Assembly (NCBI RefSeq): GCF_901538355.1
Contig: NZ_LR593887.1
Coordinates: 1,464,920-1,528,919, forward strand
Source of the DNA: Tuwongella immobilis
GTDB lineage: Bacteria > Planctomycetota > Planctomycetia > Gemmatales > Gemmataceae
DNA: 64,000 nt
Direction of reading: 5' to 3'
Shown piece by piece: positions 1 to 64,000 of the stretch. Both the position numbers and the translations under genes were made by a program. The notes under the pieces were generated by a model. It did no database searches. It saw only the letters and a list, made by a program, of their open reading frames with translations, and was not told where the DNA came from. Position 1 is the first letter of the stretch; each line of letters begins with the position of its first letter.

Positions 1-503
1 CTCTGGAAGGAGTTGGCCAGCGCATCGTCTCGGTAAGTCCAGCTCATGCTGGTCACCCAGCGAGCGTCGAACTTCGAGAGTGCCCGTTCGATATTGGCCC
101 CAGAAATCGCCGGGTCGAGCGAGAACGCCCGAATCGAGTCATCCCCGGCCACCCCTTGGCCGGTGAAACTCACCAGCGTATCGTTCACAACCAGGTTGGC
201 TCCCAAGCCGCGGCCCAAACCGACCGCGCTGCCGGTGCTGCCGTTTTCCATCGCTCGGGCAATGGATTCTTGCAGCGAAATGTAGCGAATCGGTCGGCTC
301 GGATCCAGAACGGTCGCTGGGGTGCCCCCACCCCCCTGACGCAGCGGAGAATTCCCCGCGGTCGTATCGTTCTCGAAATCCCGAGGCAGACCAATTTTCA
401 TGGCACCTTGGTAGTCACCTGCGTCGAGAAACAATCGCTGTTTACACCCGACTAAGCTGCTAAACAGCAGCAAGAGGCCAATCAGTCTTATTTTCCCGCG
501 CAT
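1..503 (-). CDS. TolC-like outer-membrane lipoprotein, N-terminal part
   Basis: Open minus-strand frame that starts with ATG at 503 and runs off the left edge, so only the first 167 residues are present. The N-terminus is a lipoprotein signal: basic MRGKIR, a leucine-rich core, then a lipobox ending in LVGC with the acylated cysteine at about residue 20. Further on, the segment ISLQESIARAME followed by ALSKFDARW resembles the start of the outer-membrane efflux (TolC) coiled-coil domain, where substrates are exported across the envelope. Membership of the TolC family is inferred from this short stretch; the missing C-terminus would decide. A glycine/threonine-rich linker separates the lipidated end from the domain. 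Confidence 0.65.
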   Translation of the reverse strand, partial: MRGKIRLIGLLLLFSSLVGCKQRLFLDAGDYQGAMKIGLPRDFENDTTAGNSPLRQGGGGTPATVLDPSRPIRYISLQESIARAMENGSTGSAVGLGRGLGANLVVNDTLVSFTGQGVAGDDSIRAFSLDPAISGANIERALSKFDARWVTSMSWTYRDDALANSFQ

Positions 504-920
504 GGTCTCGTCCCCATTTCCCACGTATTCCATCTGGCGACGCATCGGTTCGCGCTTTGGGCGATGTCTGCGTTCTTTATCGACCGACCGGTTGGACTAC
601 TTGACTCGGTCGTGCCGATTTTTCCGTCCGTGACGGTTGGATGAATTCCCCCGCGGGGCCATTAGCTCGATAAGCAATTTTTTGCAAGATCAACTGCAGA
701 ATGTTGGGATTGCCTTTTTCCGGATTCTTGGCCCGTCGCGAACCTTGCCCGCTCTCGCTACCTTCCTTGAATTGCCGAATGATGGTTTGCTAAACTACCC
801 CACCTCATCTGGCTCGATTATTCCGCCTGGATGAATTTTTCTTCTCATCCTGCGGAATCTTGCAGTTTGCTGAAACCAACCCCCCTAATGAGGGGTAATC
901 CCAATCACGGGGACCGGAAC
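504..920. other. Divergent intergenic region
   Basis: About 417 bp between the minus-strand lipoprotein gene and the plus-strand NADAR gene. Promoters for both genes must lie here, but I see no confident -35/-10 pair. A small CCCCT/AGGGG hairpin (882-895) lies about 25 bp before the NADAR start. Short open frames here have no recognisable protein. Confidence 0.5.
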
Positions 921-1373
921 ATGGCGGAAATTTGCTTCTATTCCACCAAAGAGGCGTTTGGCGAATTCTCAAACTTCGCAAAATTCTCCATCCAACTGGA
1001 TGGCCAAGAATGGCCGACCTCGGAACATTACTTCCAAGCTCAGAAGTTCTCCGACTCGGCTTACCAAGAGAAGATTCGCACCAATGCCTCGCCCATGATC
1101 GCCGCTCGACTCGGACGCAGTCGCAAAGTTCCGATTCGACGCGATTGGGAATCGGTGAAAGATGCGGTCATGCTGCGGGCCGTTCGTGCCAAGTTCCAGC
1201 AGCACCCGGAGTTGCGCGACCTGCTTCTCTCCACAGGCGACGCGAAACTCATCGAACATACCACCAACGACTCCTACTGGGGCGATGGCGGTGACGGGTC
1301 GGGCAGGAACCGACTCGGGCAGATTCTGATGCAAGTGCGAGCAGAATTACGGGATTCAGAACCCCCGGTTTAA
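921..1373 (+). CDS. NADAR family protein (YbiA-like)
   Basis: A 150-residue protein of the NADAR/YbiA family, N-glycosidase-like proteins that act on riboflavin-pathway intermediates or ADP-ribose-type substrates. Seen here: an N-terminal FYSTKEAFGEFSNFA, then WPTSEHYFQAQKF, KDAVMLRAVRAKF and a C-terminal YWGDGGDGSGRNRLGQ, the conserved blocks of the family in the expected order and length. The ATG at 921 is chosen because the family begins just before the FYS block; upstream in-frame codons read as non-protein. It stops 8 bp before the next gene. No partner gene such as ribA is adjacent, so its role (metabolite repair or ADP-ribose chemistry) is open. Confidence 0.88.
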   Translation: MAEICFYSTKEAFGEFSNFAKFSIQLDGQEWPTSEHYFQAQKFSDSAYQEKIRTNASPMIAARLGRSRKVPIRRDWESVKDAVMLRAVRAKFQQHPELRDLLLSTGDAKLIEHTTNDSYWGDGGDGSGRNRLGQILMQVRAELRDSEPPV

Positions 1374-1381
1374 TCGGAGTG

Positions 1382-3337
1382 ATGCCGACGATGCGTGGAC
1401 GGAACTTTTGGATCGGACTGCTCGGCGTGACCTGGACCCTCTTGGGCGTTTCCATCGGGTCAATTCGGGCTGCGGAAACTCCCCCCGCTGTCGAAAAACT
1501 CGGCAAAGCCATCAGCCTGCCGCCACTCACCGATGTGGCCGGGCAACCCGTCGCACTCGACAAAGACCCACACGCCAAGCTCGTGGCGGTGGTGTTTTTG
1601 TCGTTTGAATGTCCCGTGGCCAATAGCTACATCGACCCACTCAATCAGTTGGCTCAGAAATACGCCGATCGCGGGGTCAAACTGCTCGGCGTGATCCCTG
1701 GCGAAGAAGCGGCCGGCGATCTTCGCAAGAGCGTGCAGGAATTCCAGTTCCGCTTCCCGGTCGTCGCCGATCCCAAACTGCAACTCGCCGACCTATTCAA
1801 AGCGACCATCACTCCCGAAGTGTTTGTGCTGGATCATAATCGGGTGCTGCGCTATCGTGGGCGGATCGACAACACCTGGGCCGCCCGACTGCGCAAGAAC
1901 GCCTCCACCACCGAGTATGAACTCCGCAACGCGCTGGATGAGTTGCTCGCGGGCAAGCCCGTCACCACCCCCGCGACCAAATCGATCGGCTGCCCAGTTC
2001 GTCAAGACACCAGCGGAACCCCCATCACCACGAAGGTGACCTACTACAAAGACATTCTGCCGATCTTGCAGACCAACTGCCAATCGTGCCACCGACCCGG
2101 CGAAGTCGGCCCGTTCAGCCTGATGACCTACAAGCAAGCCGTCAATTGGGCATCCGATATCGAAGATTACACGCATTCCGGCAAGATGCCCCCCTGGAAG
2201 CCGACTACCGGCCCGGCATTCGAGAATGAACGCCGGCTCAGCGACAAAGAGCTCAATTTGATCTCCGAATGGGTCAAGGGCGGGACACCGGCGGGTGATC
2301 CGAAGGATGCGCCCAAACCTGCGGTATTCACCGAAGGCTGGCAGTTGGGTAAACCGGACTTGGTGCTCACCGTCCAAGACGATTTCCACGTCGGGCCGTC
2401 CGGCAACGATACTTTCCGCTGCTTTGTATTGCCCACGAATCTGAAGGAAGATGTCTATGTGGTTGCCGTGGATGTCCGACCGGGCAATCCCAGTGTTGTC
2501 CATCACACGCTGAATTTCTTCGATACCTCCGGGACCGGTCGCAAATTGGAAGCGGAAGCCCGACTCACGGCCAAGCCCGGCGAGCAAGATCACGGCCCGG
2601 GATATTCCGTCGCCATGGGTGTGGGATTCCGCCCGGCACCGCCCGGACCCGATGGCAAACCGACCTTCGGCGGCGTTGGCGGCTGGGCTCCCGGTCAGAT
2701 GCCGCACTTGCTGCCCGAAGGCTACGGCTACTTCCTGCCCGCTGGCTCGGATATGCTCGTTCAGGTTCACTATCACCGCAACGGTAAGCCGGAAAAAGAT
2801 CGCACCTCGATCGGCCTCTACTTCGCCAAGAAGCCGAAGATGAAGGCCTATCGCACGGTCACTGTTGGCGGGGAATTCCTGGTCATCCCCCCCGGAGCCA
2901 GCGAATTCAAAGCCAAGGGCACCCGATACCTCGACCGCGATTGCCTGCTGCATTCGGTGCTGCCGCATATGCACTTGCTGGGCAAATCCGTGAAAGTGAC
3001 CATCACCCCGCCCAACAGCGAGCCAATCACGTTGGTGGGGATTGATGATTGGGACTACAACTGGCAGGAAACCTATTGGTTCCGCAAGCCGATTCCGGTG
3101 AAGGCGGGAACGAAGTTGGAAATCGAAGCGATTTACGATAATTCCAACCGCAACCCGAACAATCCCAGCAATCCCCCGCGATGGGTGAAGGTGGGCGAAC
3201 AGACGACGGATGAAATGCTGTTCGGATTCGTCGGCGCGACCACTCCGGATGGCAGCAACGTCCGGCTGTTGCGTGTGCCGCCGACGCCGATTCCCGCCGG
3301 TACGCCGACTCCGAAGCCCGGCCCCGTTGGTCAGTGA
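1382..3337 (+). CDS. Secreted redoxin / cytochrome c / copper-monooxygenase fusion
   Basis: Three-part exported protein of about 652 residues. After a signal peptide (hydrophobic segment ending near IRAAE) comes a thioredoxin-fold redoxin domain (about 40-190; FECPVANSY at the active-site position, TPEVFVLD later). A haem-binding CQSCH motif follows at residues 233-237. The C-terminal half resembles copper type II ascorbate-dependent monooxygenases, with candidate copper ligands VVHH (374-375), VHYH and PHMHL (529-531). Such fusions are common in planctomycetes; the substrate is unknown. A close paralogue lies at 5462-7378. Start codons at 1379 (GTG), 1382 and 1391 are all possible; 1382 is the first ATG. 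Confidence 0.85.
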   Translation: MPTMRGRNFWIGLLGVTWTLLGVSIGSIRAAETPPAVEKLGKAISLPPLTDVAGQPVALDKDPHAKLVAVVFLSFECPVANSYIDPLNQLAQKYADRGVKLLGVIPGEEAAGDLRKSVQEFQFRFPVVADPKLQLADLFKATITPEVFVLDHNRVLRYRGRIDNTWAARLRKNASTTEYELRNALDELLAGKPVTTPATKSIGCPVRQDTSGTPITTKVTYYKDILPILQTNCQSCHRPGEVGPFSLMTYKQAVNWASDIEDYTHSGKMPPWKPTTGPAFENERRLSDKELNLISEWVKGGTPAGDPKDAPKPAVFTEGWQLGKPDLVLTVQDDFHVGPSGNDTFRCFVLPTNLKEDVYVVAVDVRPGNPSVVHHTLNFFDTSGTGRKLEAEARLTAKPGEQDHGPGYSVAMGVGFRPAPPGPDGKPTFGGVGGWAPGQMPHLLPEGYGYFLPAGSDMLVQVHYHRNGKPEKDRTSIGLYFAKKPKMKAYRTVTVGGEFLVIPPGASEFKAKGTRYLDRDCLLHSVLPHMHLLGKSVKVTITPPNSEPITLVGIDDWDYNWQETYWFRKPIPVKAGTKLEIEAIYDNSNRNPNNPSNPPRWVKVGEQTTDEMLFGFVGATTPDGSNVRLLRVPPTPIPAGTPTPKPGPVGQ

Positions 3338-3720
3338 ATTCCTGCTCGCAATCCGCTCCCCGATTCGGAATCCAAGGTGGCAATCCGCCCGCGATTTCGG
3401 CCCAATCGGGGAGTGCGGTTGGGAACCACGCCAGGATTGGCGCCATGATTGACATTCCGCCACCGTTGCAGGACACGTTTTGACCCGGTCAAAATTCGTC
3501 CTGCAACTCTGCATTCGGATGCCACGGCACGAAACGCGGCAAGTCGGAGTTCGCATCATCGGCCCACGATTGTCTATGATGATTGCAATGGTCGAGTCGC
3601 CCATCACCGACATCACCGATTGGCCTCGATTCCGGTTGGATCGGTGATTCTCGGCGACCCGCACCCAAACTTGGCAGACACCATCCCATCCGATGATGAT
3701 TCGGGGGTACGAGGACGGAT
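3338..3720. other. Intergenic region upstream of protease/PDZ operon
   Basis: About 383 bp without a convincing gene. A possible -35 (TTGACA at 3449) is not followed by a good -10. A TATGAT hexamer near 3576 could serve as a -10 for the 3721 operon, but spacing is unconfirmed. Confidence 0.4.
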
Positions 3721-4590
3721 ATGAATGCGTTATCGTTGACTTTGGCGGTGATTCTCAGCACTCCCGCCGCTCCACCGATGGCAGCCGCCACCGAGAAGAA
3801 ACCTGCGACCAGCACCCCCACCATCGAAGTGCCCTATCGCCTCACCGATACGATGCACATTCTGGTGCGGGCGAAAATTAACGGCAAAGGCCCGTTCAAT
3901 TTCATCCTGGATACCGGCGCCCCGGCGATGATTCTCAATCAAGCCACCGGCGAGAAAATCGGCCTCAAGCCAGATCGCGATAGTTGGGCCAGCCTCGATC
4001 GATTGCAGTTGGAAGGCGGGTTGGAAATCCCCAAAGCCAAACTGCTGATGCTGGATATGTTCCAACTCAAAGGGATGAACGGCCTGGGATTGGCCGGCGT
4101 CGAATTACACGGCGTCATTGGCTACAACCTGCTCGCCCGATATCGCATCCAGTACGATTTCACCCAAGACAAACTCAAGTGGCAACCGCTCGACTTCACG
4201 CCGCCGCCGCTGCGCCGCATCGCCAAAGGCGAATCGTCTGGCGGGCAGGGGGCATCGCTGGAAATGCTCGGCAGCGTGATGGCCGGACTCGGCGGCATGG
4301 GGTTGAAGGCGTCCACCGAGGTGCGCGGTCGCGGATTCCTGGGCATCGAAGTTGAATCCATTCCCGATGGCGGCGTGAAAATTAGCTCGATTCTGCCGGA
4401 ATCCCCCGCTGCCAAAGCCGGGTTGCAAGTCGGCGACCAATTGAAGCAGATCAAGAAGACCGCCATTGATACACCACGCGATGTCTTGAAGGCATTGGCC
4501 ACCATTCCCGCCGGGGAATCGGTCGAAATCACGGTCGAACGTGCTGGCAAGTCATTGACCCAAACCGCGAAATTCGGACGAGGATTCTAA
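3721..4590 (+). CDS. Secreted aspartyl protease-like / PDZ protein A
   Basis: 289 residues. A signal peptide (about 1-23) precedes a retropepsin-like domain with the catalytic-type motif LDTGAP at residue 64 and a later GVIGYNLL, typical of single-domain bacterial aspartyl proteases. A PDZ domain occupies about 205-285 (GFLGIEVESI, then SPAAKAGLQVGDQLKQI), which usually binds peptide C-termini. It begins an apparent operon: the next gene starts 3 bp after its stop and is a paralogue with the same architecture. Acting outside the cytoplasm is inferred from the signal. Whether it cleaves protein or only binds is not shown by the sequence. Confidence 0.82.
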   Translation: MNALSLTLAVILSTPAAPPMAAATEKKPATSTPTIEVPYRLTDTMHILVRAKINGKGPFNFILDTGAPAMILNQATGEKIGLKPDRDSWASLDRLQLEGGLEIPKAKLLMLDMFQLKGMNGLGLAGVELHGVIGYNLLARYRIQYDFTQDKLKWQPLDFTPPPLRRIAKGESSGGQGASLEMLGSVMAGLGGMGLKASTEVRGRGFLGIEVESIPDGGVKISSILPESPAAKAGLQVGDQLKQIKKTAIDTPRDVLKALATIPAGESVEITVERAGKSLTQTAKFGRGF

Positions 4591-4593
4591 GCC

Positions 4594-5436
4594 ATGACCC
4601 GCACCTATTGGACTCTGCTCGCGGTATTCGGTCTGCTCATCGGCACCCCGACAGCGACCCTCCGCGCCGATGCCGAATCGCCGACCGTGATTCCGTTCAC
4701 TTTCGTGGAATCCGGCCACTTTCTCGTCAAAGTGAAGCTCAACGGCAAAGGGCCGTACCAGCTCATTTTCGACACCGGCGCTCCGACGATGCTCATCAAT
4801 AACCGCATCGCCCGCGATTCCGGAGTGGTGACGCCGAAAACGCCCAAGCCGTTCTTCGCCCCATTCGGTGCGTTGGGCGAATTCCCGATCAAGCTGCTCG
4901 AAATCGGCCAAACCGAAGCGGAAAACATCAAAGCTATGGTCGTGGATCATCCCACAGTCGAACTCTTCTCCAAGGTCTTCGAGCCGAAATATGGCAAAAT
5001 CGACGGCATTGTCGGGTTTCCGTTCTTCGCCCGGTATCGCATGACGGTCGATTATCAAGCCAAAACGCTGACGATGGTTCCCAGCGGCTATCAGCCAAAG
5101 AATCTGAACGAAACCATCATGCTCAAGTTGATGGGGGGCAATCGTGGGCCGAATCTCGTCGCACCGGCAGGGCAGTGGGGCGTGGTTGTCGCCAAGGCAT
5201 CGGATGATAGCGATGCGGGCGTCGTCGTCGAGCAGGTCTATGCGAATTCCCCAGCGGCCAAGGCGGGGCTGAAAGTCGGCGATCGGCTGCTGACGCTCGA
5301 TGGCCGGTGGACCGATTCCGTCGAAGATTGCTATCGGGCAGTCGCTTCGCTGAAACCGGGCAAGGCGGTGACGGCGACCGTGGAACGCAACGGCAACGAA
5401 CAAGCGATTTCGATTACTCCGCGATCGGGCTATTGA
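4594..5436 (+). CDS. Secreted aspartyl protease-like / PDZ protein B
   Basis: 280 residues, same plan as the preceding gene: signal peptide ending near LRADA, a retropepsin-like domain with FDTGAPT (Asp at residue 60) and GIVGFPFF, then a PDZ domain (about 195-275, SPAAKAGLKVGDRLLTL). It is 3 bp downstream of its paralogue and 25 bp upstream of the redoxin/monooxygenase gene, so the three are probably co-transcribed. The two protease copies differ over most of their length, so the duplication is old. A maturation or quality-control role for the neighbouring exported redox proteins is inference from position only. Confidence 0.82.
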   Translation: MTRTYWTLLAVFGLLIGTPTATLRADAESPTVIPFTFVESGHFLVKVKLNGKGPYQLIFDTGAPTMLINNRIARDSGVVTPKTPKPFFAPFGALGEFPIKLLEIGQTEAENIKAMVVDHPTVELFSKVFEPKYGKIDGIVGFPFFARYRMTVDYQAKTLTMVPSGYQPKNLNETIMLKLMGGNRGPNLVAPAGQWGVVVAKASDDSDAGVVVEQVYANSPAAKAGLKVGDRLLTLDGRWTDSVEDCYRAVASLKPGKAVTATVERNGNEQAISITPRSGY

Positions 5437-5461
5437 TTCTCTGGAACCGAGGAATGCGACC

Positions 5462-7378
5462 ATGATTCGATCGACTCGCACCGCGTGGGTGCTGGGTGGT
5501 GTGCTGATTCCGCTTGTCGGAATGGGGCTGATGCGGCCAGCCGGCGAAGGGACCGCCGCCGAGCCAACTCCCCCCGCCGCTCCTGCGCCGACGGCAACCT
5601 CCACCACCACGCCCGTGACCACATCAGCGACCACGCCCGCCAAGACGAGCCGAATTGGCCAATCGGTGGGCGATTTCGAACTGGTGGATGTCCGCACTGG
5701 CAAGCCCGTGGCCCGCAAGGACTTCGGCAATCGCAAGGCCATAGCGGTCATTTTCATGGGCACCACTTGCCCGATCAACAACGCCTATTTGCCGCGATTG
5801 AATCAATATCAACGGCAATTTGGCGATCGGGTGCAGATCCTCGGCATCAACAGCAATAGCTCCGATACCGTGGCCCGCGCGGCCGAGCATGCAACGCGAA
5901 ACGAGTTGCAGTTCCCCGTGCTGAAAGACCCCAGCGGCGCGGTCGCCTTGAAATTCGGGGCGACTCGCACTCCCGAGGCGTTCGTCATCGATGCCACGGG
6001 GGTGATTCGCTATCACGGCCGCATCGACGATCAATATGGCCTGACCGAAGATGGCTTCGACATCAAGCGGATCTCCGCTCGAACTTCCGAATTGCGGGAT
6101 GCGCTGGAAGCCGTGACAGCCGGGAAATCGGTGGAAGTCGCCGAGACAACCGTTTCTGGCTGCTATATCACCCGACCGCCTCGACCGAAGGCGACCGGCC
6201 AAGTGACTTATTTCCGCCATGTCGCGCCGCTAATCCAGAAGCACTGCCAAGAGTGCCATCGCTCGGGGCAAATCGGGCCGATGGAGCTGACCAACTACGA
6301 CCAAATCGCCGAGTGGTCCGAGATGGTCCGCGATGTGATCTCCGATGAGCGGATGCCCCCTTGGTACGCCGATCCGAAATATGGTCATTTCTCGAACGAT
6401 CGCAGCATGCCCGCGGAAGATGCCGCCACGATTCTGAAGTGGATCGACGATGGTTGCCCCAAGGGCGATGCGAAGGACGCGCCGCCGGAAAAGGTCTACC
6501 CGCAACAGGAATGGACGATCGGGAAACCGGATGTGGTGCTGACGATGCCGACGGCGTTCCCGGTGCCAGCCGAGATGCCGCGTCGCGGGTTGCCGTACCA
6601 ACTGTTTATCATTGATCCGGGCTTCGAGAAGGATATGTGGGTGCAGGCCGCCGAAGCGAAAGCCGGTGCGCCAACGGTGGTGCATCACATTCTGGCGTTC
6701 ATTGCTCCGCCGCTGTCGGGGGTTGATCCGAATATCCCGGACTTCCCGTTTCTGCCGCTGGTGAAGAATGCCCGTGTGCTGTGTGGCACTGCGCCGGGCG
6801 ATATGCCGACGGTGTTCCCGCCGGGGGTGGCGATCAAGATTCCCGCCGGGTCGAAGATCATCATCCAGATGCACTACACGCCCAACGGCAAGGCTGAGAA
6901 GGATCTGTCGTCGATTGGTCTGATTTTCGCCAAAGAGCCACCCAAGCGGCAAGTGCTGACGATTCCGGTGTTTAATGCTCGTGTCCGCATTCCGCCAGGC
7001 GATTCCAACCACCGCATGGACAGCTACTTTACCACGAAATTCGATGGCGAGATTCTCAGCTACATGCCGCACATGCACCTGCGTGGCAAGAGCTTCACCA
7101 TGGGTATCCGCCCCGGTGGCACGGGTGACGAGAAGCTGCTGCTGAGCGTGCCGCGCTACAATTTCAATTGGCAAAACGTCTATCGGAATGTGACGCCGGT
7201 GAAGTTCCAAAAGGGGGATGTGATTCACTGTGTGGCGTACTACGATAATTCGGAAAAGAATCCGAATAATCCCGACCCGATGAAGGAAGTCCGCTGGGGC
7301 GACCAAACCTGGGAAGAAATGATGATCGGCTGGATGGATATCGTGTACAACATTCCGGTGAATTCCGCAGGAAAATAA
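5462..7378 (+). CDS. Secreted redoxin / cytochrome c / copper-monooxygenase fusion, second copy
   Basis: 638 residues, paralogous to 1382-3337. Signal peptide, then a Thr/Pro-rich linker (about 35-60). A redoxin domain follows (about 65-200; MGTTCPINNAY at the active-site position, TPEAFVID). A haem-binding CQECH lies at 262-266, and the C-terminal copper-monooxygenase-like half carries VVHHILAF (408-409), IQMHYTPNG and PHMHLRGKS (537-539). The domains suggest electron transfer from a periplasmic donor through the haem to a mononuclear or dinuclear copper site. It is the last gene of the apparent operon starting at 3721. The natural substrate cannot be read from the sequence. Confidence 0.85.
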   Translation: MIRSTRTAWVLGGVLIPLVGMGLMRPAGEGTAAEPTPPAAPAPTATSTTTPVTTSATTPAKTSRIGQSVGDFELVDVRTGKPVARKDFGNRKAIAVIFMGTTCPINNAYLPRLNQYQRQFGDRVQILGINSNSSDTVARAAEHATRNELQFPVLKDPSGAVALKFGATRTPEAFVIDATGVIRYHGRIDDQYGLTEDGFDIKRISARTSELRDALEAVTAGKSVEVAETTVSGCYITRPPRPKATGQVTYFRHVAPLIQKHCQECHRSGQIGPMELTNYDQIAEWSEMVRDVISDERMPPWYADPKYGHFSNDRSMPAEDAATILKWIDDGCPKGDAKDAPPEKVYPQQEWTIGKPDVVLTMPTAFPVPAEMPRRGLPYQLFIIDPGFEKDMWVQAAEAKAGAPTVVHHILAFIAPPLSGVDPNIPDFPFLPLVKNARVLCGTAPGDMPTVFPPGVAIKIPAGSKIIIQMHYTPNGKAEKDLSSIGLIFAKEPPKRQVLTIPVFNARVRIPPGDSNHRMDSYFTTKFDGEILSYMPHMHLRGKSFTMGIRPGGTGDEKLLLSVPRYNFNWQNVYRNVTPVKFQKGDVIHCVAYYDNSEKNPNNPDPMKEVRWGDQTWEEMMIGWMDIVYNIPVNSAGK

Positions 7379-7707
7379 AATTCCGACTGGAATTCTGACA
7401 ACCATGCACCTACAACGAGTGAACCGGGCATTTCTCGCAAGTGTCCAGGTGTCACTCGTTGTCAGTTTTGCTTCCGCTCGGTTTCCGGTTAGGAGCAGGA
7501 CTCGCACAACGAAGATTCGGGATTTTCTTGCTGAAGTCTCCATAAACGGACGAATTGGCACGTTTTCTGCTGTCGATTCCATCGACTTTCTTTAGAATAC
7601 CCCGAATCCGAGAAATGAGGAGTTGCGATCAGGGCGTCTTGATCGCGTGGCAGTACGTAGATTGGTCGGCACCCCGAATGCACATTTTCGGGGGGAAGGT
7701 GTTCTGC
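7379..7707 (+). promoter_or_regulatory. Long leader region of the DEAD-box helicase gene
   Basis: 329 bp between the redoxin gene and the helicase start. Cold-shock helicase genes of other bacteria often have long structured leaders; that this one is transcribed is inference. A TAGAAT hexamer near 7590 could be a -10 element. The notable structure is the hairpin at 7672-7693 described separately. Confidence 0.45.
7672..7699 (+). promoter_or_regulatory. Hairpin over the helicase ribosome binding site
   Basis: CCCCGAA (7672-7678) can pair perfectly with TTCGGGG (7687-7693) across an 8-nt loop. The G-rich 3' arm overlaps the Shine-Dalgarno run GGGGGAAGG (7691-7699), 8 nt before the ATG at 7708. 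Folding would hide part of the ribosome binding site, suggesting translational control; the effect is inferred. Confidence 0.5.
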
Positions 7708-9489
7708 ATGTCGATGCAAGTCGCCGAGGAATCATCCTCGGGGTTCGGTGCTTTGGGATTGGATGCGCGAATTGTGGATGCATTGGGATACGATGATCCC
7801 TCACCCATTCAGCGAGAATCCATTCCGCATGTGTTAGCTGGCAAAGATTTGGTGGGTTTAGCGGCCACCGGCACCGGAAAAACCGCTGCGTTTGCGTTGC
7901 CCATGATTCATCTGCTCAGCCAAGAAACCGGACGCCGTCGTGGTGTCTCGGCCATTGTGCTGGTGCCCACCCGCGAACTGGCCATGCAAGTCTGCAAGTC
8001 GGTGCAGACCTACGGCAAGCCGGTCGGTGTCACCGCCCTGGCCGTCTACGGCGGCACTGCCTACGGCGAGCAAATCCAGACGATTCGCCGCGGGGTGGAT
8101 GTCATCGTCGCCACGCCCGGACGCGCGCTCGATCTGATTCGCAAGGGCAAAATGCCCCTCGAAACCATTCGCTTCGTTGTGCTGGACGAAGCCGATGAAA
8201 TGCTCGATATGGGCTTTGCCGAAGATATCGAAGCAATTCTGTCGGAAACTCCGTCCACTCGGCAAACCATGCTGTTCTCGGCGACAATGCCGCCGCGCAT
8301 CGAATCGATCGCCAGTCAGCATTTGACCGAGCCGGTCCGAGTTCGCGTTGCCCGCCCGGAAGTGTCGCCAACGGAAGCTCCGAAGGTGCGGCAAACGGCG
8401 TTCATCGTGCAACGGCACCACAAACTGCCCGCATTGGGTCGCATTCTGGATGGCGAACAGCCGACCTCCGCGATTATTTTCTGCCGCACCCGCACCGAAG
8501 CGGACGAACTGACCGACATGCTCGCTCAACGTGGCTACCGGCCGCTGGCGCTGCACGGCGGGTTGTCGCAAGAAAATCGCGATCAGGTGATGAAGAAGTT
8601 CCGCAGCGGCACCGCCGATTTGCTGATCGCCACCGACATCGCCGCACGCGGGTTGGACATTCAGCAACTGTCGCACGTCATCAACTACGATGTGCCGACG
8701 CAAGTAGAAGCCTACGTTCACCGCATCGGGCGAGTCGGCCGCGCGGGTCGGGAAGGGGTGGCGATCACCCTGGCGACGCCGCGTGAACAATCCGCGCTCA
8801 GCCTGATTGAACGGGTCACGAAGACGAAGATCGAATTCGGTCGCGTGCCGACAGCGGCCGACCTTCGCATCAAGCGAGCGGGCCGCACCGAAAAGCGGCT
8901 GCGCGATGCCTTGGTCAACCTGAATGTTTCGGATGAAATCCGCGGCATGATGGGCGTGCTGGAAGCCGAATTCGACCCCAAGCAACTGCTGTTGGCCGCC
9001 GCGGTGCTGCTGACACAAAGCAATAGCGACGATGAATCGCTGGGCGATATTCCGACGGTGATGCCCGGAAGCCGACGGGAACCGCGCGATATGCGTGGTG
9101 ATCGATTCGGCGATCGAAATAACGATCGATTCCGAGATAATCGTGGCGGATATGACCGTTCCGGCGGACGAGATTCCGGCCCGCGATTCCCGGCGGGTGG
9201 CGATCGCGATCGTCGGGCGATTGGCTCGCGGCCCACGGCGGAAGGCATGCGCAAAGTCTTCTTTGGTGCCGGCTTCGATGCGGGGATCAGTGCCCGTGAC
9301 CTGGTTGGGGCGATTGCCAACGAAGCGGGCATTCCCGGCAAAGACCTCGGGGCCATCGATATCACCGATCGTTTCTCGCTGGTCGAAGTGCCGGAAGATG
9401 TTGCCGAGTATGTGATTGAGGCGATGCAAGGCAGTCGCATTCGTGGCCGCAAAGTCAATGTGCGGGCTGATCGTCCGCCGCGCGGGTGA
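7708..9489 (+). CDS. deaD: DEAD-box ATP-dependent RNA helicase (DeaD/CsdA type)
   Basis: 593 residues. Helicase core in order: ATGTGKT (Walker A, residue 53), PTRELA, DEAD (160-163), SAT (191), IFCRTR, ATDIAARGLD and HRIGRVGRAGR. A basic Arg/Asp/Gly-rich linker (about 455-505) follows, then a C-terminal domain (about 515-585, GAGFDAGISARDLVGAI) that matches the RNA-binding RRM-like domain of DbpA/CsdA helicases. It unwinds structured RNA in ribosome assembly and cold adaptation by family analogy. ATG 7708 is preferred because a strong GGGGGAAGG sits 8 nt upstream; earlier in-frame codons read as non-protein. A hairpin covers that ribosome binding site. Confidence 0.93.
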   Translation: MSMQVAEESSSGFGALGLDARIVDALGYDDPSPIQRESIPHVLAGKDLVGLAATGTGKTAAFALPMIHLLSQETGRRRGVSAIVLVPTRELAMQVCKSVQTYGKPVGVTALAVYGGTAYGEQIQTIRRGVDVIVATPGRALDLIRKGKMPLETIRFVVLDEADEMLDMGFAEDIEAILSETPSTRQTMLFSATMPPRIESIASQHLTEPVRVRVARPEVSPTEAPKVRQTAFIVQRHHKLPALGRILDGEQPTSAIIFCRTRTEADELTDMLAQRGYRPLALHGGLSQENRDQVMKKFRSGTADLLIATDIAARGLDIQQLSHVINYDVPTQVEAYVHRIGRVGRAGREGVAITLATPREQSALSLIERVTKTKIEFGRVPTAADLRIKRAGRTEKRLRDALVNLNVSDEIRGMMGVLEAEFDPKQLLLAAAVLLTQSNSDDESLGDIPTVMPGSRREPRDMRGDRFGDRNNDRFRDNRGGYDRSGGRDSGPRFPAGGDRDRRAIGSRPTAEGMRKVFFGAGFDAGISARDLVGAIANEAGIPGKDLGAIDITDRFSLVEVPEDVAEYVIEAMQGSRIRGRKVNVRADRPPRG

Positions 9490-9531
9490 TCGCAACTGAT
9501 TGATTTTTGAGATAACGATTCTGATTTCGAA

Positions 9532-9560
9532 GCACAACCGGTCTTTTGGATCGGTTGTGC
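9532..9560 (+). terminator. Hairpin terminator after helicase gene
   Basis: GCACAACCG (9532-9540) pairs with CGGTTGTGC (9552-9560) across an 11-nt loop, followed by TGTTTAG. It lies 43 bp after the helicase stop and upstream of the kinase gene. Confidence 0.6.
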
Positions 9561-9597
9561 TGTTTAGTCAATTTACAGAGCAATTTCAACTCGCTCC

Positions 9598-9668
9598 TCT
9601 TGCGTTCGATTCTCAGAGTATGCTACGCTTCTCGCATCCAATTGTCTCGATTGGTCGATATTCAACAT
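9598..9668 (+). promoter_or_regulatory. Conserved upstream block of kinase gene 1
   Basis: About 70 bp before kinase 1 recur, diverged, before kinase 2 (12331-12400). Both contain CTTGCGTTCGATTC, three variable bases, then GAGTATGCTA, followed by similar TCGATATTCA / TCGACATTCA segments. TATGCT could be a -10 element, but TTGCGT is too close (13 bp) to be a normal -35. Confidence 0.45.
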
Positions 9669-9728
9669 GACAATCACGCTGGTGCCCCCTCTTCATCAGC
9701 AGGATTGCTTGACTGGAGCGAGGATCCC

Positions 9729-12254
9729 GTGTCCACTCCTCAACCCGTGCAACCGGCGGCGCGCCCGGAATTCCCGGCGAAGGATCATTTTCCGGACCCC
9801 GCGACTTCATCCGCACCGAGGTCCGAAAGCGATTGGCAACCCGCATCGCTGGCAGCGAACCCGCATTCGGACAGCGATCCATCGACGCAATATCCGTTGC
9901 CTCAAGGGGTAGTGCCGCTGCATCAGGAGCATCCGTATCTTCGTCCGCCGACACGGATGAATTCGCTGGGACGGTTGGGACATTATGAGATTCTCGCGGT
10001 TCTCGGCAGCGGCGGGTTCGGGAAAGTCTTCCAAGCGTTGGATGAGAAGTTACAACGGCTGGTCGCGATCAAAGTATTGCACAATCGCTATGATGATGGC
10101 AGCCATGCGGTGGAGCGGTTCATGCGGGAAGCGCGTGCCGCTGCGGCGATTCATCATGAGAATGTGGTCATCATCCACGCGATTGAAGAGTATCCCGTCC
10201 CGTTTCTGGTGATGGAATACATCCAAGGACAAACGCTGAATCAACGGATCACTCAACGTGGAAGGCTGCCGATTGGTGAGGCATTGACCCTGGGACTGCA
10301 AATCGCCCGCGGGATGCTCGCCGCTCACGAACTGGGGATCATCCACCGCGATATCAAGCCAGCGAATGTGCTGCTCACCCATGAACCCGAACCGCGAGCG
10401 AAGTTGACCGATTTCGGTTTGGCCTGGCAAAACACCGATCCGCGGCTCACCGGGTCGGGGATTGTCGTCGGCACTCCGCTGTACATCGCTCCCGAACAAG
10501 CCCAGGAACAGGTGATTGATACTCGGGCCGATCAATTTAGCTTCGGGGCGATGCTGTATCATCTGCTCGCGGGAAAACCGCCGTTTGATGGCGCGAACAC
10601 GCTGGCCATCCTGGTGCGGGTTACCACCGGGCAAATGCATCCGCTCACGCGACTCCGGCCTGAGATTCCGGTTGACGTGATTCGGTTGATCGAACGGCTG
10701 CTGGAAAAAAATCCCGAGAAGCGCTTTCCCAACACGGCAATGCTCGTGAGCGAGTTGGAGCGTTTGTGCGAATTGTGGAAATCGGGGCGTTTGGAAGCGC
10801 CGCGTCTGCGCCATGATCGGAGTACCACTGCGGGAATGTCACTGGACGTGCCGGTTCCGCCGCCGATTGTCCCCACTCCGCTGGTCTCCGCTCCGCCCTG
10901 GGCGATCCCGCAACCCAAAGAGTATGAACAACTTCCGACAACCGCGAACCTTCGGAAACGCCCGGATTTGCGATCCGTTGTTTGGAGTCTGGGGATCGTG
11001 CTGATCGTCGCGGCTGCTTTGTTCGGGGGCAGCCGCATATCCGGCGAATTTCCCTTTGCGGGACGGAATGCCGTGGAGTCGTCGGCTCCGAAAATCAGCT
11101 CGCATGTGCCGCCAACTTCGGAATCGAGGGTATCCGAAGGGGTGATGTTCATCCCGCCGCCACCGCCGCAAGTGAATCAGGCGAACTTGCCCCAGAAACA
11201 ATCGTTGCTGATTCGTCCGAAGGAATTGGAATCACCGGCCCCGCAACGGGGAACGGCGGAATATGCCGAATTTGCCCGCATCGGACGTGAATACTATCAA
11301 CAATTTCGGGCTGATTTCGGATTCCCGACCCCAGAACGGCTGATCGCTCGATTCCAGGACGAAATGCTGTCGGTGAATCCGACGTTGTTCAAAATGGTCG
11401 ATGTGAAGTCCGACGAAGCCGGGATCCATGTCAACTTTCCCGATGGGGTGACGAATTATTCGCCGATTTATTTGTTGCCCAATTTGCATGAAGTGGTAGT
11501 AAACGGGGGAGAATTTGATTTTGAATCGTTTCGGAACTTGGACTTCCGACGCTTCAACGGGAGCGACTTGCGCTTCGTCTATTCGCTTGCCGCGTTTGGA
11601 TCGACGAAGGCGCATCATCTCGATCTGACGAATGTGGATTTGGCATCGCTGGAATGGCTGCGGGATCTGCCGAATGTGACTGCGTTGACGTTCAAGCCGA
11701 CGCCTCTGCTTTCTTACACGCCGATCTACGATCGCAAGTTGGATGTCCTGGCGATTCGGAATGAAGGAATCGATCTGCGTTCCGTTCAAGGGGCTCAGTT
11801 CCGTCGCTTCGACCTCTTGCATCAGGCTTATTCCGATGAGGAATTGGCTCCGATTCGCTCCATGGATGTGGAAGATTTGTCGGTTTGCTTCAATCCGATC
11901 GTGCGGACACTCAATTGGGTTCCAAAACATCCCAAATTACGACAGTTGGCCTTAAATACGACTCCGATTCGTGACTTATCACCACTGATTGGGAGCAATA
12001 TCGAAACATTATGGATTCTTGAGACGCGGGTGGACGATCTCACGCCCTTGAAATTTCTTCCAAAATTGAAAGAGTTGCACTGTCGAAAGATTCCGGCTCG
12101 CGATTTTACGCCATTGATCGAAACGAATATCGAGATGATCGAGGCGGATCTCGACCCCATCCGTGATGAGGCGTGGCTGCGGAAGATGCCGAGGTTGCGG
12201 ATGATCAATTATCGCTTGGTAGACGAATTTTTCGCCCAAGCGAGAAATCCGTGA
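9729..12254 (+). CDS. Membrane Ser/Thr protein kinase with leucine-rich C-terminal domain (copy 1)
   Basis: 841 residues from GTG 9729, chosen because GAGCGAGGA lies just upstream and the same GTGTCCACTCCTCAACC start recurs in the neighbouring paralogue. A Pro/Ser-rich N-terminus (1-80) precedes a complete Hanks-type kinase domain (about 87-345): GSGGFGKVF at 93, VAIKV lysine, HRDIKPANVLL at 206, DFGL and APEQ. One transmembrane helix lies at about 416-435 (SLGIVLIVAAALF). The C-terminal 300 residues, outside by topology, hold irregular leucine-rich repeats (for example LSPLIGSNIETLWI, LTPLKFLPKLKELH). The layout suggests a surface-sensing kinase; its ligand and targets are unknown. Confidence 0.9.
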   Translation: MSTPQPVQPAARPEFPAKDHFPDPATSSAPRSESDWQPASLAANPHSDSDPSTQYPLPQGVVPLHQEHPYLRPPTRMNSLGRLGHYEILAVLGSGGFGKVFQALDEKLQRLVAIKVLHNRYDDGSHAVERFMREARAAAAIHHENVVIIHAIEEYPVPFLVMEYIQGQTLNQRITQRGRLPIGEALTLGLQIARGMLAAHELGIIHRDIKPANVLLTHEPEPRAKLTDFGLAWQNTDPRLTGSGIVVGTPLYIAPEQAQEQVIDTRADQFSFGAMLYHLLAGKPPFDGANTLAILVRVTTGQMHPLTRLRPEIPVDVIRLIERLLEKNPEKRFPNTAMLVSELERLCELWKSGRLEAPRLRHDRSTTAGMSLDVPVPPPIVPTPLVSAPPWAIPQPKEYEQLPTTANLRKRPDLRSVVWSLGIVLIVAAALFGGSRISGEFPFAGRNAVESSAPKISSHVPPTSESRVSEGVMFIPPPPPQVNQANLPQKQSLLIRPKELESPAPQRGTAEYAEFARIGREYYQQFRADFGFPTPERLIARFQDEMLSVNPTLFKMVDVKSDEAGIHVNFPDGVTNYSPIYLLPNLHEVVVNGGEFDFESFRNLDFRRFNGSDLRFVYSLAAFGSTKAHHLDLTNVDLASLEWLRDLPNVTALTFKPTPLLSYTPIYDRKLDVLAIRNEGIDLRSVQGAQFRRFDLLHQAYSDEELAPIRSMDVEDLSVCFNPIVRTLNWVPKHPKLRQLALNTTPIRDLSPLIGSNIETLWILETRVDDLTPLKFLPKLKELHCRKIPARDFTPLIETNIEMIEADLDPIRDEAWLRKMPRLRMINYRLVDEFFAQARNP
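9862..10246 (+). repeat. Nearly identical block shared by the tandem kinases, copy 1
   Basis: About 385 bp covering the end of the N-terminal linker and the first half of the kinase domain match 12611-12994 with roughly ten differences, many at third codon positions. Sequence on both sides diverges strongly. Confidence 0.85.
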
Positions 12255-12264
12255 AGGGCCGACG

Positions 12265-12291
12265 CCCAGCCGATCCCTGCGATCGGTTGGG
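12265..12291 (+). terminator. Hairpin between the tandem kinase genes
   Basis: CCCAGCCGATC (12265-12275) pairs with GATCGGTTGGG (12281-12291), 11 bp with one G-T pair and a 5-nt loop, starting 10 bp after the stop of kinase 1. It implies separate transcription of kinase 2. Confidence 0.6.
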
Positions 12292-12330
12292 TCGGTTCGT
12301 TCGATCATGGATCGATTTGTGGAGTGAGCA

Positions 12331-12400
12331 CTTGCGTTCGATTCGCCGAGTATGCTAGTCTTCTTCGATCCAAGTGTGTCGATCGTTCGACATTCAATGC
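12331..12400 (+). promoter_or_regulatory. Conserved upstream block of kinase gene 2
   Basis: Counterpart of 9598-9668, with the same CTTGCGTTCGATTC and GAGTATGCTA elements about 105 bp before the start codon. Conservation outside the coding region suggests a shared promoter or operator. Confidence 0.45.
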
Positions 12401-12461
12401 GCAAATCAAGCCGGTTCCCCCCTCTTCACCGGCTTGATTGCTTGACTGGAGCGAGGAACCC

Positions 12462-14975
12462 GTGTCCACTCCTCAACCCGTTCGGCATGTGGGATCGCCG
12501 GAACTTCCAGCGGCGGATCCATTGCCGGACCCCGTGACTCCAACCTCTCCGATGTCGGGTGGCGGGGTGCCATTTCAACCTGCGCCTTACCCGTCATTGA
12601 ACTCGAATCCGCATTCGGACAGCGATCCATCGACGCAATATCCGTTGCCTCAAGGGGTAGTGCCGCTGCATCAGGAGCATCCGTATCTTCGTCCGCCGAC
12701 ACGGATGAATTCGCTGGGACGGTTGGGGCATTATGAGATTCTTGCGGTTCTTGGCAGCGGCGGTTTCGGGAAAGTCTTCCAAGCGTTGGATGAGAAGTTA
12801 CAACGGTTGGTCGCGCTCAAAGTCTTGCACAATCGCTATGATGATGGCAGCCATGCGGTGGAGCGGTTCATGCGGGAAGCGCGTGCCGCTGCGGCGATTC
12901 ATCATGAGAATGTGGTCATCATCCATGCGATTGAAGAGTATCCCGTGCCGTTTCTGGTGATGGAATACATCCAAGGACAAACGCTGAATCAACGAATGGT
13001 GCAGCGCGGACCGATGCCGGTGGGGGAGTTGCTGCATCTGGGCGTCCAGATTGCGCGGGGCATGGCGGCAGCGCACGAACTGGGGATCATCCACCGCGAT
13101 ATTAAGCCTGCGAATATTCTGCTCAATTACGCAACGAAACCGCATGCAAAGCTCACCGACTTTGGATTGGCTCGGCAACTGGACGATGCTCGACTGACGG
13201 GAAGTGGAATTGTTGTCGGAACACCCATGTATATCGCCCCGGAACAAGCCCAAGGCGATGATTGCGATGCGCGGGGGGATCAATTCAGTTTCGGGGCCGT
13301 GCTGTATCACATGGCGGCTGGCATTCCGCCGTTTTCGGGTTCCAATACACTGGCGCTGTTGCTGAATGTGACAACCGGCTCGAAGCGCCCACTCGCGGAG
13401 GTGCGGCCCGAGTTGCCCGCACGCATTGTTGCGGTAATCGAACGGTTGCTTGCGAATACCCCCGAGCAGCGATTTCCGACGTCCCAAGCGTTGGTCGCAG
13501 AGTTGGAGCAGATTCTCGACGATTGGACCGCAGGGCGATTGGACGAACACTCGCCCGTGCCGCCAACTGCGATCAGTCCGATGCCGATTTCGGCGGGGAT
13601 ACCACTCGGCAATCCGCAGCGCAATCCGTTTCCAGAAAACGTGTTGCGAGCGAATCCAGACGGGGCACCCCGCCGAGGCGGATTCCGCTGGGTGGGATGG
13701 ACGGTGGCCGCGAGCGTGCTTGCAGGTCTTGCGGGAATCGGGAGCCAACTGCTATTCCGCGGCGAACCCGAGGACGCATCCGCATTGGGCAATCCGAATG
13801 AATCGATTGCATCGCTCCCCAACATCGTCCCCCCGTTCCTGAATGACCCGATTCGCCCAGGAGTCGAACAGGAGCCTCCGATGGCGCCGCAACTTCCGCC
13901 AGTGGAAGAGGTTGTGCCGAAACCGCCGCTGCTCGTGCATGAGAATCCGCCCCCCGTTGGAACGCCGGAATACGCGAAGTTCTGCCAGGTGCAGCGCGAA
14001 CACTATCAGAAAATGCGGCAACAGATCGAGCGATTGCCGATCGAACAGCAGATTCAGACGTTTGTGCGGGAAATGCTCGCGGCCAATCCGGATCTTCCGC
14101 AGCCGATTGACCTGAAACGAGAAGACGTTGGTTTGGTTGTTGCAATCCCGTGGGAGCGGGTGGTCAATTTTGGTCCGTTGGTTTTGGTGCCGCAATTCCA
14201 CCAGTTAACTTTGACTGGGTATGGGGGGCCGGATCGGTGCCTGGATTTTGAGGCGATTCGAGACTTGCGGTTGACGATCTTTGAGACTTGGGCAAGCCAT
14301 GTGCATTCGCTCGATGTCCTGCACACACTTCAAGCGAATCACATCGATCTGGCGAGCCTGCCGATGGATGATTTGTCGTGGATTCGCAATTGTTCGACCG
14401 TGCGATCGCTCACGCTGCAGTTGAAACCGGCAGCGTCGGTTACACCGTTGTACGATCACCCGTTGCAGAAGCTCGCCTTTCGTGGGCCGCCTCCCGATCT
14501 GCGCTTGATTCGCGGGTTAAAGTTGAATCGATTCGATCTTTGGGAGTTTCGATTATCGGATGATGAACTCGATTCGCTGCGTTCGTTGGAGGTCGAAGAT
14601 CTTTCAATTGGGGGGAATCGGCGGATTCAGACCCTGAATTGGGTGCCGAAGGAGCCTAAACTGAAACAATTGGCCGTGAATGGGACCAGCGTAAGCGATC
14701 TGTCTCCGCTCAAAGGCTCATCCATCGAAATGCTGTGGATCATTGATACCAACGTGCGAGATTTGACGCCGTTGCAATTCATGCCCAACCTTCGGGAGTT
14801 GCATTGCAAACAGACGAAGATTGCGGATTTTTCGCCGCTTCAGGGGACGTATCTCGAACTGGTCGATGCCGACTTTGTGTTCGAGCGAGATGCCCCCATT
14901 TTGCAGAAGATGCCAAGATTGAAGTTGATTAACTACCAGGATGCGAACGACTATCTCGTTCCAAAATCGAGATAG
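12462..14975 (+). CDS. Membrane Ser/Thr protein kinase with leucine-rich C-terminal domain (copy 2)
   Basis: 837 residues, tandem paralogue of the preceding gene. Kinase domain about 92-350 (GSGGFGKVF, VALKV, HRDIKPANILL at 211, DFGLARQ, APEQAQG), transmembrane helix about 412-433 (WTVAASVLAGLAGIGSQLLF), then an extracytoplasmic leucine-rich region (about 560-835; LSPLKGSSIEMLWI, LTPLQFMPNLRELH). Outside the shared 385-bp block the two proteins are clearly diverged, most in the juxtamembrane and sensor parts. That fits two receptors with different inputs and a similar catalytic unit. Start GTG 12462 matches the start of copy 1. Confidence 0.9.
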   Translation: MSTPQPVRHVGSPELPAADPLPDPVTPTSPMSGGGVPFQPAPYPSLNSNPHSDSDPSTQYPLPQGVVPLHQEHPYLRPPTRMNSLGRLGHYEILAVLGSGGFGKVFQALDEKLQRLVALKVLHNRYDDGSHAVERFMREARAAAAIHHENVVIIHAIEEYPVPFLVMEYIQGQTLNQRMVQRGPMPVGELLHLGVQIARGMAAAHELGIIHRDIKPANILLNYATKPHAKLTDFGLARQLDDARLTGSGIVVGTPMYIAPEQAQGDDCDARGDQFSFGAVLYHMAAGIPPFSGSNTLALLLNVTTGSKRPLAEVRPELPARIVAVIERLLANTPEQRFPTSQALVAELEQILDDWTAGRLDEHSPVPPTAISPMPISAGIPLGNPQRNPFPENVLRANPDGAPRRGGFRWVGWTVAASVLAGLAGIGSQLLFRGEPEDASALGNPNESIASLPNIVPPFLNDPIRPGVEQEPPMAPQLPPVEEVVPKPPLLVHENPPPVGTPEYAKFCQVQREHYQKMRQQIERLPIEQQIQTFVREMLAANPDLPQPIDLKREDVGLVVAIPWERVVNFGPLVLVPQFHQLTLTGYGGPDRCLDFEAIRDLRLTIFETWASHVHSLDVLHTLQANHIDLASLPMDDLSWIRNCSTVRSLTLQLKPAASVTPLYDHPLQKLAFRGPPPDLRLIRGLKLNRFDLWEFRLSDDELDSLRSLEVEDLSIGGNRRIQTLNWVPKEPKLKQLAVNGTSVSDLSPLKGSSIEMLWIIDTNVRDLTPLQFMPNLRELHCKQTKIADFSPLQGTYLELVDADFVFERDAPILQKMPRLKLINYQDANDYLVPKSR
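12611..12994 (+). repeat. Nearly identical block shared by the tandem kinases, copy 2
   Basis: Partner of 9862-10246. It starts in the Pro-rich linker and ends in the middle of the kinase domain, a pattern more like recent gene conversion than uniform divergence. Confidence 0.85.
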
Positions 14976-15044
14976 CGTTCATCATGGACTGCTGTGGAAC
15001 GCGGGCATGATGATGGAAATGATTCCGAGGAAAGGATTCCGGAA

Positions 15045-15512
15045 ATGGCCGAGGCTGATTGTCCGCTCTGTCAGGCGATCGCGGCAGGGTACGCTGCGGA
15101 TACGCTCGTTTGGGAGTTCCCGCATTCGCTGGCCATTCTCGGACCCTGGCAATACTATCATGGTTACTGTGTGCTCATCAGCAAGACGCATGCCCGTGAA
15201 TTGAATCGACTCCCCGCCAAGGTTCGCCGAGACTATTTGGAAGAAATGAGTGTCTTGGCCGATGCAGTGGAATCCGCGTTCGCACCCCGTAAACTAAATA
15301 TCGAATCGCTGGGCAATGTGGTGCCGCATCTGCATTGGCACCTGTTTCCACGATACGAAACGGACGCGGATCATCTCAAAGCGGTCTGGCTGGCGCTGGA
15401 TGCCGCCGAGCGTGACCCCGCCCGCAAGACCGCGTTGCAAACCGGTCTCACCCCCCGCGAAGTCACCATCGCCCGCCTGCAAGCGGCCCTGCGTGAACGA
15501 ATAGGATCGTGA
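15045..15512 (+). CDS. HIT family hydrolase
   Basis: 155 residues of the histidine-triad family, which hydrolyse nucleotide-phosphate conjugates such as dinucleoside polyphosphates or AMP-amines. Seen: an N-terminal CPLCQ, the ISKTHARELNRL strand-helix block, and the triad NVVPHLHWHLFPRY with His at 95, 97 and 99. ATG 15045 is chosen over earlier in-frame GTG because GAGGAAAGG precedes it and the CPLC start is typical of the family. It ends one base before hemC, so the two are very likely co-transcribed. Confidence 0.92.
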   Translation: MAEADCPLCQAIAAGYAADTLVWEFPHSLAILGPWQYYHGYCVLISKTHARELNRLPAKVRRDYLEEMSVLADAVESAFAPRKLNIESLGNVVPHLHWHLFPRYETDADHLKAVWLALDAAERDPARKTALQTGLTPREVTIARLQAALRERIGS

Positions 15513-15513
15513 T

Positions 15514-16449
15514 ATGAGCGAACGTCCCCTGCGGTTGGGCACCCGAGGTAGCCCGTTGGCCCTCTGGCAGGCACACGATATTGCCGAGCGGCTGCGGGCC
15601 GTCATTGCTCCGCGCATCGTCGAAATCGTCCGCATCGAGACCCATGGCGACCGCATCCAGGACCAACCCCTTTCGCAGATGGGCGGCTTCGGAGTCTTCA
15701 CGCGCGCCATTCAGCAAGCCTTGCTCGATGGTACGGTTGATCTGGCAGTCCATAGTTTGAAGGATTTGCCGACCATCCCCGTGCCCGGACTCGCACTCAC
15801 CGCCACCCCACCGCGCGGACCCGTGGGCGATGTCTTGTTATCCGAGAAATACGAACGATTCGACGACCTTCCACAAGGGGCCGTCATCGCCACTAGCAGT
15901 CTTCGCCGCCGAGCGCAGATCCTCAATGAGCGTCCCGACTTACGACTCATCGAGATGCGCGGCAACATCGACACCCGCTTGCGAAAAATGCGTGAGCAGG
16001 GGATCGATGGCATGATTCTCGCCGAAGCGGGGCTGATTCGCCTGGGGCTGGGCGAGCATATCCGCGAGGTGTTGCCCAGTCGCTGGATGCTCCCCGCTGT
16101 CGGGCAGGGGGCGATTGGCCTGGAGTGCCGCGCTGATGATGCCGAGACCCGCCACTGGGTGGAGGCCGTCAACGACCCGGACACCTGGGCCCGCATTCAG
16201 GCCGAGCGTGCCATGCTCGCCACGCTGGGCGGCGGCTGCCTGGTGCCGATCGGCGTCACATCGCGCATCGTCGCTGGTACCTTGACGTTGCGCGGCACCG
16301 TCCTTTCCACCGATGGCACGCGCCGACTCATCGACGAACTTTCCGGCCCGGTCGAGAAGCCGCTCAACGTCGGTGCCGAACTCGCCGCCCAGCTCGTCTC
16401 CGCGGGGGCGAATTCGATTTTGGCCAGCGACGCCATCGATTCGCGTTAA
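15514..16449 (+). CDS. hemC: Porphobilinogen deaminase (hydroxymethylbilane synthase)
   Basis: 311 residues. Joins four porphobilinogen units into hydroxymethylbilane in cytosolic haem synthesis. Family blocks are complete: LRLGTRGSPLALWQA at the N-terminus, AVHSLKDLPT, ATSSLRRRAQ, MRGNIDTRL, ILAEAGLIRLG, LPAVGQGAIG and GGGCLVPIG, whose Cys 242 anchors the dipyrromethane cofactor. Length is normal. It follows the HIT gene with a one-base gap. No other haem gene is adjacent. Confidence 0.97.
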   Translation: MSERPLRLGTRGSPLALWQAHDIAERLRAVIAPRIVEIVRIETHGDRIQDQPLSQMGGFGVFTRAIQQALLDGTVDLAVHSLKDLPTIPVPGLALTATPPRGPVGDVLLSEKYERFDDLPQGAVIATSSLRRRAQILNERPDLRLIEMRGNIDTRLRKMREQGIDGMILAEAGLIRLGLGEHIREVLPSRWMLPAVGQGAIGLECRADDAETRHWVEAVNDPDTWARIQAERAMLATLGGGCLVPIGVTSRIVAGTLTLRGTVLSTDGTRRLIDELSGPVEKPLNVGAELAAQLVSAGANSILASDAIDSR

Positions 16450-16580
16450 CCGCTTGCCAGGCAATGGGTTTCAGCAACCCGACTCACGTTCGCCCGTGTC
16501 AATTTTGCCCGTGTCACTTGCTGTGTGGGCCGATCGGAATCACCATCGGCCAACTCTTCTTGTTTCAGGAACCCAATCGG

Positions 16581-17657
16581 ATGCGCTTCGCCGTGACGCT
16601 GCTGGGCCTATTGGCCTGTTCGCTCCCAACATTCGCAGATGCAACGACTTACGACGGTCGGCACGATCTTCGCAAGATTGAATTGTCGGTGGTGTACTTC
16701 GTACCCAAAGACCGCAAGCCGCTCCCGGATTGGCGGGATCGCGTCGATTACTACATCAAACGTGTCGTGGAGTTCCACAAACGAGAGTTGGATGGAATCT
16801 CGACCGTGGTGCCGGTGATCCATCCCAAGCCGCTGGTTTCGGAGTTCGAATCGTCGCACTTCCGACGTGGCGACCAGAATCAGACCTTCTTTTCGACGAT
16901 GGAGGCGGTTCGCAACCAACTCCCCTGGAAGCCGGATCGCAAAAACGGTTTCCCCGTCTTGCTGGTGCTCAGCGACATCAACTGGCGAGAGTTGGACGAT
17001 TTTCGCCGCGTTCGGCTGGTGGACGGCAAGGAAGTGCATGAAGGGAACATCGCCCGCAACGGTCGGCATTTCCCCGGTGCGGAATCGGGTGGCTCGCGCG
17101 CAACCTACATCGGACGGCCAGGTTACGGCATGGGGCTGGTGAGTGCCGACGGCTGGCGGGTGCCGTATAGCGGCTCCGATTGCGTGATTTACCACGAAGG
17201 GTTGGGCCACAGCATTGGCCTGCCGCACCCCGATCCCATCGATGATACCGTGATGGGAACCGCTCAGTACCGATTCTGGATCAATCAAGCGACGCTCAAC
17301 ACGGAGCAGAAGAAAAAGCTTGGCTGGAAGCCATTGGACAAGCCGATCGACCGATCCAAGGAACTGTTTACGAATTTCAGTGCGACACCGACGCCGAATG
17401 TGCCCCGTGTCGGGCAAGACGTGCAACTGGTGATGGCTTGGCCGAACGAGGCCAAACTGAAGTCTGTCCGCCTTCGGGTGCAAACGGATCTTTTCGGCGA
17501 ATGGAACGCGGTCCCGGTCGAAATCGGCGCCAAGCTCCCCGAACGCATCCGATTGGGCCGATGGGAAAAGCCGACCCCGGTGAGCTATCGCATCGATGTC
17601 GAATTAACCGACGGCCAAACCGCCGAAATCTGGGGCTATTTCCAAGTCAAGCCGTAA
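16581..17657 (+). CDS. Putative secreted metallopeptidase-like protein with an altered zinc motif
   Basis: 358 residues from ATG 16581 (CAGGA upstream); a signal peptide (MRFAVTLLGLLACSLPTFADA) follows directly, supporting this start over the longer frame. Residues 205-216 read HEGLGHSIGLPH. This is like the metzincin motif HExxHxxGxxH but with one extra glycine between the glutamate and the second histidine, so the first two ligands are five rather than four residues apart. A downstream VMGT could be a Met-turn equivalent. The C-terminal 110 residues look like a beta-sandwich. Function as a zinc protease is inferred; it may be a non-catalytic relative. Confidence 0.6.
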   Translation: MRFAVTLLGLLACSLPTFADATTYDGRHDLRKIELSVVYFVPKDRKPLPDWRDRVDYYIKRVVEFHKRELDGISTVVPVIHPKPLVSEFESSHFRRGDQNQTFFSTMEAVRNQLPWKPDRKNGFPVLLVLSDINWRELDDFRRVRLVDGKEVHEGNIARNGRHFPGAESGGSRATYIGRPGYGMGLVSADGWRVPYSGSDCVIYHEGLGHSIGLPHPDPIDDTVMGTAQYRFWINQATLNTEQKKKLGWKPLDKPIDRSKELFTNFSATPTPNVPRVGQDVQLVMAWPNEAKLKSVRLRVQTDLFGEWNAVPVEIGAKLPERIRLGRWEKPTPVSYRIDVELTDGQTAEIWGYFQVKP

Positions 17658-17666
17658 TCACGAGTT

Positions 17667-17703
17667 CCGATCGTGCCCGACCCACCCAGCGTCCCACGAT
17701 CGG
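17667..17703 (+). terminator. Hairpin after metallopeptidase-like gene
   Basis: CCGATCGTG (17667-17675) pairs perfectly with CACGATCGG (17695-17703), loop 19 nt, 10 bp after the stop codon. Confidence 0.55.
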
Positions 17704-17772
17704 CAATCCGAACCTGGCGATGAACTGCACCGATGGGCTAGGGAGTTTCGTGCTGGAAGCGGGGGGCGGGCG

Positions 17773-18207
17773 ATGACGGGGGGATTTCCGAGTGACTGGT
17801 TTCAGGATCCTCAGTTTGAGCAACTCGTCGCTCAGCTTTGTACCCATCCTGGAATGTATGTCGCGCCGGTTACGTTCGGAGCGGTGTGCGCGTACCTCGA
17901 TGGTTTTGATACGGCCCGCAACGGTGGGCCGTTGATGGGGTGGCAGCCGTGGCTTGTGGTTCGGGCCAGCGTGGGCAACAATCTCCACTGGTCCGAACTG
18001 GCCCGACGGCAGGCGGTTGCCGACCCCGCCGATGCGGAGCTGCCAGACGAGGTACAAGCGATCCGAGCGTTGGGCAGGCTCCTCGCGGAGTTCTTTGAGT
18101 ATCGTCAGGCTTCCAGAATCACCAAGCTGTTCCACGATTACGCCCATTGGCTACTCACGCAGTCATGGTACACCGGGCCATTACGGGGTGTGGTTGTTTC
18201 AGATTAA
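17773..18207 (+). CDS. Hypothetical protein
   Basis: 144 residues, no family recognised. The sequence is tryptophan- and leucine-rich without signal peptide or membrane segment (FQDPQFEQLVAQLCTHPGMYV near the start, LFHDYAHWLLTQSWY near the end). ATG 17773 follows GGGGGCGGGCG. The frame is open without interruption and biased like a real protein. The next orphan starts about 100 bp downstream; the two may form a pair. Confidence 0.6.
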   Translation: MTGGFPSDWFQDPQFEQLVAQLCTHPGMYVAPVTFGAVCAYLDGFDTARNGGPLMGWQPWLVVRASVGNNLHWSELARRQAVADPADAELPDEVQAIRALGRLLAEFFEYRQASRITKLFHDYAHWLLTQSWYTGPLRGVVVSD

Positions 18208-18310
18208 TGACAGTCATTTGCTAGATCAGACGACTGCGAGCCTGATTCCGGTGAATCTTCTGAGATGGATGCGAGCGGTGTTTGGAATCGTTCGGTATCG
18301 GAAAAGTGTG

Positions 18311-18652
18311 ATGACAGAAGGATGCACGCCGCTGGAAGTGCTGTCGGTTCTGGAGCTGCGGGATCACGATTTGGCTGCGCGCTGCCTGGAGGTGATCCGG
18401 TTACACGTGGCGGAAATCCTGCCCGTTGGAACGCGGTATCGGGTCGAGGTGATTCAAGTCTGCCATCATCATCCGCAGAACGTCTACCCGGCGCTTGGAT
18501 TATTCGGACCGCACACCATGGCGGAGTTCCGGGAGGCGGAACAACGGATCGCCGCCTGGGTCGCCGAGCGGGGGTTGGACTGGCTGGTTGCCGCAAGTGC
18601 AGGTGTCACCACACCTCCATGGGCTGGCCATCCCAATCCCAAGAGCCGTTAG
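18311..18652 (+). CDS. Small hypothetical protein
   Basis: 113 residues from ATG 18311 (ATG 18269 or GTG 18308 are alternatives in the same frame). Seen: a helical N-terminus (PLEVLSVLELRDHDLAARCLEVI), a beta-type middle (RYRVEVIQVCHHHPQNVYP) and a helical C-terminus. No signal, no known motif. It follows another orphan in the same direction and precedes a promoter-like TACAAT for the DUF1549 gene. Identity as a real gene rests on composition only. Confidence 0.5.
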   Translation: MTEGCTPLEVLSVLELRDHDLAARCLEVIRLHVAEILPVGTRYRVEVIQVCHHHPQNVYPALGLFGPHTMAEFREAEQRIAAWVAERGLDWLVAASAGVTTPPWAGHPNPKSR

Positions 18653-18813
18653 TTTACGGGGTTCGATGGTTGTTTTCGCGTGCGATCGATGGCGATAGAA
18701 CTCGAAGCAAGATTGGGGAGAGCACCAATCGATCCCGCCGGATGCGAGGGGCGGGGGCGCGAAATTGTGGACAACTTTCTGCCTTCTGGAATTTCCCCCT
18801 TGCATCGCGGCGC

Positions 18814-18844
18814 TTGGCGCGCTCAAAATGCAGTTACCTACAAT
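18814..18844 (+). promoter_or_regulatory. Possible promoter of the DUF1549/DUF1553 gene
   Basis: TTGGCG (18814-18819) and TACAAT (18839-18844) separated by 19 bp, 54 bp before the start codon. TACAAT recurs upstream of several genes in this window. Confidence 0.4.
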
Positions 18845-18897
18845 AGATGGTAGTCCCACCACCCCGCACTTTCCTGCCTTAGGGGGGATCGAATTCG

Positions 18898-21459
18898 ATG
18901 GAACGGACATTCGCACGTTGGCTCAAGCGGCCAACTCGATTGCTATTGCTGAGCGGCTTGGCGATGCTGCTGGGAACCTCTTCGGTTCGTTCAGCGGAAA
19001 CCACCGCCATTCCCGCCACCCCCACGGTGCAACCCGCCGCTCTCCCCAAGCCGAGCGATTTGGCCAAGCTGGAGATTTATCCCAGCAAGCTGACGCTCAA
19101 GGGCGGCGACGATGCGGGGCAACTCATTATCACCGGCACGCTGGCCAATGGTCGCTTGGTCGATCTGACTGGCGATGTCACCTACGAAGCCAGCGATGCC
19201 AAAATTGTGCGCATCACCACCACAGGCCGCGTCGTCCCCACCGGAGATGGCGCAACGCAAGTGGTTGCCAAATATGGCGATAAGTCGATTGCGCTGCCGG
19301 TGAGCGTCTCGGCGGTGAACGAGAATCTGCCGATCAACTTCACCAATCAGATTGTGCCGATCTTCACGAAGTTGAGCTGCAACGGCGGCGGTTGCCATGG
19401 CAAAATCGCCGGGCAAAACGGCTTCCGATTGGGGCTGCTGGGCTTCGATCCGGATCTGGATTATGCCACGCTGGTGAAAGAAGCACGCGGCCGCCGACTG
19501 TTCCCGGCCGCACCGGATTCGTCGCTGTTCCTGCTGAAGGCGACCGCCAAGATGCCTCACGGCGGCGGCAAGAAGATGGAACCAGATTCCGACGAATACA
19601 AACTCGTGCGACGCTGGATTGCTGCCGGGATGCCGTATGGCTCGCCCAGCGATCCGACGGTGACCCATATTTCGGTCTACCCCGAACACCGGGTGCTGTC
19701 GCGCCAAAGTCGTCAGCAGTTCGCGGTTTACGCGCATTATACCGATGGCTCGATCGAAGATATCACCCGCCGGGCGCAGTACGATTCCAACGACACGGAA
19801 ATCGCCACCGTGGATACCCACGCGTTGGTGCGAACGCTGTCGATGTCCGGCGAAGCGGCGATCATGGCCCGCTATCAAGGGCATGTGGCCGTGTTCCGAG
19901 CGACCGTTCCGCTGGGCGAAAAGACTCCGGAATGGCAGTTCCCCGAACAAACGGTCGTGGACAAACACACGTCTAAGCAATGGCGGGAACTCGGTCTGGT
20001 GCCGTCGGAACGGGCGAATGATGAGACGTTTATTCGTCGATTGTACCTGGATCTGACCGGGACGCTGCCGACGCCGACGCAGGTGAAGCAATTCGTGGCG
20101 GATGCCAACCCCGCGAAGCGCGATGTGCTGGTGGATCAACTGCTCGATTCGCCGGAATATGCGTATTATTTTGCGAATAAGTGGGCGGATATTCTCCGCG
20201 TCAAGCGGAACGGCGATGCCACGCGGATGACCGGCACCTTTGGCTTCCATGATTGGATTCGCCAAGCGATGGCCGAAGATATGCCGTATGATCGATTCGT
20301 TCGCTCGATTCTGGGCGCGACCGGCGACGAAGTGAAGAACCCGCCGACGGTGTGGTACAAGGAACTGCAACAGCCCGAGCAGTTCGTGGATGACACGGCG
20401 CAAGTGTTTCTGGGACAACGACTTGGGTGCGCGAATTGCCACCATCACCCCTACGAAAAGTGGAGCCAAGACGACTATTGGGGCTTGGCCGCCTTCTTTG
20501 GTCGGGTGGGTCGTAAGAATGTGCCGATGAATGGGGCACTGCCCGGTGCGCCGCAGCAAATGCAGGTCGTGTTCAGCCGTTCGAGCGGGAGTGTGAATAA
20601 CAAGCGGACGGGGCAACCGGCCAAGTTCAAGCCGCTGGATGGCCCGGTGGTGGACGTTGCGGGCGAAGACGATCCGCGGCAAGCCTTGCTCGATTGGATG
20701 GTTCAGCCGAAGAATCCGTTCTTTGCCCGTGCGGTTGCGAATCGCTATTGGGCCCACTTCTTCGGTCGGGGCATTGTCGATCCGATCGATGACATGCGGG
20801 TCACGAATCCGCCCAGCAATCCGGCCCTGCTCGATGCCTTGGCCGACACGCTGACCAGCAATCAATACAGCCTGAAGTCGCTGGTGAAGGCGATTGTGAA
20901 GAGCCGAACGTATCAACTATCGGCGATTCCGAACGAATTCAACAAGCACGACAAACAAGCCTACGCCCGGTACTATCCGAAGCGGATGAGCGCGGAAGTG
21001 CTGCTCGACGCGGTCGGGCAAGTGACCGGCTCGCCGACGGCCTTTGGTGGGCTGCCATCCGACAAATTCGCCCCGCAACGCGCGATCATGTTGCCGGATG
21101 AAAACTTCTCGACGTACTTCCTGGAAGTGTTCGGTCGTCCGTCTCGCATCAGCGCTTGCGAATGCGAACGGGTCAGCGAAGCGAATCTGGCCCAAGCCTT
21201 GCACTTGCTCAATTCGGATGAAGTGCAAAGCAAGTTGTCTCGGGGTGGCTCGCGGGCCGATCTGTTGGCCAAAGACGCTCGCCCGGATGCCGAGAAGCTC
21301 GAAGAATTGTGGATGTGGGCATTCTCCCGCAAGCCGACCAAGGCCGACTTGGACGCGGCATTGGCCCACATTCAAAAGCACGGCGCCAACAAGAAGACCG
21401 CCTACGAAAACATCGTCTGGGCACTGATTAACACGAAGGAATTCGTCTTCAATCAGTAA
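18898..21459 (+). CDS. DUF1549/DUF1553 haem-binding exported protein with Ig-like domain
   Basis: 853 residues. Signal peptide (about 1-33), then a bacterial Ig-like (BIG2) domain (about 55-140, YPSKLTLKGGDDAGQL). A cytochrome-like segment with CNGGGCHG follows (about 160-240), then a second Ig-like stretch, the DUF1549 domain (about 370-580, FIRRLYLDLTGTLPTP, CANCHHHP) and a C-terminal DUF1553 domain (about 600-840, PFFARAVANRYWAHFFGRG). This architecture is characteristic of planctomycetes and is usually followed by a DUF1501 gene; here that partner is missing and a convergent gene follows. Function is unknown; c-type haem binding is inferred from CxxCH. Confidence 0.88.
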   Translation: MERTFARWLKRPTRLLLLSGLAMLLGTSSVRSAETTAIPATPTVQPAALPKPSDLAKLEIYPSKLTLKGGDDAGQLIITGTLANGRLVDLTGDVTYEASDAKIVRITTTGRVVPTGDGATQVVAKYGDKSIALPVSVSAVNENLPINFTNQIVPIFTKLSCNGGGCHGKIAGQNGFRLGLLGFDPDLDYATLVKEARGRRLFPAAPDSSLFLLKATAKMPHGGGKKMEPDSDEYKLVRRWIAAGMPYGSPSDPTVTHISVYPEHRVLSRQSRQQFAVYAHYTDGSIEDITRRAQYDSNDTEIATVDTHALVRTLSMSGEAAIMARYQGHVAVFRATVPLGEKTPEWQFPEQTVVDKHTSKQWRELGLVPSERANDETFIRRLYLDLTGTLPTPTQVKQFVADANPAKRDVLVDQLLDSPEYAYYFANKWADILRVKRNGDATRMTGTFGFHDWIRQAMAEDMPYDRFVRSILGATGDEVKNPPTVWYKELQQPEQFVDDTAQVFLGQRLGCANCHHHPYEKWSQDDYWGLAAFFGRVGRKNVPMNGALPGAPQQMQVVFSRSSGSVNNKRTGQPAKFKPLDGPVVDVAGEDDPRQALLDWMVQPKNPFFARAVANRYWAHFFGRGIVDPIDDMRVTNPPSNPALLDALADTLTSNQYSLKSLVKAIVKSRTYQLSAIPNEFNKHDKQAYARYYPKRMSAEVLLDAVGQVTGSPTAFGGLPSDKFAPQRAIMLPDENFSTYFLEVFGRPSRISACECERVSEANLAQALHLLNSDEVQSKLSRGGSRADLLAKDARPDAEKLEELWMWAFSRKPTKADLDAALAHIQKHGANKKTAYENIVWALINTKEFVFNQ

Positions 21460-21880
21460 TCGCCCAATCGATTGCAACCACTGGCCAGCCGCGGACTTCG
21501 GGAATTTCCCGGATTCCGCGGCTGGTGTCATTTTCCCGGCAGCTGCGGTTCGTCTTGGCGGAGCGTTGGCCCATTCCCCGCCGCATTCCCCGCCGCAATC
21601 CACTTCGACGGCGCAACCTCGTGCCAATGTTCCAATTGCGACTGCGACTGCGACTCTGATTCCATCGGCGATGCGTTCGATGCCGATGGTGCCGAGTACG
21701 GAGCGTGGGAAACCACCGGCGGGCAACATGACCGATGATGCGGATTGACTGGCTGCGTGTGACCAAGTGTTGACGGAACTGCTTGGCAGGCAAGGGAATC
21801 GGCTGATTGCCGCCGAGAAATGACCTGTCCCCGGAAGGAGTGCTTCCGGGGACAGGTGGGAGGATCGATCGCGGGTGGAA
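21460..21880. other. Intergenic region between convergent genes
   Basis: 421 bp between the ends of the DUF1549/1553 and transporter genes. Short frames here look random. The only clear structure is the perfect hairpin at 21824-21856. Confidence 0.6.
21824..21856. terminator. Bidirectional hairpin terminator
   Basis: A perfect 14-bp stem, CCTGTCCCCGGAAG (21824-21837) with CTTCCGGGGACAGG (21843-21856), and a 5-nt loop, located between convergent genes and 25 bp from the end of the minus-strand transporter. Confidence 0.75.
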
Positions 21881-24028
21881 TCAGATATCCATTTGACGGC
21901 GGCCGGCCTGTTCGATGGCTTCGCGGACGGCGGCGGAACTGGTCAATTGGATGCCGGGGCCGAAGACAATTCGGACAATCGCACGCAGCTTGGCGGGCTT
22001 ATCGACGCTGGCAACGGGGAGCCGTTCTCTACCTTGGCCGAAGAACACGGGCACAATCTGAGCCTGCGTGCGCTTCAGAATTTCGCTCAAGAATCGGCTT
22101 GTCTTTTGGTCGTCGGTGCGTCCGGTGATGCTGATGCCGACGAGGTCGCCCCGTTGGATGATTCGCACGGCCTCTTGGATATGCGATTCATCGCGTTGAT
22201 CGGTGCCGAAGAAGTGTGTGTAGCGATCGGTGGCAGAGATAATCGTTTGCTGGGCTTGGGGTTGCGTCGCATTGGTGGCCAACACCACGGGCCCGCTGCT
22301 GGGGAGATATTTCGAATCGGTGACATGCACGCCGGGCTTGCCGAGCGATTTCAGCACCCAGCGACTGCGGCTGAGCAGGTCACGCAATTGCCAGGTCAGC
22401 ACGATCAGAATCAGACCGCTCATCAGCCCCGCTCCGATGAACAGAAATCGCGGCAGGTGATGGGCGTCGAAGGCGGGCTTGGGATCGCTGCCTTCGGGAC
22501 GCAGCACATAATGCGGGACATTGCGAAGCGTGTACGTGGCAACCACCACGCGACTTCCTTGGGTAATTGCGGGTTCCGATTCGATGATCGTCGATTCGCG
22601 GGTGTCCGAAGGATCGAACATCGCCGTAAGGTCTTCTGGGGTGGTATCTTCCGGCGGTGGCAGCAGGACACCGCGCGAGATGATGCGGCCGACATCGTCG
22701 GGTTTGTCAATCGGTTTGCCTTCGATGCGGAATCCCACCGGGCGGCCGTGGGAGATATTCAGTTCGCGGACTTCGCCGACAAATTCGTCTTTCGTGGGAA
22801 TCTGCTCGACAAATCCCACTTGCTTGGCGGTGAACACCAGCGCGAAAAATAACGCGGAGGAGAGAATCGCGCCGGTCACATTGATGAAGTTGCTGGTGGC
22901 GATCATGTTCCCCTTGCTGGTCTTGGGGGCACGATATTGCAGCAGTGTGTACAGTGGCACCAGGTAGAAGCCGGTGGCGAAGCCAATCAGTACGATGCAG
23001 ACCACCAGATAGGGAATCGTATCGAGATTGAAGGCGGCAATGAGACAGCCAACAATCATGCCGATGATGCCCAGCGGAATCAGGCCGAGTTCGACTTTGC
23101 GGCCCGACAGCCACCCCGCCAGCGGCGATCCCAGGCCAATCCCCAGCGCGACGGTGCCGACAATGGCGCTGGTCTTGAGTTCGTTCCAGCGGGGATTTTG
23201 CGATTCGCCGAGCATGTAAATGCTTTGCCGCATGAACGCGACGACGAAGGTGAAAAAGGCGATGCCGATGACCGTGAGCCGCAGCGGTTTGATCGAAAAG
23301 AGTGTCTTGAGGTTGCCAATGAGCGGGCCAAACAGATACGGCGGAAACGAGACATTGGGATTGGCGGCGGGCATGCGTTGAATCAGGAAGCTGGCCACCG
23401 CTCCGATGATCGCCAGCCCGCAGAGGATGACGCCGATAATCACCTCACGGCCCTGGAACCAATACGACAAGACTCCGCCGAAGACGGTGCCCAAAATCAC
23501 GGCCAGGAACGAGAGCGATTCCAGTAAGCCATTGCCGCGACTAAGTAGTTGGGGCTGCAGGATTTCCGGCATTACGCCATATTTCGCGGGGACGAAGAAA
23601 GCCGAGTGGGTCCCCATTAGAAAGACGGTGGATAGCACAATCCAGGTGCCGGTCGATGGCGAGCCGTTGCGGCCCAGCCAGAATCCGAAGATGGCCAGCG
23701 CCGTAATGGCGACTTCGACAATCTTCCAGGAAATGAGCGAGTATTGTTTACTATATCGATCGGATAAGTATCCGGCCAAGGTGCAGAACAGTGCCCAAGG
23801 CAGGTAGAAGAGAATCGGCATCAGCGAGATGGCCTCGGTTTCGGTCATGGTCGCCGTGTTGATGGCGAAGAACATAGCCGAGGCGTGAATCGCTTGATCG
23901 TTAAAGGCTGCCAGGAATTGCGCGATCAGCAGGCCAATGAAGGTGCGAGATCGCAGGCTATCGGCAGGTTGGAACTCTCGGGTGGGTGCCGGCGTGGTTG
24001 CCGGGGGAATGCTTCCCGCTGAACTCAT
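21881..24028 (-). CDS. MFS lysophospholipid transporter-like protein with degenerate acyltransferase tail
   Basis: 715 residues. The first 430 form a 12-helix major facilitator domain similar to LplT (GLLIAQFLAAFNDQAI, AGYLSDRYSKQ, FVPAKYGVMPE), which flips lysophospholipids across the inner membrane; in Aas-type fusions it is joined to an acyltransferase. An insert (about 430-530) and one more hydrophobic segment lead to a 160-residue tail. That tail aligns by eye with PlsC-type acyltransferases (YLPSSGPVVLATNAT, VGISITGRT, AQIVPVFFGQGRE) but lacks the catalytic HxxxxD box. The tail is therefore probably inactive. Divergent from the pseudokinase gene. Confidence 0.75.
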   Translation of the reverse strand: MSSAGSIPPATTPAPTREFQPADSLRSRTFIGLLIAQFLAAFNDQAIHASAMFFAINTATMTETEAISLMPILFYLPWALFCTLAGYLSDRYSKQYSLISWKIVEVAITALAIFGFWLGRNGSPSTGTWIVLSTVFLMGTHSAFFVPAKYGVMPEILQPQLLSRGNGLLESLSFLAVILGTVFGGVLSYWFQGREVIIGVILCGLAIIGAVASFLIQRMPAANPNVSFPPYLFGPLIGNLKTLFSIKPLRLTVIGIAFFTFVVAFMRQSIYMLGESQNPRWNELKTSAIVGTVALGIGLGSPLAGWLSGRKVELGLIPLGIIGMIVGCLIAAFNLDTIPYLVVCIVLIGFATGFYLVPLYTLLQYRAPKTSKGNMIATSNFINVTGAILSSALFFALVFTAKQVGFVEQIPTKDEFVGEVRELNISHGRPVGFRIEGKPIDKPDDVGRIISRGVLLPPPEDTTPEDLTAMFDPSDTRESTIIESEPAITQGSRVVVATYTLRNVPHYVLRPEGSDPKPAFDAHHLPRFLFIGAGLMSGLILIVLTWQLRDLLSRSRWVLKSLGKPGVHVTDSKYLPSSGPVVLATNATQPQAQQTIISATDRYTHFFGTDQRDESHIQEAVRIIQRGDLVGISITGRTDDQKTSRFLSEILKRTQAQIVPVFFGQGRERLPVASVDKPAKLRAIVRIVFGPGIQLTSSAAVREAIEQAGRRQMDI

Positions 24029-24365
24029 GAACGCACTCGCACGGGGCCGGTGAAACTCGCTCGGCGTTCCTCGCCGATTGCCCTTATCCTAGGGCGGACA
24101 CCAATGATAGCAACCCCATTCAAGCCCCCCCAGCAATTGTCCCGATTTCCCAACCGATTCCGGACACCGTGGCGATGCGTTCTCGCCAATCTCTGGCGAA
24201 ATTCCCCGAACTTGCGTCGCTGCATCATCCAGCTTCGTGCATGATTGCGATGATTCGCAGATCGGCGGAACGCATCGGGATTGGCTTGCGGCAATCTTGG
24301 CAATCTGGGAGAATTCGCGTCTGGGTATCAATCGGGCCAATCGCGATTATCAGGAGCGGGCCGAC
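24029..24365. other. Divergent promoter region
   Basis: 337 bp between the minus-strand transporter and plus-strand kinase-like genes. Both must be transcribed from here; I see no strong -35/-10 pair. An in-frame ATG at 24237 could extend the kinase-like gene upstream, but the extra residues look non-native. Confidence 0.4.
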
Positions 24366-26291
24366 GTGGATGAGGCCATCATCAATCAGCCGATTCTCGG
24401 GACGACACGCTATCGAATCGTGCGGCGGGTGATGGGGTTGCGTTCCAGTGGGCAAACGGCCGTCTTTGAGGCCATCGACCGCGAGACCGGGCAAATCGTT
24501 GCCCTCAAGCAATGGTTCTTTCGTCGGGCGGAAGATGCGGAGCGAGCGACGGCGTTTGTCCAGCAATCGCGGCAATTGCTGGGCGAATTCGGCGATCATT
24601 TGGTGAGGATTCGCGATGTGCTGGACCTGCCGCAGCATCCGACCTGGGTGATGGATTGGGTCGAAGGCCGGTCGTTGGCCGCGTGCCTGGCCCGAAGCGA
24701 CCGCATCGGCGCGGGCGAGGTTCTGCGCATTGGGCGTGAGATCGCCCACGGCTTGGCCCAACTCCACGCCGCCGGGCAATGCCATGGCGATTTGCGACCG
24801 GAACATTGCTGGCTGTGCGATGCCGGAACTCCTTTTGCCAGAAGCGGATCGGTGCGATTGTTGGATTACGGCATGGGCGCATTCGCACCCCGCGACAGCA
24901 CCGCCGACTCCGCTCCCGCCCCGCGACATTTCTATCGTGCCGCCGAATGCTGGTCGCCCGCATCTCCCAATGATTGGGAGGCGCATTCGATCGATTGCAC
25001 GGGCCGAACTGCAAGCGGCCACGGCAGCCCCCAGGCCGACTGGTTCGCGCTGGGGGTGATTCTGTACCGAGCGTTCACGGGGCGATTCCCGTTCGAGGGG
25101 CGAACCCTGGCCGCGCTCGAGGCGGCGATTCGGCGTGGGCAGCCGATCCCGATTCGCCGATTTCGCCGGGATTTGCCGCATTCGGTCTGTCAACGGGTGC
25201 AGTCGCTGCTGTCGGTCGATCCGGATCGACGGGGAAAGAGTTCCATGCAGTTGGCCGCCGATTTGGAACGCGAGGCCGCACGGCTGCTGTCCGGCGAATC
25301 CGACCGTTACCGCTGGCGGACGGTTCTTTTCCCCATCGGTGTGATGGCGATTCTGCTGGGTGGACTGGCGGGATGGCAGTCGCGGAAGCTCCCTTCGGCG
25401 GTGTCGCAGGACGGGGCAGGGGCGGCGATCGCCACGCATTCGGAATCGGTCGCTCCTGAAATTCAGCATGTGAACGCTGCGCCGCAATTTTGGAATGGGC
25501 GGCATTCGCGGGTGGCGTTGCATCTCACGGCCGATGACCTGGAACATTGGGCCATGGAATGCGATGCGTCGGAATTTCGCGTGGTGGCGATTACGGGATG
25601 GAGTTGGGACGGCGAAGAACGCTTCTCGGCGGCGGCGGTCGCGAATCCGCAGCGGGTGAGCTGGTTGATTCGACATCGAGACAATGCCGACTTGCAAACG
25701 GTGAGTGGGTTGCGGACGCAGGGGTATCAACCGTTGGCGATTCGTTCGTATCGGCGGGAGAATCAGATTTGGCGTGCCGCGATTTGGACCAACGCGCTGC
25801 CTCGAGTGCCGGTGTTCTACTGTTCGGGCGAGGCGGTGCTGCGGCGGACGTGGGCAGATCTGCGCAAGCGGGGGCTGACGCCGATTCATCTCGGGGCCAG
25901 CGATTTGGGGCGAGCCGCGGTGCAATTTGATCTCACGGCAACGGCGGCGGCTGGAATCGAGGATTGGCATGTGGAGTGCGGTCTGACGAATATGCAGGCG
26001 CAAGAATGGCATCGGCAACATCTCCCGCCCCGAGCCGATGGCTGGCGGTTGCAGTCGATGGCGGCGTATCGTTCCACTGATGCAACTGCAGATGCCGAAC
26101 CACGATACGCACTGTTGGCCCATCGGGAAATCGGCGGCGCATCCGCATCGGCGGCGGTCTGGGGATTCTCGCCCGCGGAATTCTTCGCGGAATGTCAGCA
26201 GCAGGATTCCGCCGGGTGGCAGTTGGCTGGGCTGACGTGCCATGCGGAAGCGGCGGGGTTGCGATTTTCGGCAATTTGGCATCGCGATTGA
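24366..26291 (+). CDS. Pseudokinase-like membrane protein with bacterial tandem repeats
   Basis: 641 residues from GTG 24366 (CAGGAGCGG just upstream; start uncertain). A kinase-like domain (about 10-305) keeps VALKQ but has HGDLRPEH where active kinases have HRDLKPEN, and DYG in place of DFG, so metal and ATP handling are questionable. A transmembrane helix (about 318-340, LFPIGVMAILLGGLAGW) follows. The extracytoplasmic part (about 375-640) holds at least four repeats with a W-x6-Y/F-x5 and aiW pattern (YQPLAIRSYRRENQIWRAAIW). These resemble the bacterial tandem repeat domain 1 family. A signalling or scaffold role is inferred. Its 3' end is partly duplicated just downstream. Confidence 0.72.
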   Translation: MDEAIINQPILGTTRYRIVRRVMGLRSSGQTAVFEAIDRETGQIVALKQWFFRRAEDAERATAFVQQSRQLLGEFGDHLVRIRDVLDLPQHPTWVMDWVEGRSLAACLARSDRIGAGEVLRIGREIAHGLAQLHAAGQCHGDLRPEHCWLCDAGTPFARSGSVRLLDYGMGAFAPRDSTADSAPAPRHFYRAAECWSPASPNDWEAHSIDCTGRTASGHGSPQADWFALGVILYRAFTGRFPFEGRTLAALEAAIRRGQPIPIRRFRRDLPHSVCQRVQSLLSVDPDRRGKSSMQLAADLEREAARLLSGESDRYRWRTVLFPIGVMAILLGGLAGWQSRKLPSAVSQDGAGAAIATHSESVAPEIQHVNAAPQFWNGRHSRVALHLTADDLEHWAMECDASEFRVVAITGWSWDGEERFSAAAVANPQRVSWLIRHRDNADLQTVSGLRTQGYQPLAIRSYRRENQIWRAAIWTNALPRVPVFYCSGEAVLRRTWADLRKRGLTPIHLGASDLGRAAVQFDLTATAAAGIEDWHVECGLTNMQAQEWHRQHLPPRADGWRLQSMAAYRSTDATADAEPRYALLAHREIGGASASAAVWGFSPAEFFAECQQQDSAGWQLAGLTCHAEAAGLRFSAIWHRD

Positions 26292-26349
26292 ATCGCCCAA
26301 GTGTCCAGTCTCGGCAATTTGGCATTGCGATTGAGCTACCCAAGTGTCC
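26268..26349 (+). repeat. Direct repeat of the 3' end of the pseudokinase gene
   Basis: Two 39-bp copies, 26268-26306 and 26311-26349, start TCGGCAATTTGGCAT and end CAAGTGTCC, with five mismatches. The first copy includes the last codons and stop of the gene; the second is non-coding. Confidence 0.8.
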
Positions 26350-26505
26350 CGTTGACCGAGTGAGAGTGGGCGGTGAGCGCATCCGGCCAGCCGACCTGCG
26401 AATTGCTACAGTAACGGTTCCCGAGATGCCCGGGCGAGCGACTCGACTGCCGATTGGGGGAGTTGGGCGTGACCCGCGCGGGCGGATGCAGAAGGAAACG
26501 TGCCG

Positions 26506-26907
26506 ATGAGTCGTCGATTGATTAGTTCAGGGTCGCCGTTTGAAGCCGAAATCGGATATTCCCGCGCGGTGGTGGATGGCGATTGGGTGTTTGTGTCGGG
26601 CACCACGGGGTTCAACTACCAAACGATGACCATCTCGGAATCGTTGGTGGAACAGACCGAGCAGTGCCTCAAGAACATCGAAGCCGCGCTGCAACAGGCC
26701 GGATCGAGTTTGGCCGATGTGGTGCGAATCACCTACGTTCTGCCCGACGCCAGCGAATTCCAATCGATTTGGCCGGTGCTGAAGAAGTATCTGGGTGACG
26801 TCCGCCCCGCAGCGATGGTGATGTCGGCCGGGCTGTTGGATGCCAAGATGAAGATTGAAATCGAAGTGACCGCGCGAATTGGCTCCGGCTCCCGCAAGGT
26901 GAGCTAA
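26506..26907 (+). CDS. RidA family deaminase (YjgF/YER057c/UK114)
   Basis: 133 residues. RidA proteins hydrolyse reactive enamine/imine intermediates made by pyridoxal-phosphate enzymes. Seen: SGSPFEAEIGYSRAVVDGDWVFVSGTTG, then QTEQCLKNIEAALQQAGSSLADVVRITYVLPD, and RPAAMVMSAGLL. The usual catalytic arginine of the classical IRTR/C-RP block is represented by VRPAAM, so this belongs to a RidA subfamily that may not share the canonical activity. ATG 26506 is preceded by GAAGGAAA; GTG 26500 is the alternative. Isolated between unrelated genes. Confidence 0.9.
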   Translation: MSRRLISSGSPFEAEIGYSRAVVDGDWVFVSGTTGFNYQTMTISESLVEQTEQCLKNIEAALQQAGSSLADVVRITYVLPDASEFQSIWPVLKKYLGDVRPAAMVMSAGLLDAKMKIEIEVTARIGSGSRKVS

Positions 26908-26942
26908 GTCGTTTGCAGAGAATGGGTTGTGATTGTGACAAT

Positions 26943-26991
26943 GTCCCGAGTTGGCGTGGAATTCTGCGGAATTCCGGCACCCACTCGGGAC
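26943..26991. terminator. Bidirectional hairpin terminator
   Basis: GTCCCGAGT (26943-26951) pairs with ACTCGGGAC (26983-26991), and inside it GGAATTC pairs with GAATTCC around a TGCG loop, giving a long imperfect hairpin between convergent genes. Confidence 0.7.
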
Positions 26992-27013
26992 CGTTGTGTT
27001 GATCAGCGAGTCA

Positions 27014-27451
27014 TCAGCGGGCGGAAGCGGTGATCGTGAGCGGTTCGCCCCCTTCTTTGACTTCGACGGAGATTCCCTTCGGTGAGGGAATGGCGAATCG
27101 GCTGGCCAATCGTGGGGCGCGGGTGGGGGCTTTACCCTGGGCGGGGCGTTCCTCGTCGTTATCCACCAGCGTGACCAGATGCGGCCCGATCACGGCTCCA
27201 TCGCGGCCATCGTAGGTCCGCAGGGTAAACTTTCCCGTGGCATCGGTGGTGCCGAACGACGTTGGCCCTTCCGCCCCACGCAGGGAATCCGGCATGAGCT
27301 GCACGGTGATATTCCCTGCGGGTTTGCCATCGATCTGCACCACGCCTTGGGCTGGGACGAGTTTGTAGGGATCGCCGCAGCCGGTCATGCCAAGACTCAG
27401 CCCCATCAACAGGGTGAGCATTCCACCGTTCAGAATCCGTTGCGATAGCAT
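27014..27451 (-). CDS. Small lipoprotein with carboxypeptidase-regulatory-like fold
   Basis: 145 residues. A lipoprotein signal (leucine/methionine-rich core ending MTGCGD, Cys about residue 25) is followed by one beta-sandwich domain (VVQIDGKPAGNITVQLMPD, then TDATGKFTLRTYDG) of the transthyretin/carboxypeptidase-regulatory type. In Gemmataceae such proteins are found directly after DUF1559 genes, as here (50 bp downstream), so the two are probably expressed together at the cell surface. The molecular role is unknown. ATG 27451 is the first codon before the signal sequence. Confidence 0.8.
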   Translation of the reverse strand: MLSQRILNGGMLTLLMGLSLGMTGCGDPYKLVPAQGVVQIDGKPAGNITVQLMPDSLRGAEGPTSFGTTDATGKFTLRTYDGRDGAVIGPHLVTLVDNDEERPAQGKAPTRAPRLASRFAIPSPKGISVEVKEGGEPLTITASAR

Positions 27452-27501
27452 GGAGCATCCTTGGGGAAATCGCCGAATCATCCCACAATTCCCATTGCGG
27501 A

Positions 27502-28512
27502 TTATTCGGGGATCACTTGACCATCGGCACGTTGGCACATCAGGGCGAGCGTGGTTTGCGGGGTGCGATCGGTCAGGAATCGGACCGAACCATCGGAGAA
27601 GCAAACGTTTGCGCCGCCGGTGTGACCGCTGCCCAATGCGTTCAAGCGTTGATCTTGGAAGATGAACCATGCCCCTTGCGATCCAGGTGCGCCAGCGCCA
27701 CCGGCTGCGAACGGGGTGCGGTAGTTGATGGGGGCGAATGCGCCGAACATGAGGTTGCCCAAGCCGGCATCACCACCTGCCGGATACCAGCGCGACCAGC
27801 CAGCGATCGTGGAACCGCTGTTGTAGCCGATGGCAGTGAACGAATCGAAATTCGGGTCGAAATGGTGCATTTCCCCGAACATGAGGGTGTTGCTGGTACC
27901 GTCGAGGATTTCGGTGATGCGCACGCGATTTCCGGCGGGAGCGCCCGTTGCCCTGCGTGCCGCGCTGCCGGTGGCCATGAAGACGCCGTCGTTGGTGGCC
28001 GAGGTGGCGAAGATGGGCCGCGAACCACCGTTGAGGCGATAGCTAGTGGCACCGTAAAATTCCGTCGGCGTCCCGGTCGAGGGGAACGGCAGCGGCTGGC
28101 CGGTTGCCACGCCCACATCGCTGGGGCAGATGTACGTCTTGACGACGGCTCCGGCTCGAATTCCAGCTGTTGCCGAGCGATTATTCAGCGGCACGGCGGC
28201 ATCCATTGACGTAAACAGATTCTGTTGCTCGATATACGGCAACAGGAAGTAGAACGCCGAGTGCCCTTGGAATGCGCCAGACGGCGCGGGAATTCGGTCT
28301 TGCGTGTAGCCGGAAGGGAACGAACCTTCGGTGAGTTCGAAGTTGTGGGCTCCCAATCCGAGTTGTTTCAGATTGTTTTGGCAGGACATCCGAGCGGCGG
28401 CGTCTCGGACTTTTTGGACTGCCGGCAACAGCAAACCAATCAGGATTGCGATGATGGCAATCACAACCAACAGTTCGATCAGGGTAAACCCTGGGCGCAT
28501 GCGCAGGCGCAT
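27502..28512 (-). CDS. DUF1559 protein with type II pseudopilin N-terminus
   Basis: 336 residues. The N-terminus MRPGFTLIELLVVIAIIAIL is a prepilin-peptidase signal and hydrophobic helix as in type II pseudopilins (cleavage before the Phe). The DUF1559 domain follows (AAARMSCQNNLKQLGLGAHNFE near 45; SNTLMFGE, GGANVCFSDGSVRFL near the end). This family is heavily expanded in planctomycetes and unknown in function; a secretion or surface-fibre role is suggested only by the pseudopilin start. It is followed by a lipoprotein gene in the same orientation. Confidence 0.93.
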   Translation of the reverse strand: MRLRMRPGFTLIELLVVIAIIAILIGLLLPAVQKVRDAAARMSCQNNLKQLGLGAHNFELTEGSFPSGYTQDRIPAPSGAFQGHSAFYFLLPYIEQQNLFTSMDAAVPLNNRSATAGIRAGAVVKTYICPSDVGVATGQPLPFPSTGTPTEFYGATSYRLNGGSRPIFATSATNDGVFMATGSAARRATGAPAGNRVRITEILDGTSNTLMFGEMHHFDPNFDSFTAIGYNSGSTIAGWSRWYPAGGDAGLGNLMFGAFAPINYRTPFAAGGAGAPGSQGAWFIFQDQRLNALGSGHTGGANVCFSDGSVRFLTDRTPQTTLALMCQRADGQVIPE

Positions 28513-28810
28513 GAACGTCTCCGAAATTAGCGAGTGAAACCAACGAGTGCGAGTATTGAGATTGTAAGAGATTCGATTGTGAAGGAACGATGAGGAATCG
28601 CGATTTTTGAAAAAAAGATCGGATCTGTGCTTGTTTTGGTGCGGATGTGCGATCTTTGTGTTTTCGAATGGTCTGTTGACGATTCGGCTTGCCATCTCCA
28701 TGATAAGGGTGCTGCTTCTCTCCACGACCGACTGGTGATTCTCCACAGACTCGGCCTCGGCCACGTCCCGCAGGGACGAACGGTTTGCTGGCCTTCAAGG
28801 ACTTTCCCGA

Positions 28811-29692
28811 ATGATTTCACTTCGTTGGCTGCGGCGTGCGTTCGCCGCGATCGGACTGATTTTGATGGTGGTGAGCGTGTCTCGATCGGCAGATCCCATG
28901 CCAATTCTGCCCAGCGATCGTGTCACGGTGCAACGGGGGGAAATTCCGATTATCCTCACCGCCCCGCACGGGGGAACGCTGGAATTGCCGAATGTCCCGG
29001 AACGCAAAGGCATTGGTCTGGAGAAGGGGGCCAAGGGATTTTTCACCGGGCGGGATACCGGAACCGAGGAATTGGTCGCCGATTTGTCGGCGGCCATCGA
29101 GAAGCGATTCGGCAAAAAGCCGTATCTGATCGCCGCTCGATTCCATCGCAAATTCATTGATCCGAATCGGCCACCGGAAATTGCCTACGAAAGTCCCAAC
29201 GCGAAGCCGTTTTATGACCAATTCCATGATTCCGTGGCGGATGCCTGCAAACAAGTGCAGGGGAAATTCCAACGCGGATTGTTGCTGGATCTGCACGGCC
29301 AGGGATCGAAGCGCGATACGATCTTTCGCGGAACGCAAAATGGCAAAACGGTGAAACTGCTCATCGACCGCTATGGCAAGAAGGCCCAAGTCGGGCCGGA
29401 GAGTTTCTTTGGATTTCTGGCCAAGCACGGCTGCACGGTTTACCCCACCGATGATGGCAAGGAACAGGCCGGATTCACCGGTGGATACATCGTGCAAACC
29501 TATGGTAGCCACACGGGTTACGGCATTGATGCGATCCAACTCGAATGCGGGGCGGATTATCGGCTGAAGGATGTGCGCAAGCCCGCGGCAGAGAAAATCG
29601 CCGATTCCGTTGTCGATTATGCGATTCGCTATCTGGATTGGAAGTTTCCCGAGAAGCCGACCGCGACGCCTGCTCCGGTTGTCCCGAAATGA
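28811..29692 (+). CDS. Exported N-formylglutamate amidohydrolase-like protein
   Basis: 293 residues with a signal peptide (about 1-26). The mature part resembles N-formylglutamate amidohydrolases, zinc enzymes related to carboxypeptidase A: ILTAPHGGTLE (first His ligand), an acidic DTGTEELVADL segment, RKFIDPNRP, and LLLDLHGQG near 160 (second His). The classical enzymes act in histidine breakdown in the cytoplasm, so an exported relative probably has another substrate. It is divergent from the DUF1559 gene and convergent with the HD-GYP gene. Confidence 0.78.
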   Translation: MISLRWLRRAFAAIGLILMVVSVSRSADPMPILPSDRVTVQRGEIPIILTAPHGGTLELPNVPERKGIGLEKGAKGFFTGRDTGTEELVADLSAAIEKRFGKKPYLIAARFHRKFIDPNRPPEIAYESPNAKPFYDQFHDSVADACKQVQGKFQRGLLLDLHGQGSKRDTIFRGTQNGKTVKLLIDRYGKKAQVGPESFFGFLAKHGCTVYPTDDGKEQAGFTGGYIVQTYGSHTGYGIDAIQLECGADYRLKDVRKPAAEKIADSVVDYAIRYLDWKFPEKPTATPAPVVPK

Positions 29693-29704
29693 TCGGCCAA
29701 TGAC

Positions 29705-29756
29705 ACTCGCCACGATTCTCCCCCGCGCGTGGATACGAAGTGGAATCGTGGCGAGT
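29705..29756. terminator. Bidirectional hairpin terminator
   Basis: A perfect 14-bp inverted repeat: ACTCGCCACGATTC (29705-29718) and GAATCGTGGCGAGT (29743-29756), 24-nt loop, between convergent genes. Confidence 0.7.
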
Positions 29757-29782
29757 CGAAAGTTCATGCAAAACCGAGCGGA

Positions 29783-31276
29783 TCAAATCCATTCGGGATA
29801 GCGACGTCCGATCAGGCCCGCCCGTTGTTCCATGGTCAACGAGCGAAGAATCGTCGGGCCTTCCTGGGCCAGCAGATCCAGCGGTTGCGGGGAGGGGAGC
29901 ATTTCGCCGCGATTGTTCCCCACGACGGCAACCACCGGTTGGGCCGGTTCGGGATATTCGCCCGGTCGATGCGGGTTGGCCAACACGCGAGCGATGCGAC
30001 CATCGTTGAGTTCGACCAACGTGCCGACAGGGTAGAATGCCAGCAGAAACAGCCGTTCGGCGGCCGCGCGATCGAGTTTGTTGTGATCGGCTTCCATCAG
30101 CGTGTCGGTGAGCGCGGTGCGGGGATCATACGCTGGGCGGTGAGCCCGCGAACAGACCCGAGCGGCATATTCATCCGCCACCGCCAACAGCCGCGACAAC
30201 GGCGCAATTTGATCGCCATGATGCCCTTGCGGATAGCCAGTTCCATCCATGCGTTCATGATGCGTGGCGATGGCGTCGGCCAATCCCGCGAGTTCCGGCA
30301 GATGCGTGGCGACCAAATCTGCCGACACATGGGCATGCGCTTCGATCTGGCGTTTCTGTTCGATCGACAACGGCCCCGGTTGGGCGAGCAGTTCCACCGG
30401 CACTCGGGCCATGCCAACATCATGCACCAGACAGAGCATCACGGCTTCAACGGGTGTGCAGCCCCATTCAGTGCTGGTGCCGATGAGTCGGGCCATGACT
30501 TGGGCGGTGGTCAAGGCGTGGCAGGCGATGAATCGCAACGGCGCGGGGAAGGTGACGCCCCCGGCGAAGGCTTGTGTGGCGGCCGGGGCATCGTGCAGAA
30601 ACCGCATCGGTTTCCCGGCGTGGGCATCGTCCAGAATCGCTTGGGCGAGTCGGGCGAAATCGGCCAGCATCGGTTTGCTGCCGCGATCCAGTGCGAGCAG
30701 TAAGCCGCAAAGTGTGTCGATGCGTTGATGATCGGTGCGGCGATCGCTGATGGCGAGTCGCAGTCCGGCCAGACGTTCCCGAATGGCGACAATCACCGAT
30801 TCCAGCCCTTCGCTGAGCCGCATTTGGGCGCTGGGCGATTCCGGGAACGTAACCACCATGCGCAGCGACACTTCCGCCATGGAGACCAATTCGCGGTAGA
30901 ATGCGGCCAGCGGGTCGATGTCGTCGCTGGCGTGCGGCGGACCGGCAAGCAGTGGCTCATCGGCGAATGGTCGCAATTCCGCGATCAGCGCCCGGCCTTC
31001 TTCCATCAACCGACGAGCGCGAGCCGTCAACGCACTGGGCATCGCTTCGGCTACCGCTTCGCTGGTCGATTGCAGCGTGCGCAGCGAGCGTTCCAACAGG
31101 GCTTGTTGACGATTCGCCAAGTCGACTTGCTCATCCAACGGAGCGTCAGGCCCGGCCTGTTCTTCCAGGTGCGTGAGTTCTTCGCGGCTCAGGTCGTTTT
31201 CCGTCAAGGTCGGCATTTGCTCCAACTTGCGGCGAAACGTGCTGATCCGGTTCAGAAGCACTCGGCTGTCGCTCAT
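29783..31276 (-). CDS. HD-GYP domain protein (cyclic di-GMP phosphodiesterase-like)
   Basis: 497 residues. The N-terminal 230 residues are helical and of unknown type; the C-terminal part is an HD-GYP domain with CLVHDVGMARVP (HD pair) and ATHHERMDGTGYPQG (the HHE...GYP signature). HD-GYP proteins hydrolyse cyclic di-GMP, so an effect on motility, adhesion or signalling is likely. There is no receiver domain, but the divergent neighbour is a receiver-containing NtrC-type activator. The two share one promoter region and may act in the same circuit (inference). Confidence 0.88.
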   Translation of the reverse strand: MSDSRVLLNRISTFRRKLEQMPTLTENDLSREELTHLEEQAGPDAPLDEQVDLANRQQALLERSLRTLQSTSEAVAEAMPSALTARARRLMEEGRALIAELRPFADEPLLAGPPHASDDIDPLAAFYRELVSMAEVSLRMVVTFPESPSAQMRLSEGLESVIVAIRERLAGLRLAISDRRTDHQRIDTLCGLLLALDRGSKPMLADFARLAQAILDDAHAGKPMRFLHDAPAATQAFAGGVTFPAPLRFIACHALTTAQVMARLIGTSTEWGCTPVEAVMLCLVHDVGMARVPVELLAQPGPLSIEQKRQIEAHAHVSADLVATHLPELAGLADAIATHHERMDGTGYPQGHHGDQIAPLSRLLAVADEYAARVCSRAHRPAYDPRTALTDTLMEADHNKLDRAAAERLFLLAFYPVGTLVELNDGRIARVLANPHRPGEYPEPAQPVVAVVGNNRGEMLPSPQPLDLLAQEGPTILRSLTMEQRAGLIGRRYPEWI

Positions 31277-31482
31277 CGTCGAATCCCCCTACAAAGAGCA
31301 ACCGAGCGATCTCATACGGTTGCCCTGGATTGGATGTCTAGTCGAATTCATCGACCAGGGGCCGCAATCGACTTGAGAAAATTTGCCGGATGTGTCGATT
31401 GTGCGGGTGGAATGGGTGGGCTGGCTGCGCGGTGAAAAGCGACGGGATTCGGGGGATCACGCGGCGATTTTTCGGGCATTGC

Positions 31483-31511
31483 CTGTCAAATTGGCAGGTG
31501 GGCACTATAAT
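31483..31511 (+). promoter_or_regulatory. Promoter of the NtrC-type activator gene
   Basis: CTGTCA (31483-31488), 17 bp spacer, TATAAT (31506-31511), the best sigma-70-type match seen in the window. The TGCC...GGCA inverted repeat 31480-31496 overlaps the -35 and could be an operator. It lies in the 331-bp divergent region (31277-31607) shared with the HD-GYP gene. Confidence 0.6.
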
Positions 31512-31607
31512 GTTCACCAACGGCGGTTGGGAAATCCTGGCACAACCAAGATTGCACCCGGCCACCGGAATCGGCACACTTGTTTGGATGGGAAGGATGG
31601 CCCGGCG

Positions 31608-33164
31608 ATGGCAAACTCTGCCCCGACTCCCAACACGTCCTCCGCGAACGCCTCGCCGACGGCGATCAGCGATGAGCCGTTGCGGGTGCTGGTCATCGAT
31701 GATGAAAGTTTTCACGCGGAAACCGTCGCCGAAAGTCTCGAGCGACACAATTACATTTGTACCGTCGCCACCAGTGGCAAAGCCGGCGCGGCCAAAATCG
31801 AGCAGGATGATTTCGATGTCGTCCTCACCGATATGAAGATGGGCGATCTGGATGGGCTGGCGATTGTCCGCAAAGTCAAGCAGCATCTGCCCGAAGCAGA
31901 AGTGGTGGTGATTACTGGCTTTGGCGATGTCAAAACCGCCGTGCAAGCCATCAAAGAAGGCGCATCGCAATACTTGCTCAAGCCAATCGATTTGGGCGAA
32001 CTGCGGGCGATGGTCGATAAGTCGGCGATGCGACTGCGATTGGCCCGTGCCAACCGCGAACTGCGTCAACAACTCGAAGAGAAATTCGGGTACGAAGGCG
32101 TGGTTGGCAATAGCCCGAAGATGCACCGAGTCATCGCGCAGTTGAAGGCGTATTCCAGCACGAATGCGACCGTGTTGATTCTGGGCGAGGCGGGGACCGG
32201 CAAGGAATTGGCGGCCAAGGCGCTGCATGTGAATTCGCCCCGAAAGAATAAGCCGTTCGTGGCGATGAATTGTGCCGCGCTCAATGAAAATTTGTTGGAT
32301 GATGAGATGTTCGGCCACGAACCCGGAGCCTACACCGGGGGCGATCGCCTTCGCAAAGGGCGGTTCGAGTATGCCAACGGCGGCACGTTGTTTCTGGATG
32401 AAGTGGGCGATATGCCGCTGACGCTGCAAGCCAAGCTGCTGCGGGTGTTGGAGAATCACGAGGTCTACCGAATTGGCTCGAATGATCCCATCAAGGTGGA
32501 TGTGCGGCTGATTTCGGCGACGAATCGCAATTTGGAATCGATGGTGGAAGAGGGGAAATTCCGCCGCGATTTGTACTACCGGCTGCGAGTGGGGACGGTG
32601 AAACTCCCCGCGTTGCGAGAACGCAAGGAAGATATTCCGCTGCTGGTGAGTCATTTTCTGAAGGATTTCAACCAGCGGCATAACAAAAAGGTGATGGGAA
32701 TTTCCGAAGGGGTGCGTCGGGCGTTCGCCAGCTTCGATTGGCCGGGCAACGTCCGCGAGTTGCGCAATACCATCGAAAGCATGGTGGTTCTCGACACCGA
32801 TGGCACGCTGAATACCGATGATCTGCCGGATATGGACGGCTTTCAATCGGCGGGTGGGGCAGCGGAATCGGCTCCCAAGGGGGCGGATGAACTGGTTGGG
32901 CGGCCACTGTCGGAAGTCGAGCGGTTCTACATGGAAAAAGCCCTGGAATTAACGCAGGGCAACCGCGAAGAAGCGGCCAAAATGTTGGGGATCGGCGAAC
33001 GAACCCTGTATCGCGTGATTCAAGATTGGAAGTTGCAAGACAAGATCAAACAAGCACTCGCGGACGCCAATGGCGATATGGACGCCGCCGCCGCGAGCCT
33101 GGGAATGAAGGCCGATCAACTCGAACGCAAACTCAAGAAGCTGGGCGTGCGCGACGAAGAATGA
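31608..33164 (+). CDS. NtrC-family sigma-54-dependent response regulator
   Basis: 518 residues. Receiver domain (about 25-140) with phosphoacceptor Asp 75 in [11 protein letters not shown]+ domain (about 165-395) with GEAGTGKE (Walker A, 193), [11 protein letters not shown] (Walker B) and an arginine-finger block RRDLYYRL. C-terminal DNA-binding helices (about 440-515, [17 protein letters not shown]). The sigma-54-contacting loop reads GAYTGG (240-245) instead of the canonical GAFTGA. Such activators use ATP hydrolysis to open sigma-54 promoters when phosphorylated; no histidine kinase is adjacent. Start ATG 31608 is the first one before the receiver fold. Confidence 0.93.
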
Positions 33165-33200
33165 TCGGTCTGCCGATTCGATTCGTCGAGAGGATTCGCC

Positions 33201-35276
33201 ATGCCGCGCATTCAGCAACTCACCCCGGCTGTCGTCAGTCAGATTGCCGCCGGGGAAGTCATCGAGCGTCCCTCCAGCGTACTCAAAGAATTGCTCGAGA
33301 ATTCCATCGACGCTGGCAGCACCCGCATCGACATCGAATTGGAGCAGGGGGGCACCGAGCGACTCTGTGTCTTTGACAACGGCTGCGGCATCTTCGCCGA
33401 CGATCTGCCGCTGGCATTCTCCAGCCACGCCACCAGCAAACTCACGCATGCCGATGATCTGTTCAAGATCGGCACGCTGGGATTTCGCGGCGAAGCGCTG
33501 GCTTCGATTGGCGGCGTGGCGCGGGTGTTGCTGCAATCGCGGCCGCCGGAGTGCGATCACGGAGCGGAAATCCGCTGCGAAGGCGGCGAACTTGGCACCA
33601 TTCGACCCTGGAACGGAGCGGTGGGCACCCGAATCGAAGTCAAGCATCTGTTCTTCAATACGCCGGTACGCAAGAAGTTTTTGCGGGCGATTCCGACCGA
33701 GTTGGGCCACATTATCGATACCGTCATCCGCCTGGCGATGGCGTATCCGACCCTGCATTTGACGCTCAAGCACAACGGCAAACTGATTCATGAAATCCCC
33801 GCGACGATGGGTTTGACCGAGCGAATCGGCATGTTTTTTGGCGGCGATGTGCGGGAATCGCTCCGCGAAATCCGCTCCAATCCCGGCGGCATGGTCGATC
33901 TGTGGGGGTATATCGCCGATCCATCGTGCGATCGCGGCAACGCCAAACTGCAATATCTCTACGTCAACGGCCGCTGGATTCGGGATCGCAGTCTGAGCCA
34001 CGCCATTCAGGAAGGCTACCGCAATCTCATCATGGTGGGGCGGTACCCCATCGCGTTTCTGTTTCTGGATATTCCGCCGGATCAGGTGGATGTCAACGTC
34101 CACCCGACCAAGGCAGAAGTGCGGTTTCGCGATTCCGGGGCGTTGTTTTCGCTGATTCGGCAAACGATTGCGAAGACGCTGTTGGGGTCGAACGCCATTC
34201 CCGCGCTGACGGTCCCCGCGCAACCGTCGGCGAAGTCGAGCGGGGCAAACTCGCCGGCGCAATCGGTGCCCGCGAGTGGGAATATCGCCGGGACGATTCC
34301 GCCGAAGCCGTTGCCGCCGATGCCAGAATCACCACCGCTGCCCTGGGAACGCCCCACGCCCCGTTCGGAATCGCGGCCCGTGCCCAAAGATTATCCGTTA
34401 CCGGCATTCCTGAAGGATTTGCCCCCAAATCGGCCTGTGGTCGGCGAAAGTCTGACGGAGTCGGCGAATCAGCCGATTTCGGTACGCGAAGATGGCGAGA
34501 TTGTCAGCCATGAGCCGACTTTGCCGACCGCGACGCCGACTTTGCCGGATTCGCCGAGCGCCGAGCAGCCTGCGGATTCATCGCCAGTGGCGTTCCCGGA
34601 GGTGCGGACGGCTCCCGATTGGGGATTGCCCGATCCGCCGCAGATTGCCGCGAAGCCGCTTCTGGAGGTGGCCGCCGGGGCGATTGCCCCTGCGAACGGG
34701 GCGGGAAATCAGCGTGCCATCCAGATTCACGATTCGTTTCTGGTTGTGGAGACGCCGGAAGGGATGCTGGTGATCGATCAGCATGCGTTGCACGAGCGGA
34801 TTTTGTTCGAGCAATTGCAGCGTCGGGTGCGCAGTGGCAGTTTGGAGCGGCAACGGCTGCTCATCCCCGAGCCGATCGAACTCCCCGGCGGACAGGCGGC
34901 GGTTGTGCTGGAATATCGCGAAGAATTGCTCGATTTGGGGCTGGAAATCTCCGAATTTGGCGGGGGCACCATTCTGCTGGAATCGTATCCGGTGCTGCTG
35001 CATCGCTCGACGCCGTCCGCGATTCTGCAAGGGGCAATTGATTGCCTGCTGGCCAAAGATCGGCCCCCCACGCGCGATCAGTTGTTCAATCATCTGCTGG
35101 CAACGATGGCCTGCAAAGCGGCGGTCAAAGCTGGGGATCGACTCACGCCGGAAGAAATCCAGGCACTCATGGCCCAACGTCAACTGGCGGAGGATTCCAC
35201 GCATTGCCCGCACGGGCGGCCCACATCTTTGGTGTTTAGTCGACAGGAATTGGAGAAACAATTCCGCCGAATCTGA
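33201..35276 (+). CDS. mutL: DNA mismatch repair protein MutL (endonuclease type)
   Basis: 691 residues. N-terminal GHKL ATPase (AAGEVIERPSSVLKELLENS, DNGCGI, SHATSKL, GFRGEALASI, NVHPTKAEVRF). A long Pro/Ser-rich linker (about 335-505) follows, then a C-terminal dimerisation domain with DQHALHERILFE (residues 526-537), matching the DQHAx2Ex4E metal-binding endonuclease motif, plus ACKAAVKAG and CPHGRPT. It therefore belongs to the MutL class that nicks DNA itself, as expected in organisms without MutH. It follows the NtrC-type gene by 36 bp. The linker is longer than usual. Confidence 0.96.
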   Translation: MPRIQQLTPAVVSQIAAGEVIERPSSVLKELLENSIDAGSTRIDIELEQGGTERLCVFDNGCGIFADDLPLAFSSHATSKLTHADDLFKIGTLGFRGEALASIGGVARVLLQSRPPECDHGAEIRCEGGELGTIRPWNGAVGTRIEVKHLFFNTPVRKKFLRAIPTELGHIIDTVIRLAMAYPTLHLTLKHNGKLIHEIPATMGLTERIGMFFGGDVRESLREIRSNPGGMVDLWGYIADPSCDRGNAKLQYLYVNGRWIRDRSLSHAIQEGYRNLIMVGRYPIAFLFLDIPPDQVDVNVHPTKAEVRFRDSGALFSLIRQTIAKTLLGSNAIPALTVPAQPSAKSSGANSPAQSVPASGNIAGTIPPKPLPPMPESPPLPWERPTPRSESRPVPKDYPLPAFLKDLPPNRPVVGESLTESANQPISVREDGEIVSHEPTLPTATPTLPDSPSAEQPADSSPVAFPEVRTAPDWGLPDPPQIAAKPLLEVAAGAIAPANGAGNQRAIQIHDSFLVVETPEGMLVIDQHALHERILFEQLQRRVRSGSLERQRLLIPEPIELPGGQAAVVLEYREELLDLGLEISEFGGGTILLESYPVLLHRSTPSAILQGAIDCLLAKDRPPTRDQLFNHLLATMACKAAVKAGDRLTPEEIQALMAQRQLAEDSTHCPHGRPTSLVFSRQELEKQFRRI

Positions 35277-35372
35277 GCATCAGATTGTCTATTCGCTACA
35301 ATCGGCCCAAATTCTCGGCAAGTCGGGAGTTTTTTTGCATTCCGTGTCTAGTGAGTGGGGTTCTGCCCAACC

Positions 35373-35378
35373 TACAAT
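35373..35378 (+). promoter_or_regulatory. TACAAT -10-like hexamer
   Basis: TACAAT 48 bp before the start of the small proline-rich exported protein. No clear -35 at the right distance. Confidence 0.35.
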
Positions 35379-35425
35379 GGAACCGGATTTGGCAGATTGG
35401 GTTGATTGGTAACGAGGTAGCAATC

Positions 35426-35950
35426 ATGACGAGCATGTTGATGGGATTGGTGTTGGCGACGGAGATGGCGGTGGCTCAGCCGTTGCCGGGGAATGTGCCG
35501 CCTCCGTTTGTGTTACCGCCGGGTGCTGCGGTTCCGCCTCCGTTTGTGTTGGACGCTCCGCCAGCGCCGCTGCCGGGCTATTCCGGCTACGCTCCCGCGC
35601 CGGTGATTCCGGTACCGCCGCCGTCGTTGGCCCGCAAGCCGGCCCCGATTGTGCATCCGGCCCCGGATTGCTGCTCGCCGCCGACGATCATTCACCCGGT
35701 GGGTTGCGAAGTGTTGTCCGTGAAGGAATTCTTCACCTGCTTTGATGCCACGCCGGGCAAGCACATTGCCACGGTGCAGCATCCCACCAGCAAGAAGCCG
35801 GTGCAAATCTGCTTTGTGCTGCCCAATGCGTGTCTGAAAGAAGTGGATGTGAATCGCCGCAGCGTGGAATTTGAATACAAAGACGGCAAGGAAGTGACCG
35901 TTTTGTTCCGTTTGCTGCACAGCAAATGGGATGTCAAATACAACGATTGA
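35426..35950 (+). CDS. Exported proline-rich protein of unknown function
   Basis: 174 residues. A short signal peptide (about 1-20) is followed by a proline/valine-rich stretch (about 22-75, PPPFVLPPGAAVPPPFVL) and a compact domain with four conserved-looking cysteines (DCCSPP, GCEVLS, FFTCF, ICFVLPNAC). ATG 35426 follows GAGGTAG. It is 6 bp upstream of the inositol monophosphatase gene, so co-transcription is likely although no functional link is evident. No family recognised; the Pro-rich part may span or anchor in the envelope. Confidence 0.68.
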   Translation: MTSMLMGLVLATEMAVAQPLPGNVPPPFVLPPGAAVPPPFVLDAPPAPLPGYSGYAPAPVIPVPPPSLARKPAPIVHPAPDCCSPPTIIHPVGCEVLSVKEFFTCFDATPGKHIATVQHPTSKKPVQICFVLPNACLKEVDVNRRSVEFEYKDGKEVTVLFRLLHSKWDVKYND

Positions 35951-35956
35951 GACCCC

Positions 35957-36784
35957 ATGCTCGACCCGACGACGCTCGAGGATTATCTGGCCGCCGCGGA
36001 AGAAGCGGCCCGACGTGCGGCGGTAGTGTTGCACGAATGGCGGAAGCGATTCCAAGTCCGTGAGAAATCGCCTGCCGATCTGGTGACCGATGCCGATGTC
36101 GCCTCGCAAACGCTGATCAAGGCGTATTTGCAGGAGCGATTCCCCGGGCACGGGTTTCTCGGTGAAGAAGGAGCGGAGATTGACCCCGTCACGCGGGAAC
36201 TCAAACCGCTCCCAGCCGATGCTCCCCCCACTTGGATTGTGGATCCCATTGATGGCACCGCGAACTACGTTCACGATGTGCCGTTTTATTGCATCTCCAT
36301 CGGCTTATGGTTGCAAGGCGACCTGCGCGTGGGGGTGGTCTATGATCCGCGAATGAACGAAATGTTCTCCGCCGCACAGGGGTTGGGTGCCAAGCTCAAC
36401 GGCGAACCGATTCACGTCAGCCCGATTACCACGCTGCGCGAATCGATGCTCTCCACCGGCTTCCCCGCCGACCCGACCCGCAGCATGAAGAATGTGAACT
36501 GGTGGCGGAAGTTTACCGAACGCACGCAATCGCTGCGGCGGACGGGTTCCACGGCGTTGAACATGGCCTACGTCGCCGCTGGCCGATTCGATGCCTATTG
36601 GGCGTTTGACAATTTCGTCTGGGATGTTGCCGGTGGTGTGGTGCTGGTCCGCGAAGCGGGCGGGCAGATTACGCTGGTCGATGGTGGGGCGTATGATCCG
36701 TTCCGATACGATATCATCGCCACCAATGGGGCCATCCACGCGGAATGTCTGGAAGTGCTGAAAGATCCGCCTGAAAATCTGTAA
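35957..36784 (+). CDS. Inositol monophosphatase family protein (SuhB-like)
   Basis: 275 residues. Metal-dependent phosphatases of this family act on inositol monophosphate, fructose-1,6-bisphosphate or related substrates. Seen: ADLVTDADVASQ, GEEGAE, the metal-binding WIVDPIDGTANYVHDVPF, and C-terminal WDVAGGVVLVREAGG, all in the normal order and spacing. Substrate cannot be fixed from sequence. Starts 6 bp after the preceding gene and ends at a strong hairpin. Confidence 0.94.
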   Translation: MLDPTTLEDYLAAAEEAARRAAVVLHEWRKRFQVREKSPADLVTDADVASQTLIKAYLQERFPGHGFLGEEGAEIDPVTRELKPLPADAPPTWIVDPIDGTANYVHDVPFYCISIGLWLQGDLRVGVVYDPRMNEMFSAAQGLGAKLNGEPIHVSPITTLRESMLSTGFPADPTRSMKNVNWWRKFTERTQSLRRTGSTALNMAYVAAGRFDAYWAFDNFVWDVAGGVVLVREAGGQITLVDGGAYDPFRYDIIATNGAIHAECLEVLKDPPENL

Positions 36785-36794
36785 CCGCGGGATC

Positions 36795-36824
36795 CCGAGT
36801 CCCCCACTCTCCCTGGGGACTCGG
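36795..36824 (+). terminator. Hairpin terminator after inositol monophosphatase gene
   Basis: CCGAGTCCCC (36795-36804) with GGGGACTCGG (36815-36824), 10-nt loop, starting 10 bp after the stop. Confidence 0.7.
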
Positions 36825-36929
36825 AACGACTGTCGGCGATTCGCAAATCGGACTTTAACCAATCTGGAAAAATGGGTATGACAGAGTCCTCATGGAGGAA
36901 TGGACTCTTCGGCCAGGGAAGGACTCGCC

Positions 36930-38840
36930 GTGATTCGCACAACGCTGCTACTCATTGCGCTGGGACTGGTGCTGCCTGGACGGCTGACAGCACAGCCCGT
37001 CGGTCCGCCACCGAATTTCACGCCCACGGAAGAACCGCCGCTGGCCGATCCAATGTCCGCGCCGCGCTTGCAGCCCAATCTGGTGCAGCCCAATCCGGTG
37101 CAGCCGAATTCCGGCGATCTCCCCGCCGCACCAGCCCGTGCCACGCCGAGTCCGTCTTCCACACCGCCGCCGCAACCAATTACGCCGCAACCGTTTCCGG
37201 TGAATCCGGAGAGTGCCGCGCCGTTGCCTGGAGGCATGGCCGATTCCACGATTCCGCCGCCGAATCCGGGTGGAAATCCGCCAAGTGATTCGCAGGTGGA
37301 GCCCGCGCAATATGTGCTGCCGAGCAACCCATATGGCACACCCGTTGGCGGGTTCATGGGGGGCGCGGGGGTTCCGACTCGGATGCCGATGTTGGGCGAA
37401 AGCGACGGGTGGGACCCGCCCACGCCGGTGGTGGGGGTGCGTGTGGTGGCCCCAGCAACGCTCCCGGTCGGCAAGGATCTCACGATCCGGCTGGTGGTCG
37501 AGAATCGCTCGCGGGCACGGGCCAATCATGTCGAAGTGCGGGCACCGTTGCCGTTGGGCACCCAATTGGCGTCGGCCAATCCCGAACCCAGCGAGAAGAA
37601 ACCGACCGAACTGCTGTGGAAATTCGGAAGTTTGGACGCCGCCGCGCGCAAAGATATCGTCGTGACCTTGCGCATTCTCGATGCCACCGAAGTGACCATG
37701 ACCGCCCGCGTGAAATTCGAGCATGGCCAAACCGTGACCACCAAATTGGCCAAACCATCGCTGAAAGTGCGGCGAGTTGGGCCGACCGAAGGCGTCTTGT
37801 TTGATCCGTTTGTGGTTCGTCTGGAAGTCACCAATACTGGCGTGCTGCCGCTCAACGAAGTCGAAGTGAGTGAGACGTTGACGGACGGCCTGGAATTTGA
37901 TCGGGCCATGCCGGCGGTGACGCAAGTGGGGCAGCGCTGGCCGAGTTTCCCCGCCGATCGAATCCGCACGAATCCGCAAGGCAATCTGCGGACCTGGTAT
38001 GTTGGGGTGCTGCAACCGCGTCAAACGCAGGTGCTGGAATATCGATTAGTGCCGAAGAAATCCGGGAATCTGATGGGGCGAGCGGTGGCCAGCTCCAACG
38101 GCGTGCGCGACGAGGCGAATGGCCCCATTTCCGTGCTGGAGCCCAAGCTCGGCGTGCAAGTGGAAGGCCCGAAGACGGCGTTCGTGGGACAGCCCGCCAC
38201 ATACCGTGTGACGGTGAATAATCTGGGCGATTTGACGCTGAACAACGTGCGCGTGCTGGCCGAACTGCCGGTGGGGTGTCAACCGCTGCGGATGAGCAAC
38301 GACGGGCAGATTTTCCGCGATGCCGTGCAATGGATTGTCACCAAGTTGGAACCCGGCGGCAGTCGCACGATGTCGCTGACCTTGCGCTGTCCTTCGCCAG
38401 GGGTGCGGCGGACGCGGTTTACCGTGCGTGCGGATCGCGGATTGGAGCAAGTCGGCGAATCGGAAACCACGTTTGACGGTGTCGCCGCGTTGAATTGGAA
38501 TGCGCAAAGCGAGCCAACCAATGTGAAAGTGGGCGATGAATTCACCTACAAAATCACGGTGCACAATAGCGGCAGTGCGCCAGCGACGAATTTGGCCATC
38601 ACCGCCGATTTACCCACCAGCGTCGAATTCCGCAGCGCCGAGCCGGCCTATCAACCGGCCGCCAACGTCATCCGGTATACCCCGATCACATTGCCCGCTG
38701 GTGAAACCGCGACATTCCGCTTCACGGTGCGGGCTGCTCGCTCCGCCCAGGCCGTATTCAAACTCGATATGCTGGCCGATCACCTCGACCAATCGCAGCC
38801 GGTTCGATCGGAACCCAGTACCACCATCCGCAGCAATTAG
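36930..38840 (+). CDS. Exported DUF11-repeat surface protein
   Basis: About 636 residues from GTG 36930, preceded by GGGAAGG; ATG 36900 is an alternative with a poorly spaced ribosome site. A signal peptide (VIRTTLLLIALGLVLPGRLTAQ) leads into a 130-residue Pro/Asn-rich spacer. Three or four DUF11 / conserved-repeat beta domains follow, each with a pattern such as VTNTGVLPLNEVEVSETL, VNNLGDLTLNNVRVLAELP and VHNSGSAPATNLAITADLP. Such proteins are found on planctomycete and other cell surfaces and are thought structural or adhesive. No catalytic motif is visible. Confidence 0.82.
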   Translation: MIRTTLLLIALGLVLPGRLTAQPVGPPPNFTPTEEPPLADPMSAPRLQPNLVQPNPVQPNSGDLPAAPARATPSPSSTPPPQPITPQPFPVNPESAAPLPGGMADSTIPPPNPGGNPPSDSQVEPAQYVLPSNPYGTPVGGFMGGAGVPTRMPMLGESDGWDPPTPVVGVRVVAPATLPVGKDLTIRLVVENRSRARANHVEVRAPLPLGTQLASANPEPSEKKPTELLWKFGSLDAAARKDIVVTLRILDATEVTMTARVKFEHGQTVTTKLAKPSLKVRRVGPTEGVLFDPFVVRLEVTNTGVLPLNEVEVSETLTDGLEFDRAMPAVTQVGQRWPSFPADRIRTNPQGNLRTWYVGVLQPRQTQVLEYRLVPKKSGNLMGRAVASSNGVRDEANGPISVLEPKLGVQVEGPKTAFVGQPATYRVTVNNLGDLTLNNVRVLAELPVGCQPLRMSNDGQIFRDAVQWIVTKLEPGGSRTMSLTLRCPSPGVRRTRFTVRADRGLEQVGESETTFDGVAALNWNAQSEPTNVKVGDEFTYKITVHNSGSAPATNLAITADLPTSVEFRSAEPAYQPAANVIRYTPITLPAGETATFRFTVRAARSAQAVFKLDMLADHLDQSQPVRSEPSTTIRSN

Positions 38841-38998
38841 CCCACGCCGATCGGAGTGCCGATTTGACGCCGCAAAATCGGCGTTGCGGTCGGCATTCCG
38901 TTGATTTGGCCGACTTGTGCCGACTTCTCCCGACTTCCTGCCGCGACTGAGCGGATTCGCTTCCCCGATGCGGGTCATTCCTTGGGGTGCCGGTTTCC

Positions 38999-39004
38999 TA
39001 CAAT
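38999..39004 (+). promoter_or_regulatory. TACAAT -10-like hexamer
   Basis: TACAAT 62 bp before the bestrophin-like gene, in an otherwise featureless 225-bp gap. The -35 is unclear. Confidence 0.35.
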
Positions 39005-39065
39005 CCTCCTTGCCGTGACTTGGGTGGGCCAAGTGCGGATGCGGGATTGCTGGGGAAGCACGGGC

Positions 39066-39923
39066 ATGATTCTGTACGACTCGAAAGCATGGTATCGGAC
39101 GATTACGACGGTGCGTGGCACGGTGGTGCCGCGCATCGCGGGGCGGGTGGCCATTCTCTTCGGCATCGCGCTGCTGGTCTGGATTCTCCGCGAGCAAGTC
39201 GGGGCGTCGCTGCATGCGCTGAATCCGTTGGCCCATACGCTCATTGGTGTGGCGCTGGGTTTGCTCATCGTGTTTCGCACCAATAGTTCGTATGACCGCT
39301 ATTGGGAAGGGCGGAAGCAGTGGGGAGGAATCGTCAACGCCTCGCGGAATCTGCTGCGCGGCGCGACGGCGTATGCGGGCAATGCCGAGGGGCTGACGCG
39401 GCTGGTGGCGGCCTATCCGCTTGCACTCAAGCAGCATTTGCGCGGTAACCGCGATCTTGGCGAGTTGGAATCGCTGATTCCCGCCGATTTGCTGGCGAAA
39501 GTGGCCGCGGCGGGGAATCCGCCCATGGTTTTGGCCGTGGAGATGAGCCGCTGGATTCATGCCCGCGTGCAACGGCAGGAATTGCCCGTGGAAATGGCCC
39601 GGCATTTGGAAGCCATGGTCGCCACTTTGCTGGATTGCCAGGGCGCATGCGAGCGAATTCTGCGGACGCCGATTCCGTTTGTCTACGCGGTCCACATTCG
39701 GCAATTGCTGACGATTTACCTGGTCTCGCTGCCGTTTTCGCTGATTCCCGCCATGGGGTGGAGTGCGTTGTTCGCGGTGCCGGCCATCGCATTCGGAATG
39801 CTGGGAATTGAAGAAGCGGGCGTAGAGATTGAAGATCCGTTTGGCGATGATCCCAACGATTTGCCGATTGAGGCGATTTGCCAAACCATTCAACGCGATG
39901 CCACGACGATGGAGACGGTGTAA
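39066..39923 (+). CDS. Bestrophin-like family membrane protein
   Basis: 285 residues. Bestrophin homologues form pentameric anion or cation channels in the inner membrane. Seen: an N-terminal WYRTITTVRGTVVPRI, two hydrophobic segments (about 22-42 and 55-75), then FRTNSSYDRYWEGRKQWG, a family hallmark. Near 210-235 is the segment ERILRTPIPFVYAVHIRQLL, and two more hydrophobic helices precede an acidic IEDPFGDDPNDLP tail, also a family signature. ATG 39066 directly precedes the first family block. Stands alone; ends at a shared terminator. Confidence 0.88.
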   Translation: MILYDSKAWYRTITTVRGTVVPRIAGRVAILFGIALLVWILREQVGASLHALNPLAHTLIGVALGLLIVFRTNSSYDRYWEGRKQWGGIVNASRNLLRGATAYAGNAEGLTRLVAAYPLALKQHLRGNRDLGELESLIPADLLAKVAAAGNPPMVLAVEMSRWIHARVQRQELPVEMARHLEAMVATLLDCQGACERILRTPIPFVYAVHIRQLLTIYLVSLPFSLIPAMGWSALFAVPAIAFGMLGIEEAGVEIEDPFGDDPNDLPIEAICQTIQRDATTMETV

Positions 39924-39960
39924 CGTCTGCGCTGTGGAATGCGTCGCGGAAAATGAGCAA

Positions 39961-39990
39961 CCACCCGAGATCGCTGGGATCGTCGGGTGG
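39961..39990. terminator. Bidirectional hairpin terminator
   Basis: CCACCCGA (39961-39968) with TCGGGTGG (39983-39990), loop containing a second GATC/GATC pairing, between convergent genes. Confidence 0.65.
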
Positions 39991-40022
39991 TCACGCCATT
40001 TCGAGATTGCTGCGAATCTGGC

Positions 40023-41117
40023 TTAGCGAGTCGGGTTATCGTAGGAAGCCGGGGTGATCGACTTGCCGGACTTCGCTTCCGTGTTGGCCGAGATTCGGGT
40101 GCCGCTGATGGTGAATTGCAGCGTATCGGCGGTGAGTTCGCTGTAGGTGCCGCCGCGCTTGCACTTCATGCGGACGTTGCCCTTCATGGAGATTGCTCCA
40201 GTTTCCGAGGCGACGTTGAGTTGATCGCAATAGCCTTCGAATTCCGGCCCGATGAAGTGGACACGGCCGTAGCTGGAAACACCGGCGATCGATTGAATCA
40301 GGTCGTTGGCCTTGGGCGATTGGACATCGATGCGCTCGGAGTAAACCTTGAGCACGGTTTCGTCGTTCCGCTTGATTTCGAAACGCGGGCGAGCCATTCC
40401 CATGCGAACGTACAGCTTCAGTTGGCCGAAGTTGGCTTGCGTGGCCGGGGTGATGTTGCTGGTCGGCACGGCGGCGATTTTACGAGCCGGGGTGATGACC
40501 GCAGGCGGAATCGGAGCCGCGGGCGGGGTGGCAATCGGCGCGGTGGCCGTCACGGGAGTCACCGGCGGCATTGCAACCGGGGCAACCGGCGGAACGGCTG
40601 CGACTGGTGGCAACGGGGCCAACGGAGCTTGGGCTGGCTGAGGCATCGCAACCGGAGCCTTGATTGGTTCCAGATCCAACGGCGGCAGCGGGGCCAGCGG
40701 TTGTGAAGCCGGTTCCGGCAGCGGTTCGGGCGATGCAGCCTTCGCCGGGGCGGCCAATTCCTTCGGCAATTCCAAATCCAGGGCCGGCGCGGGAACTTCT
40801 GCCTTCAGCGTCTCGGTCGGATTCTTGGCCACCGGAACAGGGGCGGCCGGAACATCCGGCAGCACCAAATCGATGGCGAAATCATTGCCCGCGGTGGTGC
40901 TGATTGGCTTGGCGGCAATCGCGTTCGTTGGCTTGGCCGCGTGACGTTCGCACGTGCTCACGGTGTTCGTTTTGTCGGTCGTATGGCAGACCGGAGCCGG
41001 GGCGTTCCCCTTGGCTTGGGCCGCTGCTTTATCGGTGCGTTCGCTCGCCGAAACCGCAAGGGTTCCCAGGCTGAGGGCCAACACGCCGGACATAATTTTC
41101 ATGCGAGAAAGGGTCAT
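40023..41117 (-). CDS. Exported LptA/OstA-like protein with long proline-rich linker
   Basis: 364 residues. Signal peptide (about 1-25) and two cysteines (VCHTTD, TCERHA), then an alanine/proline-rich region (about 70-215, many PLPPL and APVAMP runs). A C-terminal domain (about 225-355) follows, with the pattern YCDQLNVASETGAISMKG then VRMKCKRGG and ADTLQFTI. This resembles the beta-taco OstA/LptA domain that shuttles lipopolysaccharide across the periplasm. kdsB in the same window is consistent with LPS-type lipid. The proline-rich linker is unusual for LptA, so it may be a variant bridge protein. CGGAGGATGAAGC precedes the ATG. Confidence 0.65.
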   Translation of the reverse strand: MTLSRMKIMSGVLALSLGTLAVSASERTDKAAAQAKGNAPAPVCHTTDKTNTVSTCERHAAKPTNAIAAKPISTTAGNDFAIDLVLPDVPAAPVPVAKNPTETLKAEVPAPALDLELPKELAAPAKAASPEPLPEPASQPLAPLPPLDLEPIKAPVAMPQPAQAPLAPLPPVAAVPPVAPVAMPPVTPVTATAPIATPPAAPIPPAVITPARKIAAVPTSNITPATQANFGQLKLYVRMGMARPRFEIKRNDETVLKVYSERIDVQSPKANDLIQSIAGVSSYGRVHFIGPEFEGYCDQLNVASETGAISMKGNVRMKCKRGGTYSELTADTLQFTISGTRISANTEAKSGKSITPASYDNPTR

Positions 41118-41332
41118 GCTTCATCCTCCGGGCGAGCAATTCGGGGAGCGTGTTGCTCGTCACGCGGGGCGGACAATAGCAGCAGATTTTCTCAAGGTAC
41201 AGACCAATTTTACCGACAGGAATTTCTCGTCGTGAACTCGGTAAACTGCGTGGAATGCGCGGAGTTCGGCGGTACAATCGACCCATTCCAGATTGTTGGC
41301 CCCGATTTGGGGTGGGAATGGGGATGCTGCCG

Positions 41333-42322
41333 ATGCGACCGAAGGTGTTTGTCAGCCGGATGATTCCGCAATCGGGCTTGAAGCGATTGCAAGAACGTTG
41401 CGAGGTGGAAGTGTGGCCCGATCGCATGCCGCCCGCGCCGGAGGTGCTGCGGGCGAAGATTGCCGATTGCGACGGGATTGTCTCGCTGCTGACTGATCGC
41501 ATTGATGCGCCGCTGATGGATGCGGCCCCGAGGCTGAAGGTGGTGAGCAATTTCGCCGTGGGGGTGAATAACATCGATCTGGCAGCGGCCACCGAGCGCG
41601 GAATCGCCATCGGAAATACCCCGGGTGTGCTGACGGATGCCACCGCCGATATTGCCGTGACGCTGCTGCTGGCGGCCGCACGTCGTTTGGGCGAGAGTAT
41701 GATTGATGCCCGCGAGGGGCGCTGGCTGACGTGGGAACCCACCGGTTGGCTGGGGCAAGACATTGGCGGGCGAACGCTGGGAATTGTCGGCATGGGCCGG
41801 ATTGGGTTGGCCATGGCCCGCCGCATGCACTATGGATGGGGCATGCCGATTGTCTACACCAGCCGCACGCCGAAGCCGGAAATCGATGCGGAACTGAAGG
41901 CCCGACGCGTGGAATTGCCGGAATTGCTGGCGATGAGCGATTATGTCTCGGTGCATGCGGATCTGAACCCCAGTACGAAGGGGTTGTTCGGGGCGGATCA
42001 ATTTCGGCAGATGAAACCGACGGCGGTGTTCATCAATACCTCACGCGGGCCGCTGGTCGATCAGGATGCCCTGGTGATGGCGTTGCGGGAGGGGTTGATC
42101 TTCTCCGCGGGGTTGGATGTGACCGACCCGGAGCCGCTGCCGCCGACGCATCCGCTCTACGCGCAGCCCAATTGCGTGATCGCCCCGCATATTGCCAGCG
42201 CCACGGTGCAAACACGGGATGAAATGGCGCGGATTTGTGCAGAAAATTTGTTGGCCGGTGTGTTGGGCCAACCCCTGACGGCGTGTGCGAATCCGGCTGT
42301 GGAGCCGAAGCGCCGTCGGTGA
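41333..42322 (+). CDS. D-isomer-specific 2-hydroxyacid dehydrogenase (glyoxylate/hydroxypyruvate reductase type)
   Basis: 329 residues from ATG 41333; in-frame ATGs at 41318 and 41324 would add a few residues. NAD(P)-dependent enzyme reducing 2-keto acids such as glyoxylate or hydroxypyruvate. Seen: MRPKVFVSRMIPQSGL start, the Rossmann GIVGMGRIGLAMARRM, catalytic TSRGPLVDQDAL (Arg), DPEPLPPTHPLY (Glu) and PHIASATVQTR (His). Order and length fit the GyaR-like group. A TACAAT (41274-41279) lies upstream. The exact substrate is inferred. Confidence 0.92.
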   Translation: MRPKVFVSRMIPQSGLKRLQERCEVEVWPDRMPPAPEVLRAKIADCDGIVSLLTDRIDAPLMDAAPRLKVVSNFAVGVNNIDLAAATERGIAIGNTPGVLTDATADIAVTLLLAAARRLGESMIDAREGRWLTWEPTGWLGQDIGGRTLGIVGMGRIGLAMARRMHYGWGMPIVYTSRTPKPEIDAELKARRVELPELLAMSDYVSVHADLNPSTKGLFGADQFRQMKPTAVFINTSRGPLVDQDALVMALREGLIFSAGLDVTDPEPLPPTHPLYAQPNCVIAPHIASATVQTRDEMARICAENLLAGVLGQPLTACANPAVEPKRRR

Positions 42323-42383
42323 CTCGTCTCAGGCTCGCGGATCGACTCGGCTTCTTGATTCTTTATTCTGGGAGATGTCCTTC

Positions 42384-44969
42384 ATGAGCACGCGCCTGCT
42401 GCGCTGGCTGCCGATGTTGGCGTTGTTGTGGGTGGCCCCGATGGTGGCTCAAACTCCGCCGGCCAGCCCCAACAATGCCCTGCAAACGGCCAAAGATCGG
42501 CCCATTGATATTCAACATCTGCGGTTGACCATGGCGGTGGATCTGCCGGGCAAGACCGTCGATGCTACCGCATTCATTCAATTTCAAACCTTGCAGGAAT
42601 TGTCCACCTTTCGACTCGATGCCGTCGAGTTTGAAATTTCCAAGGTCGAAGTGGCCGAGGGAAATGGTGGGCTGAAGCCGGTGAAATTCCAGCACGATGG
42701 CGACTATTTGGACGTGGAACTGGGCAGCACGTGGCCCAGCGAAAAGGCCGGCACCCTGCAGGTGACGTATCGCGTTCGCCAGCCGCGTGATGGGCTGTTT
42801 TTCTTTGGCCCGACTCCAGCGGAACCGACGATTCCGCTGATGGTCTGGAGTCAAGGCGAAGCGATCACCAATCGCTATTGGATTCCTTGCTTGGATCATC
42901 CGGACGAACGGCAAACGACGGAATTGATTGCGACGGTGGCCAAGGGGATGGACGTGCTGTCCAACGGTCGGCTCATCAGCCGCAAGGATAACGACAACGG
43001 CACCACGACCTTCCATTGGTCGCAAAGCCAGCCGCACGTCAGCTATCTGATTACGCTGGTGGTGGGCAAGTTCGCGGTGGTGGAAGAAGATTGGCGTGGC
43101 AAGCCGGTGCTGATGTATGTGCCGCCCGATCGCAAGGATGATGTGGCCCGCACGTTTGGCCGCACCCGCGAAATGCTCGATTTCTTCACCCGTCGCTTCG
43201 GGGTCGATTACCCCTGGGAAAAATACGCGCAAGTGGTGGTGGAGCAATTCAGCGGCGGCGGCATGGAAAACACCTCGGCCACGACTTTGACCGATCGCAG
43301 CTTGCATGATGCCCGCGCCTTTTTGGATAGCGATGCGGACGACCTAATCGCCCACGAATTGGCGCATCAATGGTGGGGCGATTTGGTGACCTGTCGAGAT
43401 TGGGCGCATCTGTGGCTGAATGAAGGGTTTGCGTCGTTTAGCGAAATCATCTGGAACGAATTCAAGCACGGCCCGGATCAAGGCGGGATGGTGCTGCTGA
43501 ATAAGTCGCGCCAGGCGATTGCAGGCGGGAAAGACAAGCCGATTGTCGATCGTCGCTATGCCGATCCGCGTGAGATGTTCGATGCCCGGGCCTATCCCAA
43601 GGGGGCGTGGGTGCTGCACATGTTGCGCGCGCAACTGGGCGAAGCGATGTTCTGGAAGGGCGTTCGGCACTACGCCATGACGCACCGATTCAAGAGCGTG
43701 GAAACCAGCGACTTGCGACGCTCGTTGGAAGCCGTCAGCGGCAAGAATCTGGAGCGATTTTTCTACGATTGGACGGAACGCCCCGGGTCGCCGACCGTGT
43801 CGGTGGTCACGACGTATCTGCCGGATACCAAGCAACTGAAGATCACCATCAGGCAGACGCAAGCGGGCGAAGCATTTCATTTCCCGCTGCCGATTTCGGT
43901 GGTGACCAGCACGGAAACCTCGCCGTTGTCGCTGAGCATCGCGGTCACGGAAAAGGAGCAGGTCTACTTCAGCAGCCCGCTGCCCAATGCGCCGCAAATG
44001 GTGCTGATTGATCCGCAATTTACCATCCTGGCAACGATGGAGGAAACCAAAGGCCGCGACCTCTGGAAGACGCAACTGCTGTCGGGGCCGACGTTTATCA
44101 GCCGAGTTCGTGCGGCGGAATTCTTCGGCAAGAGCGGTCAACCGGCGGATCGGGAACTGCTCGCGCAAGCCTTCGCTGGGGAAAAATCGTGGGGAGCCGC
44201 CAGCGAAATCGCCAAGGCACTCTCCGCCAGCGGTGGGGAGGTCTGCCGCGATGCGCTGCTGGCTGGGCTGAAATCCGAACAGCCGAAGATTCGTCGGGCC
44301 GCCGTCACCGAATTGTCGAAATTCGTGGGCGATGCGAAGGTGGTGGCCGCTCTGAAGACGCTGCTGCAACGGGGCGATGCGAGCTACTTTGTGGAAGCGG
44401 CCGCGCTGCGCAGCTATGGCAAACTCAATCAGCCAGATGTGGTTGCGGTGATGCTGCCTTGGCTGGCCCGGGCATCGCATAACGAAGTGATTCGTGCGGC
44501 GGCGTTGAGCGGCATCGGCGATTCCGGCGATCTGTCCGGATTGGATGCGCTCCTGGAATGGACCAAAGTGGGCAAACCCCGCGAAGCCCGACAAGGGGCA
44601 TTGCTGGCACTGCCACGATTGGCCAAGAAGGGGAACGCCACGCCGGAACTGCAAAAGGCGATCATCGCCGCCATCACCAAGGCATTGACGCAGCCCGGCG
44701 AAATGCCGCAACTGCGCCGCGATGCGTTGCTGGCACTGCGCGAGATGGGAGCCGCCGCCGCTCCAAGCCTGGAGACGCTCGAAGCGATTCTCGCGCACGA
44801 TCCGTCGTTCCGCATCCGCGAAGAGGCCCGCAAAACCGTCGAAGCCATCCGCACCAAAGGCCCGATTCCGGTGGAATTGACCAAGCTCCGCGAAGAGTTG
44901 GACCGCGTGAAAAAGCAGAATGAGCAACTGCAACAACGCATCCAACAACTCGAAGCGAAGGGCAAGTAA
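42384..44969 (+). CDS. Exported M1 family aminopeptidase with HEAT-repeat C-terminus
   Basis: 861 residues. Signal peptide (about 1-26), an N-terminal beta domain, then the catalytic M1 domain with the exopeptidase motif GGGMEN and zinc site HELAHQWW (His 324, Glu 325, His 328), LNEGFASF giving the third ligand, and a later YPKGAWVLHML. The final 280 residues are HEAT/PBS-like helical repeats (AAVTELSKFVGDAKVVAALKTLL) ending in a coiled coil (LREELDRVKKQNEQLQQRIQ). It would remove N-terminal residues from peptides outside the cytoplasm. ATG 42384 has GGGAG nine bases upstream. Confidence 0.93.
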   Translation: MSTRLLRWLPMLALLWVAPMVAQTPPASPNNALQTAKDRPIDIQHLRLTMAVDLPGKTVDATAFIQFQTLQELSTFRLDAVEFEISKVEVAEGNGGLKPVKFQHDGDYLDVELGSTWPSEKAGTLQVTYRVRQPRDGLFFFGPTPAEPTIPLMVWSQGEAITNRYWIPCLDHPDERQTTELIATVAKGMDVLSNGRLISRKDNDNGTTTFHWSQSQPHVSYLITLVVGKFAVVEEDWRGKPVLMYVPPDRKDDVARTFGRTREMLDFFTRRFGVDYPWEKYAQVVVEQFSGGGMENTSATTLTDRSLHDARAFLDSDADDLIAHELAHQWWGDLVTCRDWAHLWLNEGFASFSEIIWNEFKHGPDQGGMVLLNKSRQAIAGGKDKPIVDRRYADPREMFDARAYPKGAWVLHMLRAQLGEAMFWKGVRHYAMTHRFKSVETSDLRRSLEAVSGKNLERFFYDWTERPGSPTVSVVTTYLPDTKQLKITIRQTQAGEAFHFPLPISVVTSTETSPLSLSIAVTEKEQVYFSSPLPNAPQMVLIDPQFTILATMEETKGRDLWKTQLLSGPTFISRVRAAEFFGKSGQPADRELLAQAFAGEKSWGAASEIAKALSASGGEVCRDALLAGLKSEQPKIRRAAVTELSKFVGDAKVVAALKTLLQRGDASYFVEAAALRSYGKLNQPDVVAVMLPWLARASHNEVIRAAALSGIGDSGDLSGLDALLEWTKVGKPREARQGALLALPRLAKKGNATPELQKAIIAAITKALTQPGEMPQLRRDALLALREMGAAAAPSLETLEAILAHDPSFRIREEARKTVEAIRTKGPIPVELTKLREELDRVKKQNEQLQQRIQQLEAKGK

Positions 44970-44976
44970 GATTGGC

Positions 44977-45033
44977 ATCTCCCCGTCGAGTGACCCGGAC
45001 TGCAACTCGCATTTCGGCCACTCGGCGGGGGAT
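44977..45033 (+). terminator. Imperfect hairpin after aminopeptidase gene
   Basis: ATCTCCCCGTCGAGTG (44977-44992) pairs with CACTCGGCGGGGGAT (45019-45033) with two G-T pairs, just after the stop codon. Confidence 0.5.
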
Positions 45034-45178
45034 CGATCGGTTACGGATCGTTGGATTCTTGTCGAATCGGAACTCGAAGCGATTAGAAATTCGTGGGAAT
45101 GTGATTGACCGCCGCATGAAATGCCGCAAGATGAACGGGCATCTCCATTTCGGACGACATTGCCCAGGAGTTTCTCGC

Positions 45179-45772
45179 ATGCGTGCTGTTTCGAGCGTTG
45201 CGGTGTTCCGCGTCTGGATTGTGACCATCGTTCTGGCGGGGATTGGTGCGGTGGCCACTCGGTCAGCCGTGCATGCCGCCGATCGGCCGCCGATCACCCC
45301 AGCGGAAGTCAATGCCACCCAACAAGCGTGGTGCGACGGGCTGGTTGCCATCGGGAAAGTGGCCAAAGCCGGCGGCGATTATCGAGCCGTCACCACAAAG
45401 TTGATCGATGATCTGTACGATTATCGCGAAGGCACCGTCTTCTTCAAACCGACACTTTCCACGGGGAAGAATACCTTTCGCCCCACTCGGGAAGGTGCGA
45501 TTTCCTACTTCATTGGCGGGAGCGATCGATTCCCGGAAGATTCCGGATTCGCGCTGAAAGGTTGGCAGAAAGTCACCTTCGATAACAACGCTGCCGAGAA
45601 TGGAATGCAAATTCACGGCGAAATCGCCATCACCATGGGCAATGTCTACCTGACCAACGACAAGGGCGACGTCACGAAAGTGGATAAGACGTTTGTCTTT
45701 CGGCGTGGCAAAGATGGCAAGTTGCGGCTGTGCGTGCATAAATCCGCGCTGCCGTTTGAACCCAGCAAATAA
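45179..45772 (+). CDS. Exported NTF2-fold (SnoaL-like) protein
   Basis: 197 residues from ATG 45179, behind CCAGGAG; a hydrophobic signal (VWIVTIVLAGIGAVA) ends near HAADR. The mature part (about 35-195) has the pattern of small NTF2-fold proteins: an N-terminal helix (QQAWCDGLVAIGKV), YREGTVFFKPTL, FIGGSDRFPEDSGFAL and a C-terminal VDKTFVFRRGKDGKLRLCVHKS. Related periplasmic proteins are often labelled phosphoribosyl-AMP cyclohydrolase, but the HisI cysteine/histidine motifs are absent here. Ligand unknown. Confidence 0.75.
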   Translation: MRAVSSVAVFRVWIVTIVLAGIGAVATRSAVHAADRPPITPAEVNATQQAWCDGLVAIGKVAKAGGDYRAVTTKLIDDLYDYREGTVFFKPTLSTGKNTFRPTREGAISYFIGGSDRFPEDSGFALKGWQKVTFDNNAAENGMQIHGEIAITMGNVYLTNDKGDVTKVDKTFVFRRGKDGKLRLCVHKSALPFEPSK

Positions 45773-45783
45773 GTCGATTTCCC

Positions 45784-45879
45784 ATCGCAGGATTGGTACC
45801 ATCGTCGGGAGGTTCGCCAGTCGATCTTCCCGTCTGCTCTCATGAAAGGGTCGCTCCAGGCGTGGTACCATCCTGCGAT
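45784..45879 (+). repeat. Inverted repeat upstream of small exported protein
   Basis: ATCGCAGGATTGGTACCA (45784-45801) is the reverse complement, except for one extra T, of TGGTACCATCCTGCGAT (45863-45879), 61 nt apart. The right arm ends at the TTG start codon of the next gene. Confidence 0.7.
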
Positions 45880-46301
45880 TGTTTGGCCAGTGCGTGCTGC
45901 TGTTCGCCATGTCGGCCACCATGACCCACGGTGCAGACCAGCCAACGACGCGCGGAACAGGGCGATTTCTCATCCCCCAAGCCGTGGCATCGTTCGACAA
46001 TCACATGCTCGAAATTCGGCTCAATCAAGACGATCCCCGCATCGCCGACAAGGCTGCCGATCTGGTGGAACGGCTTGAAATCAAACCATTTGCGTACATG
46101 CAGGGAACCGACACGAACCAGCCATTCGTCATCGACGAGAAGGGCACACTCGACGGCCAGATGGGGTACTACCTGACCGATTTCGTTCATCGGAAGGCAA
46201 TCGGAGAAACATTGCCCAGACAAGAACGCCTGACCGCCCGTTTCGGTGATCGGTGGAAAAATCGGCAGAATTTTATTGACAAGTTCGCGGCCATCGATTG
46301 A
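45879..46301 (+). CDS. Small exported hypothetical protein
   Basis: 140 residues if started at TTG 45879, giving a signal peptide (MFGQCVLLFAMSATMTHGAD); ATG 45909 is an alternative that would weaken the signal. The mature protein is short and charged (EIRLNQDDPRIADKAADLVERL, then FVHRKAIGETLPRQERLTARFGDRW) with no family recognised. It is the last chromosomal gene before the cassette array and starts on the right arm of an inverted repeat. The TTG start makes the call tentative. Confidence 0.5.
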   Translation: MFGQCVLLFAMSATMTHGADQPTTRGTGRFLIPQAVASFDNHMLEIRLNQDDPRIADKAADLVERLEIKPFAYMQGTDTNQPFVIDEKGTLDGQMGYYLTDFVHRKAIGETLPRQERLTARFGDRWKNRQNFIDKFAAID

Positions 46302-46402
46302 ATTGTATCGGGATCAACGAAACGGACAGGATTCGCCGATGCCGAATGTTCCCGCAAAACCGACCATGTTGCTGGACGCCGTGCGTGAGAAGTATCGACT
46401 TC

Positions 46403-46558
46403 CGCCGGGCACAATCGTTCGCTGCCGACAAATTCGGCGAAACTGACCGGAGCCAATGATTGGGATCGAAGTGACGCAGAAAGCAAAAGCGACAACAACA
46501 CCGTGATCGATCGCGCGACGCACCAGGAGCGTTTCCTTGCGGCGCAATCGAATCAAGA
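46403..46558 (+). repeat. E1 repeat, copy 1 (left edge of array)
   Basis: About 156 bp resembling 57486-57641 and 61727-61882 (both inverted relative to this copy). Shared landmarks are GGCACAATCGTTCGCTG, GATTGGGAT, AGTGACGCAG, GAGCGTTTCCTT and a terminal AATCAAGA directly followed by the crossover G/TTCGGC of the first cassette at 46559. No gene is apparent. Being next to the first cassette it could be an attI-like leader, or a gene-less cassette. Confidence 0.75.
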
Positions 46559-46741
46559 GTTCGGCGGCGGAGGGAGCCGCAAGGAGACTGTCCCGACCAG
46601 GCCGCTCGGAGGGGCGCGGCCGTGAAGCTCAACGGCGGGTTGAAGGGGCGTAGCCGGGGCGACCCGGCTCGGGGCAGCCGCTCGCGAGTCGCACGATCGG
46701 CGACCCCGTACGATCCCGCTGGCCCTTCGCACACAAGGCAC
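46559..46741 (+). other. First left cassette, no clear gene
   Basis: Between R' GTTCGGC (46559-46565) and attC at 46742. No ATG frame. A GTG frame (46622-46777, 51 codons, basic, ending AEPGAAADGGA inside the attC) is possible but unsupported by any family; treat as gene-less. Confidence 0.5.
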
Positions 46742-46837
46742 GCCGAACCAGGCGCTGCAGCAGACGGCGGAGCATGATTGATTTGTGGGAGTTCGTGGCT
46801 CAGCGTGCCCCGCCGCTGCTGAGCTTAGTCGTTCGGC
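46742..46837 (+). repeat. attC site 1
   Basis: 96 bp. R'' GCCGAAC (46742-46748), R' GTTCGGC (46831-46837). The inner arms GCTGCAGCAGACGGCGG and CCGCCGCTGCTGAGC pair with extrahelical G and A on the 5' arm, the clearest example in the array. Confidence 0.9.
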
Positions 46838-46853
46838 GGCGGAGGGCTTCCGG

Positions 46854-47333
46854 ATGTCCGACACGGTGGTCAAGGTGATCCCTGCTGACCCCCGGTATGT
46901 CCCGCCAGCCGCGGTGCATCAACCCGCGCTCGACTTGCTGATCCGTCTCGCTCCGCGGTGCGAAGACCCCAGCATCCGAGTCCACCGCAAGGTTCAGTAT
47001 GTCGATGCCGGGGAGTACGAGGAGGGGGCCACCTGCCCCCACTGTGGGCAGCATCTCGTGTTCAACTTCTTCGTCGAAGACGACCCGCCCGCGAACTGGT
47101 ATCGGGAGATCGTGCACCAGACCGAGCTGCACGCTGAGGGGGTTCCGACGGTGATGCCGTGCTGCGGGGCGGAGGTGCCGTTCGAGGAGGTCCGGTTTGA
47201 CAGCAGCGGGTTCGCCAGGTTCGAGCTGATCGTGTCCAACCCGGACACCCCGTACCCACTACCCGATGGCGCGATGCGGCAGCTTGAAGCGGTGGTGGGG
47301 TGTCCGCTCCGGCAGGTGTGGGCGAGGTACTGA
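46854..47333 (+). CDS. Cassette gene 1: putative zinc-ribbon protein
   Basis: 159 residues from ATG 46854, 17 bp after R' and behind GGCGGAGG. Two cysteine pairs, CPHCGQ (about 60) and MPCCGAEV (about 104), could bind one zinc ion. The N-terminus (PALDLLIRLAPRCED) is helical; the C-terminus has beta character. No signal peptide. The next gene is separate, with attC 2 starting 15 bp after the stop. No family recognised; the gene appears intact. Confidence 0.7.
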   Translation: MSDTVVKVIPADPRYVPPAAVHQPALDLLIRLAPRCEDPSIRVHRKVQYVDAGEYEEGATCPHCGQHLVFNFFVEDDPPANWYREIVHQTELHAEGVPTVMPCCGAEVPFEEVRFDSSGFARFELIVSNPDTPYPLPDGAMRQLEAVVGCPLRQVWARY

Positions 47334-47347
47334 TGGGAGGCTGCACG

Positions 47348-47444
47348 GCCGAACCATCAGCTGCAGCAGACCGCGGCGGCATGTAGGCTTTCTGGGATTC
47401 ATAGCTCCCCGAGCGGCCCCGGCTGCTGAGCTGTGTCGTTCGGC
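47348..47444 (+). repeat. attC site 2
   Basis: 97 bp. R'' GCCGAAC (47348-47354), R' GTTCGGC (47438-47444); inner arms GCTGCAGCAGACCG and GGCTGCTGAGC. Confidence 0.88.
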
Positions 47445-47462
47445 GGCGGAGGGCGCTCGCAG

Positions 47463-47849
47463 GTGCAACTCGACAAGGCGGCATTCGCTGAGGGTGCGGA
47501 GGCTGCGAGGGCCGATCTCGCCGCCGGCCGCCGCGTCTACCGTTGGCGCGGGCACGCCGGGCACTGGGGCCACTGGATCGTCGGCCAGCTCGTCGAGCGG
47601 TTCGGGGTCGGCGTCAGCGACGGGTTCGGGGTGTGCTTCGTCTCCGCCCGGTCCATCTCGTTCGACATGGGGTACAACGCCGTGCTGGCCGAGGAGGTCA
47701 ACCGGCATCACGGGGCCGGGGCGTTCGAGGCCGTGTTCGCGGAGTCGCGGCAGCAGTCCGAGGAGGCACTGTGGGAAGCCAAGCAAGCTTGGTTCGCCCA
47801 GCACCCAGACGCCGAACCAGGCGCTGCACCTGACCGCGGAGGCATGTAG
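47463..47849 (+). CDS. Cassette gene 2: hypothetical protein
   Basis: 128 residues from GTG 47463; an in-frame GTG at 47433 lies inside the attC and is less likely. Rich in Ala, Gly and Trp (VYRWRGHAGHWGHWIVGQLVERFGVGVSDGFGVCF), with a long C-terminal helix (EAVFAESRQQSEEALWEAKQ). The last residues (DAEPGAAPDRGGM) are encoded by the downstream attC. No signal, no membrane segment and no family recognised. Gene integrity and cassette position are clear; function is not. Confidence 0.7.
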   Translation: MQLDKAAFAEGAEAARADLAAGRRVYRWRGHAGHWGHWIVGQLVERFGVGVSDGFGVCFVSARSISFDMGYNAVLAEEVNRHHGAGAFEAVFAESRQQSEEALWEAKQAWFAQHPDAEPGAAPDRGGM

Positions 47850-47907
47850 GCTTTATGTGGCGTGTAGCCCACCGCGCCGCCACAGCAGGTGAGCTTGTTC
47901 GTTTGGC
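47811..47907 (+). repeat. attC site 3
   Basis: 97 bp. R'' GCCGAAC (47811-47817) and R' GTTTGGC (47901-47907), a one-base variant. The R'' half lies inside the end of the preceding gene. Confidence 0.85.
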
Positions 47908-47923
47908 GGAGGAGGACGCACGG

Positions 47924-48394
47924 ATGGCGGAGGCGACGGCCCGACCCCGGAACTGCTACTGCCGCGACGGGGCTACGCACTGCGGGACGTGCCAGGTGTG
48001 CGGCAAGCCCGGTCACGCCTGCCACTTCCCCGGCCCACTCCCGTACACCGGGTCGTGGTGCGACACCCACTACGCCGTCCTGTACGACCGCATGGAAGCG
48101 GCTGAGGATGAGTCTTCGCCCTACGGCCTCCGGGACACCGACCGCGTCTACCTCCGCGCGCCGGGCCGCCGGCGGTGGCTGTTCTGGCGGGGAGACTCGT
48201 TCCTGATGGAGTTCCGGTCGCAATGGCTGGCCCGATATGTCGCGGTCGCCCCGAGCGGGAAGGCGCGGTGGCGGCAGGAGCGGTGGGACCACCCGCTATC
48301 CGCGTGGCTGTCGCCGCTGGAGCTGATGCGGGCGGCGGACTGGCAACCGGCCACCGCCGAGGAGTTCGAGCGGGCGTGGTCGGCGGTGGGGTAG
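47924..48394 (+). CDS. Cassette gene 3: cysteine-rich N-terminal protein
   Basis: 156 residues from ATG 47924. The first 45 residues carry many cysteines and histidines (CYCRDGATHCGTCQVCGKPGHACH), enough for one or two zinc sites of treble-clef or ribbon type. The rest is rich in Trp and Arg (RRRWLFWRGDSFLMEFRSQWLARYVAV), and ends helical. It could be a nucleic-acid or protein-binding module, but this is inference. SD-like GGAGGAGG lies between R' and the start. Stop is 8 bp before attC 4. Confidence 0.7.
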   Translation: MAEATARPRNCYCRDGATHCGTCQVCGKPGHACHFPGPLPYTGSWCDTHYAVLYDRMEAAEDESSPYGLRDTDRVYLRAPGRRRWLFWRGDSFLMEFRSQWLARYVAVAPSGKARWRQERWDHPLSAWLSPLELMRAADWQPATAEEFERAWSAVG

Positions 48395-48402
48395 CAAGGC
48401 AG

Positions 48403-48498
48403 GCCGAACCAGGCGCTGCAGCAGCCCCTGCCGCATGTGGGCTTTCGCTGCATACATTGTCTTTGTGGCGATGGGGCTGCTGAGCTTGGTCGTTCGGC
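48403..48498 (+). repeat. attC site 4
   Basis: 96 bp. R'' GCCGAAC (48403-48409), R' GTTCGGC (48492-48498); inner arms GGCGCTGCAGCAG and GGGCTGCTGAGC. Confidence 0.88.
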
Positions 48499-48632
48499 GC
48501 GTTGGCTCTGTCCCCGCAGGCGGGGCGTTGGCGGGTGTGAGTCGCGGGACACGCTTATGTGGGTGTCTCGGTGTGAATGTGTGGTTCTGGCATGTGTGAG
48601 TCGCGGGGTGTGAGAGTACGGGCTGTCGGGTA
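48499..48632 (+). other. Short gene-less cassette
   Basis: 134 bp between two good attC sites. The longest frame starting with ATG is 18 codons. It contains a direct repeat of GTGTGAGTCGCGGG (48534-48547 and 48594-48607). Could hold a small RNA or promoter, or be an empty cassette. Confidence 0.6.
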
Positions 48633-48726
48633 GCCGAACCAGGCGCTACAGCGGACCCCAACATACTCAGGCGTTCGTGTGCTGTCTTTGGCGTGGTGCC
48701 GGGGCAGCTGAGCTTCATCGTTCGGC
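48633..48726 (+). repeat. attC site 5
   Basis: 94 bp. R'' GCCGAAC (48633-48639), R' GTTCGGC (48720-48726). Inner arms are weaker (GGCGCTACAGCGG with GGGGCAGCTGAGC). Confidence 0.82.
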
Positions 48727-48737
48727 GGAGGAGTGTA

Positions 48738-49187
48738 ATGGGGTTCGACGCGGACAACGAACTGACCCGCGCCAAGTGGTTGCTCGGCGCGGTCGCCTTA
48801 TTCCTCGTCTCCAGTTGCCTCAGCTGGGGTGAGGTCGCATACCTCCTGTGGGGCCGCGACGCTCAGGCGACCATCACCAAGGCGTTCACTTCGTCGGCCA
48901 TCCGGTCGCGCACTGTGCGTCTGACGGTCGAGTACGAGTTCACCGAGCCGGACGGGACGCGGCGTGGCGGGACGGTGGACCTGTCGCCGGACTGGCCGGT
49001 GCCTGCGTCGGGGAAAGTGGCGGTGCGGTACATGCCCGGAGAGAACGGGCGCTCGAGGCTGTCGGGACACGTCCACTGGCTGGGGCTGACGCTGTTCGGG
49101 CTGTCGGTGGGGGCGATGGGGATTTTCGCGTACCAGATGCACCGCGAGGCGAATGAGCCGGCGAGGGGGACGCGACGCAAGAGGTAG
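48738..49187 (+). CDS. Cassette gene 4: DUF3592-like membrane protein
   Basis: 149 residues from ATG 48738. Two transmembrane helices (about 13-32, LLGAVALFLVSSCLSW, and about 115-137, WLGLTLFGLSVGAMGIF) flank an external domain of about 75 residues. This is the DUF3592 plan: YEFTEPDGTRRGGTV, then a conserved-type VAVRYMPGENGRSRL that matches the family VxVxYxPxNP block. DUF3592 proteins are of unknown function and are frequent in accessory regions. Basic C-terminus (RGTRRKR). The stop is 16 bp before attC 6. Confidence 0.75.
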   Translation: MGFDADNELTRAKWLLGAVALFLVSSCLSWGEVAYLLWGRDAQATITKAFTSSAIRSRTVRLTVEYEFTEPDGTRRGGTVDLSPDWPVPASGKVAVRYMPGENGRSRLSGHVHWLGLTLFGLSVGAMGIFAYQMHREANEPARGTRRKR

Positions 49188-49203
49188 CCGCGGCGCAAGG
49201 CAC

Positions 49204-49293
49204 GCCGAACCAAGCGACAGCTGACGCCGCCATGTGGTTCGGATGGCATCGCTCCCTGGGAGGGGGCGGTGCAGGTGAGCTATGTCGTTCGGC
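49204..49293 (+). repeat. attC site 6
   Basis: 90 bp. R'' GCCGAAC (49204-49210), R' GTTCGGC (49287-49293). The inner arms belong to a second sub-type with CACCGCTCCCTGGGAGGGGGCGGTG-like apex sequence, also seen in sites 12 and 18. Confidence 0.85.
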
Positions 49294-49315
49294 ATAAGGA
49301 AGTGGAGGGGGCGCG

Positions 49316-49591
49316 ATGGCGAAGAAGTCCCTGGTATGCGCGGCCGCACAAAGCGGGCTGCACGTCGCCGTCGAGAACGAGGACTGGGTTGGCGTCCGCG
49401 GCACGCCGGCGGAGCTTGAACAACTCGGCCGCTTGCTTATCGAGTTCGCCCGGTCGGTAGGGCCGGACTACGCCAACCTGGACGCGCCGGGGCCGCTGTT
49501 CCGAGACGGCAGCCTGGGCATCACGCTTTACCGCGTTGGCCTCGCCGCAGACGCCGAACCAGGCGCTGCACCGGACCCGGCGGCAGGATAG
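49316..49591 (+). CDS. Cassette gene 5: small hypothetical protein
   Basis: 91 residues from ATG 49316, behind GTGGAGG. Short alpha/beta protein (KSLVCAAAQSGLHVAVE, ELEQLGRLLIEFARSVG, GSLGITLYRVGLA), with the last ten residues (AEPGAAPDPAAG) encoded by attC 7. No family recognised; size and composition would suit an immunity or antitoxin protein but nothing proves it. Confidence 0.65.
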   Translation: MAKKSLVCAAAQSGLHVAVENEDWVGVRGTPAELEQLGRLLIEFARSVGPDYANLDAPGPLFRDGSLGITLYRVGLAADAEPGAAPDPAAG

Positions 49592-49649
49592 GTTTCTGGG
49601 AGTTCATGGCTCTCCTGTGCCGCCGGGCAGATGAGCTGGGTCGTTCGGC
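49553..49649 (+). repeat. attC site 7
   Basis: 97 bp. R'' GCCGAAC (49553-49559), R' GTTCGGC (49643-49649). The previous gene ends inside it. Confidence 0.88.
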
Positions 49650-49666
49650 GGTGGAGGGCTTCGGGG

Positions 49667-50173
49667 GTGGACAATCTCGGCACGTTGTCGTTCCCCGATC
49701 ACCGGATGGCGGTTCATACCGCCCGGATGTACCCGGTCACCACGGATGACGAGCCGCCGCGGGCCGGGTGGTACTTCTTCATCGCCGCCAGCGAGCCGTT
49801 CGAGGAGCCGCCGGTCGCGGAGGGGGATTGCAGCGACTTCCCGAACGGGGCGGCTCTGTACGCCGAGTTCGAGCCGGTGCCGCTGCCGGCGGTGGACGAC
49901 TTCACCGGGCTGGACTTCGCCCTCAAGGAGCCGTACCACCCGGAGCACGGCGAGGTGTACTTCACGTTCGACGCCTGGGAGGCGCGGGACGTGAGCGATG
50001 TCCGCATCCAGTTCCTGGAGCGGGACGGGTCGCGGTATCGGGTCGAGTTGTCAGCGCTCGTGCATCAGGTGTTCCAGCAGCCCACAGCGTTGCGGTACTC
50101 CGGGTGGGTCGCGGTCACTGCGAGCGGCAGCCCAGACGCCGAACCATCGGCTGCAGCCGACGGCGGGGCATGA
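49667..50173 (+). CDS. Cassette gene 6: hypothetical acidic protein
   Basis: 168 residues from GTG 49667, 18 bp after R'. Rich in Pro, Glu, Asp and aromatic residues (RAGWYFFIAASEPFEEPPV, VDDFTGLDFALKEPYHPEHGEVYFTFD), mostly beta-strand in appearance, with the attC-encoded tail AEPSAAADGGA. No signal peptide or metal motif. The many acidic residues resemble proteins that block basic toxins, but this is speculation. No family recognised. Confidence 0.68.
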   Translation: MDNLGTLSFPDHRMAVHTARMYPVTTDDEPPRAGWYFFIAASEPFEEPPVAEGDCSDFPNGAALYAEFEPVPLPAVDDFTGLDFALKEPYHPEHGEVYFTFDAWEARDVSDVRIQFLERDGSRYRVELSALVHQVFQQPTALRYSGWVAVTASGSPDAEPSAAADGGA

Positions 50174-50232
50174 TTGGTTTGTGGGAGTTCATGGCTCAGT
50201 GGCCCCGCCGCTGCTGAGCTTGGTCGTTCGGC
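50138..50232 (+). repeat. attC site 8
   Basis: 95 bp. R'' GCCGAAC (50138-50144), R' GTTCGGC (50226-50232). Differs from attC 9 by a single base. Confidence 0.9.
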
Positions 50233-50248
50233 GGCGGAGGGCTTCCGG

Positions 50249-50782
50249 ATGGATGCGGTCGAGCGGTTCGCGGCGGAAGCCGTCGCCTACCGCGAGTGGG
50301 CGGCCCGCGGCACTGACACCGGCGAGTACGCATCCCGTACCGCGTTGCTCCGCATCACCCGGTTGTACCTCGCCGCTCTGGAACTGCCGCCCGCATGGTC
50401 CGAGGAACTGGCAGACCAACCCGACGCCCAGCGGGTCGGAAACGAGGAGTGGCGGGCCGTGTTCGCGGCGGCCGGGCGGTTGCCCCTGGACTCCTACGGA
50501 GCGGTGTTCGATCCGTCGGTCGTGCCGCTTGAGGAGCCGGTTGTCGGCAGCTTGTCCGACGACATCGCGGACATCTACCGAGACGTCGTGAGCGGGCTGT
50601 GGGCGTTCGAGGCTGGGCGGCAGGCGGCCGCTGTTTGGGCGTGGGGGTTCGGGTTCCGGCATCACTGGGGTGAACACGCCACGGGTGCCATCCGAGCGTT
50701 GCACTCGTGGCTTGCGGCCAACGCCTTCGACCGGCTCGCGTCAGACGCCGAACCATCGGCTGCAGCCGACGGCGGTGCATGA
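50249..50782 (+). CDS. Cassette gene 7: DUF5063 family protein
   Basis: 177 residues from ATG 50249. Helical protein with DAVERFAAEAVAYREWAA at the start and LLRITRLYLAALELP at 40-54, the pattern of DUF5063 proteins (small helical bundle, function unknown). A tryptophan-rich C-terminal half follows (AAAVWAWGFGFRHHWGEHATGAIRALHSWLA), again typical. The last residues (AEPSAAADGGA) come from attC 9. Family members occur in accessory and immunity-type loci by my recollection; treat that as background. Complete length for the family. Confidence 0.75.
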   Translation: MDAVERFAAEAVAYREWAARGTDTGEYASRTALLRITRLYLAALELPPAWSEELADQPDAQRVGNEEWRAVFAAAGRLPLDSYGAVFDPSVVPLEEPVVGSLSDDIADIYRDVVSGLWAFEAGRQAAAVWAWGFGFRHHWGEHATGAIRALHSWLAANAFDRLASDAEPSAAADGGA

Positions 50783-50841
50783 TTGGTTTGTGGGAGTTCA
50801 TGGCTCAGTGGCCCCGCCGCTGCTGAGCTTGGTCGTTCGGC
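50747..50841 (+). repeat. attC site 9
   Basis: 95 bp. R'' GCCGAAC (50747-50753), R' GTTCGGC (50835-50841). One base different from attC 8, indicating recent common origin. Confidence 0.9.
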
Positions 50842-50859
50842 GGCGGAGGGCTTCGGGGC

Positions 50860-51375
50860 ATGCAGTCGTTGATTGAGGAACTCGACCGCCACGTCGCAGC
50901 TGAGCGCCCGGGGCTGTACGCCACCCTCCGGCCCGGTGCGGACGCGGCGGGGTTCGACGCGCTCCAAGCTTTGTTGCCCGCCCCAGTGCCGCCCTTGTTC
51001 CAGGCGTTGTATGGGTGGCGAGACGGCCAGATCGAGGAAACCCGCGAGCGGTTCTGGGACGTGTGGTTCCTCCTGCCACTGGAGGAGGTCCGCAACTGCA
51101 AGGACATGCTCGACGGGATGATCGGCCACGACTTCGATCGGCCGGATTGGTGGTGCCGCGGGTGGGTGCCGTTCCTGGGCAACCGGAACGGGGACCATGT
51201 GTGCTTGGACTTGACCGCCGAGACGGGCGGCGAGCCGGGCCAGCTCCTGACATTTTGGCACGACTGGGAGGACCGGTCGATGACCAGCTTCGATCTGGAG
51301 TGGTGGGTGCATAGCCTCATCCGCCCGCACGACATTCTGGCCTCCCTGCGGCGAGCCAGCAAGCGGCCGGGGTAG
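50860..51375 (+). CDS. Cassette gene 8: SMI1/KNR4 (SUKH) family protein
   Basis: 171 residues from ATG 50860. SUKH-domain proteins are the commonest immunity proteins of bacterial polymorphic toxin systems and bind their toxin directly. Seen: LPAPVPPLFQALYGWRDGQ near 40-60 (the LP..L..ly..hNG block), WFLLPLEEVRN, then WVPFLGNRNGDHVCLDLT and GEPGQLLTFWHDWE, the hallmark GG.gd.ic.Dl block followed by a w..dw segment. No toxin gene is adjacent, so it would be an orphan immunity gene. Full length. Confidence 0.82.
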   Translation: MQSLIEELDRHVAAERPGLYATLRPGADAAGFDALQALLPAPVPPLFQALYGWRDGQIEETRERFWDVWFLLPLEEVRNCKDMLDGMIGHDFDRPDWWCRGWVPFLGNRNGDHVCLDLTAETGGEPGQLLTFWHDWEDRSMTSFDLEWWVHSLIRPHDILASLRRASKRPG

Positions 51376-51384
51376 CACAGGCAC

Positions 51385-51476
51385 GCCGAACTATCGGCTG
51401 CAGCAGACCCCCACCTCATCGGTTGTTTCCAGCGTTCAGCTCCCCGAGGCGGGGCTGCTGAGCTTAGTCGATCGGC
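51385..51476 (+). repeat. attC site 10
   Basis: 92 bp. R'' GCCGAAC (51385-51391), R' GATCGGC (51470-51476), a variant at the second base. Inner arms GGCTGCAGCAG and GGGCTGCTGAGC. Confidence 0.85.
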
Positions 51477-51492
51477 AGCGGAGGGCGCGGCG

Positions 51493-51906
51493 GTGGATGA
51501 CGTGGTCGAGTATCGCGATGACCGCGACTTGCCACCCGGCGAGGTCGTCGCCTTGTATCGTGCGAACGGCTGGTCGGCCGCGGACAAGCCGGCCGAACTA
51601 CTGGCCGCTCTCACCGGCTCGCACTCGCTCGTCACGGCGTGGTCGGGCGGCCGGCTGGTCGGGCTGGGCAACGCCATCTCGGACGGGCATCTGGTGGTGT
51701 ACTACCCGCACCTGCTGGTGCTCCCGGAGTGGCAGGGGCGTGGGGTTGGCGGGCAGCTGATGCGGCGGCTCATGGCCCGGTACGCCGGGTTCCACATGCA
51801 GATGCTCACCGCCGACGGGCGGGCGGTCGAGTTCTACCGCCGCCTCGGGTTCGCCCGGGCCGGGCAGACCGAGCCGATGTGGGTGTACGCCGGCACCGAC
51901 CACTGA
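51493..51906 (+). CDS. Cassette gene 9: GNAT family N-acetyltransferase
   Basis: 137 residues from GTG 51493. GNAT enzymes transfer acetyl from acetyl-CoA to amines. The CoA-binding motif A is HLLVLPEWQGRGVGGQLM (Q81-G-R-G-V-G86) and motif B is FYRRLGFARAG (114-124). The beta-alpha order and length match small stand-alone GNATs; these include antibiotic-modifying enzymes, but the substrate cannot be predicted. The tail ends before the attC, so no site-encoded residues are added. Confidence 0.94.
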   Translation: MDDVVEYRDDRDLPPGEVVALYRANGWSAADKPAELLAALTGSHSLVTAWSGGRLVGLGNAISDGHLVVYYPHLLVLPEWQGRGVGGQLMRRLMARYAGFHMQMLTADGRAVEFYRRLGFARAGQTEPMWVYAGTDH

Positions 51907-51915
51907 CCGAAGCAC

Positions 51916-52006
51916 GCCGAACTCGGCGCTGCACCGGACCGCTGTCAAGTGCGACGCATGGCGACCGTCTCGCGACGTTCGCGGCAGGTGAGCTTCATCG
52001 TTTTGC
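51916..52006 (+). repeat. attC site 11
   Basis: 91 bp. R'' GCCGAAC (51916-51922), R' GTTTTGC (52000-52006), degenerate. Inner arms GGCGCTGCACC and GGCAGGTGAGC. Confidence 0.78.
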
Positions 52007-52023
52007 ACCAGAGGGCACTGCGC

Positions 52024-52305
52024 GTGGAACTGAACGATTACTCGGCCCGGTTCCTGGCGGTCCTGCTGGGAGCGTTCCCGGAGTTCGGTGAGCGGGTTGT
52101 CGCCGGACCCGAGGCGGGTTGCTTCACGGCCGAGTGCGTGGCCCCGTCCGGTTCGACCATCTGGGTCACCACGGAGGAGTTCGGCCGGGTCACCGTCGGG
52201 TGCGGTGCCGGCCACGCCCATTTCGGCGGGTGGGCCGAGTCGGTGGACGCTGACGACTTCGAGGCCGCCGTCGCCCAGGTGCGCCGCTTGCTGGGAAGGG
52301 CGTAG
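52024..52305 (+). CDS. Cassette gene 10: small hypothetical protein
   Basis: 93 residues from GTG 52024. Alpha/beta protein: helical start (DYSARFLAVLLGAFPEFGER), then strands (STIWVTTEEFGRVTVGCG, HAHFGGWAE), then an acidic C-terminal helix (DADDFEAAVAQVRRLL). The final helix pattern is frequent among small immunity-like proteins, but no family is recognised. Stop is followed by 150 bp without a gene before attC 12. Confidence 0.62.
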   Translation: MELNDYSARFLAVLLGAFPEFGERVVAGPEAGCFTAECVAPSGSTIWVTTEEFGRVTVGCGAGHAHFGGWAESVDADDFEAAVAQVRRLLGRA

Positions 52306-52455
52306 GCAGCCAGGCGCGCTGGCGACGGACTTCGCGCGGCGCGTGCGCGAGTTGGTGCGGTTCAGCGGTCGGCGGCAGGGTGTCGCAATGCCGACGGGGA
52401 CGCGTGTCGCCGCTCCGCCGGCGCGTGGCGGCGTCCGTGGTCCCGGCGCAAGGCA
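52306..52455 (+). other. Decayed attC and gene-less segment
   Basis: 150 bp without a gene. 52306-52377 resembles a damaged attC: CAGCCAGGCGCGCTGGCGACGG at one end and GGTCGGCGGCAGGG (a GTTCGGCGGCGGAGGG-like cassette head) at the other. The remaining 78 bp may be the remnant of a gene-less cassette. Confidence 0.45.
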
Positions 52456-52547
52456 GCCGAACCCGGCGCTGCACCGGACACCGCCATCTGGTCTGGGATG
52501 CACCGCTCCCTGGGAGGGGGCGGTGCAGGCGAGTTTCATCGATCGGC
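52456..52547 (+). repeat. attC site 12
   Basis: 92 bp. R'' GCCGAAC (52456-52462), R' GATCGGC (52541-52547). Same apex sub-type as sites 6 and 18. Confidence 0.85.
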
Positions 52548-52566
52548 TACCGGAGGTTTCCGCAGC

Positions 52567-53055
52567 GTGGAGCACTTCCGCTACGAGTTGCACACCGGCA
52601 GCGAGGCCGAGGTCATCGACCTGTGGCTCAACGGCCTGCGCGGCCGAATCGAGGTCGCGTACGTCGCGATGGGCACTACAGAACGGGGCTACCGGCTCGC
52701 CTGTGCCCACCAGCCGCTCTCACCCGCGTTCGGTATCTTGGAGGTCGAGCAGGCGGAGACCCGGACTGCCGATGGCGAGTTCGTCGCTGTGGAACTGGAC
52801 GAGGAGCAGGTGCCTCTCCCGCTAGTCGTCGAGTACCTCCGCGTGCCGCTGAGCCCGGTATTCGTCCACGGGGGCAGCTCTCTCGCGTTCGCCGGGACGG
52901 TCACCCCCGAGTTCACGCTCATGCTCGCGGTGTACGACACCGACGGCCGCCCCGAGCGTGGCGTGCTGCGGGAGATCTACGACCATCTGGACAAGCGAAA
53001 GCTGGCAGCGCAAGAGGCCGAACCCGGCGCTGCAACAGACGGCGGGAGTGTGTAA
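52567..53055 (+). CDS. Cassette gene 11: hypothetical protein
   Basis: 162 residues from GTG 52567, 20 bp after R'. Beta-rich with acidic patches (FRYELHTGSEAEVIDLWLNGL, VEVEQAE-type strands, PEFTLMLAVYDTDGRPERGV) and a C-terminal helix (REIYDHLDKRKLAAQ), ending with the attC-encoded AEPGAATDGGSV. No signal peptide, no known motif and no close relative elsewhere in the array. The full-length frame and correct cassette placement support it as a real gene. Confidence 0.66.
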   Translation: MEHFRYELHTGSEAEVIDLWLNGLRGRIEVAYVAMGTTERGYRLACAHQPLSPAFGILEVEQAETRTADGEFVAVELDEEQVPLPLVVEYLRVPLSPVFVHGGSSLAFAGTVTPEFTLMLAVYDTDGRPERGVLREIYDHLDKRKLAAQEAEPGAATDGGSV

Positions 53056-53113
53056 GCTTTCTGCGACGAGTCGGTCAGCGCGCCACCGCCGCTGCTGAGT
53101 TTGGTCGTTCGGC
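53017..53113 (+). repeat. attC site 13
   Basis: 97 bp. R'' GCCGAAC (53017-53023), R' GTTCGGC (53107-53113); inner arms GGCGCTGCAACAGACGGCGG and CCGCCGCTGCTGAG. Confidence 0.88.
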
Positions 53114-53129
53114 GACGGAGGCGCATGGA

Positions 53130-53507
53130 ATGGCGAAGGTCGTGTCTATCACTGCTGCACTGATCATCGCTGCGGTCGCTGGAACTGCCCTGACCGTCGG
53201 CGTGTACTCGGCGTACTGGGGGCCGCTGGAGTACGCGCTGGGGGCGTGGGCGCTGGCAGCAGCAGCGCACCTGGTATGGTGCGGGGTGTACCTGCTGCTG
53301 GACGAGTCGGTGTACGAGGACGCGGTCGAGTCGGGCTTCCTCGCGGTCAGCGGGTCCGTGGGCCTGTACGTCTTCCGGTTCTTCGGCCTACTGGCGATCT
53401 CGGTAGCGGTGTCAGCGTTGGTGGTCCATCTGGTGGTGCGGTGGGTTTCACCCGCCAAGCAGAAGCCCGCCGAACCAGGCGCTGCACCTGACCGGTGGGG
53501 CATGTAG
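53130..53507 (+). CDS. Cassette gene 12: small multi-pass membrane protein
   Basis: 125 residues from ATG 53130 (ATG 53125 is out of frame). Three to four hydrophobic helices: about 5-27 (VSITAALIIAAVAGTALTVG), 37-58 (GAWALAAAAHLVWCGVYLLL), 70-85 and 90-110 (FFGLLAISVAVSALVVHLVV). The attC-encoded tail AEPGAAPDRWGM would face the cytoplasm. No family recognised. Membrane proteins are common in cassette arrays; the role is unknown. Confidence 0.7.
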   Translation: MAKVVSITAALIIAAVAGTALTVGVYSAYWGPLEYALGAWALAAAAHLVWCGVYLLLDESVYEDAVESGFLAVSGSVGLYVFRFFGLLAISVAVSALVVHLVVRWVSPAKQKPAEPGAAPDRWGM

Positions 53508-53565
53508 ACGTTCCCAGTGTTCAAACTCCCCACGCCCCGCCGGCAGGTGAGCTTAGTCGTTCGGC
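53469..53565 (+). repeat. attC site 14
   Basis: 97 bp. R'' GCCGAAC (53469-53475), R' GTTCGGC (53559-53565). Confidence 0.87.
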
Positions 53566-53592
53566 GGCAGAGGGCCCGAGGCACGGAGGCGC

Positions 53593-53961
53593 ATGAGTCG
53601 GGACATCCACATCGGCTACCGGTTCACGGACGACGGCCCTGAGACGGCCATCGAGGTCCGTGCCCCCTACTTCCTGTTCGGCACGCCGGCTACCAGCAAG
53701 CAGTTCTGGAGCCTGCCGCGACTGCGTGAGGTTGGCATCACGCAGCTCACCGAACTCGGCGTGGCGGACCCGGTGTACTTCGTCGGCTGGGACATGATGG
53801 CCGAACTCCGCCGGGAGATCGGCCTGCTGCAAGAGCACCTTCCGGGGATCGACTTCGACCTGGACTGCAAGGCGTGGTTTCTGGCGCACTTGGTTTACTG
53901 CTACTCCCTGCTGGTGTTCACCGCGCCGCCGGACTCCACGCCGGTGCTCACCATCGGGTAG
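53593..53961 (+). CDS. Cassette gene 13: hypothetical protein
   Basis: 122 residues from ATG 53593. Begins with beta strands (DIHIGYRFTDDG, AIEVRAPYFLFG), contains a helical middle (DMMAELRREIGLLQEHLPG) and a C-terminal helix with several aromatics (KAWFLAHLVYCYSLLVF). No signal peptide or catalytic motif. The fold could be small alpha/beta; no family recognised. The stop is 8 bp before attC 15. Confidence 0.67.
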   Translation: MSRDIHIGYRFTDDGPETAIEVRAPYFLFGTPATSKQFWSLPRLREVGITQLTELGVADPVYFVGWDMMAELRREIGLLQEHLPGIDFDLDCKAWFLAHLVYCYSLLVFTAPPDSTPVLTIG

Positions 53962-53968
53962 CGCAGAC

Positions 53969-54060
53969 GCCGAACCAGCCGCTGCAGCAGACCGCGGCCA
54001 CATCGATTGTTTCCAGGGGGCAGCTCGCTGGGTCGCAGCTGCTGAGCTTGATCGTTCGGC
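53969..54060 (+). repeat. attC site 15
   Basis: 92 bp. R'' GCCGAAC (53969-53975), R' GTTCGGC (54054-54060); inner arms GCTGCAGCAG and CAGCTGCTGAGC. Confidence 0.87.
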
Positions 54061-54075
54061 GGAGGGTTTCAGACG

Positions 54076-54363
54076 GTGGCAGCACTGACCTACGAGCACG
54101 CTCTGGCCGCGGCCCACCAGCACCTGTGGTCCTGTCGTCCGCCGCCCGAGTGGGTGTGGCGGCTGCCGGTCGGTGAGCGGGTGGCCGGTGGCTGGTACTT
54201 CGCTTGCACGCTGGAACCGCTGCGTCTGATCGACGACGGGCTGGGGACGCGGTTCGGCGGGCAATCGGGGTTCGTGGTGCTAGACACCGGTGGCATCCGT
54301 CCGGCATACCGGGTCCAAGTCGCAGACGCCGAGCCAGGCGCTGCAGCAGACGGCGAGGCATAA
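54076..54363 (+). CDS. Cassette gene 14: small protein, possibly YrhB/Imm35-like
   Basis: 95 residues from GTG 54076. The order is an N-terminal helix (TYEHALAAAHQHLW), a strand with GGWYFACTLEPLRLIDDG, then FGGQSGFVVLDTGGIRPAY. This resembles the YrhB/Imm35 plan: helix, then a gWvf.y.s..yl segment, then a GN.P.lVd...G segment. Those proteins include immunity proteins of toxin systems. The resemblance is by eye and weak. The last residues (AEPGAAADGEA) come from attC 16. Confidence 0.6.
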   Translation: MAALTYEHALAAAHQHLWSCRPPPEWVWRLPVGERVAGGWYFACTLEPLRLIDDGLGTRFGGQSGFVVLDTGGIRPAYRVQVADAEPGAAADGEA

Positions 54364-54423
54364 TTAGTTTTTGGGACTTCAAGCTCGATGGTGCCCCGCC
54401 GCTGGTGAGCGGGGTCGTTCGGC
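54328..54423 (+). repeat. attC site 16
   Basis: 96 bp. R'' GCCGAGC (54328-54334), R' GTTCGGC (54417-54423); inner arms GGCGCTGCAGCAGACGGCG and CGCCGCTGGTGAGC. Confidence 0.86.
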
Positions 54424-54442
54424 GGCGTCGGAGAAGACACCG

Positions 54443-54703
54443 ATGGCGGACCTCGCGGGCCGGATCAAGGCGTTCCTCAATCGGCAGCCGCCGGCCGAGG
54501 TGAACTACGTGCCGGGGTCGCTGGTCGAGGGGCTGATGGCCACCTACGCCATCGCGGGCCGGCTGGACGCCGAAGGCAGGCTGCTCCTGGGCATCTGCGA
54601 GGCCGAGTTGGCGAAGTTGGTGGCGAGCAAGACCGGGCCGGCGGCCGACTACTTCGGGGAGTGCCTGGCCATCGTCAAGGCTATCCAAGAGGAGTCGCGG
54701 TAG
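54443..54703 (+). CDS. Cassette gene 15: small helical hypothetical protein
   Basis: 86 residues from ATG 54443. Predicted all-helical (ADLAGRIKAFLNRQ, GSLVEGLMATYAIAGRLD, ICEAELAKLVASK, YFGECLAIVKAIQEESR). No signal, membrane segment or known motif. The stop is immediately before R'' of attC 17. The size is that of many antitoxin or immunity proteins, but this is only a size argument. Confidence 0.65.
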   Translation: MADLAGRIKAFLNRQPPAEVNYVPGSLVEGLMATYAIAGRLDAEGRLLLGICEAELAKLVASKTGPAADYFGECLAIVKAIQEESR

Positions 54704-54704
54704 C

Positions 54705-54802
54705 GCCGAACCATGCGCTGCACCTGACCTGGCGGTACGACGCGTTTCTGGGAGTTTGAATGCACCTGATGCGGCTGGGCAGGTGAGCTGAGTTCGTTCG
54801 GC
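54705..54802 (+). repeat. attC site 17
   Basis: 98 bp. R'' GCCGAAC (54705-54711), R' GTTCGGC (54796-54802); inner arms GCGCTGCACCTG and GGCAGGTGAGC. Confidence 0.87.
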
Positions 54803-54819
54803 GGCGGAGGGCTTTGTCA

Positions 54820-55188
54820 GTGCGAGTCATCCTGCGGAATCCGCATGCCGATGACGGTCGGGACTTCCAATACTCGCTGACGGTAGGGCGCGAGTACGAG
54901 GTGCTGGGACTGTGCATCGATAGCTTTCGGCTCCTAAACGACAAGGACGAGCCGATCCTATATGACACCTGTTGCTTCGAGGTGTCGGACGCGGCTGAGC
55001 CCGAGTTCTGGGTATCACACGACAGCGAGGAGGGCGAGCGGTACGCCCACCCGGCGGAGTGGAGCCGTCCGGGCTACTTCGAGGACTGGCACGACGGCGT
55101 GCCGGCGGTCGTCGCGTGCTTCTGGCGGGACTTGGAGCGGCTTTACCCATGGACAGCCGCAGAACGCCGAACCAGGCGCTGCACCTGA
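54820..55188 (+). CDS. Cassette gene 16: hypothetical protein
   Basis: 122 residues from GTG 54820 (TTG 54814 also possible). The first half has the look of a small beta barrel: VRVILRNPHADDG, SLTVGREYEVLGLCI, FRLLNDKDEPILYDTCCFEV. Then come acidic and aromatic segments (PEFWVSHDSEEGERYAHPAEW) and a helix (VVACFWRDLERLY). Similar small proteins occur in polymorphic-toxin loci by my recollection; unproven. The end reads into attC 18 in another frame, giving the tail RRTRRCT. Confidence 0.68.
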   Translation: MRVILRNPHADDGRDFQYSLTVGREYEVLGLCIDSFRLLNDKDEPILYDTCCFEVSDAAEPEFWVSHDSEEGERYAHPAEWSRPGYFEDWHDGVPAVVACFWRDLERLYPWTAAERRTRRCT

Positions 55189-55261
55189 CACTGCCATGTA
55201 TTCTGGACGGCACCGCTTCCTGGGAGGGGGCGGTGCGGGGGAGCTTGATCATTCGTTCGGC
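55166..55261 (+). repeat. attC site 18
   Basis: 96 bp. R'' GCCGAAC (55166-55172), R' GTTCGGC (55255-55261). Apex sub-type shared with sites 6 and 12. Confidence 0.86.
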
Positions 55262-55288
55262 GGCGGAGGAGGGGGCGCGACGCTCAAT

Positions 55289-55633
55289 GTGTCGGCTGTT
55301 TACCCGTTCGAGGCGTGTGCTGCCTTTGCCGCTGAATGGCTCGCCCGGGTCGCGGCCGGCGACTTCCGTGGTGCGGAACAACTGATCAACGCGAACGACG
55401 CGGGTTGTTACCCGGCGGATTGCTTCCCAACTCCGGACGAGTTCCCGTACATCGCGCCGGATCGCGCGGTGAGCTGGCGGTTGGACATCATGGGTGTCAG
55501 CGAGCGAGGCCTGAACTTGGAGTTCGAGGTGCCGTCTGGGGATCGGGGCGTCCGGGCGATGGTTGCTCGATTCCGCCTCCAGCGGGTCGGCGAGGCATTG
55601 CAAGTGCGGTTCGGCGGGGTGGCCCCGGCATAA
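55289..55633 (+). CDS. Cassette gene 17: hypothetical protein
   Basis: 114 residues from GTG 55289. An N-terminal helix (FEACAAFAAEWLARVAAGDF) followed by GAEQLINANDAG and strands (AVSWRLDIMGVSERGLNLEFEV, AMVARFRLQRVGEALQVRFGG) resembles an NTF2-like or cystatin-like small fold. No signal peptide. It is the last gene of the left half; 34 bp after its stop lies a truncated attC and the junction with the inverted half. Confidence 0.66.
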   Translation: MSAVYPFEACAAFAAEWLARVAAGDFRGAEQLINANDAGCYPADCFPTPDEFPYIAPDRAVSWRLDIMGVSERGLNLEFEVPSGDRGVRAMVARFRLQRVGEALQVRFGGVAPA

Positions 55634-55666
55634 CGGACCTCACCCTGCGGTAGGTCGTCAAGGCAT

Positions 55667-55693
55667 GCCGAGCCAGGCACTGGGGATACCCAT
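55667..55693. repeat. Truncated attC at the junction of the two array halves
   Basis: R'' GCCGAGC (55667-55673) and CAGGCACTGGGGATACCC, then the sequence runs directly into the stop of a minus-strand gene (55694). The L'/R' half is missing. This is the meeting point of plus- and minus-oriented cassettes. Confidence 0.7.
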
Positions 55694-56380
55694 TCAAATG
55701 ACCGACGCCCGTTGCAGGGACGACAGGTGATGGCTGCCGTCCTGGGCGAACAACTCACCAAGACGCTGCGCTCCCTCAGGACCTGCCGACGCGGCGAACT
55801 CGTACTCGGATCGGGTGAGCAGTTTGGCCGTGAGCAGGACCGCTTCCCCAGTCGGCAGCCGGATCGTCGGGTCAAGTCTGGGGACCGACTGACCCAGGAG
55901 TAGGCCGCAGTATCCCTTGGCGTCGGCGAACGGCCGCCAGAAGTCCGATGCCGCCATCCGCACTCCGAACAGGAACAGCCCGAACTTCGCGTGCCGGAGT
56001 TGGAACCGACCGTCTGCTGCGGCCTGGTCGGACACCGCTTGGGCGAGGTCCAGCAGCCACGATGGTCGGAGGTCCGTCGGGAGCGGCTCAGTGGAAGCCA
56101 CGGCCATCTCCACCCCGAATCCGACGTTCGGGCCGTCCTCATCGGAGAACGGGTCGGACAGCCCGCTGCTGGCGATGGTAGTTCGCTCGCCGACGCGGAT
56201 TCGCTGCCAAGCCGGGCGTGTCGGCCACGCCGGGCCGCCCATGAAGGCCGGGGTGACGAGCGGTGCCCATACGTCAGCGTCCGGCACACCGAGCGTCCGA
56301 AAGTACGCCATCCTCGCTTCGCCAGTCGCGTCGAGGAGGCGCTCGTACTCGTCGGACATCCCCCACGACTCCTCAGCCAT
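55694..56380 (-). CDS. Cassette gene 18: possible SUFU-domain protein
   Basis: 228 residues from ATG 56380 behind GGCGGAGG. The segment RTTIASSGLSDPFSDEDGPNVGFGVEMAV, then LRPSWLLDLAQAVSDQ, LLLGQSVPRLDP and GEAVLLTAKLLTRSEYEFA-type blocks resemble bacterial suppressor-of-fused (SUFU) proteins. In those, a surface-strand block is followed by LG..lp.......p.g..v..l....l...E. SUFU proteins act as immunity proteins in some toxin systems. The match is by eye and needs a profile search. No attC follows its 3' end, only the junction. Confidence 0.62.
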   Translation of the reverse strand: MAEESWGMSDEYERLLDATGEARMAYFRTLGVPDADVWAPLVTPAFMGGPAWPTRPAWQRIRVGERTTIASSGLSDPFSDEDGPNVGFGVEMAVASTEPLPTDLRPSWLLDLAQAVSDQAAADGRFQLRHAKFGLFLFGVRMAASDFWRPFADAKGYCGLLLGQSVPRLDPTIRLPTGEAVLLTAKLLTRSEYEFAASAGPEGAQRLGELFAQDGSHHLSSLQRASVI

Positions 56381-56402
56381 CGTCGCACCTCCGCCGCCGA
56401 AA

Positions 56403-56630
56403 GAATCCATTCAAGTCGTCGGTGCATTTTCCGAGAGATTCACCCCTTCAGAATGCCTACGACGTCTCCCGATTGGATTATTGGCATCGACTTCGGCCAT
56501 TACAAGAGCGTCGCCTGGATTTACCACCGGCTGTCTCGCGAATCCCCCACCGGACATCGCGTGCGGACGATTCCCGGAACAATCCGCTCGGAAAGCCAAC
56601 TCGCTTTGATTTGAGCAACCAGCGGCTTTA
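56403..56630. repeat. B repeat, copy 1 (IS110-like transposase fragment)
   Basis: 228 bp lying exactly between the R' ends of two cassette boundaries. On the plus strand a 53-codon frame (56453-56614) reads DWIIGIDFGHYKSVAWIYH, like the DEDD N-terminus of IS110-family transposases, then stops. Also at 58180-58320 (deleted) and 59183-59410. IS110/IS1111 elements are known to target attC sites, but this fragment lacks the rest of the element. Confidence 0.6.
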
Positions 56631-56727
56631 TCGTCGTCACCGCTCATCCACTGCGACATGCGGAAGTGAGCGATGAACTTCCAGAAATGGATCATGCTTC
56701 GCCGTTTGCTGCAGCGATTGGTTCCGT
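56631..56727 (-). repeat. attC site 19 (minus strand)
   Basis: 97 bp. L'' GCTGCAGC and the conserved apex (GCATGATCCATTTCTGGAAG on the minus strand) are intact. R'' is GTTCCGT read on plus, and R' (TCGTCGT region) is decayed. Confidence 0.72.
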
Positions 56728-56736
56728 CCGGCCTTC

Positions 56737-57459
56737 TCACCACGATACCTGGCCTTGGCCGTCGCAAGTGGCACAATCCTCCCTGAAAGTGAGTACGTCT
56801 TCGACACCACTCCCGCCGCAATCGGGGCACGCGAACAACTCTCCCGCGAATGCGGCCAGATGTGGGTCGTATCGCCCCCTATTTTCATCCCACTCCTGCA
56901 AGTCGCAGATGCAGAGCAAATCCCGGCCGCAGTACACCTTCTGCAATCCAGACTCATCGTCGTATACCCACTCCTCGAACGGAGCAATGTCCTCAGGAGA
57001 CTCCAGCAACACGCCCCAGAACGCCGCCGCAACTCGCTGCTTGGCCGAGGTGTCGAACCCAGTCTTGGGGAAGATCAACCCTGGGCCGCGATACCCATCT
57101 GCGCAGATAAACGGGAGCGCGGTCAAGGTGGCTGTCGACCTCGAGTGTACGACAGCCAGGAAGGGGAACTCCAACAGGTCATGACGGCCTTGATTCCCAC
57201 CGGTCGCCGGACGGAGATGGAATGCAGATGGGATTCGTGCTCGGAGCCAATAATGCAGGACGGTCTCGTCGTGCAAGTCATAGCAGTTGAAGAGGCTTCG
57301 CAACCGAGGCAAGTCCGGCCCGAACGACCCCGCGCAGTATTCCGTTGTTCCCTCAACATCGGCACAGAAGTCAAACCGGGCCGGAACTAGCAAAACGTCC
57401 CCGATCCCGATTGGTAGCCCGACGATGTCATTCAGGATGATCCCTGGAACGATAGACAC
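56737..57459 (-). CDS. Cassette gene 19: zinc-finger hypothetical protein
   Basis: 240 residues from GTG 57459; TTG 57465 in the same frame adds two residues. The C-terminal 30 residues hold two CxxC pairs in CPDCGGSGVEDVL and CATCDGQGQ, like the DnaJ-type zinc centre or a rubredoxin-like knuckle. The rest is alpha/beta (IVPGIILNDIVGLPIGIGDVLLV, CYDLHDETVLHYWLRA, VVHSRSTATLTALPFIC). No signal peptide, no family recognised. The cassette head (TTCGGCCCTTTTCG) lacks the usual GGCGGAGG. Confidence 0.65.
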   Translation of the reverse strand: MSIVPGIILNDIVGLPIGIGDVLLVPARFDFCADVEGTTEYCAGSFGPDLPRLRSLFNCYDLHDETVLHYWLRARIPSAFHLRPATGGNQGRHDLLEFPFLAVVHSRSTATLTALPFICADGYRGPGLIFPKTGFDTSAKQRVAAAFWGVLLESPEDIAPFEEWVYDDESGLQKVYCGRDLLCICDLQEWDENRGRYDPHLAAFAGELFACPDCGGSGVEDVLTFREDCATCDGQGQVSW

Positions 57460-57485
57460 ATTCAAGGTCTCGAAAAGGGCCGAAG

Positions 57486-57641
57486 TCTTGATTCAATCGC
57501 GTCGTAAGGAAACGCTCCTTGTGCCCCGCGATCAGTCACGGTCATGTTGTCATTTTTGCTTCCTGCGTCACTTCAATCCCAATCGGTCGTACCAATTTAT
57601 TTCTTGGAATTTGTCGCCAGCGAACGATTGTGCCCGGGGCA
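57486..57641 (-). repeat. E1 repeat, copy 2
   Basis: 156 bp, inverted relative to copy 1, bounded by the crossover of cassette 19 on one side and R' GTTCGAT of attC 20 on the other. No gene. Confidence 0.78.
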
Positions 57642-57734
57642 ATCGAACGTGGGAAGTGACGCTTGCTCCCAAAGAGTTTCCCCGAGGTCAAGCGGGTTCA
57701 CGCTCAGCTGGACTGCTGCAGCGCCGGGGTCGGC
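57642..57734 (-). repeat. attC site 20 (minus strand)
   Basis: 93 bp on the minus strand: R'' GCCGACC, L'' GGCGCTGCAGCAG, R' GTTCGAT (57642-57648 on plus as ATCGAAC). The L' arm is lost, so it probably no longer folds. Confidence 0.68.
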
Positions 57735-57739
57735 GTGCA

Positions 57740-58156
57740 TTATTCGCCGCCGGTCGCAGCCACCAATGCCTCGACGTCTGCGGCGGGCAGTTGTCGGACC
57801 AGCTGTTGTGGGTGTGCGGACAGGTCATCGTTGAGCACACACAGACCATTTGGGAGAAGGTTGAGGCTGAACCCGTCCCCGCGGACCATCCGCCCCGGAA
57901 CGTAGGTGACGAGCGATCGCTGCCACCCGTCCGGATGGGCCGCCAGCCAATCGGCGATGGCCCGTTCCTCGGCAGACCCCGGCGCGAATGTGGACTCCCG
58001 CACTGGATGCCCGTCTTGATAGACCTGGACGCGGTACGGCCCCCGAAGTTGCGCGATCTCGACGGCACGCGAAGCCGTGGCGAGACAACCGATGCCCAGA
58101 CCCGCCGCGATCAGCAGGGCAGTCAGAATTCCCACGATGTACCACCGTCGCCGCAT
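57740..58156 (-). CDS. Cassette gene 20: small membrane-anchored protein
   Basis: 138 residues from ATG 58156. An N-terminal helix (RRWYIVGILTALLIAAGLGIGCL) looks like a signal anchor; the Cys after it is not in a lipobox context. The remaining 110 residues form a soluble domain outside the cytoplasm (GPYRVQVYQDGHPVRESTF, ERAIADWLAAHPDGWQ, FSLNLLPNGLCVLND) that ends with an acidic helix. No family recognised. The stop is 5 bp before attC 20. Confidence 0.68.
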   Translation of the reverse strand: MRRRWYIVGILTALLIAAGLGIGCLATASRAVEIAQLRGPYRVQVYQDGHPVRESTFAPGSAEERAIADWLAAHPDGWQRSLVTYVPGRMVRGDGFSLNLLPNGLCVLNDDLSAHPQQLVRQLPAADVEALVAATGGE

Positions 58157-58179
58157 CGCAAAGCCCTCCAGAGCCGAAA

Positions 58180-58320
58180 GAATCCATTTAAGTCGTCGGT
58201 ACATCTTCCGAGAGATTCACCCCTTCAGAATGCCTGCACCGGACATCGCGTGCGGACGATTCCCGGAACAATCTGCTCGGAAAGCCAGCTCGCTTTGATT
58301 TGTGCAATTGACGGCTCCAC
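58180..58320. repeat. B repeat, copy 2 (internal deletion)
   Basis: 141 bp matching the ends of copy 1. The middle, including the putative transposase start, is missing, joining TTCAGAATGCC directly to TGCACCGGACATCGCG. Confidence 0.72.
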
Positions 58321-58416
58321 CGTCGTCACCGCTCATCCACTGCGACATGCGGAAGTGAGCGATGAACTTTCAGAAATGGATCATGCTCCGCTGTCTGATG
58401 CAGTGCCGGGTTCGGC
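58321..58416 (-). repeat. attC site 21 (minus strand)
   Basis: 96 bp. R'' intact (GTTCGGC on plus, 58410-58416), L'' GGCACTGCATCAGACAGCGG on minus, R' decayed (CGTCGTC region). The preceding minus-strand gene ends inside it. Confidence 0.74.
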
Positions 58417-58671
58417 ATGCCTTGGCTTAGCCGCGCAGGTCGGACAGAGCACAAGCCATTTCGTCGAATCGTTCGGGACGGATACTGTCTCGGCGTGCCA
58501 CCCGGCCCGCCGGGCGAACTCCCCGAACCGGTGGTACCAGTCGTCGCCCGGGCCGTAGGACTCGCCAGATTGAGCGTCTCCGAGCAGGTATTCCCTGCAC
58601 CGGTCGCACATGAACAGGGTGAACACGAGGGCGACGCAGTAGTAAGGATCGTCAAGGTGCGGACTTGCCAT
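58381..58671 (-). CDS. Cassette gene 21: small zinc-ribbon-like protein
   Basis: 96 residues from ATG 58671. Two CxxC pairs, MCDRCREYLLGD (about 19-30) and LCPTCAAKP (about 78-86), would suit a zinc ribbon. Between them lies a helical segment (DWYHRFGEFARRAGWHAETV). The tail AEPGTASDSGA is encoded by attC 21. Of the long frame upstream only this part has protein character; the rest is the previous attC and cassette read in a wrong frame. Confidence 0.66.
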   Translation of the reverse strand: MASPHLDDPYYCVALVFTLFMCDRCREYLLGDAQSGESYGPGDDWYHRFGEFARRAGWHAETVSVPNDSTKWLVLCPTCAAKPRHAEPGTASDSGA

Positions 58672-58685
58672 CCGAGCCCCTTTCC

Positions 58686-58784
58686 TGCAAAGGACCACGC
58701 CCAAATGCCCGGCGGGGCACCAATGAGCTTTGAACTCCGAGAAACGAATCATGCTCCGCTGTCTGCTGCAGCACCGGGATCGGT
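58686..58784 (-). repeat. attC site 22 (minus strand)
   Basis: About 99 bp on minus: R'' ACCGATC, L'' GGTGCTGCAGCAGACAGCGG, apex as in other sites, R' degenerate (CTTTGCA). The preceding gene ends inside it. Confidence 0.7.
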
Positions 58785-59165
58785 ATCTGGTGCGACTCCG
58801 CCGGCGGCTACCTGCTCTGGCTGCCGGCGCGGACGGAGCATCGCAACGACCAGTGAGCATGCAACGCCGGCACTCACTGCCACCCATACGAATCCGACAT
58901 TGCGAAACCCTGCAGCGGCTGAAACGACATCGGGATCGGTGGAGGCAGAATCGTCGAAGGGCTGGAAGCAAAGCCAAGGTTTCCAGAAGAGTGTCCCGCA
59001 TACCCATAACAATGCCGCTCCCTCGGCGATTGTTCTCGATCGGCACACCAAGGCGACGCCCGCGACGAAACCGACCACTGCGAAGGTCAGAAAGATTTGG
59101 ACCATCGCCATCGCCCAAGCGGCCTCGGCAAGCCCCGCCGCCGCGAATAGTCCCAGCATACTCAT
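58749..59165 (-). CDS. Cassette gene 22: four-helix membrane protein
   Basis: 138 residues from ATG 59165. Four hydrophobic helices: about 2-20 (LGLFAAAGLAEAAWAMAM), 24-42 (IFLTFAVVGFVAGVALV), 50-62 (AALLWVCGTLFW) and 92-110 (VGFVWVAVSAGVACSLVVAM). A short acidic loop (FDDSASTDPD) sits between the third and fourth. The tail (DTDPGAAADSGA) is attC-encoded. No family recognised. The upstream crossover R' reads GTTCGAC on the minus strand. Confidence 0.68.
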   Translation of the reverse strand: MSMLGLFAAAGLAEAAWAMAMVQIFLTFAVVGFVAGVALVCRSRTIAEGAALLWVCGTLFWKPWLCFQPFDDSASTDPDVVSAAAGFRNVGFVWVAVSAGVACSLVVAMLRPRRQPEQVAAGGVAPDTDPGAAADSGA

Positions 59166-59182
59166 CCCTCTGATGGTCGAAC

Positions 59183-59410
59183 GAATCCATTCAAGTCGTC
59201 GGTGCATCTTCCGAGAGCTTCACCCGTTCAGAAGGCCTGCGACGTCTCCCGATTGGATTATTGGCATGGATTTGCTACGGTTCAAGAGCGTTGTTTGTAT
59301 TTATCATCGTCGTACCCGTGAATCAATCACCGGACATCGGGTGCGGACGATTCCCGGAACAATCCGCTCGGAAAGCCAATGCGCTTTGATTTGAGCAATT
59401 GACGGCTCCA
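59183..59410. repeat. B repeat, copy 3
   Basis: 228 bp, same length and boundaries as copy 1, but the ATG of the IS110-like frame is changed (AGG) and the frame reads DWIIGMDLLRFKSVVCIYH, so it is a decayed fragment. Confidence 0.72.
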
Positions 59411-59506
59411 TCGACGAAGAAGCTCACCTCCAGCGAGTTGCGGAAGTGAGCGATGAACTTCCAGAAATGGATCATGCTTCGCCATTTGCTGCAGCGATTG
59501 GTTGGC
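59411..59506 (-). repeat. attC site 23 (minus strand)
   Basis: 96 bp. R'' GCCAACC on minus, L'' GCTGCAGCAAATGGCG, apex conserved, L' CGCTGGAGGTGAGC, R' degenerate (GTCGATG). Confidence 0.72.
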
Positions 59507-59515
59507 GTGACTTGG

Positions 59516-59881
59516 TTACCAGAACTGCCACCATGGGTGCGGCGGGCGGACCAATTCGTCGAGTGCCGCCCCGAGTGACGAGACGAGTACGACGGCCTGG
59601 GACACCCGCCCCCGCATCCGCTGCCACGGTCTCACGAACCACTTACCGCCTATCTCCCACACATATGCGGCCAACTCGCCGCGGCGGAACCGGTAGATCG
59701 GGTGCGGGCCTGGCAACTCGCGGGCCGCATGGTCGTCCTCGAATAGCCCGTTGCCGATCCGCTCGAACCAGCTGCGGGCCGGGTGGTCGTCGTGGACAGA
59801 CAGAGCTTGCATCATGCCCCGCCACGGTTGCGGCAACTGGTCGATGGTCAGGAACGGCCCCCGGTCTTCGCTGTCCGACAC
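59516..59881 (-). CDS. Cassette gene 23: hypothetical protein
   Basis: 121 residues from GTG 59881, 17 bp after R' and behind GGCGGCGGGAGG. Helical start (FLTIDQLPQPWRGMMQAL), acidic centre (GLFEDDHAARELP), strands (IYRFRRGELAAYVWEIGGKWFVRPW), a helix (SQAVVLVSSLGAALDEL) and an aromatic C-terminus (HPWWQFW). Two tryptophan-rich patches suggest protein or sugar binding. No family recognised. Confidence 0.66.
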   Translation of the reverse strand: MSDSEDRGPFLTIDQLPQPWRGMMQALSVHDDHPARSWFERIGNGLFEDDHAARELPGPHPIYRFRRGELAAYVWEIGGKWFVRPWQRMRGRVSQAVVLVSSLGAALDELVRPPHPWWQFW

Positions 59882-59897
59882 CGCAAGCCCTCCCGCC

Positions 59898-59988
59898 GCC
59901 GATTGACTCCGCTCACCTGTCGGTAGGTGCGGGGAGCGATGAACTCCAGAAACTAAATCACGACCTGCCGTCGGCTGCAGTGTCGGGG
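59898..59988 (-). repeat. attC site 24 (minus strand)
   Basis: 91 bp. R' AATCGGC (59898-59904 on plus as GCCGATT), L' GACAGGTGAGC, L'' ACTGCAGCCGACGGCAGG, R'' CCCCGAC, all on minus; both core boxes are diverged. Confidence 0.7.
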
Positions 59989-60000
59989 GCGGGGGATTGC

Positions 60001-60486
60001 CTACACCAACCGCAACATCTGCAACTCACCGGACGCCAAATCCAATACCGCAACCGTGAACGCGTCGGCCCGGTGCAACGCCCCAGGGTTGATCCGCCGC
60101 ACTCCGCCGACAATCGCGTCATTGGGGATGTGCGAGTGACCGGAGAGCAGGATTTCCGGTTGATCGGCCAGCACCCGCCGGACGTCGGTGGTGATGTGCC
60201 CATGGGCCACCCCCACACGTCGGCCGCTGACCTCGATGACTCCACCCCAGCCCAAGCACACCGGCCCGAACTCGATGGCCGCCCGCTGCAAGGCTGGCAC
60301 CATGTCCGAGTCGTGGTTGCCGAGCGCGAACCACGCCGGGAGTACGGCTAGCGCCTCAACGATGGGCGGGCTGGCGAGGTCGCCGCAGTGGATCAGTGCC
60401 TCGGCTCCGGCGTCACGCAGCATCTGTACTGCCTGCTGCGTGCGTGCCAACTCATCATGCGTGTCGGATAGAATGCCAAGACGCAT
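60001..60486 (-). CDS. Cassette gene 24: YfcE/MJ0936-type metallophosphodiesterase
   Basis: 161 residues from ATG 60486. Calcineurin-like phosphoesterase with every metal motif: SDTHD (Asp 8, His 10), GDLA (Asp 36), GNHD (57-59), HGH (95-97) and GHSH (117-119). The family uses two metal ions to hydrolyse phosphodiesters; bacterial YfcE-type proteins accept simple diesters or cyclic nucleotides, and relatives occur in phage-defence systems. The length is normal and the gene looks functional. GGAGGGGCC precedes the start. Confidence 0.95.
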   Translation of the reverse strand: MRLGILSDTHDELARTQQAVQMLRDAGAEALIHCGDLASPPIVEALAVLPAWFALGNHDSDMVPALQRAAIEFGPVCLGWGGVIEVSGRRVGVAHGHITTDVRRVLADQPEILLSGHSHIPNDAIVGGVRRINPGALHRADAFTVAVLDLASGELQMLRLV

Positions 60487-60509
60487 GGCCCCTCCGATTG
60501 CCTTCGCAG

Positions 60510-60604
60510 GCCGAACTGCTCAGCTTCGCAGCGGCGGTGGCGGAGTGAGTGATGCATTCGCTGAAACCAGTCCGTCCCCGCCGTCTAATGCAGCCAGGTT
60601 CGGC
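60510..60604 (-). repeat. attC site 25 (minus strand)
   Basis: 95 bp with intact core boxes: GCCGAAC (60510-60516) and GTTCGGC (60598-60604). On minus the arms are GGCTGCATTAGACGGCGG and CCGCCGCTGCGAAGCTGAGC. Confidence 0.86.
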
Positions 60605-60610
60605 GTGCCA

Positions 60611-61069
60611 TCACTCGGGGACCGCGACTGGCCTGACCAACCGCACCGCCTCATCGCCGGGGAACACTCGCGTTCCGTCGGTATACGGCCCCATGAGCCG
60701 CGTGCCGCACGTGCTGGCAAGATACCACCGCCCGCCGATGCATGCCAGCGACCAGTATGGGTCGTTTGGGTCTCGCTCGCCTGCGAACGGGTAGGTGCCG
60801 CACAGTGCATCGGCTCCGAACCGCTCCCACAGGCGGACCGCGACGCGGAGGTCGGGGTACGGCCCCAGACCGCACTCTTCGCGGCACACCAGCACGCTCA
60901 GGACGCGGGGCCACGCTGGGTCGTGGGTATCGCCGACCAGCGCCCACAACGCCCCCGGCTCGTCGATCAGGTCGGCGATGTCCCACCGCACATCCACCCG
61001 CAGACTGGGCGGGATCAGGTCGGCCAGGGCAGCGGCGAGGTCGTCCGGGGCGAGTGGCTTGGACAACAT
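60611..61069 (-). CDS. Cassette gene 25: hypothetical protein
   Basis: 152 residues from ATG 61069 (TTG 61090 in frame is an alternative nearer to R'). Helical start (KPLAPDDLAAALADLIPPSLR), DVRWDIADLIDEPG, strands RVLSVLVCREECGL, a helix (DLRVAVRLWERFGADALC), then a C-terminal block of strands (WSLACIGGRWYLASTCGTRLMGPYTDG). The overall pattern looks like an alpha/beta immunity-type protein, but no family is recognised. Confidence 0.66.
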   Translation of the reverse strand: MLSKPLAPDDLAAALADLIPPSLRVDVRWDIADLIDEPGALWALVGDTHDPAWPRVLSVLVCREECGLGPYPDLRVAVRLWERFGADALCGTYPFAGERDPNDPYWSLACIGGRWYLASTCGTRLMGPYTDGTRVFPGDEAVRLVRPVAVPE

Positions 61070-61106
61070 GATGTCGAACGACGTTGACAACCCGAAATCC
61101 TCCGCC

Positions 61107-61210
61107 GCCGAGCGCCTTCGCTCACCTGTCGGTGGTGACCGGGTGAGCGAGTTCCGGACTTCCAGAAACCGCATTATGCTCCGCCATCTGCTGCAGCGAT
61201 TGGTGCCGGC
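61107..61210 (-). repeat. attC site 26 (minus strand)
   Basis: 104 bp. R' GCTCGGC, L' GACAGGTGAGC, L'' GCTGCAGCAGATGGCGG, R'' GCCGGCA, all on minus. Confidence 0.78.
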
Positions 61211-61220
61211 ATCTTCGACC

Positions 61221-61703
61221 TCACGGTATGAGGAATTTCTTGGCCATCTCACTGGCTACGTCTACTAGGATGTCCCGAATGGCTTGGGCTGTGAACTTGC
61301 CGATCGGCTCCAACAAACGAGTAATCCGCAGCGAGGCGACCTGTGCCTGAGGAGTGTCCTTGGCGATCTGCTCCACGCTCTCCTTGAACTCTCGACGGGC
61401 CTCTTGGTCTTGCGTCTCCTCGATGAACAGGTCGATGGCCGCTTGCTGTTTTCGTTCCGTCCAGGGGAATGGTGATCCACAACTTAAGCAGAACCCCGGT
61501 GGGTCATAGTTGTGGCCAAGCATCACACCCGGTACATGGTAATACCCGCGAATACGAGCATCGCACTTGGGACAGCTGGTGATGGTGGCTTCGCCGCATT
61601 TGTCGCAGAACGGTTTGCGGTGCTGTGGGCAGGTTTCGGCCATCGACGAAGCAACGTGCCCATTAGGGCAGACCTGAGCTACGTCATAGTAGCTGTTTCT
61701 CAT
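61221..61703 (-). CDS. Cassette gene 26: DUF2321 zinc-ribbon protein
   Basis: 160 residues from ATG 61703. Matches the DUF2321 family by its block order: YYDVAQVCPNGHVASS, then HRKPFCDKCGEATITSCPKC, IRGYYHVPGV, and FCLSCGSPFPWTERK. The first seventy-five residues hold at least four metal-type CxxC/CxxxH groups, so two or more zinc ions are likely. The remainder is helical. Function of the family is unknown. SD-like GGAGGTGG lies just upstream. The stop is 10 bp before attC 26. Confidence 0.86.
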   Translation of the reverse strand: MRNSYYDVAQVCPNGHVASSMAETCPQHRKPFCDKCGEATITSCPKCDARIRGYYHVPGVMLGHNYDPPGFCLSCGSPFPWTERKQQAAIDLFIEETQDQEARREFKESVEQIAKDTPQAQVASLRITRLLEPIGKFTAQAIRDILVDVASEMAKKFLIP

Positions 61704-61726
61704 CAATCCACCTCCGCTCGCTGAAT

Positions 61727-61882
61727 TCTTGATTCAATCTCGTCGCAAGGAAACGCTCCTTGCTCACCGCGATCGATCACAGTCTCATCGTTGTTTTTGC
61801 TTTCTGCGTCACTTCAATCCCAATCGGTCGCACCGGTCAATTTCTCGGAATTTGTCGGCAGCGAACGATTGTCCCCAGGGCA
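61727..61882 (-). repeat. E1 repeat, copy 3
   Basis: 156 bp, same orientation as copy 2, between the crossover of cassette 26 (degenerate ATTCAGC) and R' GTTCGAT of attC 27. Confidence 0.78.
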
Positions 61883-61974
61883 ATCGAACGCGGGAAGTGA
61901 CGCTTGCGATCCGAGCATTTCGCCGAGGTCAAGCGGGTTCACGCTCCGCCGTCTGCGGCAGCGTCGGGTTCGGT
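61883..61974 (-). repeat. attC site 27 (minus strand)
   Basis: 92 bp. R'' ACCGAAC, L'' GACGCTGCCGCAGACGGCGG, R' GTTCGAT (61883-61889 on plus as ATCGAAC); L' arm lost, as in site 20. Confidence 0.72.
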
Positions 61975-61977
61975 GTG

Positions 61978-62724
61978 TTACAACCCCACGAGTTGGAGCC
62001 ATCGGGCCTCCAGCAACTCGGCGTATTCCAAAGACTCCAGTCCGTAGGGGTTGAGTGAGTATCCCTCGTTGACCTCGACTAGCACCGTGCGGCCGTCGGT
62101 CAGGACGCCGAAGTCGATCCCGTACCCGGCCGGAGCCGCCCGGCCAAGGGTCGCCACTGCCTCGCGGACCACGTTGGCGTCGGGGTAGCGGAACACATCC
62201 CCCTGGTAGCGGGACAACTCGAGGATCTGCCCGTGCCGAACGAAACACCGCCACTCGGACACGAACGTGACGTACTCCGACACGAGCACCTCATGACCGT
62301 CTGGCAGCGACGATGCCTCTGCGATGTCGGCCGCATCGTAAACGGCGAGTGACGGCGCGCCCTTGTTGCGTCGGAGCGACTTGACCCAGAGTGGCTCGGG
62401 TGGCCCCGTCCGCCCGTATTGGTGGCGCAGTTCGCCCCATGTCGAGGTCCACACCCGGCGACCGCGGTACTTGGTCAGCGCCGTCGGCAAGTTGTCGGCT
62501 GGTGGCACCGAAACCCCGAGTGCGGCGAGCGCTGCCTCCACAACGGGCACACCGCCAGCCACCAGCGTGTCGCGGGCAAGTGGTACAGTCCGTTGCTCGA
62601 TCTGGGCCGGCTCGAACAGCTCGCAGCGGATGCCCCGCTTGCGGAACCCATCCCAGGCCCGATAGAACGGGTCAGCCGCGGGCATGCCGCGCTCGGCCTG
62701 GATGTACGCCAGCTTCAACTTCAT
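61978..62724 (-). CDS. Cassette gene 27: ATP-grasp domain protein
   Basis: 248 residues from ATG 62724 behind GGCGGAGG. Looks like a short ATP-grasp enzyme: after an alpha/beta N-terminal part (KLAYIQAERGMPAAD), the segment PLWVKSLRRNKGAPSLAVYD holds a candidate ATP-binding lysine. VLVSEYVTFVSEWRCFV resembles the beta-strand that contacts the base, and GYGIDFGVLTDGRTVLVEVNEGYSLNPYG is the metal-binding end (D..v, E.N). ATP-grasp enzymes join carboxylates to amines or thiols. This is the first cassette of the right half. Confidence 0.78.
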   Translation of the reverse strand: MKLKLAYIQAERGMPAADPFYRAWDGFRKRGIRCELFEPAQIEQRTVPLARDTLVAGGVPVVEAALAALGVSVPPADNLPTALTKYRGRRVWTSTWGELRHQYGRTGPPEPLWVKSLRRNKGAPSLAVYDAADIAEASSLPDGHEVLVSEYVTFVSEWRCFVRHGQILELSRYQGDVFRYPDANVVREAVATLGRAAPAGYGIDFGVLTDGRTVLVEVNEGYSLNPYGLESLEYAELLEARWLQLVGL

Positions 62725-62747
62725 GGCGAGAACCTCCGCCGCCAAAC

Positions 62748-63173
62748 ATGGAGTCGGCAGGAACCATTTCTGCCGATTTCCTCATTCCATTCTGCCTCAC
62801 GCATTATTCGAAAATTCGTGAGACATTTGCGTTGATTGGTTGGATTAGATTACTCGGTCTCATGATGGCTGTGCAATGGAAAATTCGACCGCTTTTTCAT
62901 TCGGCGGGCGGCCCTTCAATGCCAAAGGTGCCGGATCGTCTGCTTGCGAAACGATGGTGATTGCACCGCTCGCATCTGATTGATTAGATGGATGTATTGT
63001 AGTCGCTGTATTCTGGGAGTCAATACACTGATGCTGGGAAAATCGTGATGTCCTGTGGGGCGAATCGGGCCTGCTTCCGGGAACCGGATGAGTGGACTTG
63101 TCGCGGTGGGGCAAAGTTGGCAAGATGGAGAGTGACAGGATGTCACATTGCTTGCCGACACGAGGTTGGACCC
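62748..63173. other. Right flank of array, no gene
   Basis: 426 bp between the last crossover (R' GTTTGGC on minus, 62741-62747) and kdsB. A 7-bp perfect hairpin TCGGCAG (62754-62760) / CTGCCGA (62770-62776) lies just outside the crossover. No integrase, no second E1 copy, no convincing frame. Confidence 0.6.
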
Positions 63174-63941
63174 ATGCGAACTGCGATTGTCATTCCGGCA
63201 CGGTACGGCTCGACCCGCCTTCATGCGAAGGCGCTGCTCAAATCGACGGGCAAGTATCTCATTCAGCATGTCTACGAGCAAGCGATTCAAGCCCGCTGTG
63301 CGGAACGGGTGCTGATTGCCACCGATGATATGCGCATTGAGGCGGCGGTGCGATCGTTCGGCGGGGAAGTCGTGATGACTCGCAAAGACCATCCCAGCGG
63401 CACGGATCGGATTGCGGAGGTCGCGCGTGGGTTGGATGTCGATATTCTGGTGAATGTGCAAGGTGATGAGCCGATGATCGATCCGGCGGCCATCGATCGG
63501 CTGGCGGATTTGCTCCGAGACAACCCCACGGCTGAAGTTGCGACCCTGGCGGTGCCGATCACTAGCGTAGAGGTTTATCGCAACCCCAATTGTGTGAAAG
63601 TGGTCTGCGATCAAGGTGGCCGCGCCCTGTATTTTAGCCGCAGCCCCATTCCCATGGTGCGTGACGGGGAGCCGGATTTCCAAAAACGGCCCGCCCAATT
63701 TCTGCATCACCTGGGACTGTATGCGTATCGCAAGCCGACGCTGTTGCAATTGGCGGCAACCCCGCCAGCGACCATCGAACAACTCGAAAAGTTGGAGCAA
63801 TTGCGGTTACTTGCCGGCGGTGGCACCATCCAAGTCGGGGTGGTCGGGCACGCGGCGGGTGGGGTGGACACCTTCGAGGATTATCAGCGATTCGTTCAAG
63901 CGTATCGTCATGCGAAGCAAGCCATTCGGCGAGCCGCTTGA
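63174..63941 (+). CDS. kdsB: 3-deoxy-manno-octulosonate cytidylyltransferase
   Basis: 255 residues. Activates Kdo with CTP to CMP-Kdo for lipopolysaccharide inner core. Diagnostic blocks are present: VIPARYGSTRLHAKALL (nucleotide binding), IATDDMRIEAAVRSFGG, MTRKDHPSGTDRIAEV, VNVQGDEPMI, YFSRSPIP and HLGLYAYRKP, then EQLEKLEQLRLLAGG. ATG 63174 has GAGGTTGG upstream; earlier in-frame codons look random. It marks the return of ordinary chromosome after the array. Its presence with the LptA-like gene suggests an LPS-type outer membrane. Confidence 0.97.
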   Translation: MRTAIVIPARYGSTRLHAKALLKSTGKYLIQHVYEQAIQARCAERVLIATDDMRIEAAVRSFGGEVVMTRKDHPSGTDRIAEVARGLDVDILVNVQGDEPMIDPAAIDRLADLLRDNPTAEVATLAVPITSVEVYRNPNCVKVVCDQGGRALYFSRSPIPMVRDGEPDFQKRPAQFLHHLGLYAYRKPTLLQLAATPPATIEQLEKLEQLRLLAGGGTIQVGVVGHAAGGVDTFEDYQRFVQAYRHAKQAIRRAA

Positions 63942-64000
63942 TCCTTTCCTCTCCGCTGTCATTCCGGTCGCAGTCATTCATTTTGATGATGATTGCACGA

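Follow-up and report, generated by a model that had tools for sequence, protein, structure and literature searches.

A likely miniature IS110-family derivative at attC crossovers of Tuwongella immobilis, with longer relatives in other Gemmataceae

The window, a stretch of 64,000 nucleotides of the Tuwongella immobilis genome, carries an array of integron attC sites, for whose boxes (R'', L'', L' and R') we use the standard names and consensus. Three of these sites each contain a copy of a short repeat, here called B. The features listed below were delimited by flank and end comparison (B copies), flank comparison (R' parts), sequence (right-end tip and attC remainders) and homology (transposase frame):

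56396-56401, minus strand: gene-side part of R' (GCCGAA on the plus strand) split by copy 1, with the last base, C, at 56635
56402-56634, plus strand: B copy 1, putative 233-bp miniature element, left end to right end in the sense of the transposase
56453-56611, plus strand: 53-codon open frame in copy 1, N-terminal fragment of an IS110-family transposase, with TGA at 56612-56614
56611-56634, plus strand: right-end tip of copy 1, with the -35-like TTGAGC
56635-56727, minus strand: remainder of the attC interrupted by copy 1 (spacer, L', apex, L'', R'')
58173-58178, minus strand: gene-side part of R' split by copy 2, with the last base at 58324
58179-58323, plus strand: B copy 2, 145 bp, with a further internal deletion and both ends kept
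58324-58416, minus strand: remainder of the attC interrupted by copy 2
59176-59181, minus strand: gene-side part of R' (GTCGAA) split by copy 3, with the last base at 59415
59182-59414, plus strand: B copy 3, putative 233-bp miniature element
59415-59506, minus strand: remainder of the attC interrupted by copy 3

A repeat search recovered five copies of B in the 6.69-Mb genome, the three inside the window and two far away (6169087-6169312 and 5825058-5825285, both on the minus strand), and a second search with another copy as query returned the identical five plus one 35-bp match (E 0.21) that we take as chance. The 228-bp repeat of the initial annotation is thus real, and its placing between crossover points is borne out by flank comparison, as is the deletion in the copy at 58180 by 88 gap positions in the alignment; its coordinates hold to within a few bases, the flank and end comparison shifting them to those listed above. 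An Rfam search of the window gave no match at gathering scores. Aligned identity is 132/146, 194/234 and 132/146 among the window copies and 70-82% for the remaining seven pairs. The elements measure 233-235 bp, except for the one reduced to 145 bp, and consist of a left end, ~53 transposase codons and a right-end tip; in copy 3 the outermost left base is C, leaving GTTCGAC readable on the gene side. Both ends are kept in all five copies, and the fusion point is identical in the four long ones, which are spread over three widely separated genome regions and differ in their left flanks.

The R' boxes next to the window copies (sites 19, 21 and 23), initially described as decayed, are instead split and not mutated, the gene side of B carrying GCCGAA or GTCGAA while the last base, C, lies across B, next to the rest of the attC. 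With the flanks joined, all five loci again read R' (7 bp), spacer (6 nt) and L' box. Of the two targets suggested earlier, the attC apex and R', it is therefore R' that is hit, at the integron crossover (G/TTCGGC on the cassette strand, the slash marking the insertion point), and three attC sites of the array look broken because B inserted at their crossover. Folding of the three joined sites gave z values of -0.3 to -3.1 over both strands, with the expected R/L pairs not drawn every time, and we give these folds no weight. No clear R'' box was recognized for the distant own copies L007 and L008 or for L078 and L112, so that attC is called at these loci from R' and L' alone. Over 90 bases of right flank, copy 1 is alike with copy 2 at 80 and with copy 3 at 76; since the window copies share part of the attC sequence, some of the three may be duplications of an attC-plus-B block.

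The IS110-like start noticed earlier in B holds up: the fragment is homologous to IS110 transposases in related genomes (57% over residues 3-36 in the best match, E 7.2e-5), and the B DNA is collinear with the relatives' elements (80.6% over 67 bp); Pfam and NCBIfam searches with the 52-53-residue fragments by themselves, in the correct frame, found 0 families. At the relatives' start codon, copies 1 and 3 have ACG (an upstream in-frame ATG exists in copy 1), L008 has an in-frame stop within the fragment, and copy 2 retains little of the frame. Searches of this genome, among them one for the transposase at E<=1e-40, yielded no full-length element, and its profile searches with PF01548 and PF02371 gave 0 matches each. 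The right-end pattern by itself matches the genome 48 times against 2 reversed controls and is not diagnostic. The IS110-family element with the same 5' end that had been expected is accordingly absent here and present in other Gemmataceae, where the right end is also the same.

Across 95 genomes of the family, this one included, the left-end junction with up to two mismatches occurs in 30 genomes, from 19 of 39 genera, and reversed-pattern controls gave 0 matches; 30/95 is an upper figure, as this set includes chance matches such as L094, L100, L124 and L126, which have no attC context. A related transposase (E<=1e-40) is found in 12 of the 95. Elements of 1323-1678 bp with the ends of B are present in the Gemmataceae genomes G109, G032, G022, G050, G052 and G031. 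Their transposase frame runs without stops in G109, G032 and G031; it is interrupted in G022 and G050, and in G052 it is covered by piecewise matches. The G109 transposase matches NF033542, "IS110 family RNA-guided transposase" (E 7.6e-77), and exceeds the cut-offs of PF01548 (58.1 bits) and PF02371 (99 bits), that is, the DEDD and the Transposase_20 C-terminal domain. When elements were collected by their transposase, a selection independent of the target (16 rows, 15 loci), 12 of the 13 recognizable right ends adjoined an L'-like attC motif, one of the 12 imperfect, and the left ends lay exactly after GCCGAA in 7/9 and 4 nt further in 2/9. In the two G031 elements, the left side is 4 nt off.

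A wider set of 19 elements comprises the five own copies, two from G031 that the transposase search supplied, and 12 more with a right end judged real by its flank. These 12 were drawn from 67 left-end rows, among which some loci are counted twice, leaving out rows without a right-end match and L076, L091, L096, L099, L114 and L128 (no attC motif after the right-end-like string). L091 is nevertheless a genuine element, its end being broken. The G115 element has a broken right end that lies outside attC. Joined flanks yield R' within one mismatch in 18/19, against about 0.9% at random positions, the left-flank test being biased for elements found by the CGAA-containing pattern; a strict spacer-plus-L' motif lies on the right side in 16/19, against about 0.4%, a count favored by the flank-based choice, from which bias the transposase-led 12/13 is free. 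Transposase elements with the same ends thus sit in attC in other Gemmataceae, which supports the earlier proposal that B originated from an IS110/IS1111 insertion at attC.

Seven further miniatures with other deletions occupy the same insertion place (L090, L102, L105, L107, L127, L132 and L134; the length of L132 is approximate, with a run of Ns inside), and the first 406 bp of L105 match L104, a longer element from the genome that carries L105, at 97.8% identity. The six left ends in G033 were compared as a candidate second family of miniatures: in most pairs the likeness ends after about 60-140 bp, whereas L119 and L121 stay alike for ~508 bp. Among 28 stretches with the left-end pattern, 18 have R'-like flanks, all on planctomycete records; the 10 elsewhere without them (Haloferula, three Caballeronia, Thiomargarita, Flagellimonas, Acidobacteriota, Phycisphaeraceae, Arcicella and Motiliproteus) we take as chance. 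Four homologs outside Gemmataceae have similar ends and different targets.

We posit that B is very probably a miniature, non-autonomous derivative, most likely spread in trans, of an IS110-family element with an IS1111-like layout from a Gemmataceae lineage that targets the attC crossover; with both ends kept, it is not the insertion footprint it was initially thought to be. Were B instead dead debris, separate full-length insertions would have eroded individually, with the likeness of the copies arising from recurrent deletion ends or duplication of array blocks and no movement of a miniature. Several relatives did erode singly with differing deletions, copies 1-3 have right-side attC sequence in common, and the differences among copies fall mainly on third codon positions, as if divergence occurred while the frame was still coding. 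However, four long copies from three distant regions with unlike left flanks share one fusion point, which makes recurrent identical deletions, and with them this explanation, unlikely. The dN/dS in the transposase frame between long copies is 0.20-0.56, values that neutral simulations reach in 0 to 0.25% for five of six pairs and in 7.7% for the sixth, the pairs not being independent. This is odd for a dead fragment and counts against the miniature-IS account. Conceivably, though doubtfully, the 53-residue fragment came under protein-level selection after the deletion, during the spread of the miniature, as a micro-protein of an RNA-guided transposase and perhaps a partner or inhibitor of the full enzyme, whose carrier would park at the integron crossover and freeze cassette order. 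The same low ratios would suit a sequence domesticated by the host for a function at cassette junctions, such as a promoter or small protein, but the loss of the start codon in copies 1 and 3, the stop in L008, the missing frame of copy 2 and the presence of five copies only make this quite improbable. B does lie where cassettes lie, between crossover points, yet it is highly improbable as a conventional cassette or a segment of a long attC mobilized by the integron's integrase: its attC-side end is G/ACGATG or similar and not G/TT, identical ends bound transposase elements in other genomes, this genome matches the integrase at best with a C-terminal fragment, and reading through B for an attC of its own (R'', L'', L', R'), as the initial annotation had considered, brought up no R''/L'' pair, so that we reject it on the ends and the missing R''/L''.

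Returning to the miniature IS110-family derivative, the longer relatives point to how its lineage may find attC. In the G109 element, about 370 bp of non-coding DNA lie between the stop codon and the right end; such a longer region downstream of the transposase gene, an IS1111-group trait, is absent from B. There, six of nine Gemmataceae elements carry GGCCGAACGAATGGGC, whose first ten bases equal the R' target across the insertion point, and nine of nine elements carry ATAGTCGA (right end plus target). The R'-matching stretch in the six is compatible with RNA-guided targeting, and a guide RNA predicted from this region would contain GGCCGAACGA. The best match of the region to its own target, scored out of 10 against 1000 shuffles, is 9/10 in G109 and G031 (13 and 6 shuffles as good), 8/10 in G032 and a weak 7/10 in G022 and G050; the scores for guide block 1 lack significance in Acaryochloris, G078, G336 and G406 (120, 238, 214 and 1000 of 1000 shuffles), and guide block 2 reaches 9/10 in G078 (9 of 1000). 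The G031 block-2 score comes from another place in the region. Joined head to tail, the ends of copy 1 read TTGAGC-N17-TAGAAT, and in 16/17 elements a -35/-10-like pair spaced by 17 nt arises in this way (best -35 among spacings 15-19, without a chance control).

Insertion in attC is known from the IS1111-attC group (ISKpn4, ISPst6, ISPa25 and ISPa21; Tetu & Holmes 2008 and Post & Hall 2009, via excerpts of PMC11187229, PMC11616780 and PMC11089894), with which, as far as these excerpts go, the Gemmataceae elements have in common the downstream non-coding region and guide-like target matches. Their insertion in attC is site- and orientation-specific, as is asked of members of that group, from which they differ in the planctomycete host, perhaps in the insertion at the R' crossover, and in a far-diverged transposase (all of the best 5000 plasmid records, where Klebsiella and other enterobacteria lead, are <60% identical, the best being Acaryochloris at 47%). 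The IS1111 group has subterminal inverted repeats of about 11-13 bp, outside which the termini extend by 7 bp on the left and 3 bp on the right (excerpts of PMC11187229). By reading, we find such repeats as AAGCCGTGTGC at the left of the truncated G109 copy and GCACACGGCTT at the right of the long one, as AAGCCGCGGTG / GACCGCGGCTT in G031 (10/11) and in the B copy L007 (10/11); the long G109 copy has 3 extra bases in its own left. The extensions here are 11 and 6 bp, unlike the published 7/3, with boundaries taken from flank comparison and an offset that is perhaps partly one of assignment, and we therefore file the elements only as IS110 family with an IS1111-like layout.

In ISEc11, of the IS1111 group, the joined ends of the circular intermediate form a promoter, and a mini-IS with 50 bp of left and 46 bp of right end moves in the laboratory with external transposase and seekRNA (excerpts of PMC11187229); this mobility with an outside helper is the mechanism we propose for B, which differs in being natural, in its helper being gone and in retaining about 50 bp plus 53 codons at the left and roughly 25-30 bp at the right. 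As a short IS derivative, B resembles bacterial MITEs, such as MITECca01 from an IS982 element, which depend on the parent's transposase and are typically under 300 bp (excerpts of PMC9769881). Like them, it combines an internal deletion with both ends kept and several copies with one deletion; unlike them, its inverted repeats are subterminal and imperfect, no target duplication is visible, and its targets are of a single kind. A literature search, with most subscription journals outside its coverage, returned no paper about IS elements or miniatures that target attC in Gemmataceae. Class C-attC group II introns are unrelated to IS110-family elements in enzyme and mechanism. They resemble the B lineage as mobile elements that use attC as target (excerpts of PMC9229058). 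The B system is a planctomycete variant of the known IS1111-attC behavior, plus miniatures.

We propose that a Gemmataceae IS110-family lineage inserts into attC at the R' crossover in a single orientation, and that an ancestor of B would have lost its transposase from about codon 53 on, along with the downstream non-coding region (the source of the targeting RNA in such elements), retaining both ends and the potential to form a promoter-like junction. The miniature would then have spread here to three or more dissimilar attC contexts, most likely mobilized in trans by a full-length element since lost, with its insertion probably guided by RNA. Each insertion would split R' and thereby destroy or displace the crossover, presumably with loss of recombination, and the two cassettes flanking B would be tied to it as one block. 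Read from sequence in this account are the ends, the insertion point, the shared deletion, the longer relatives at the same site elsewhere and the lack of a recovered parent in this genome.

Targeting of attC by IS110-family elements thus extends beyond resistance integrons, its reported setting, and the Gemmataceae element strikes the very crossover used by the integron integrase. Its relatives with similar ends and different targets offer a natural retargeting series for an RNA-guided transposase. Readers of cassette arrays should be cautious, as a seemingly decayed R' may be a split R'.

The initial annotation had described repeat B in the window, and a repeat search confirms it, finding five copies in the 6.69-Mb genome of T. 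immobilis (an identical set with another copy as query):

Window 56403-56630: B copy 1
Window 58180-58320: B copy 2, deleted
Window 59183-59410: B copy 3
Same genome, far from the window: two more B copies (L007 and L008)

The four long copies (233-235 bp) align with at most two gap positions and 70-83% identity, and pairs involving the deleted copy are 73-90% identical. The plus-strand frame, previously likened to an IS110 transposase start, does match the start of a Gemmataceae gene recognized as an IS110 family RNA-guided transposase (genome G109; 57% over residues 3-36, E 7.2e-5), and 41 bp of B are matched at 83% in another Gemmataceae genome, G022; Pfam and NCBIfam do not recognize the B protein fragments, which are too short. 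Beyond the gene itself, the termini are shared with longer elements: the left terminus, (A/C)GAATCCAT(G/T)CAAG(C/T)C, abuts GCCGAA in both, and the right terminus of B, ACGGCTTCATCGT or variants, has its counterpart in ACGGCTTCATAGT, which in the long relatives follows the transposase and a non-coding region. As both termini match in this way, B consists of the left end of an IS110-type element, about 53 of its transposase codons and its right-end tip, and lacks the catalytic remainder of the transposase and the non-coding region. The parent type thus belongs to the IS110 family; no full-length parent was found in the T. immobilis genome.

All five copies begin directly after GCCGAA, GTCGAA or GCCCAA; beyond their right end come C, six further bases and GCTCA, and the joined flanks form an R' box, spacer and L'. 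Across 19 elements, whose left ends were found mostly by a pattern containing CGAA and of which those from other genomes were retained because their right flank resembled attC, the joined flanks restore R' within one mismatch in 18 (random positions, about 0.9%) and the strict right-side motif is present in 16 (about 0.4%). Given that selection, a transposase-led set (16 rows, 15 loci) is the fairer test: an L'-like motif adjoins 12 of its 13 recognizable right ends, once imperfectly, and only the broken right end in G115 departs from this; seven of nine left ends lie exactly after GCCGAA, the other two (both G031) 4 nt further. The R'' box went unrecognized at four loci (L007, L008, L078 and L112). 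On the cassette strand the order is G, element, TTCGGC, which puts the element at the integron crossover itself. The earlier proposal of IS110 insertion at attC is supported, with B a miniature retaining both ends rather than a footprint, and the joined flanks place the target at the R' crossover, not at the apex. Of the 19 elements, 15 have A as their outermost left base, three have C and one has G; with C (e.g., copy 3), a GTTCG.. box is still readable on the gene side.

Insertion parts G from TTCGGC, so the attC sites beside B have no intact R' on the attC side; the initial annotation took this for decay, but the boxes are split by insertion. Sites interrupted in this manner would not recombine normally and would tie neighboring cassettes together, and a comparable idea was proposed earlier for ISPa21 (PMC11616780). 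Such a loss may be moot in T. immobilis, since the best integron-integrase match (G000:C1:5816100-5816564, about 4101-4565 of the stretch L074) is a C-terminal fragment covering model positions 160-314 only and preceded by other sequence within its 225-aa frame; the integron may be without an intact integrase. Further integrase C-terminal pieces occur at 5361230 and 4842103 of this genome. In the window, two attC arrays whose cassettes face opposite ways (about 46742-55166, plus; 56727-62000, minus) meet near 55.7 kb. A second repeat is scattered through the arrays:

Window 57479-57708: second repeat
Window 61720-61949: second repeat
Window 46395-46565: second repeat
L074 4565-4789: second repeat
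L074 9518-9626: second repeat

Its copies are 80-85% alike and also terminate at a TTCGGC-like box. As it directly follows an integrase C-terminus in L074 and ends at ..AATCAAGAGTTCGGC, it resembles the 3' end of intI together with attI, which suggests that intI points towards its cassettes and that several attI positions were once present.

In the transposase fragment, variable columns among the four long copies number 13, 15 and 28 by codon position, mainly third (chi-square p 0.03), and dN/dS between these four sequences is 0.20-0.56, below neutral simulation in five of six pairs. Copies 1 and 3, however, have ACG where relatives have a start codon, and L008 has an in-frame stop. The fragment may have been under selection for a time after the deletion, or else sequence may have passed between B copies and coding parents.

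The left-end junction (at most two mismatches) occurs in 30 of 95 Gemmataceae genomes, T. immobilis among them, and in 19 of 39 genera, some chance matches included; a reversed-pattern control gave 0 of 95. Among 84,980 species genomes, the exact 19-base left-end pattern is found in 28 stretches, 18 of them with R'-like flanks and from planctomycete records. Seven other miniatures (259-741 bp) carry different deletions at the same insertion place. L105 is 97.8% identical over 406 bp to a longer element of its own genome and then switches directly to the right-end tip, the architecture of B. Genome G009 has miniatures of about 741 and 259 bp (L132 and L134), the smaller keeping little beyond its ends; the CATCGT right tip is common to both and B. 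Related left ends (GAATCCATGCATGCCGG.. and variants) occur in several copies in G119 and G033 (L115-L121), mostly similar over about 60-180 bp and divergent beyond.

The parent-type layout is IS1111-like, with subterminal repeats and a downstream non-coding region; its terminal extensions, by the boundaries assigned here, are 11 and 6 bp against the published 7 and 3, and we therefore leave it out of IS1111 membership. Right and left ends, when joined, would create a promoter-like pair as in a circular intermediate: -35/-10-like elements at 17-base spacing appear in 16 of 17 elements including B (a count without a chance control), in agreement with the assigned boundaries. In published IS1111 elements (PMC11187229), target recognition depends on the transposase together with an RNA derived from the non-coding region downstream of its gene, and a mini-IS that has only short ends is mobilized if both come from outside it. 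By analogy, the parent type is likely RNA-guided, which the sequences here do no more than suggest. GGCCGAACGAATGGGC, identical in its first ten bases to the G109 target spanning the insertion point, is present in six of nine Gemmataceae elements, and ATAGTCGA, equal to right end plus target, in all nine. A free guide search matched 9/10 bases of the own target for G109 and G031 (13 and 6 of 1000 shuffles did as well) but 7/10 for G022 and G050. Four homologues outside Gemmataceae (Acaryochloris and the planctomycetes G078, G336 and G406) have ends similar to those of B's relatives; reading their flanks revealed no attC, and the guide matches to their own targets are incomplete and for the most part fall short of significance.

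The parent type of B works like the IS1111-attC group, and B with its split R' is a variant of this already known behavior. IS110-family elements with ends like those of B's parents and targets that are not attC-like (L168, L169, L170 and L167) form a natural retargeting series.
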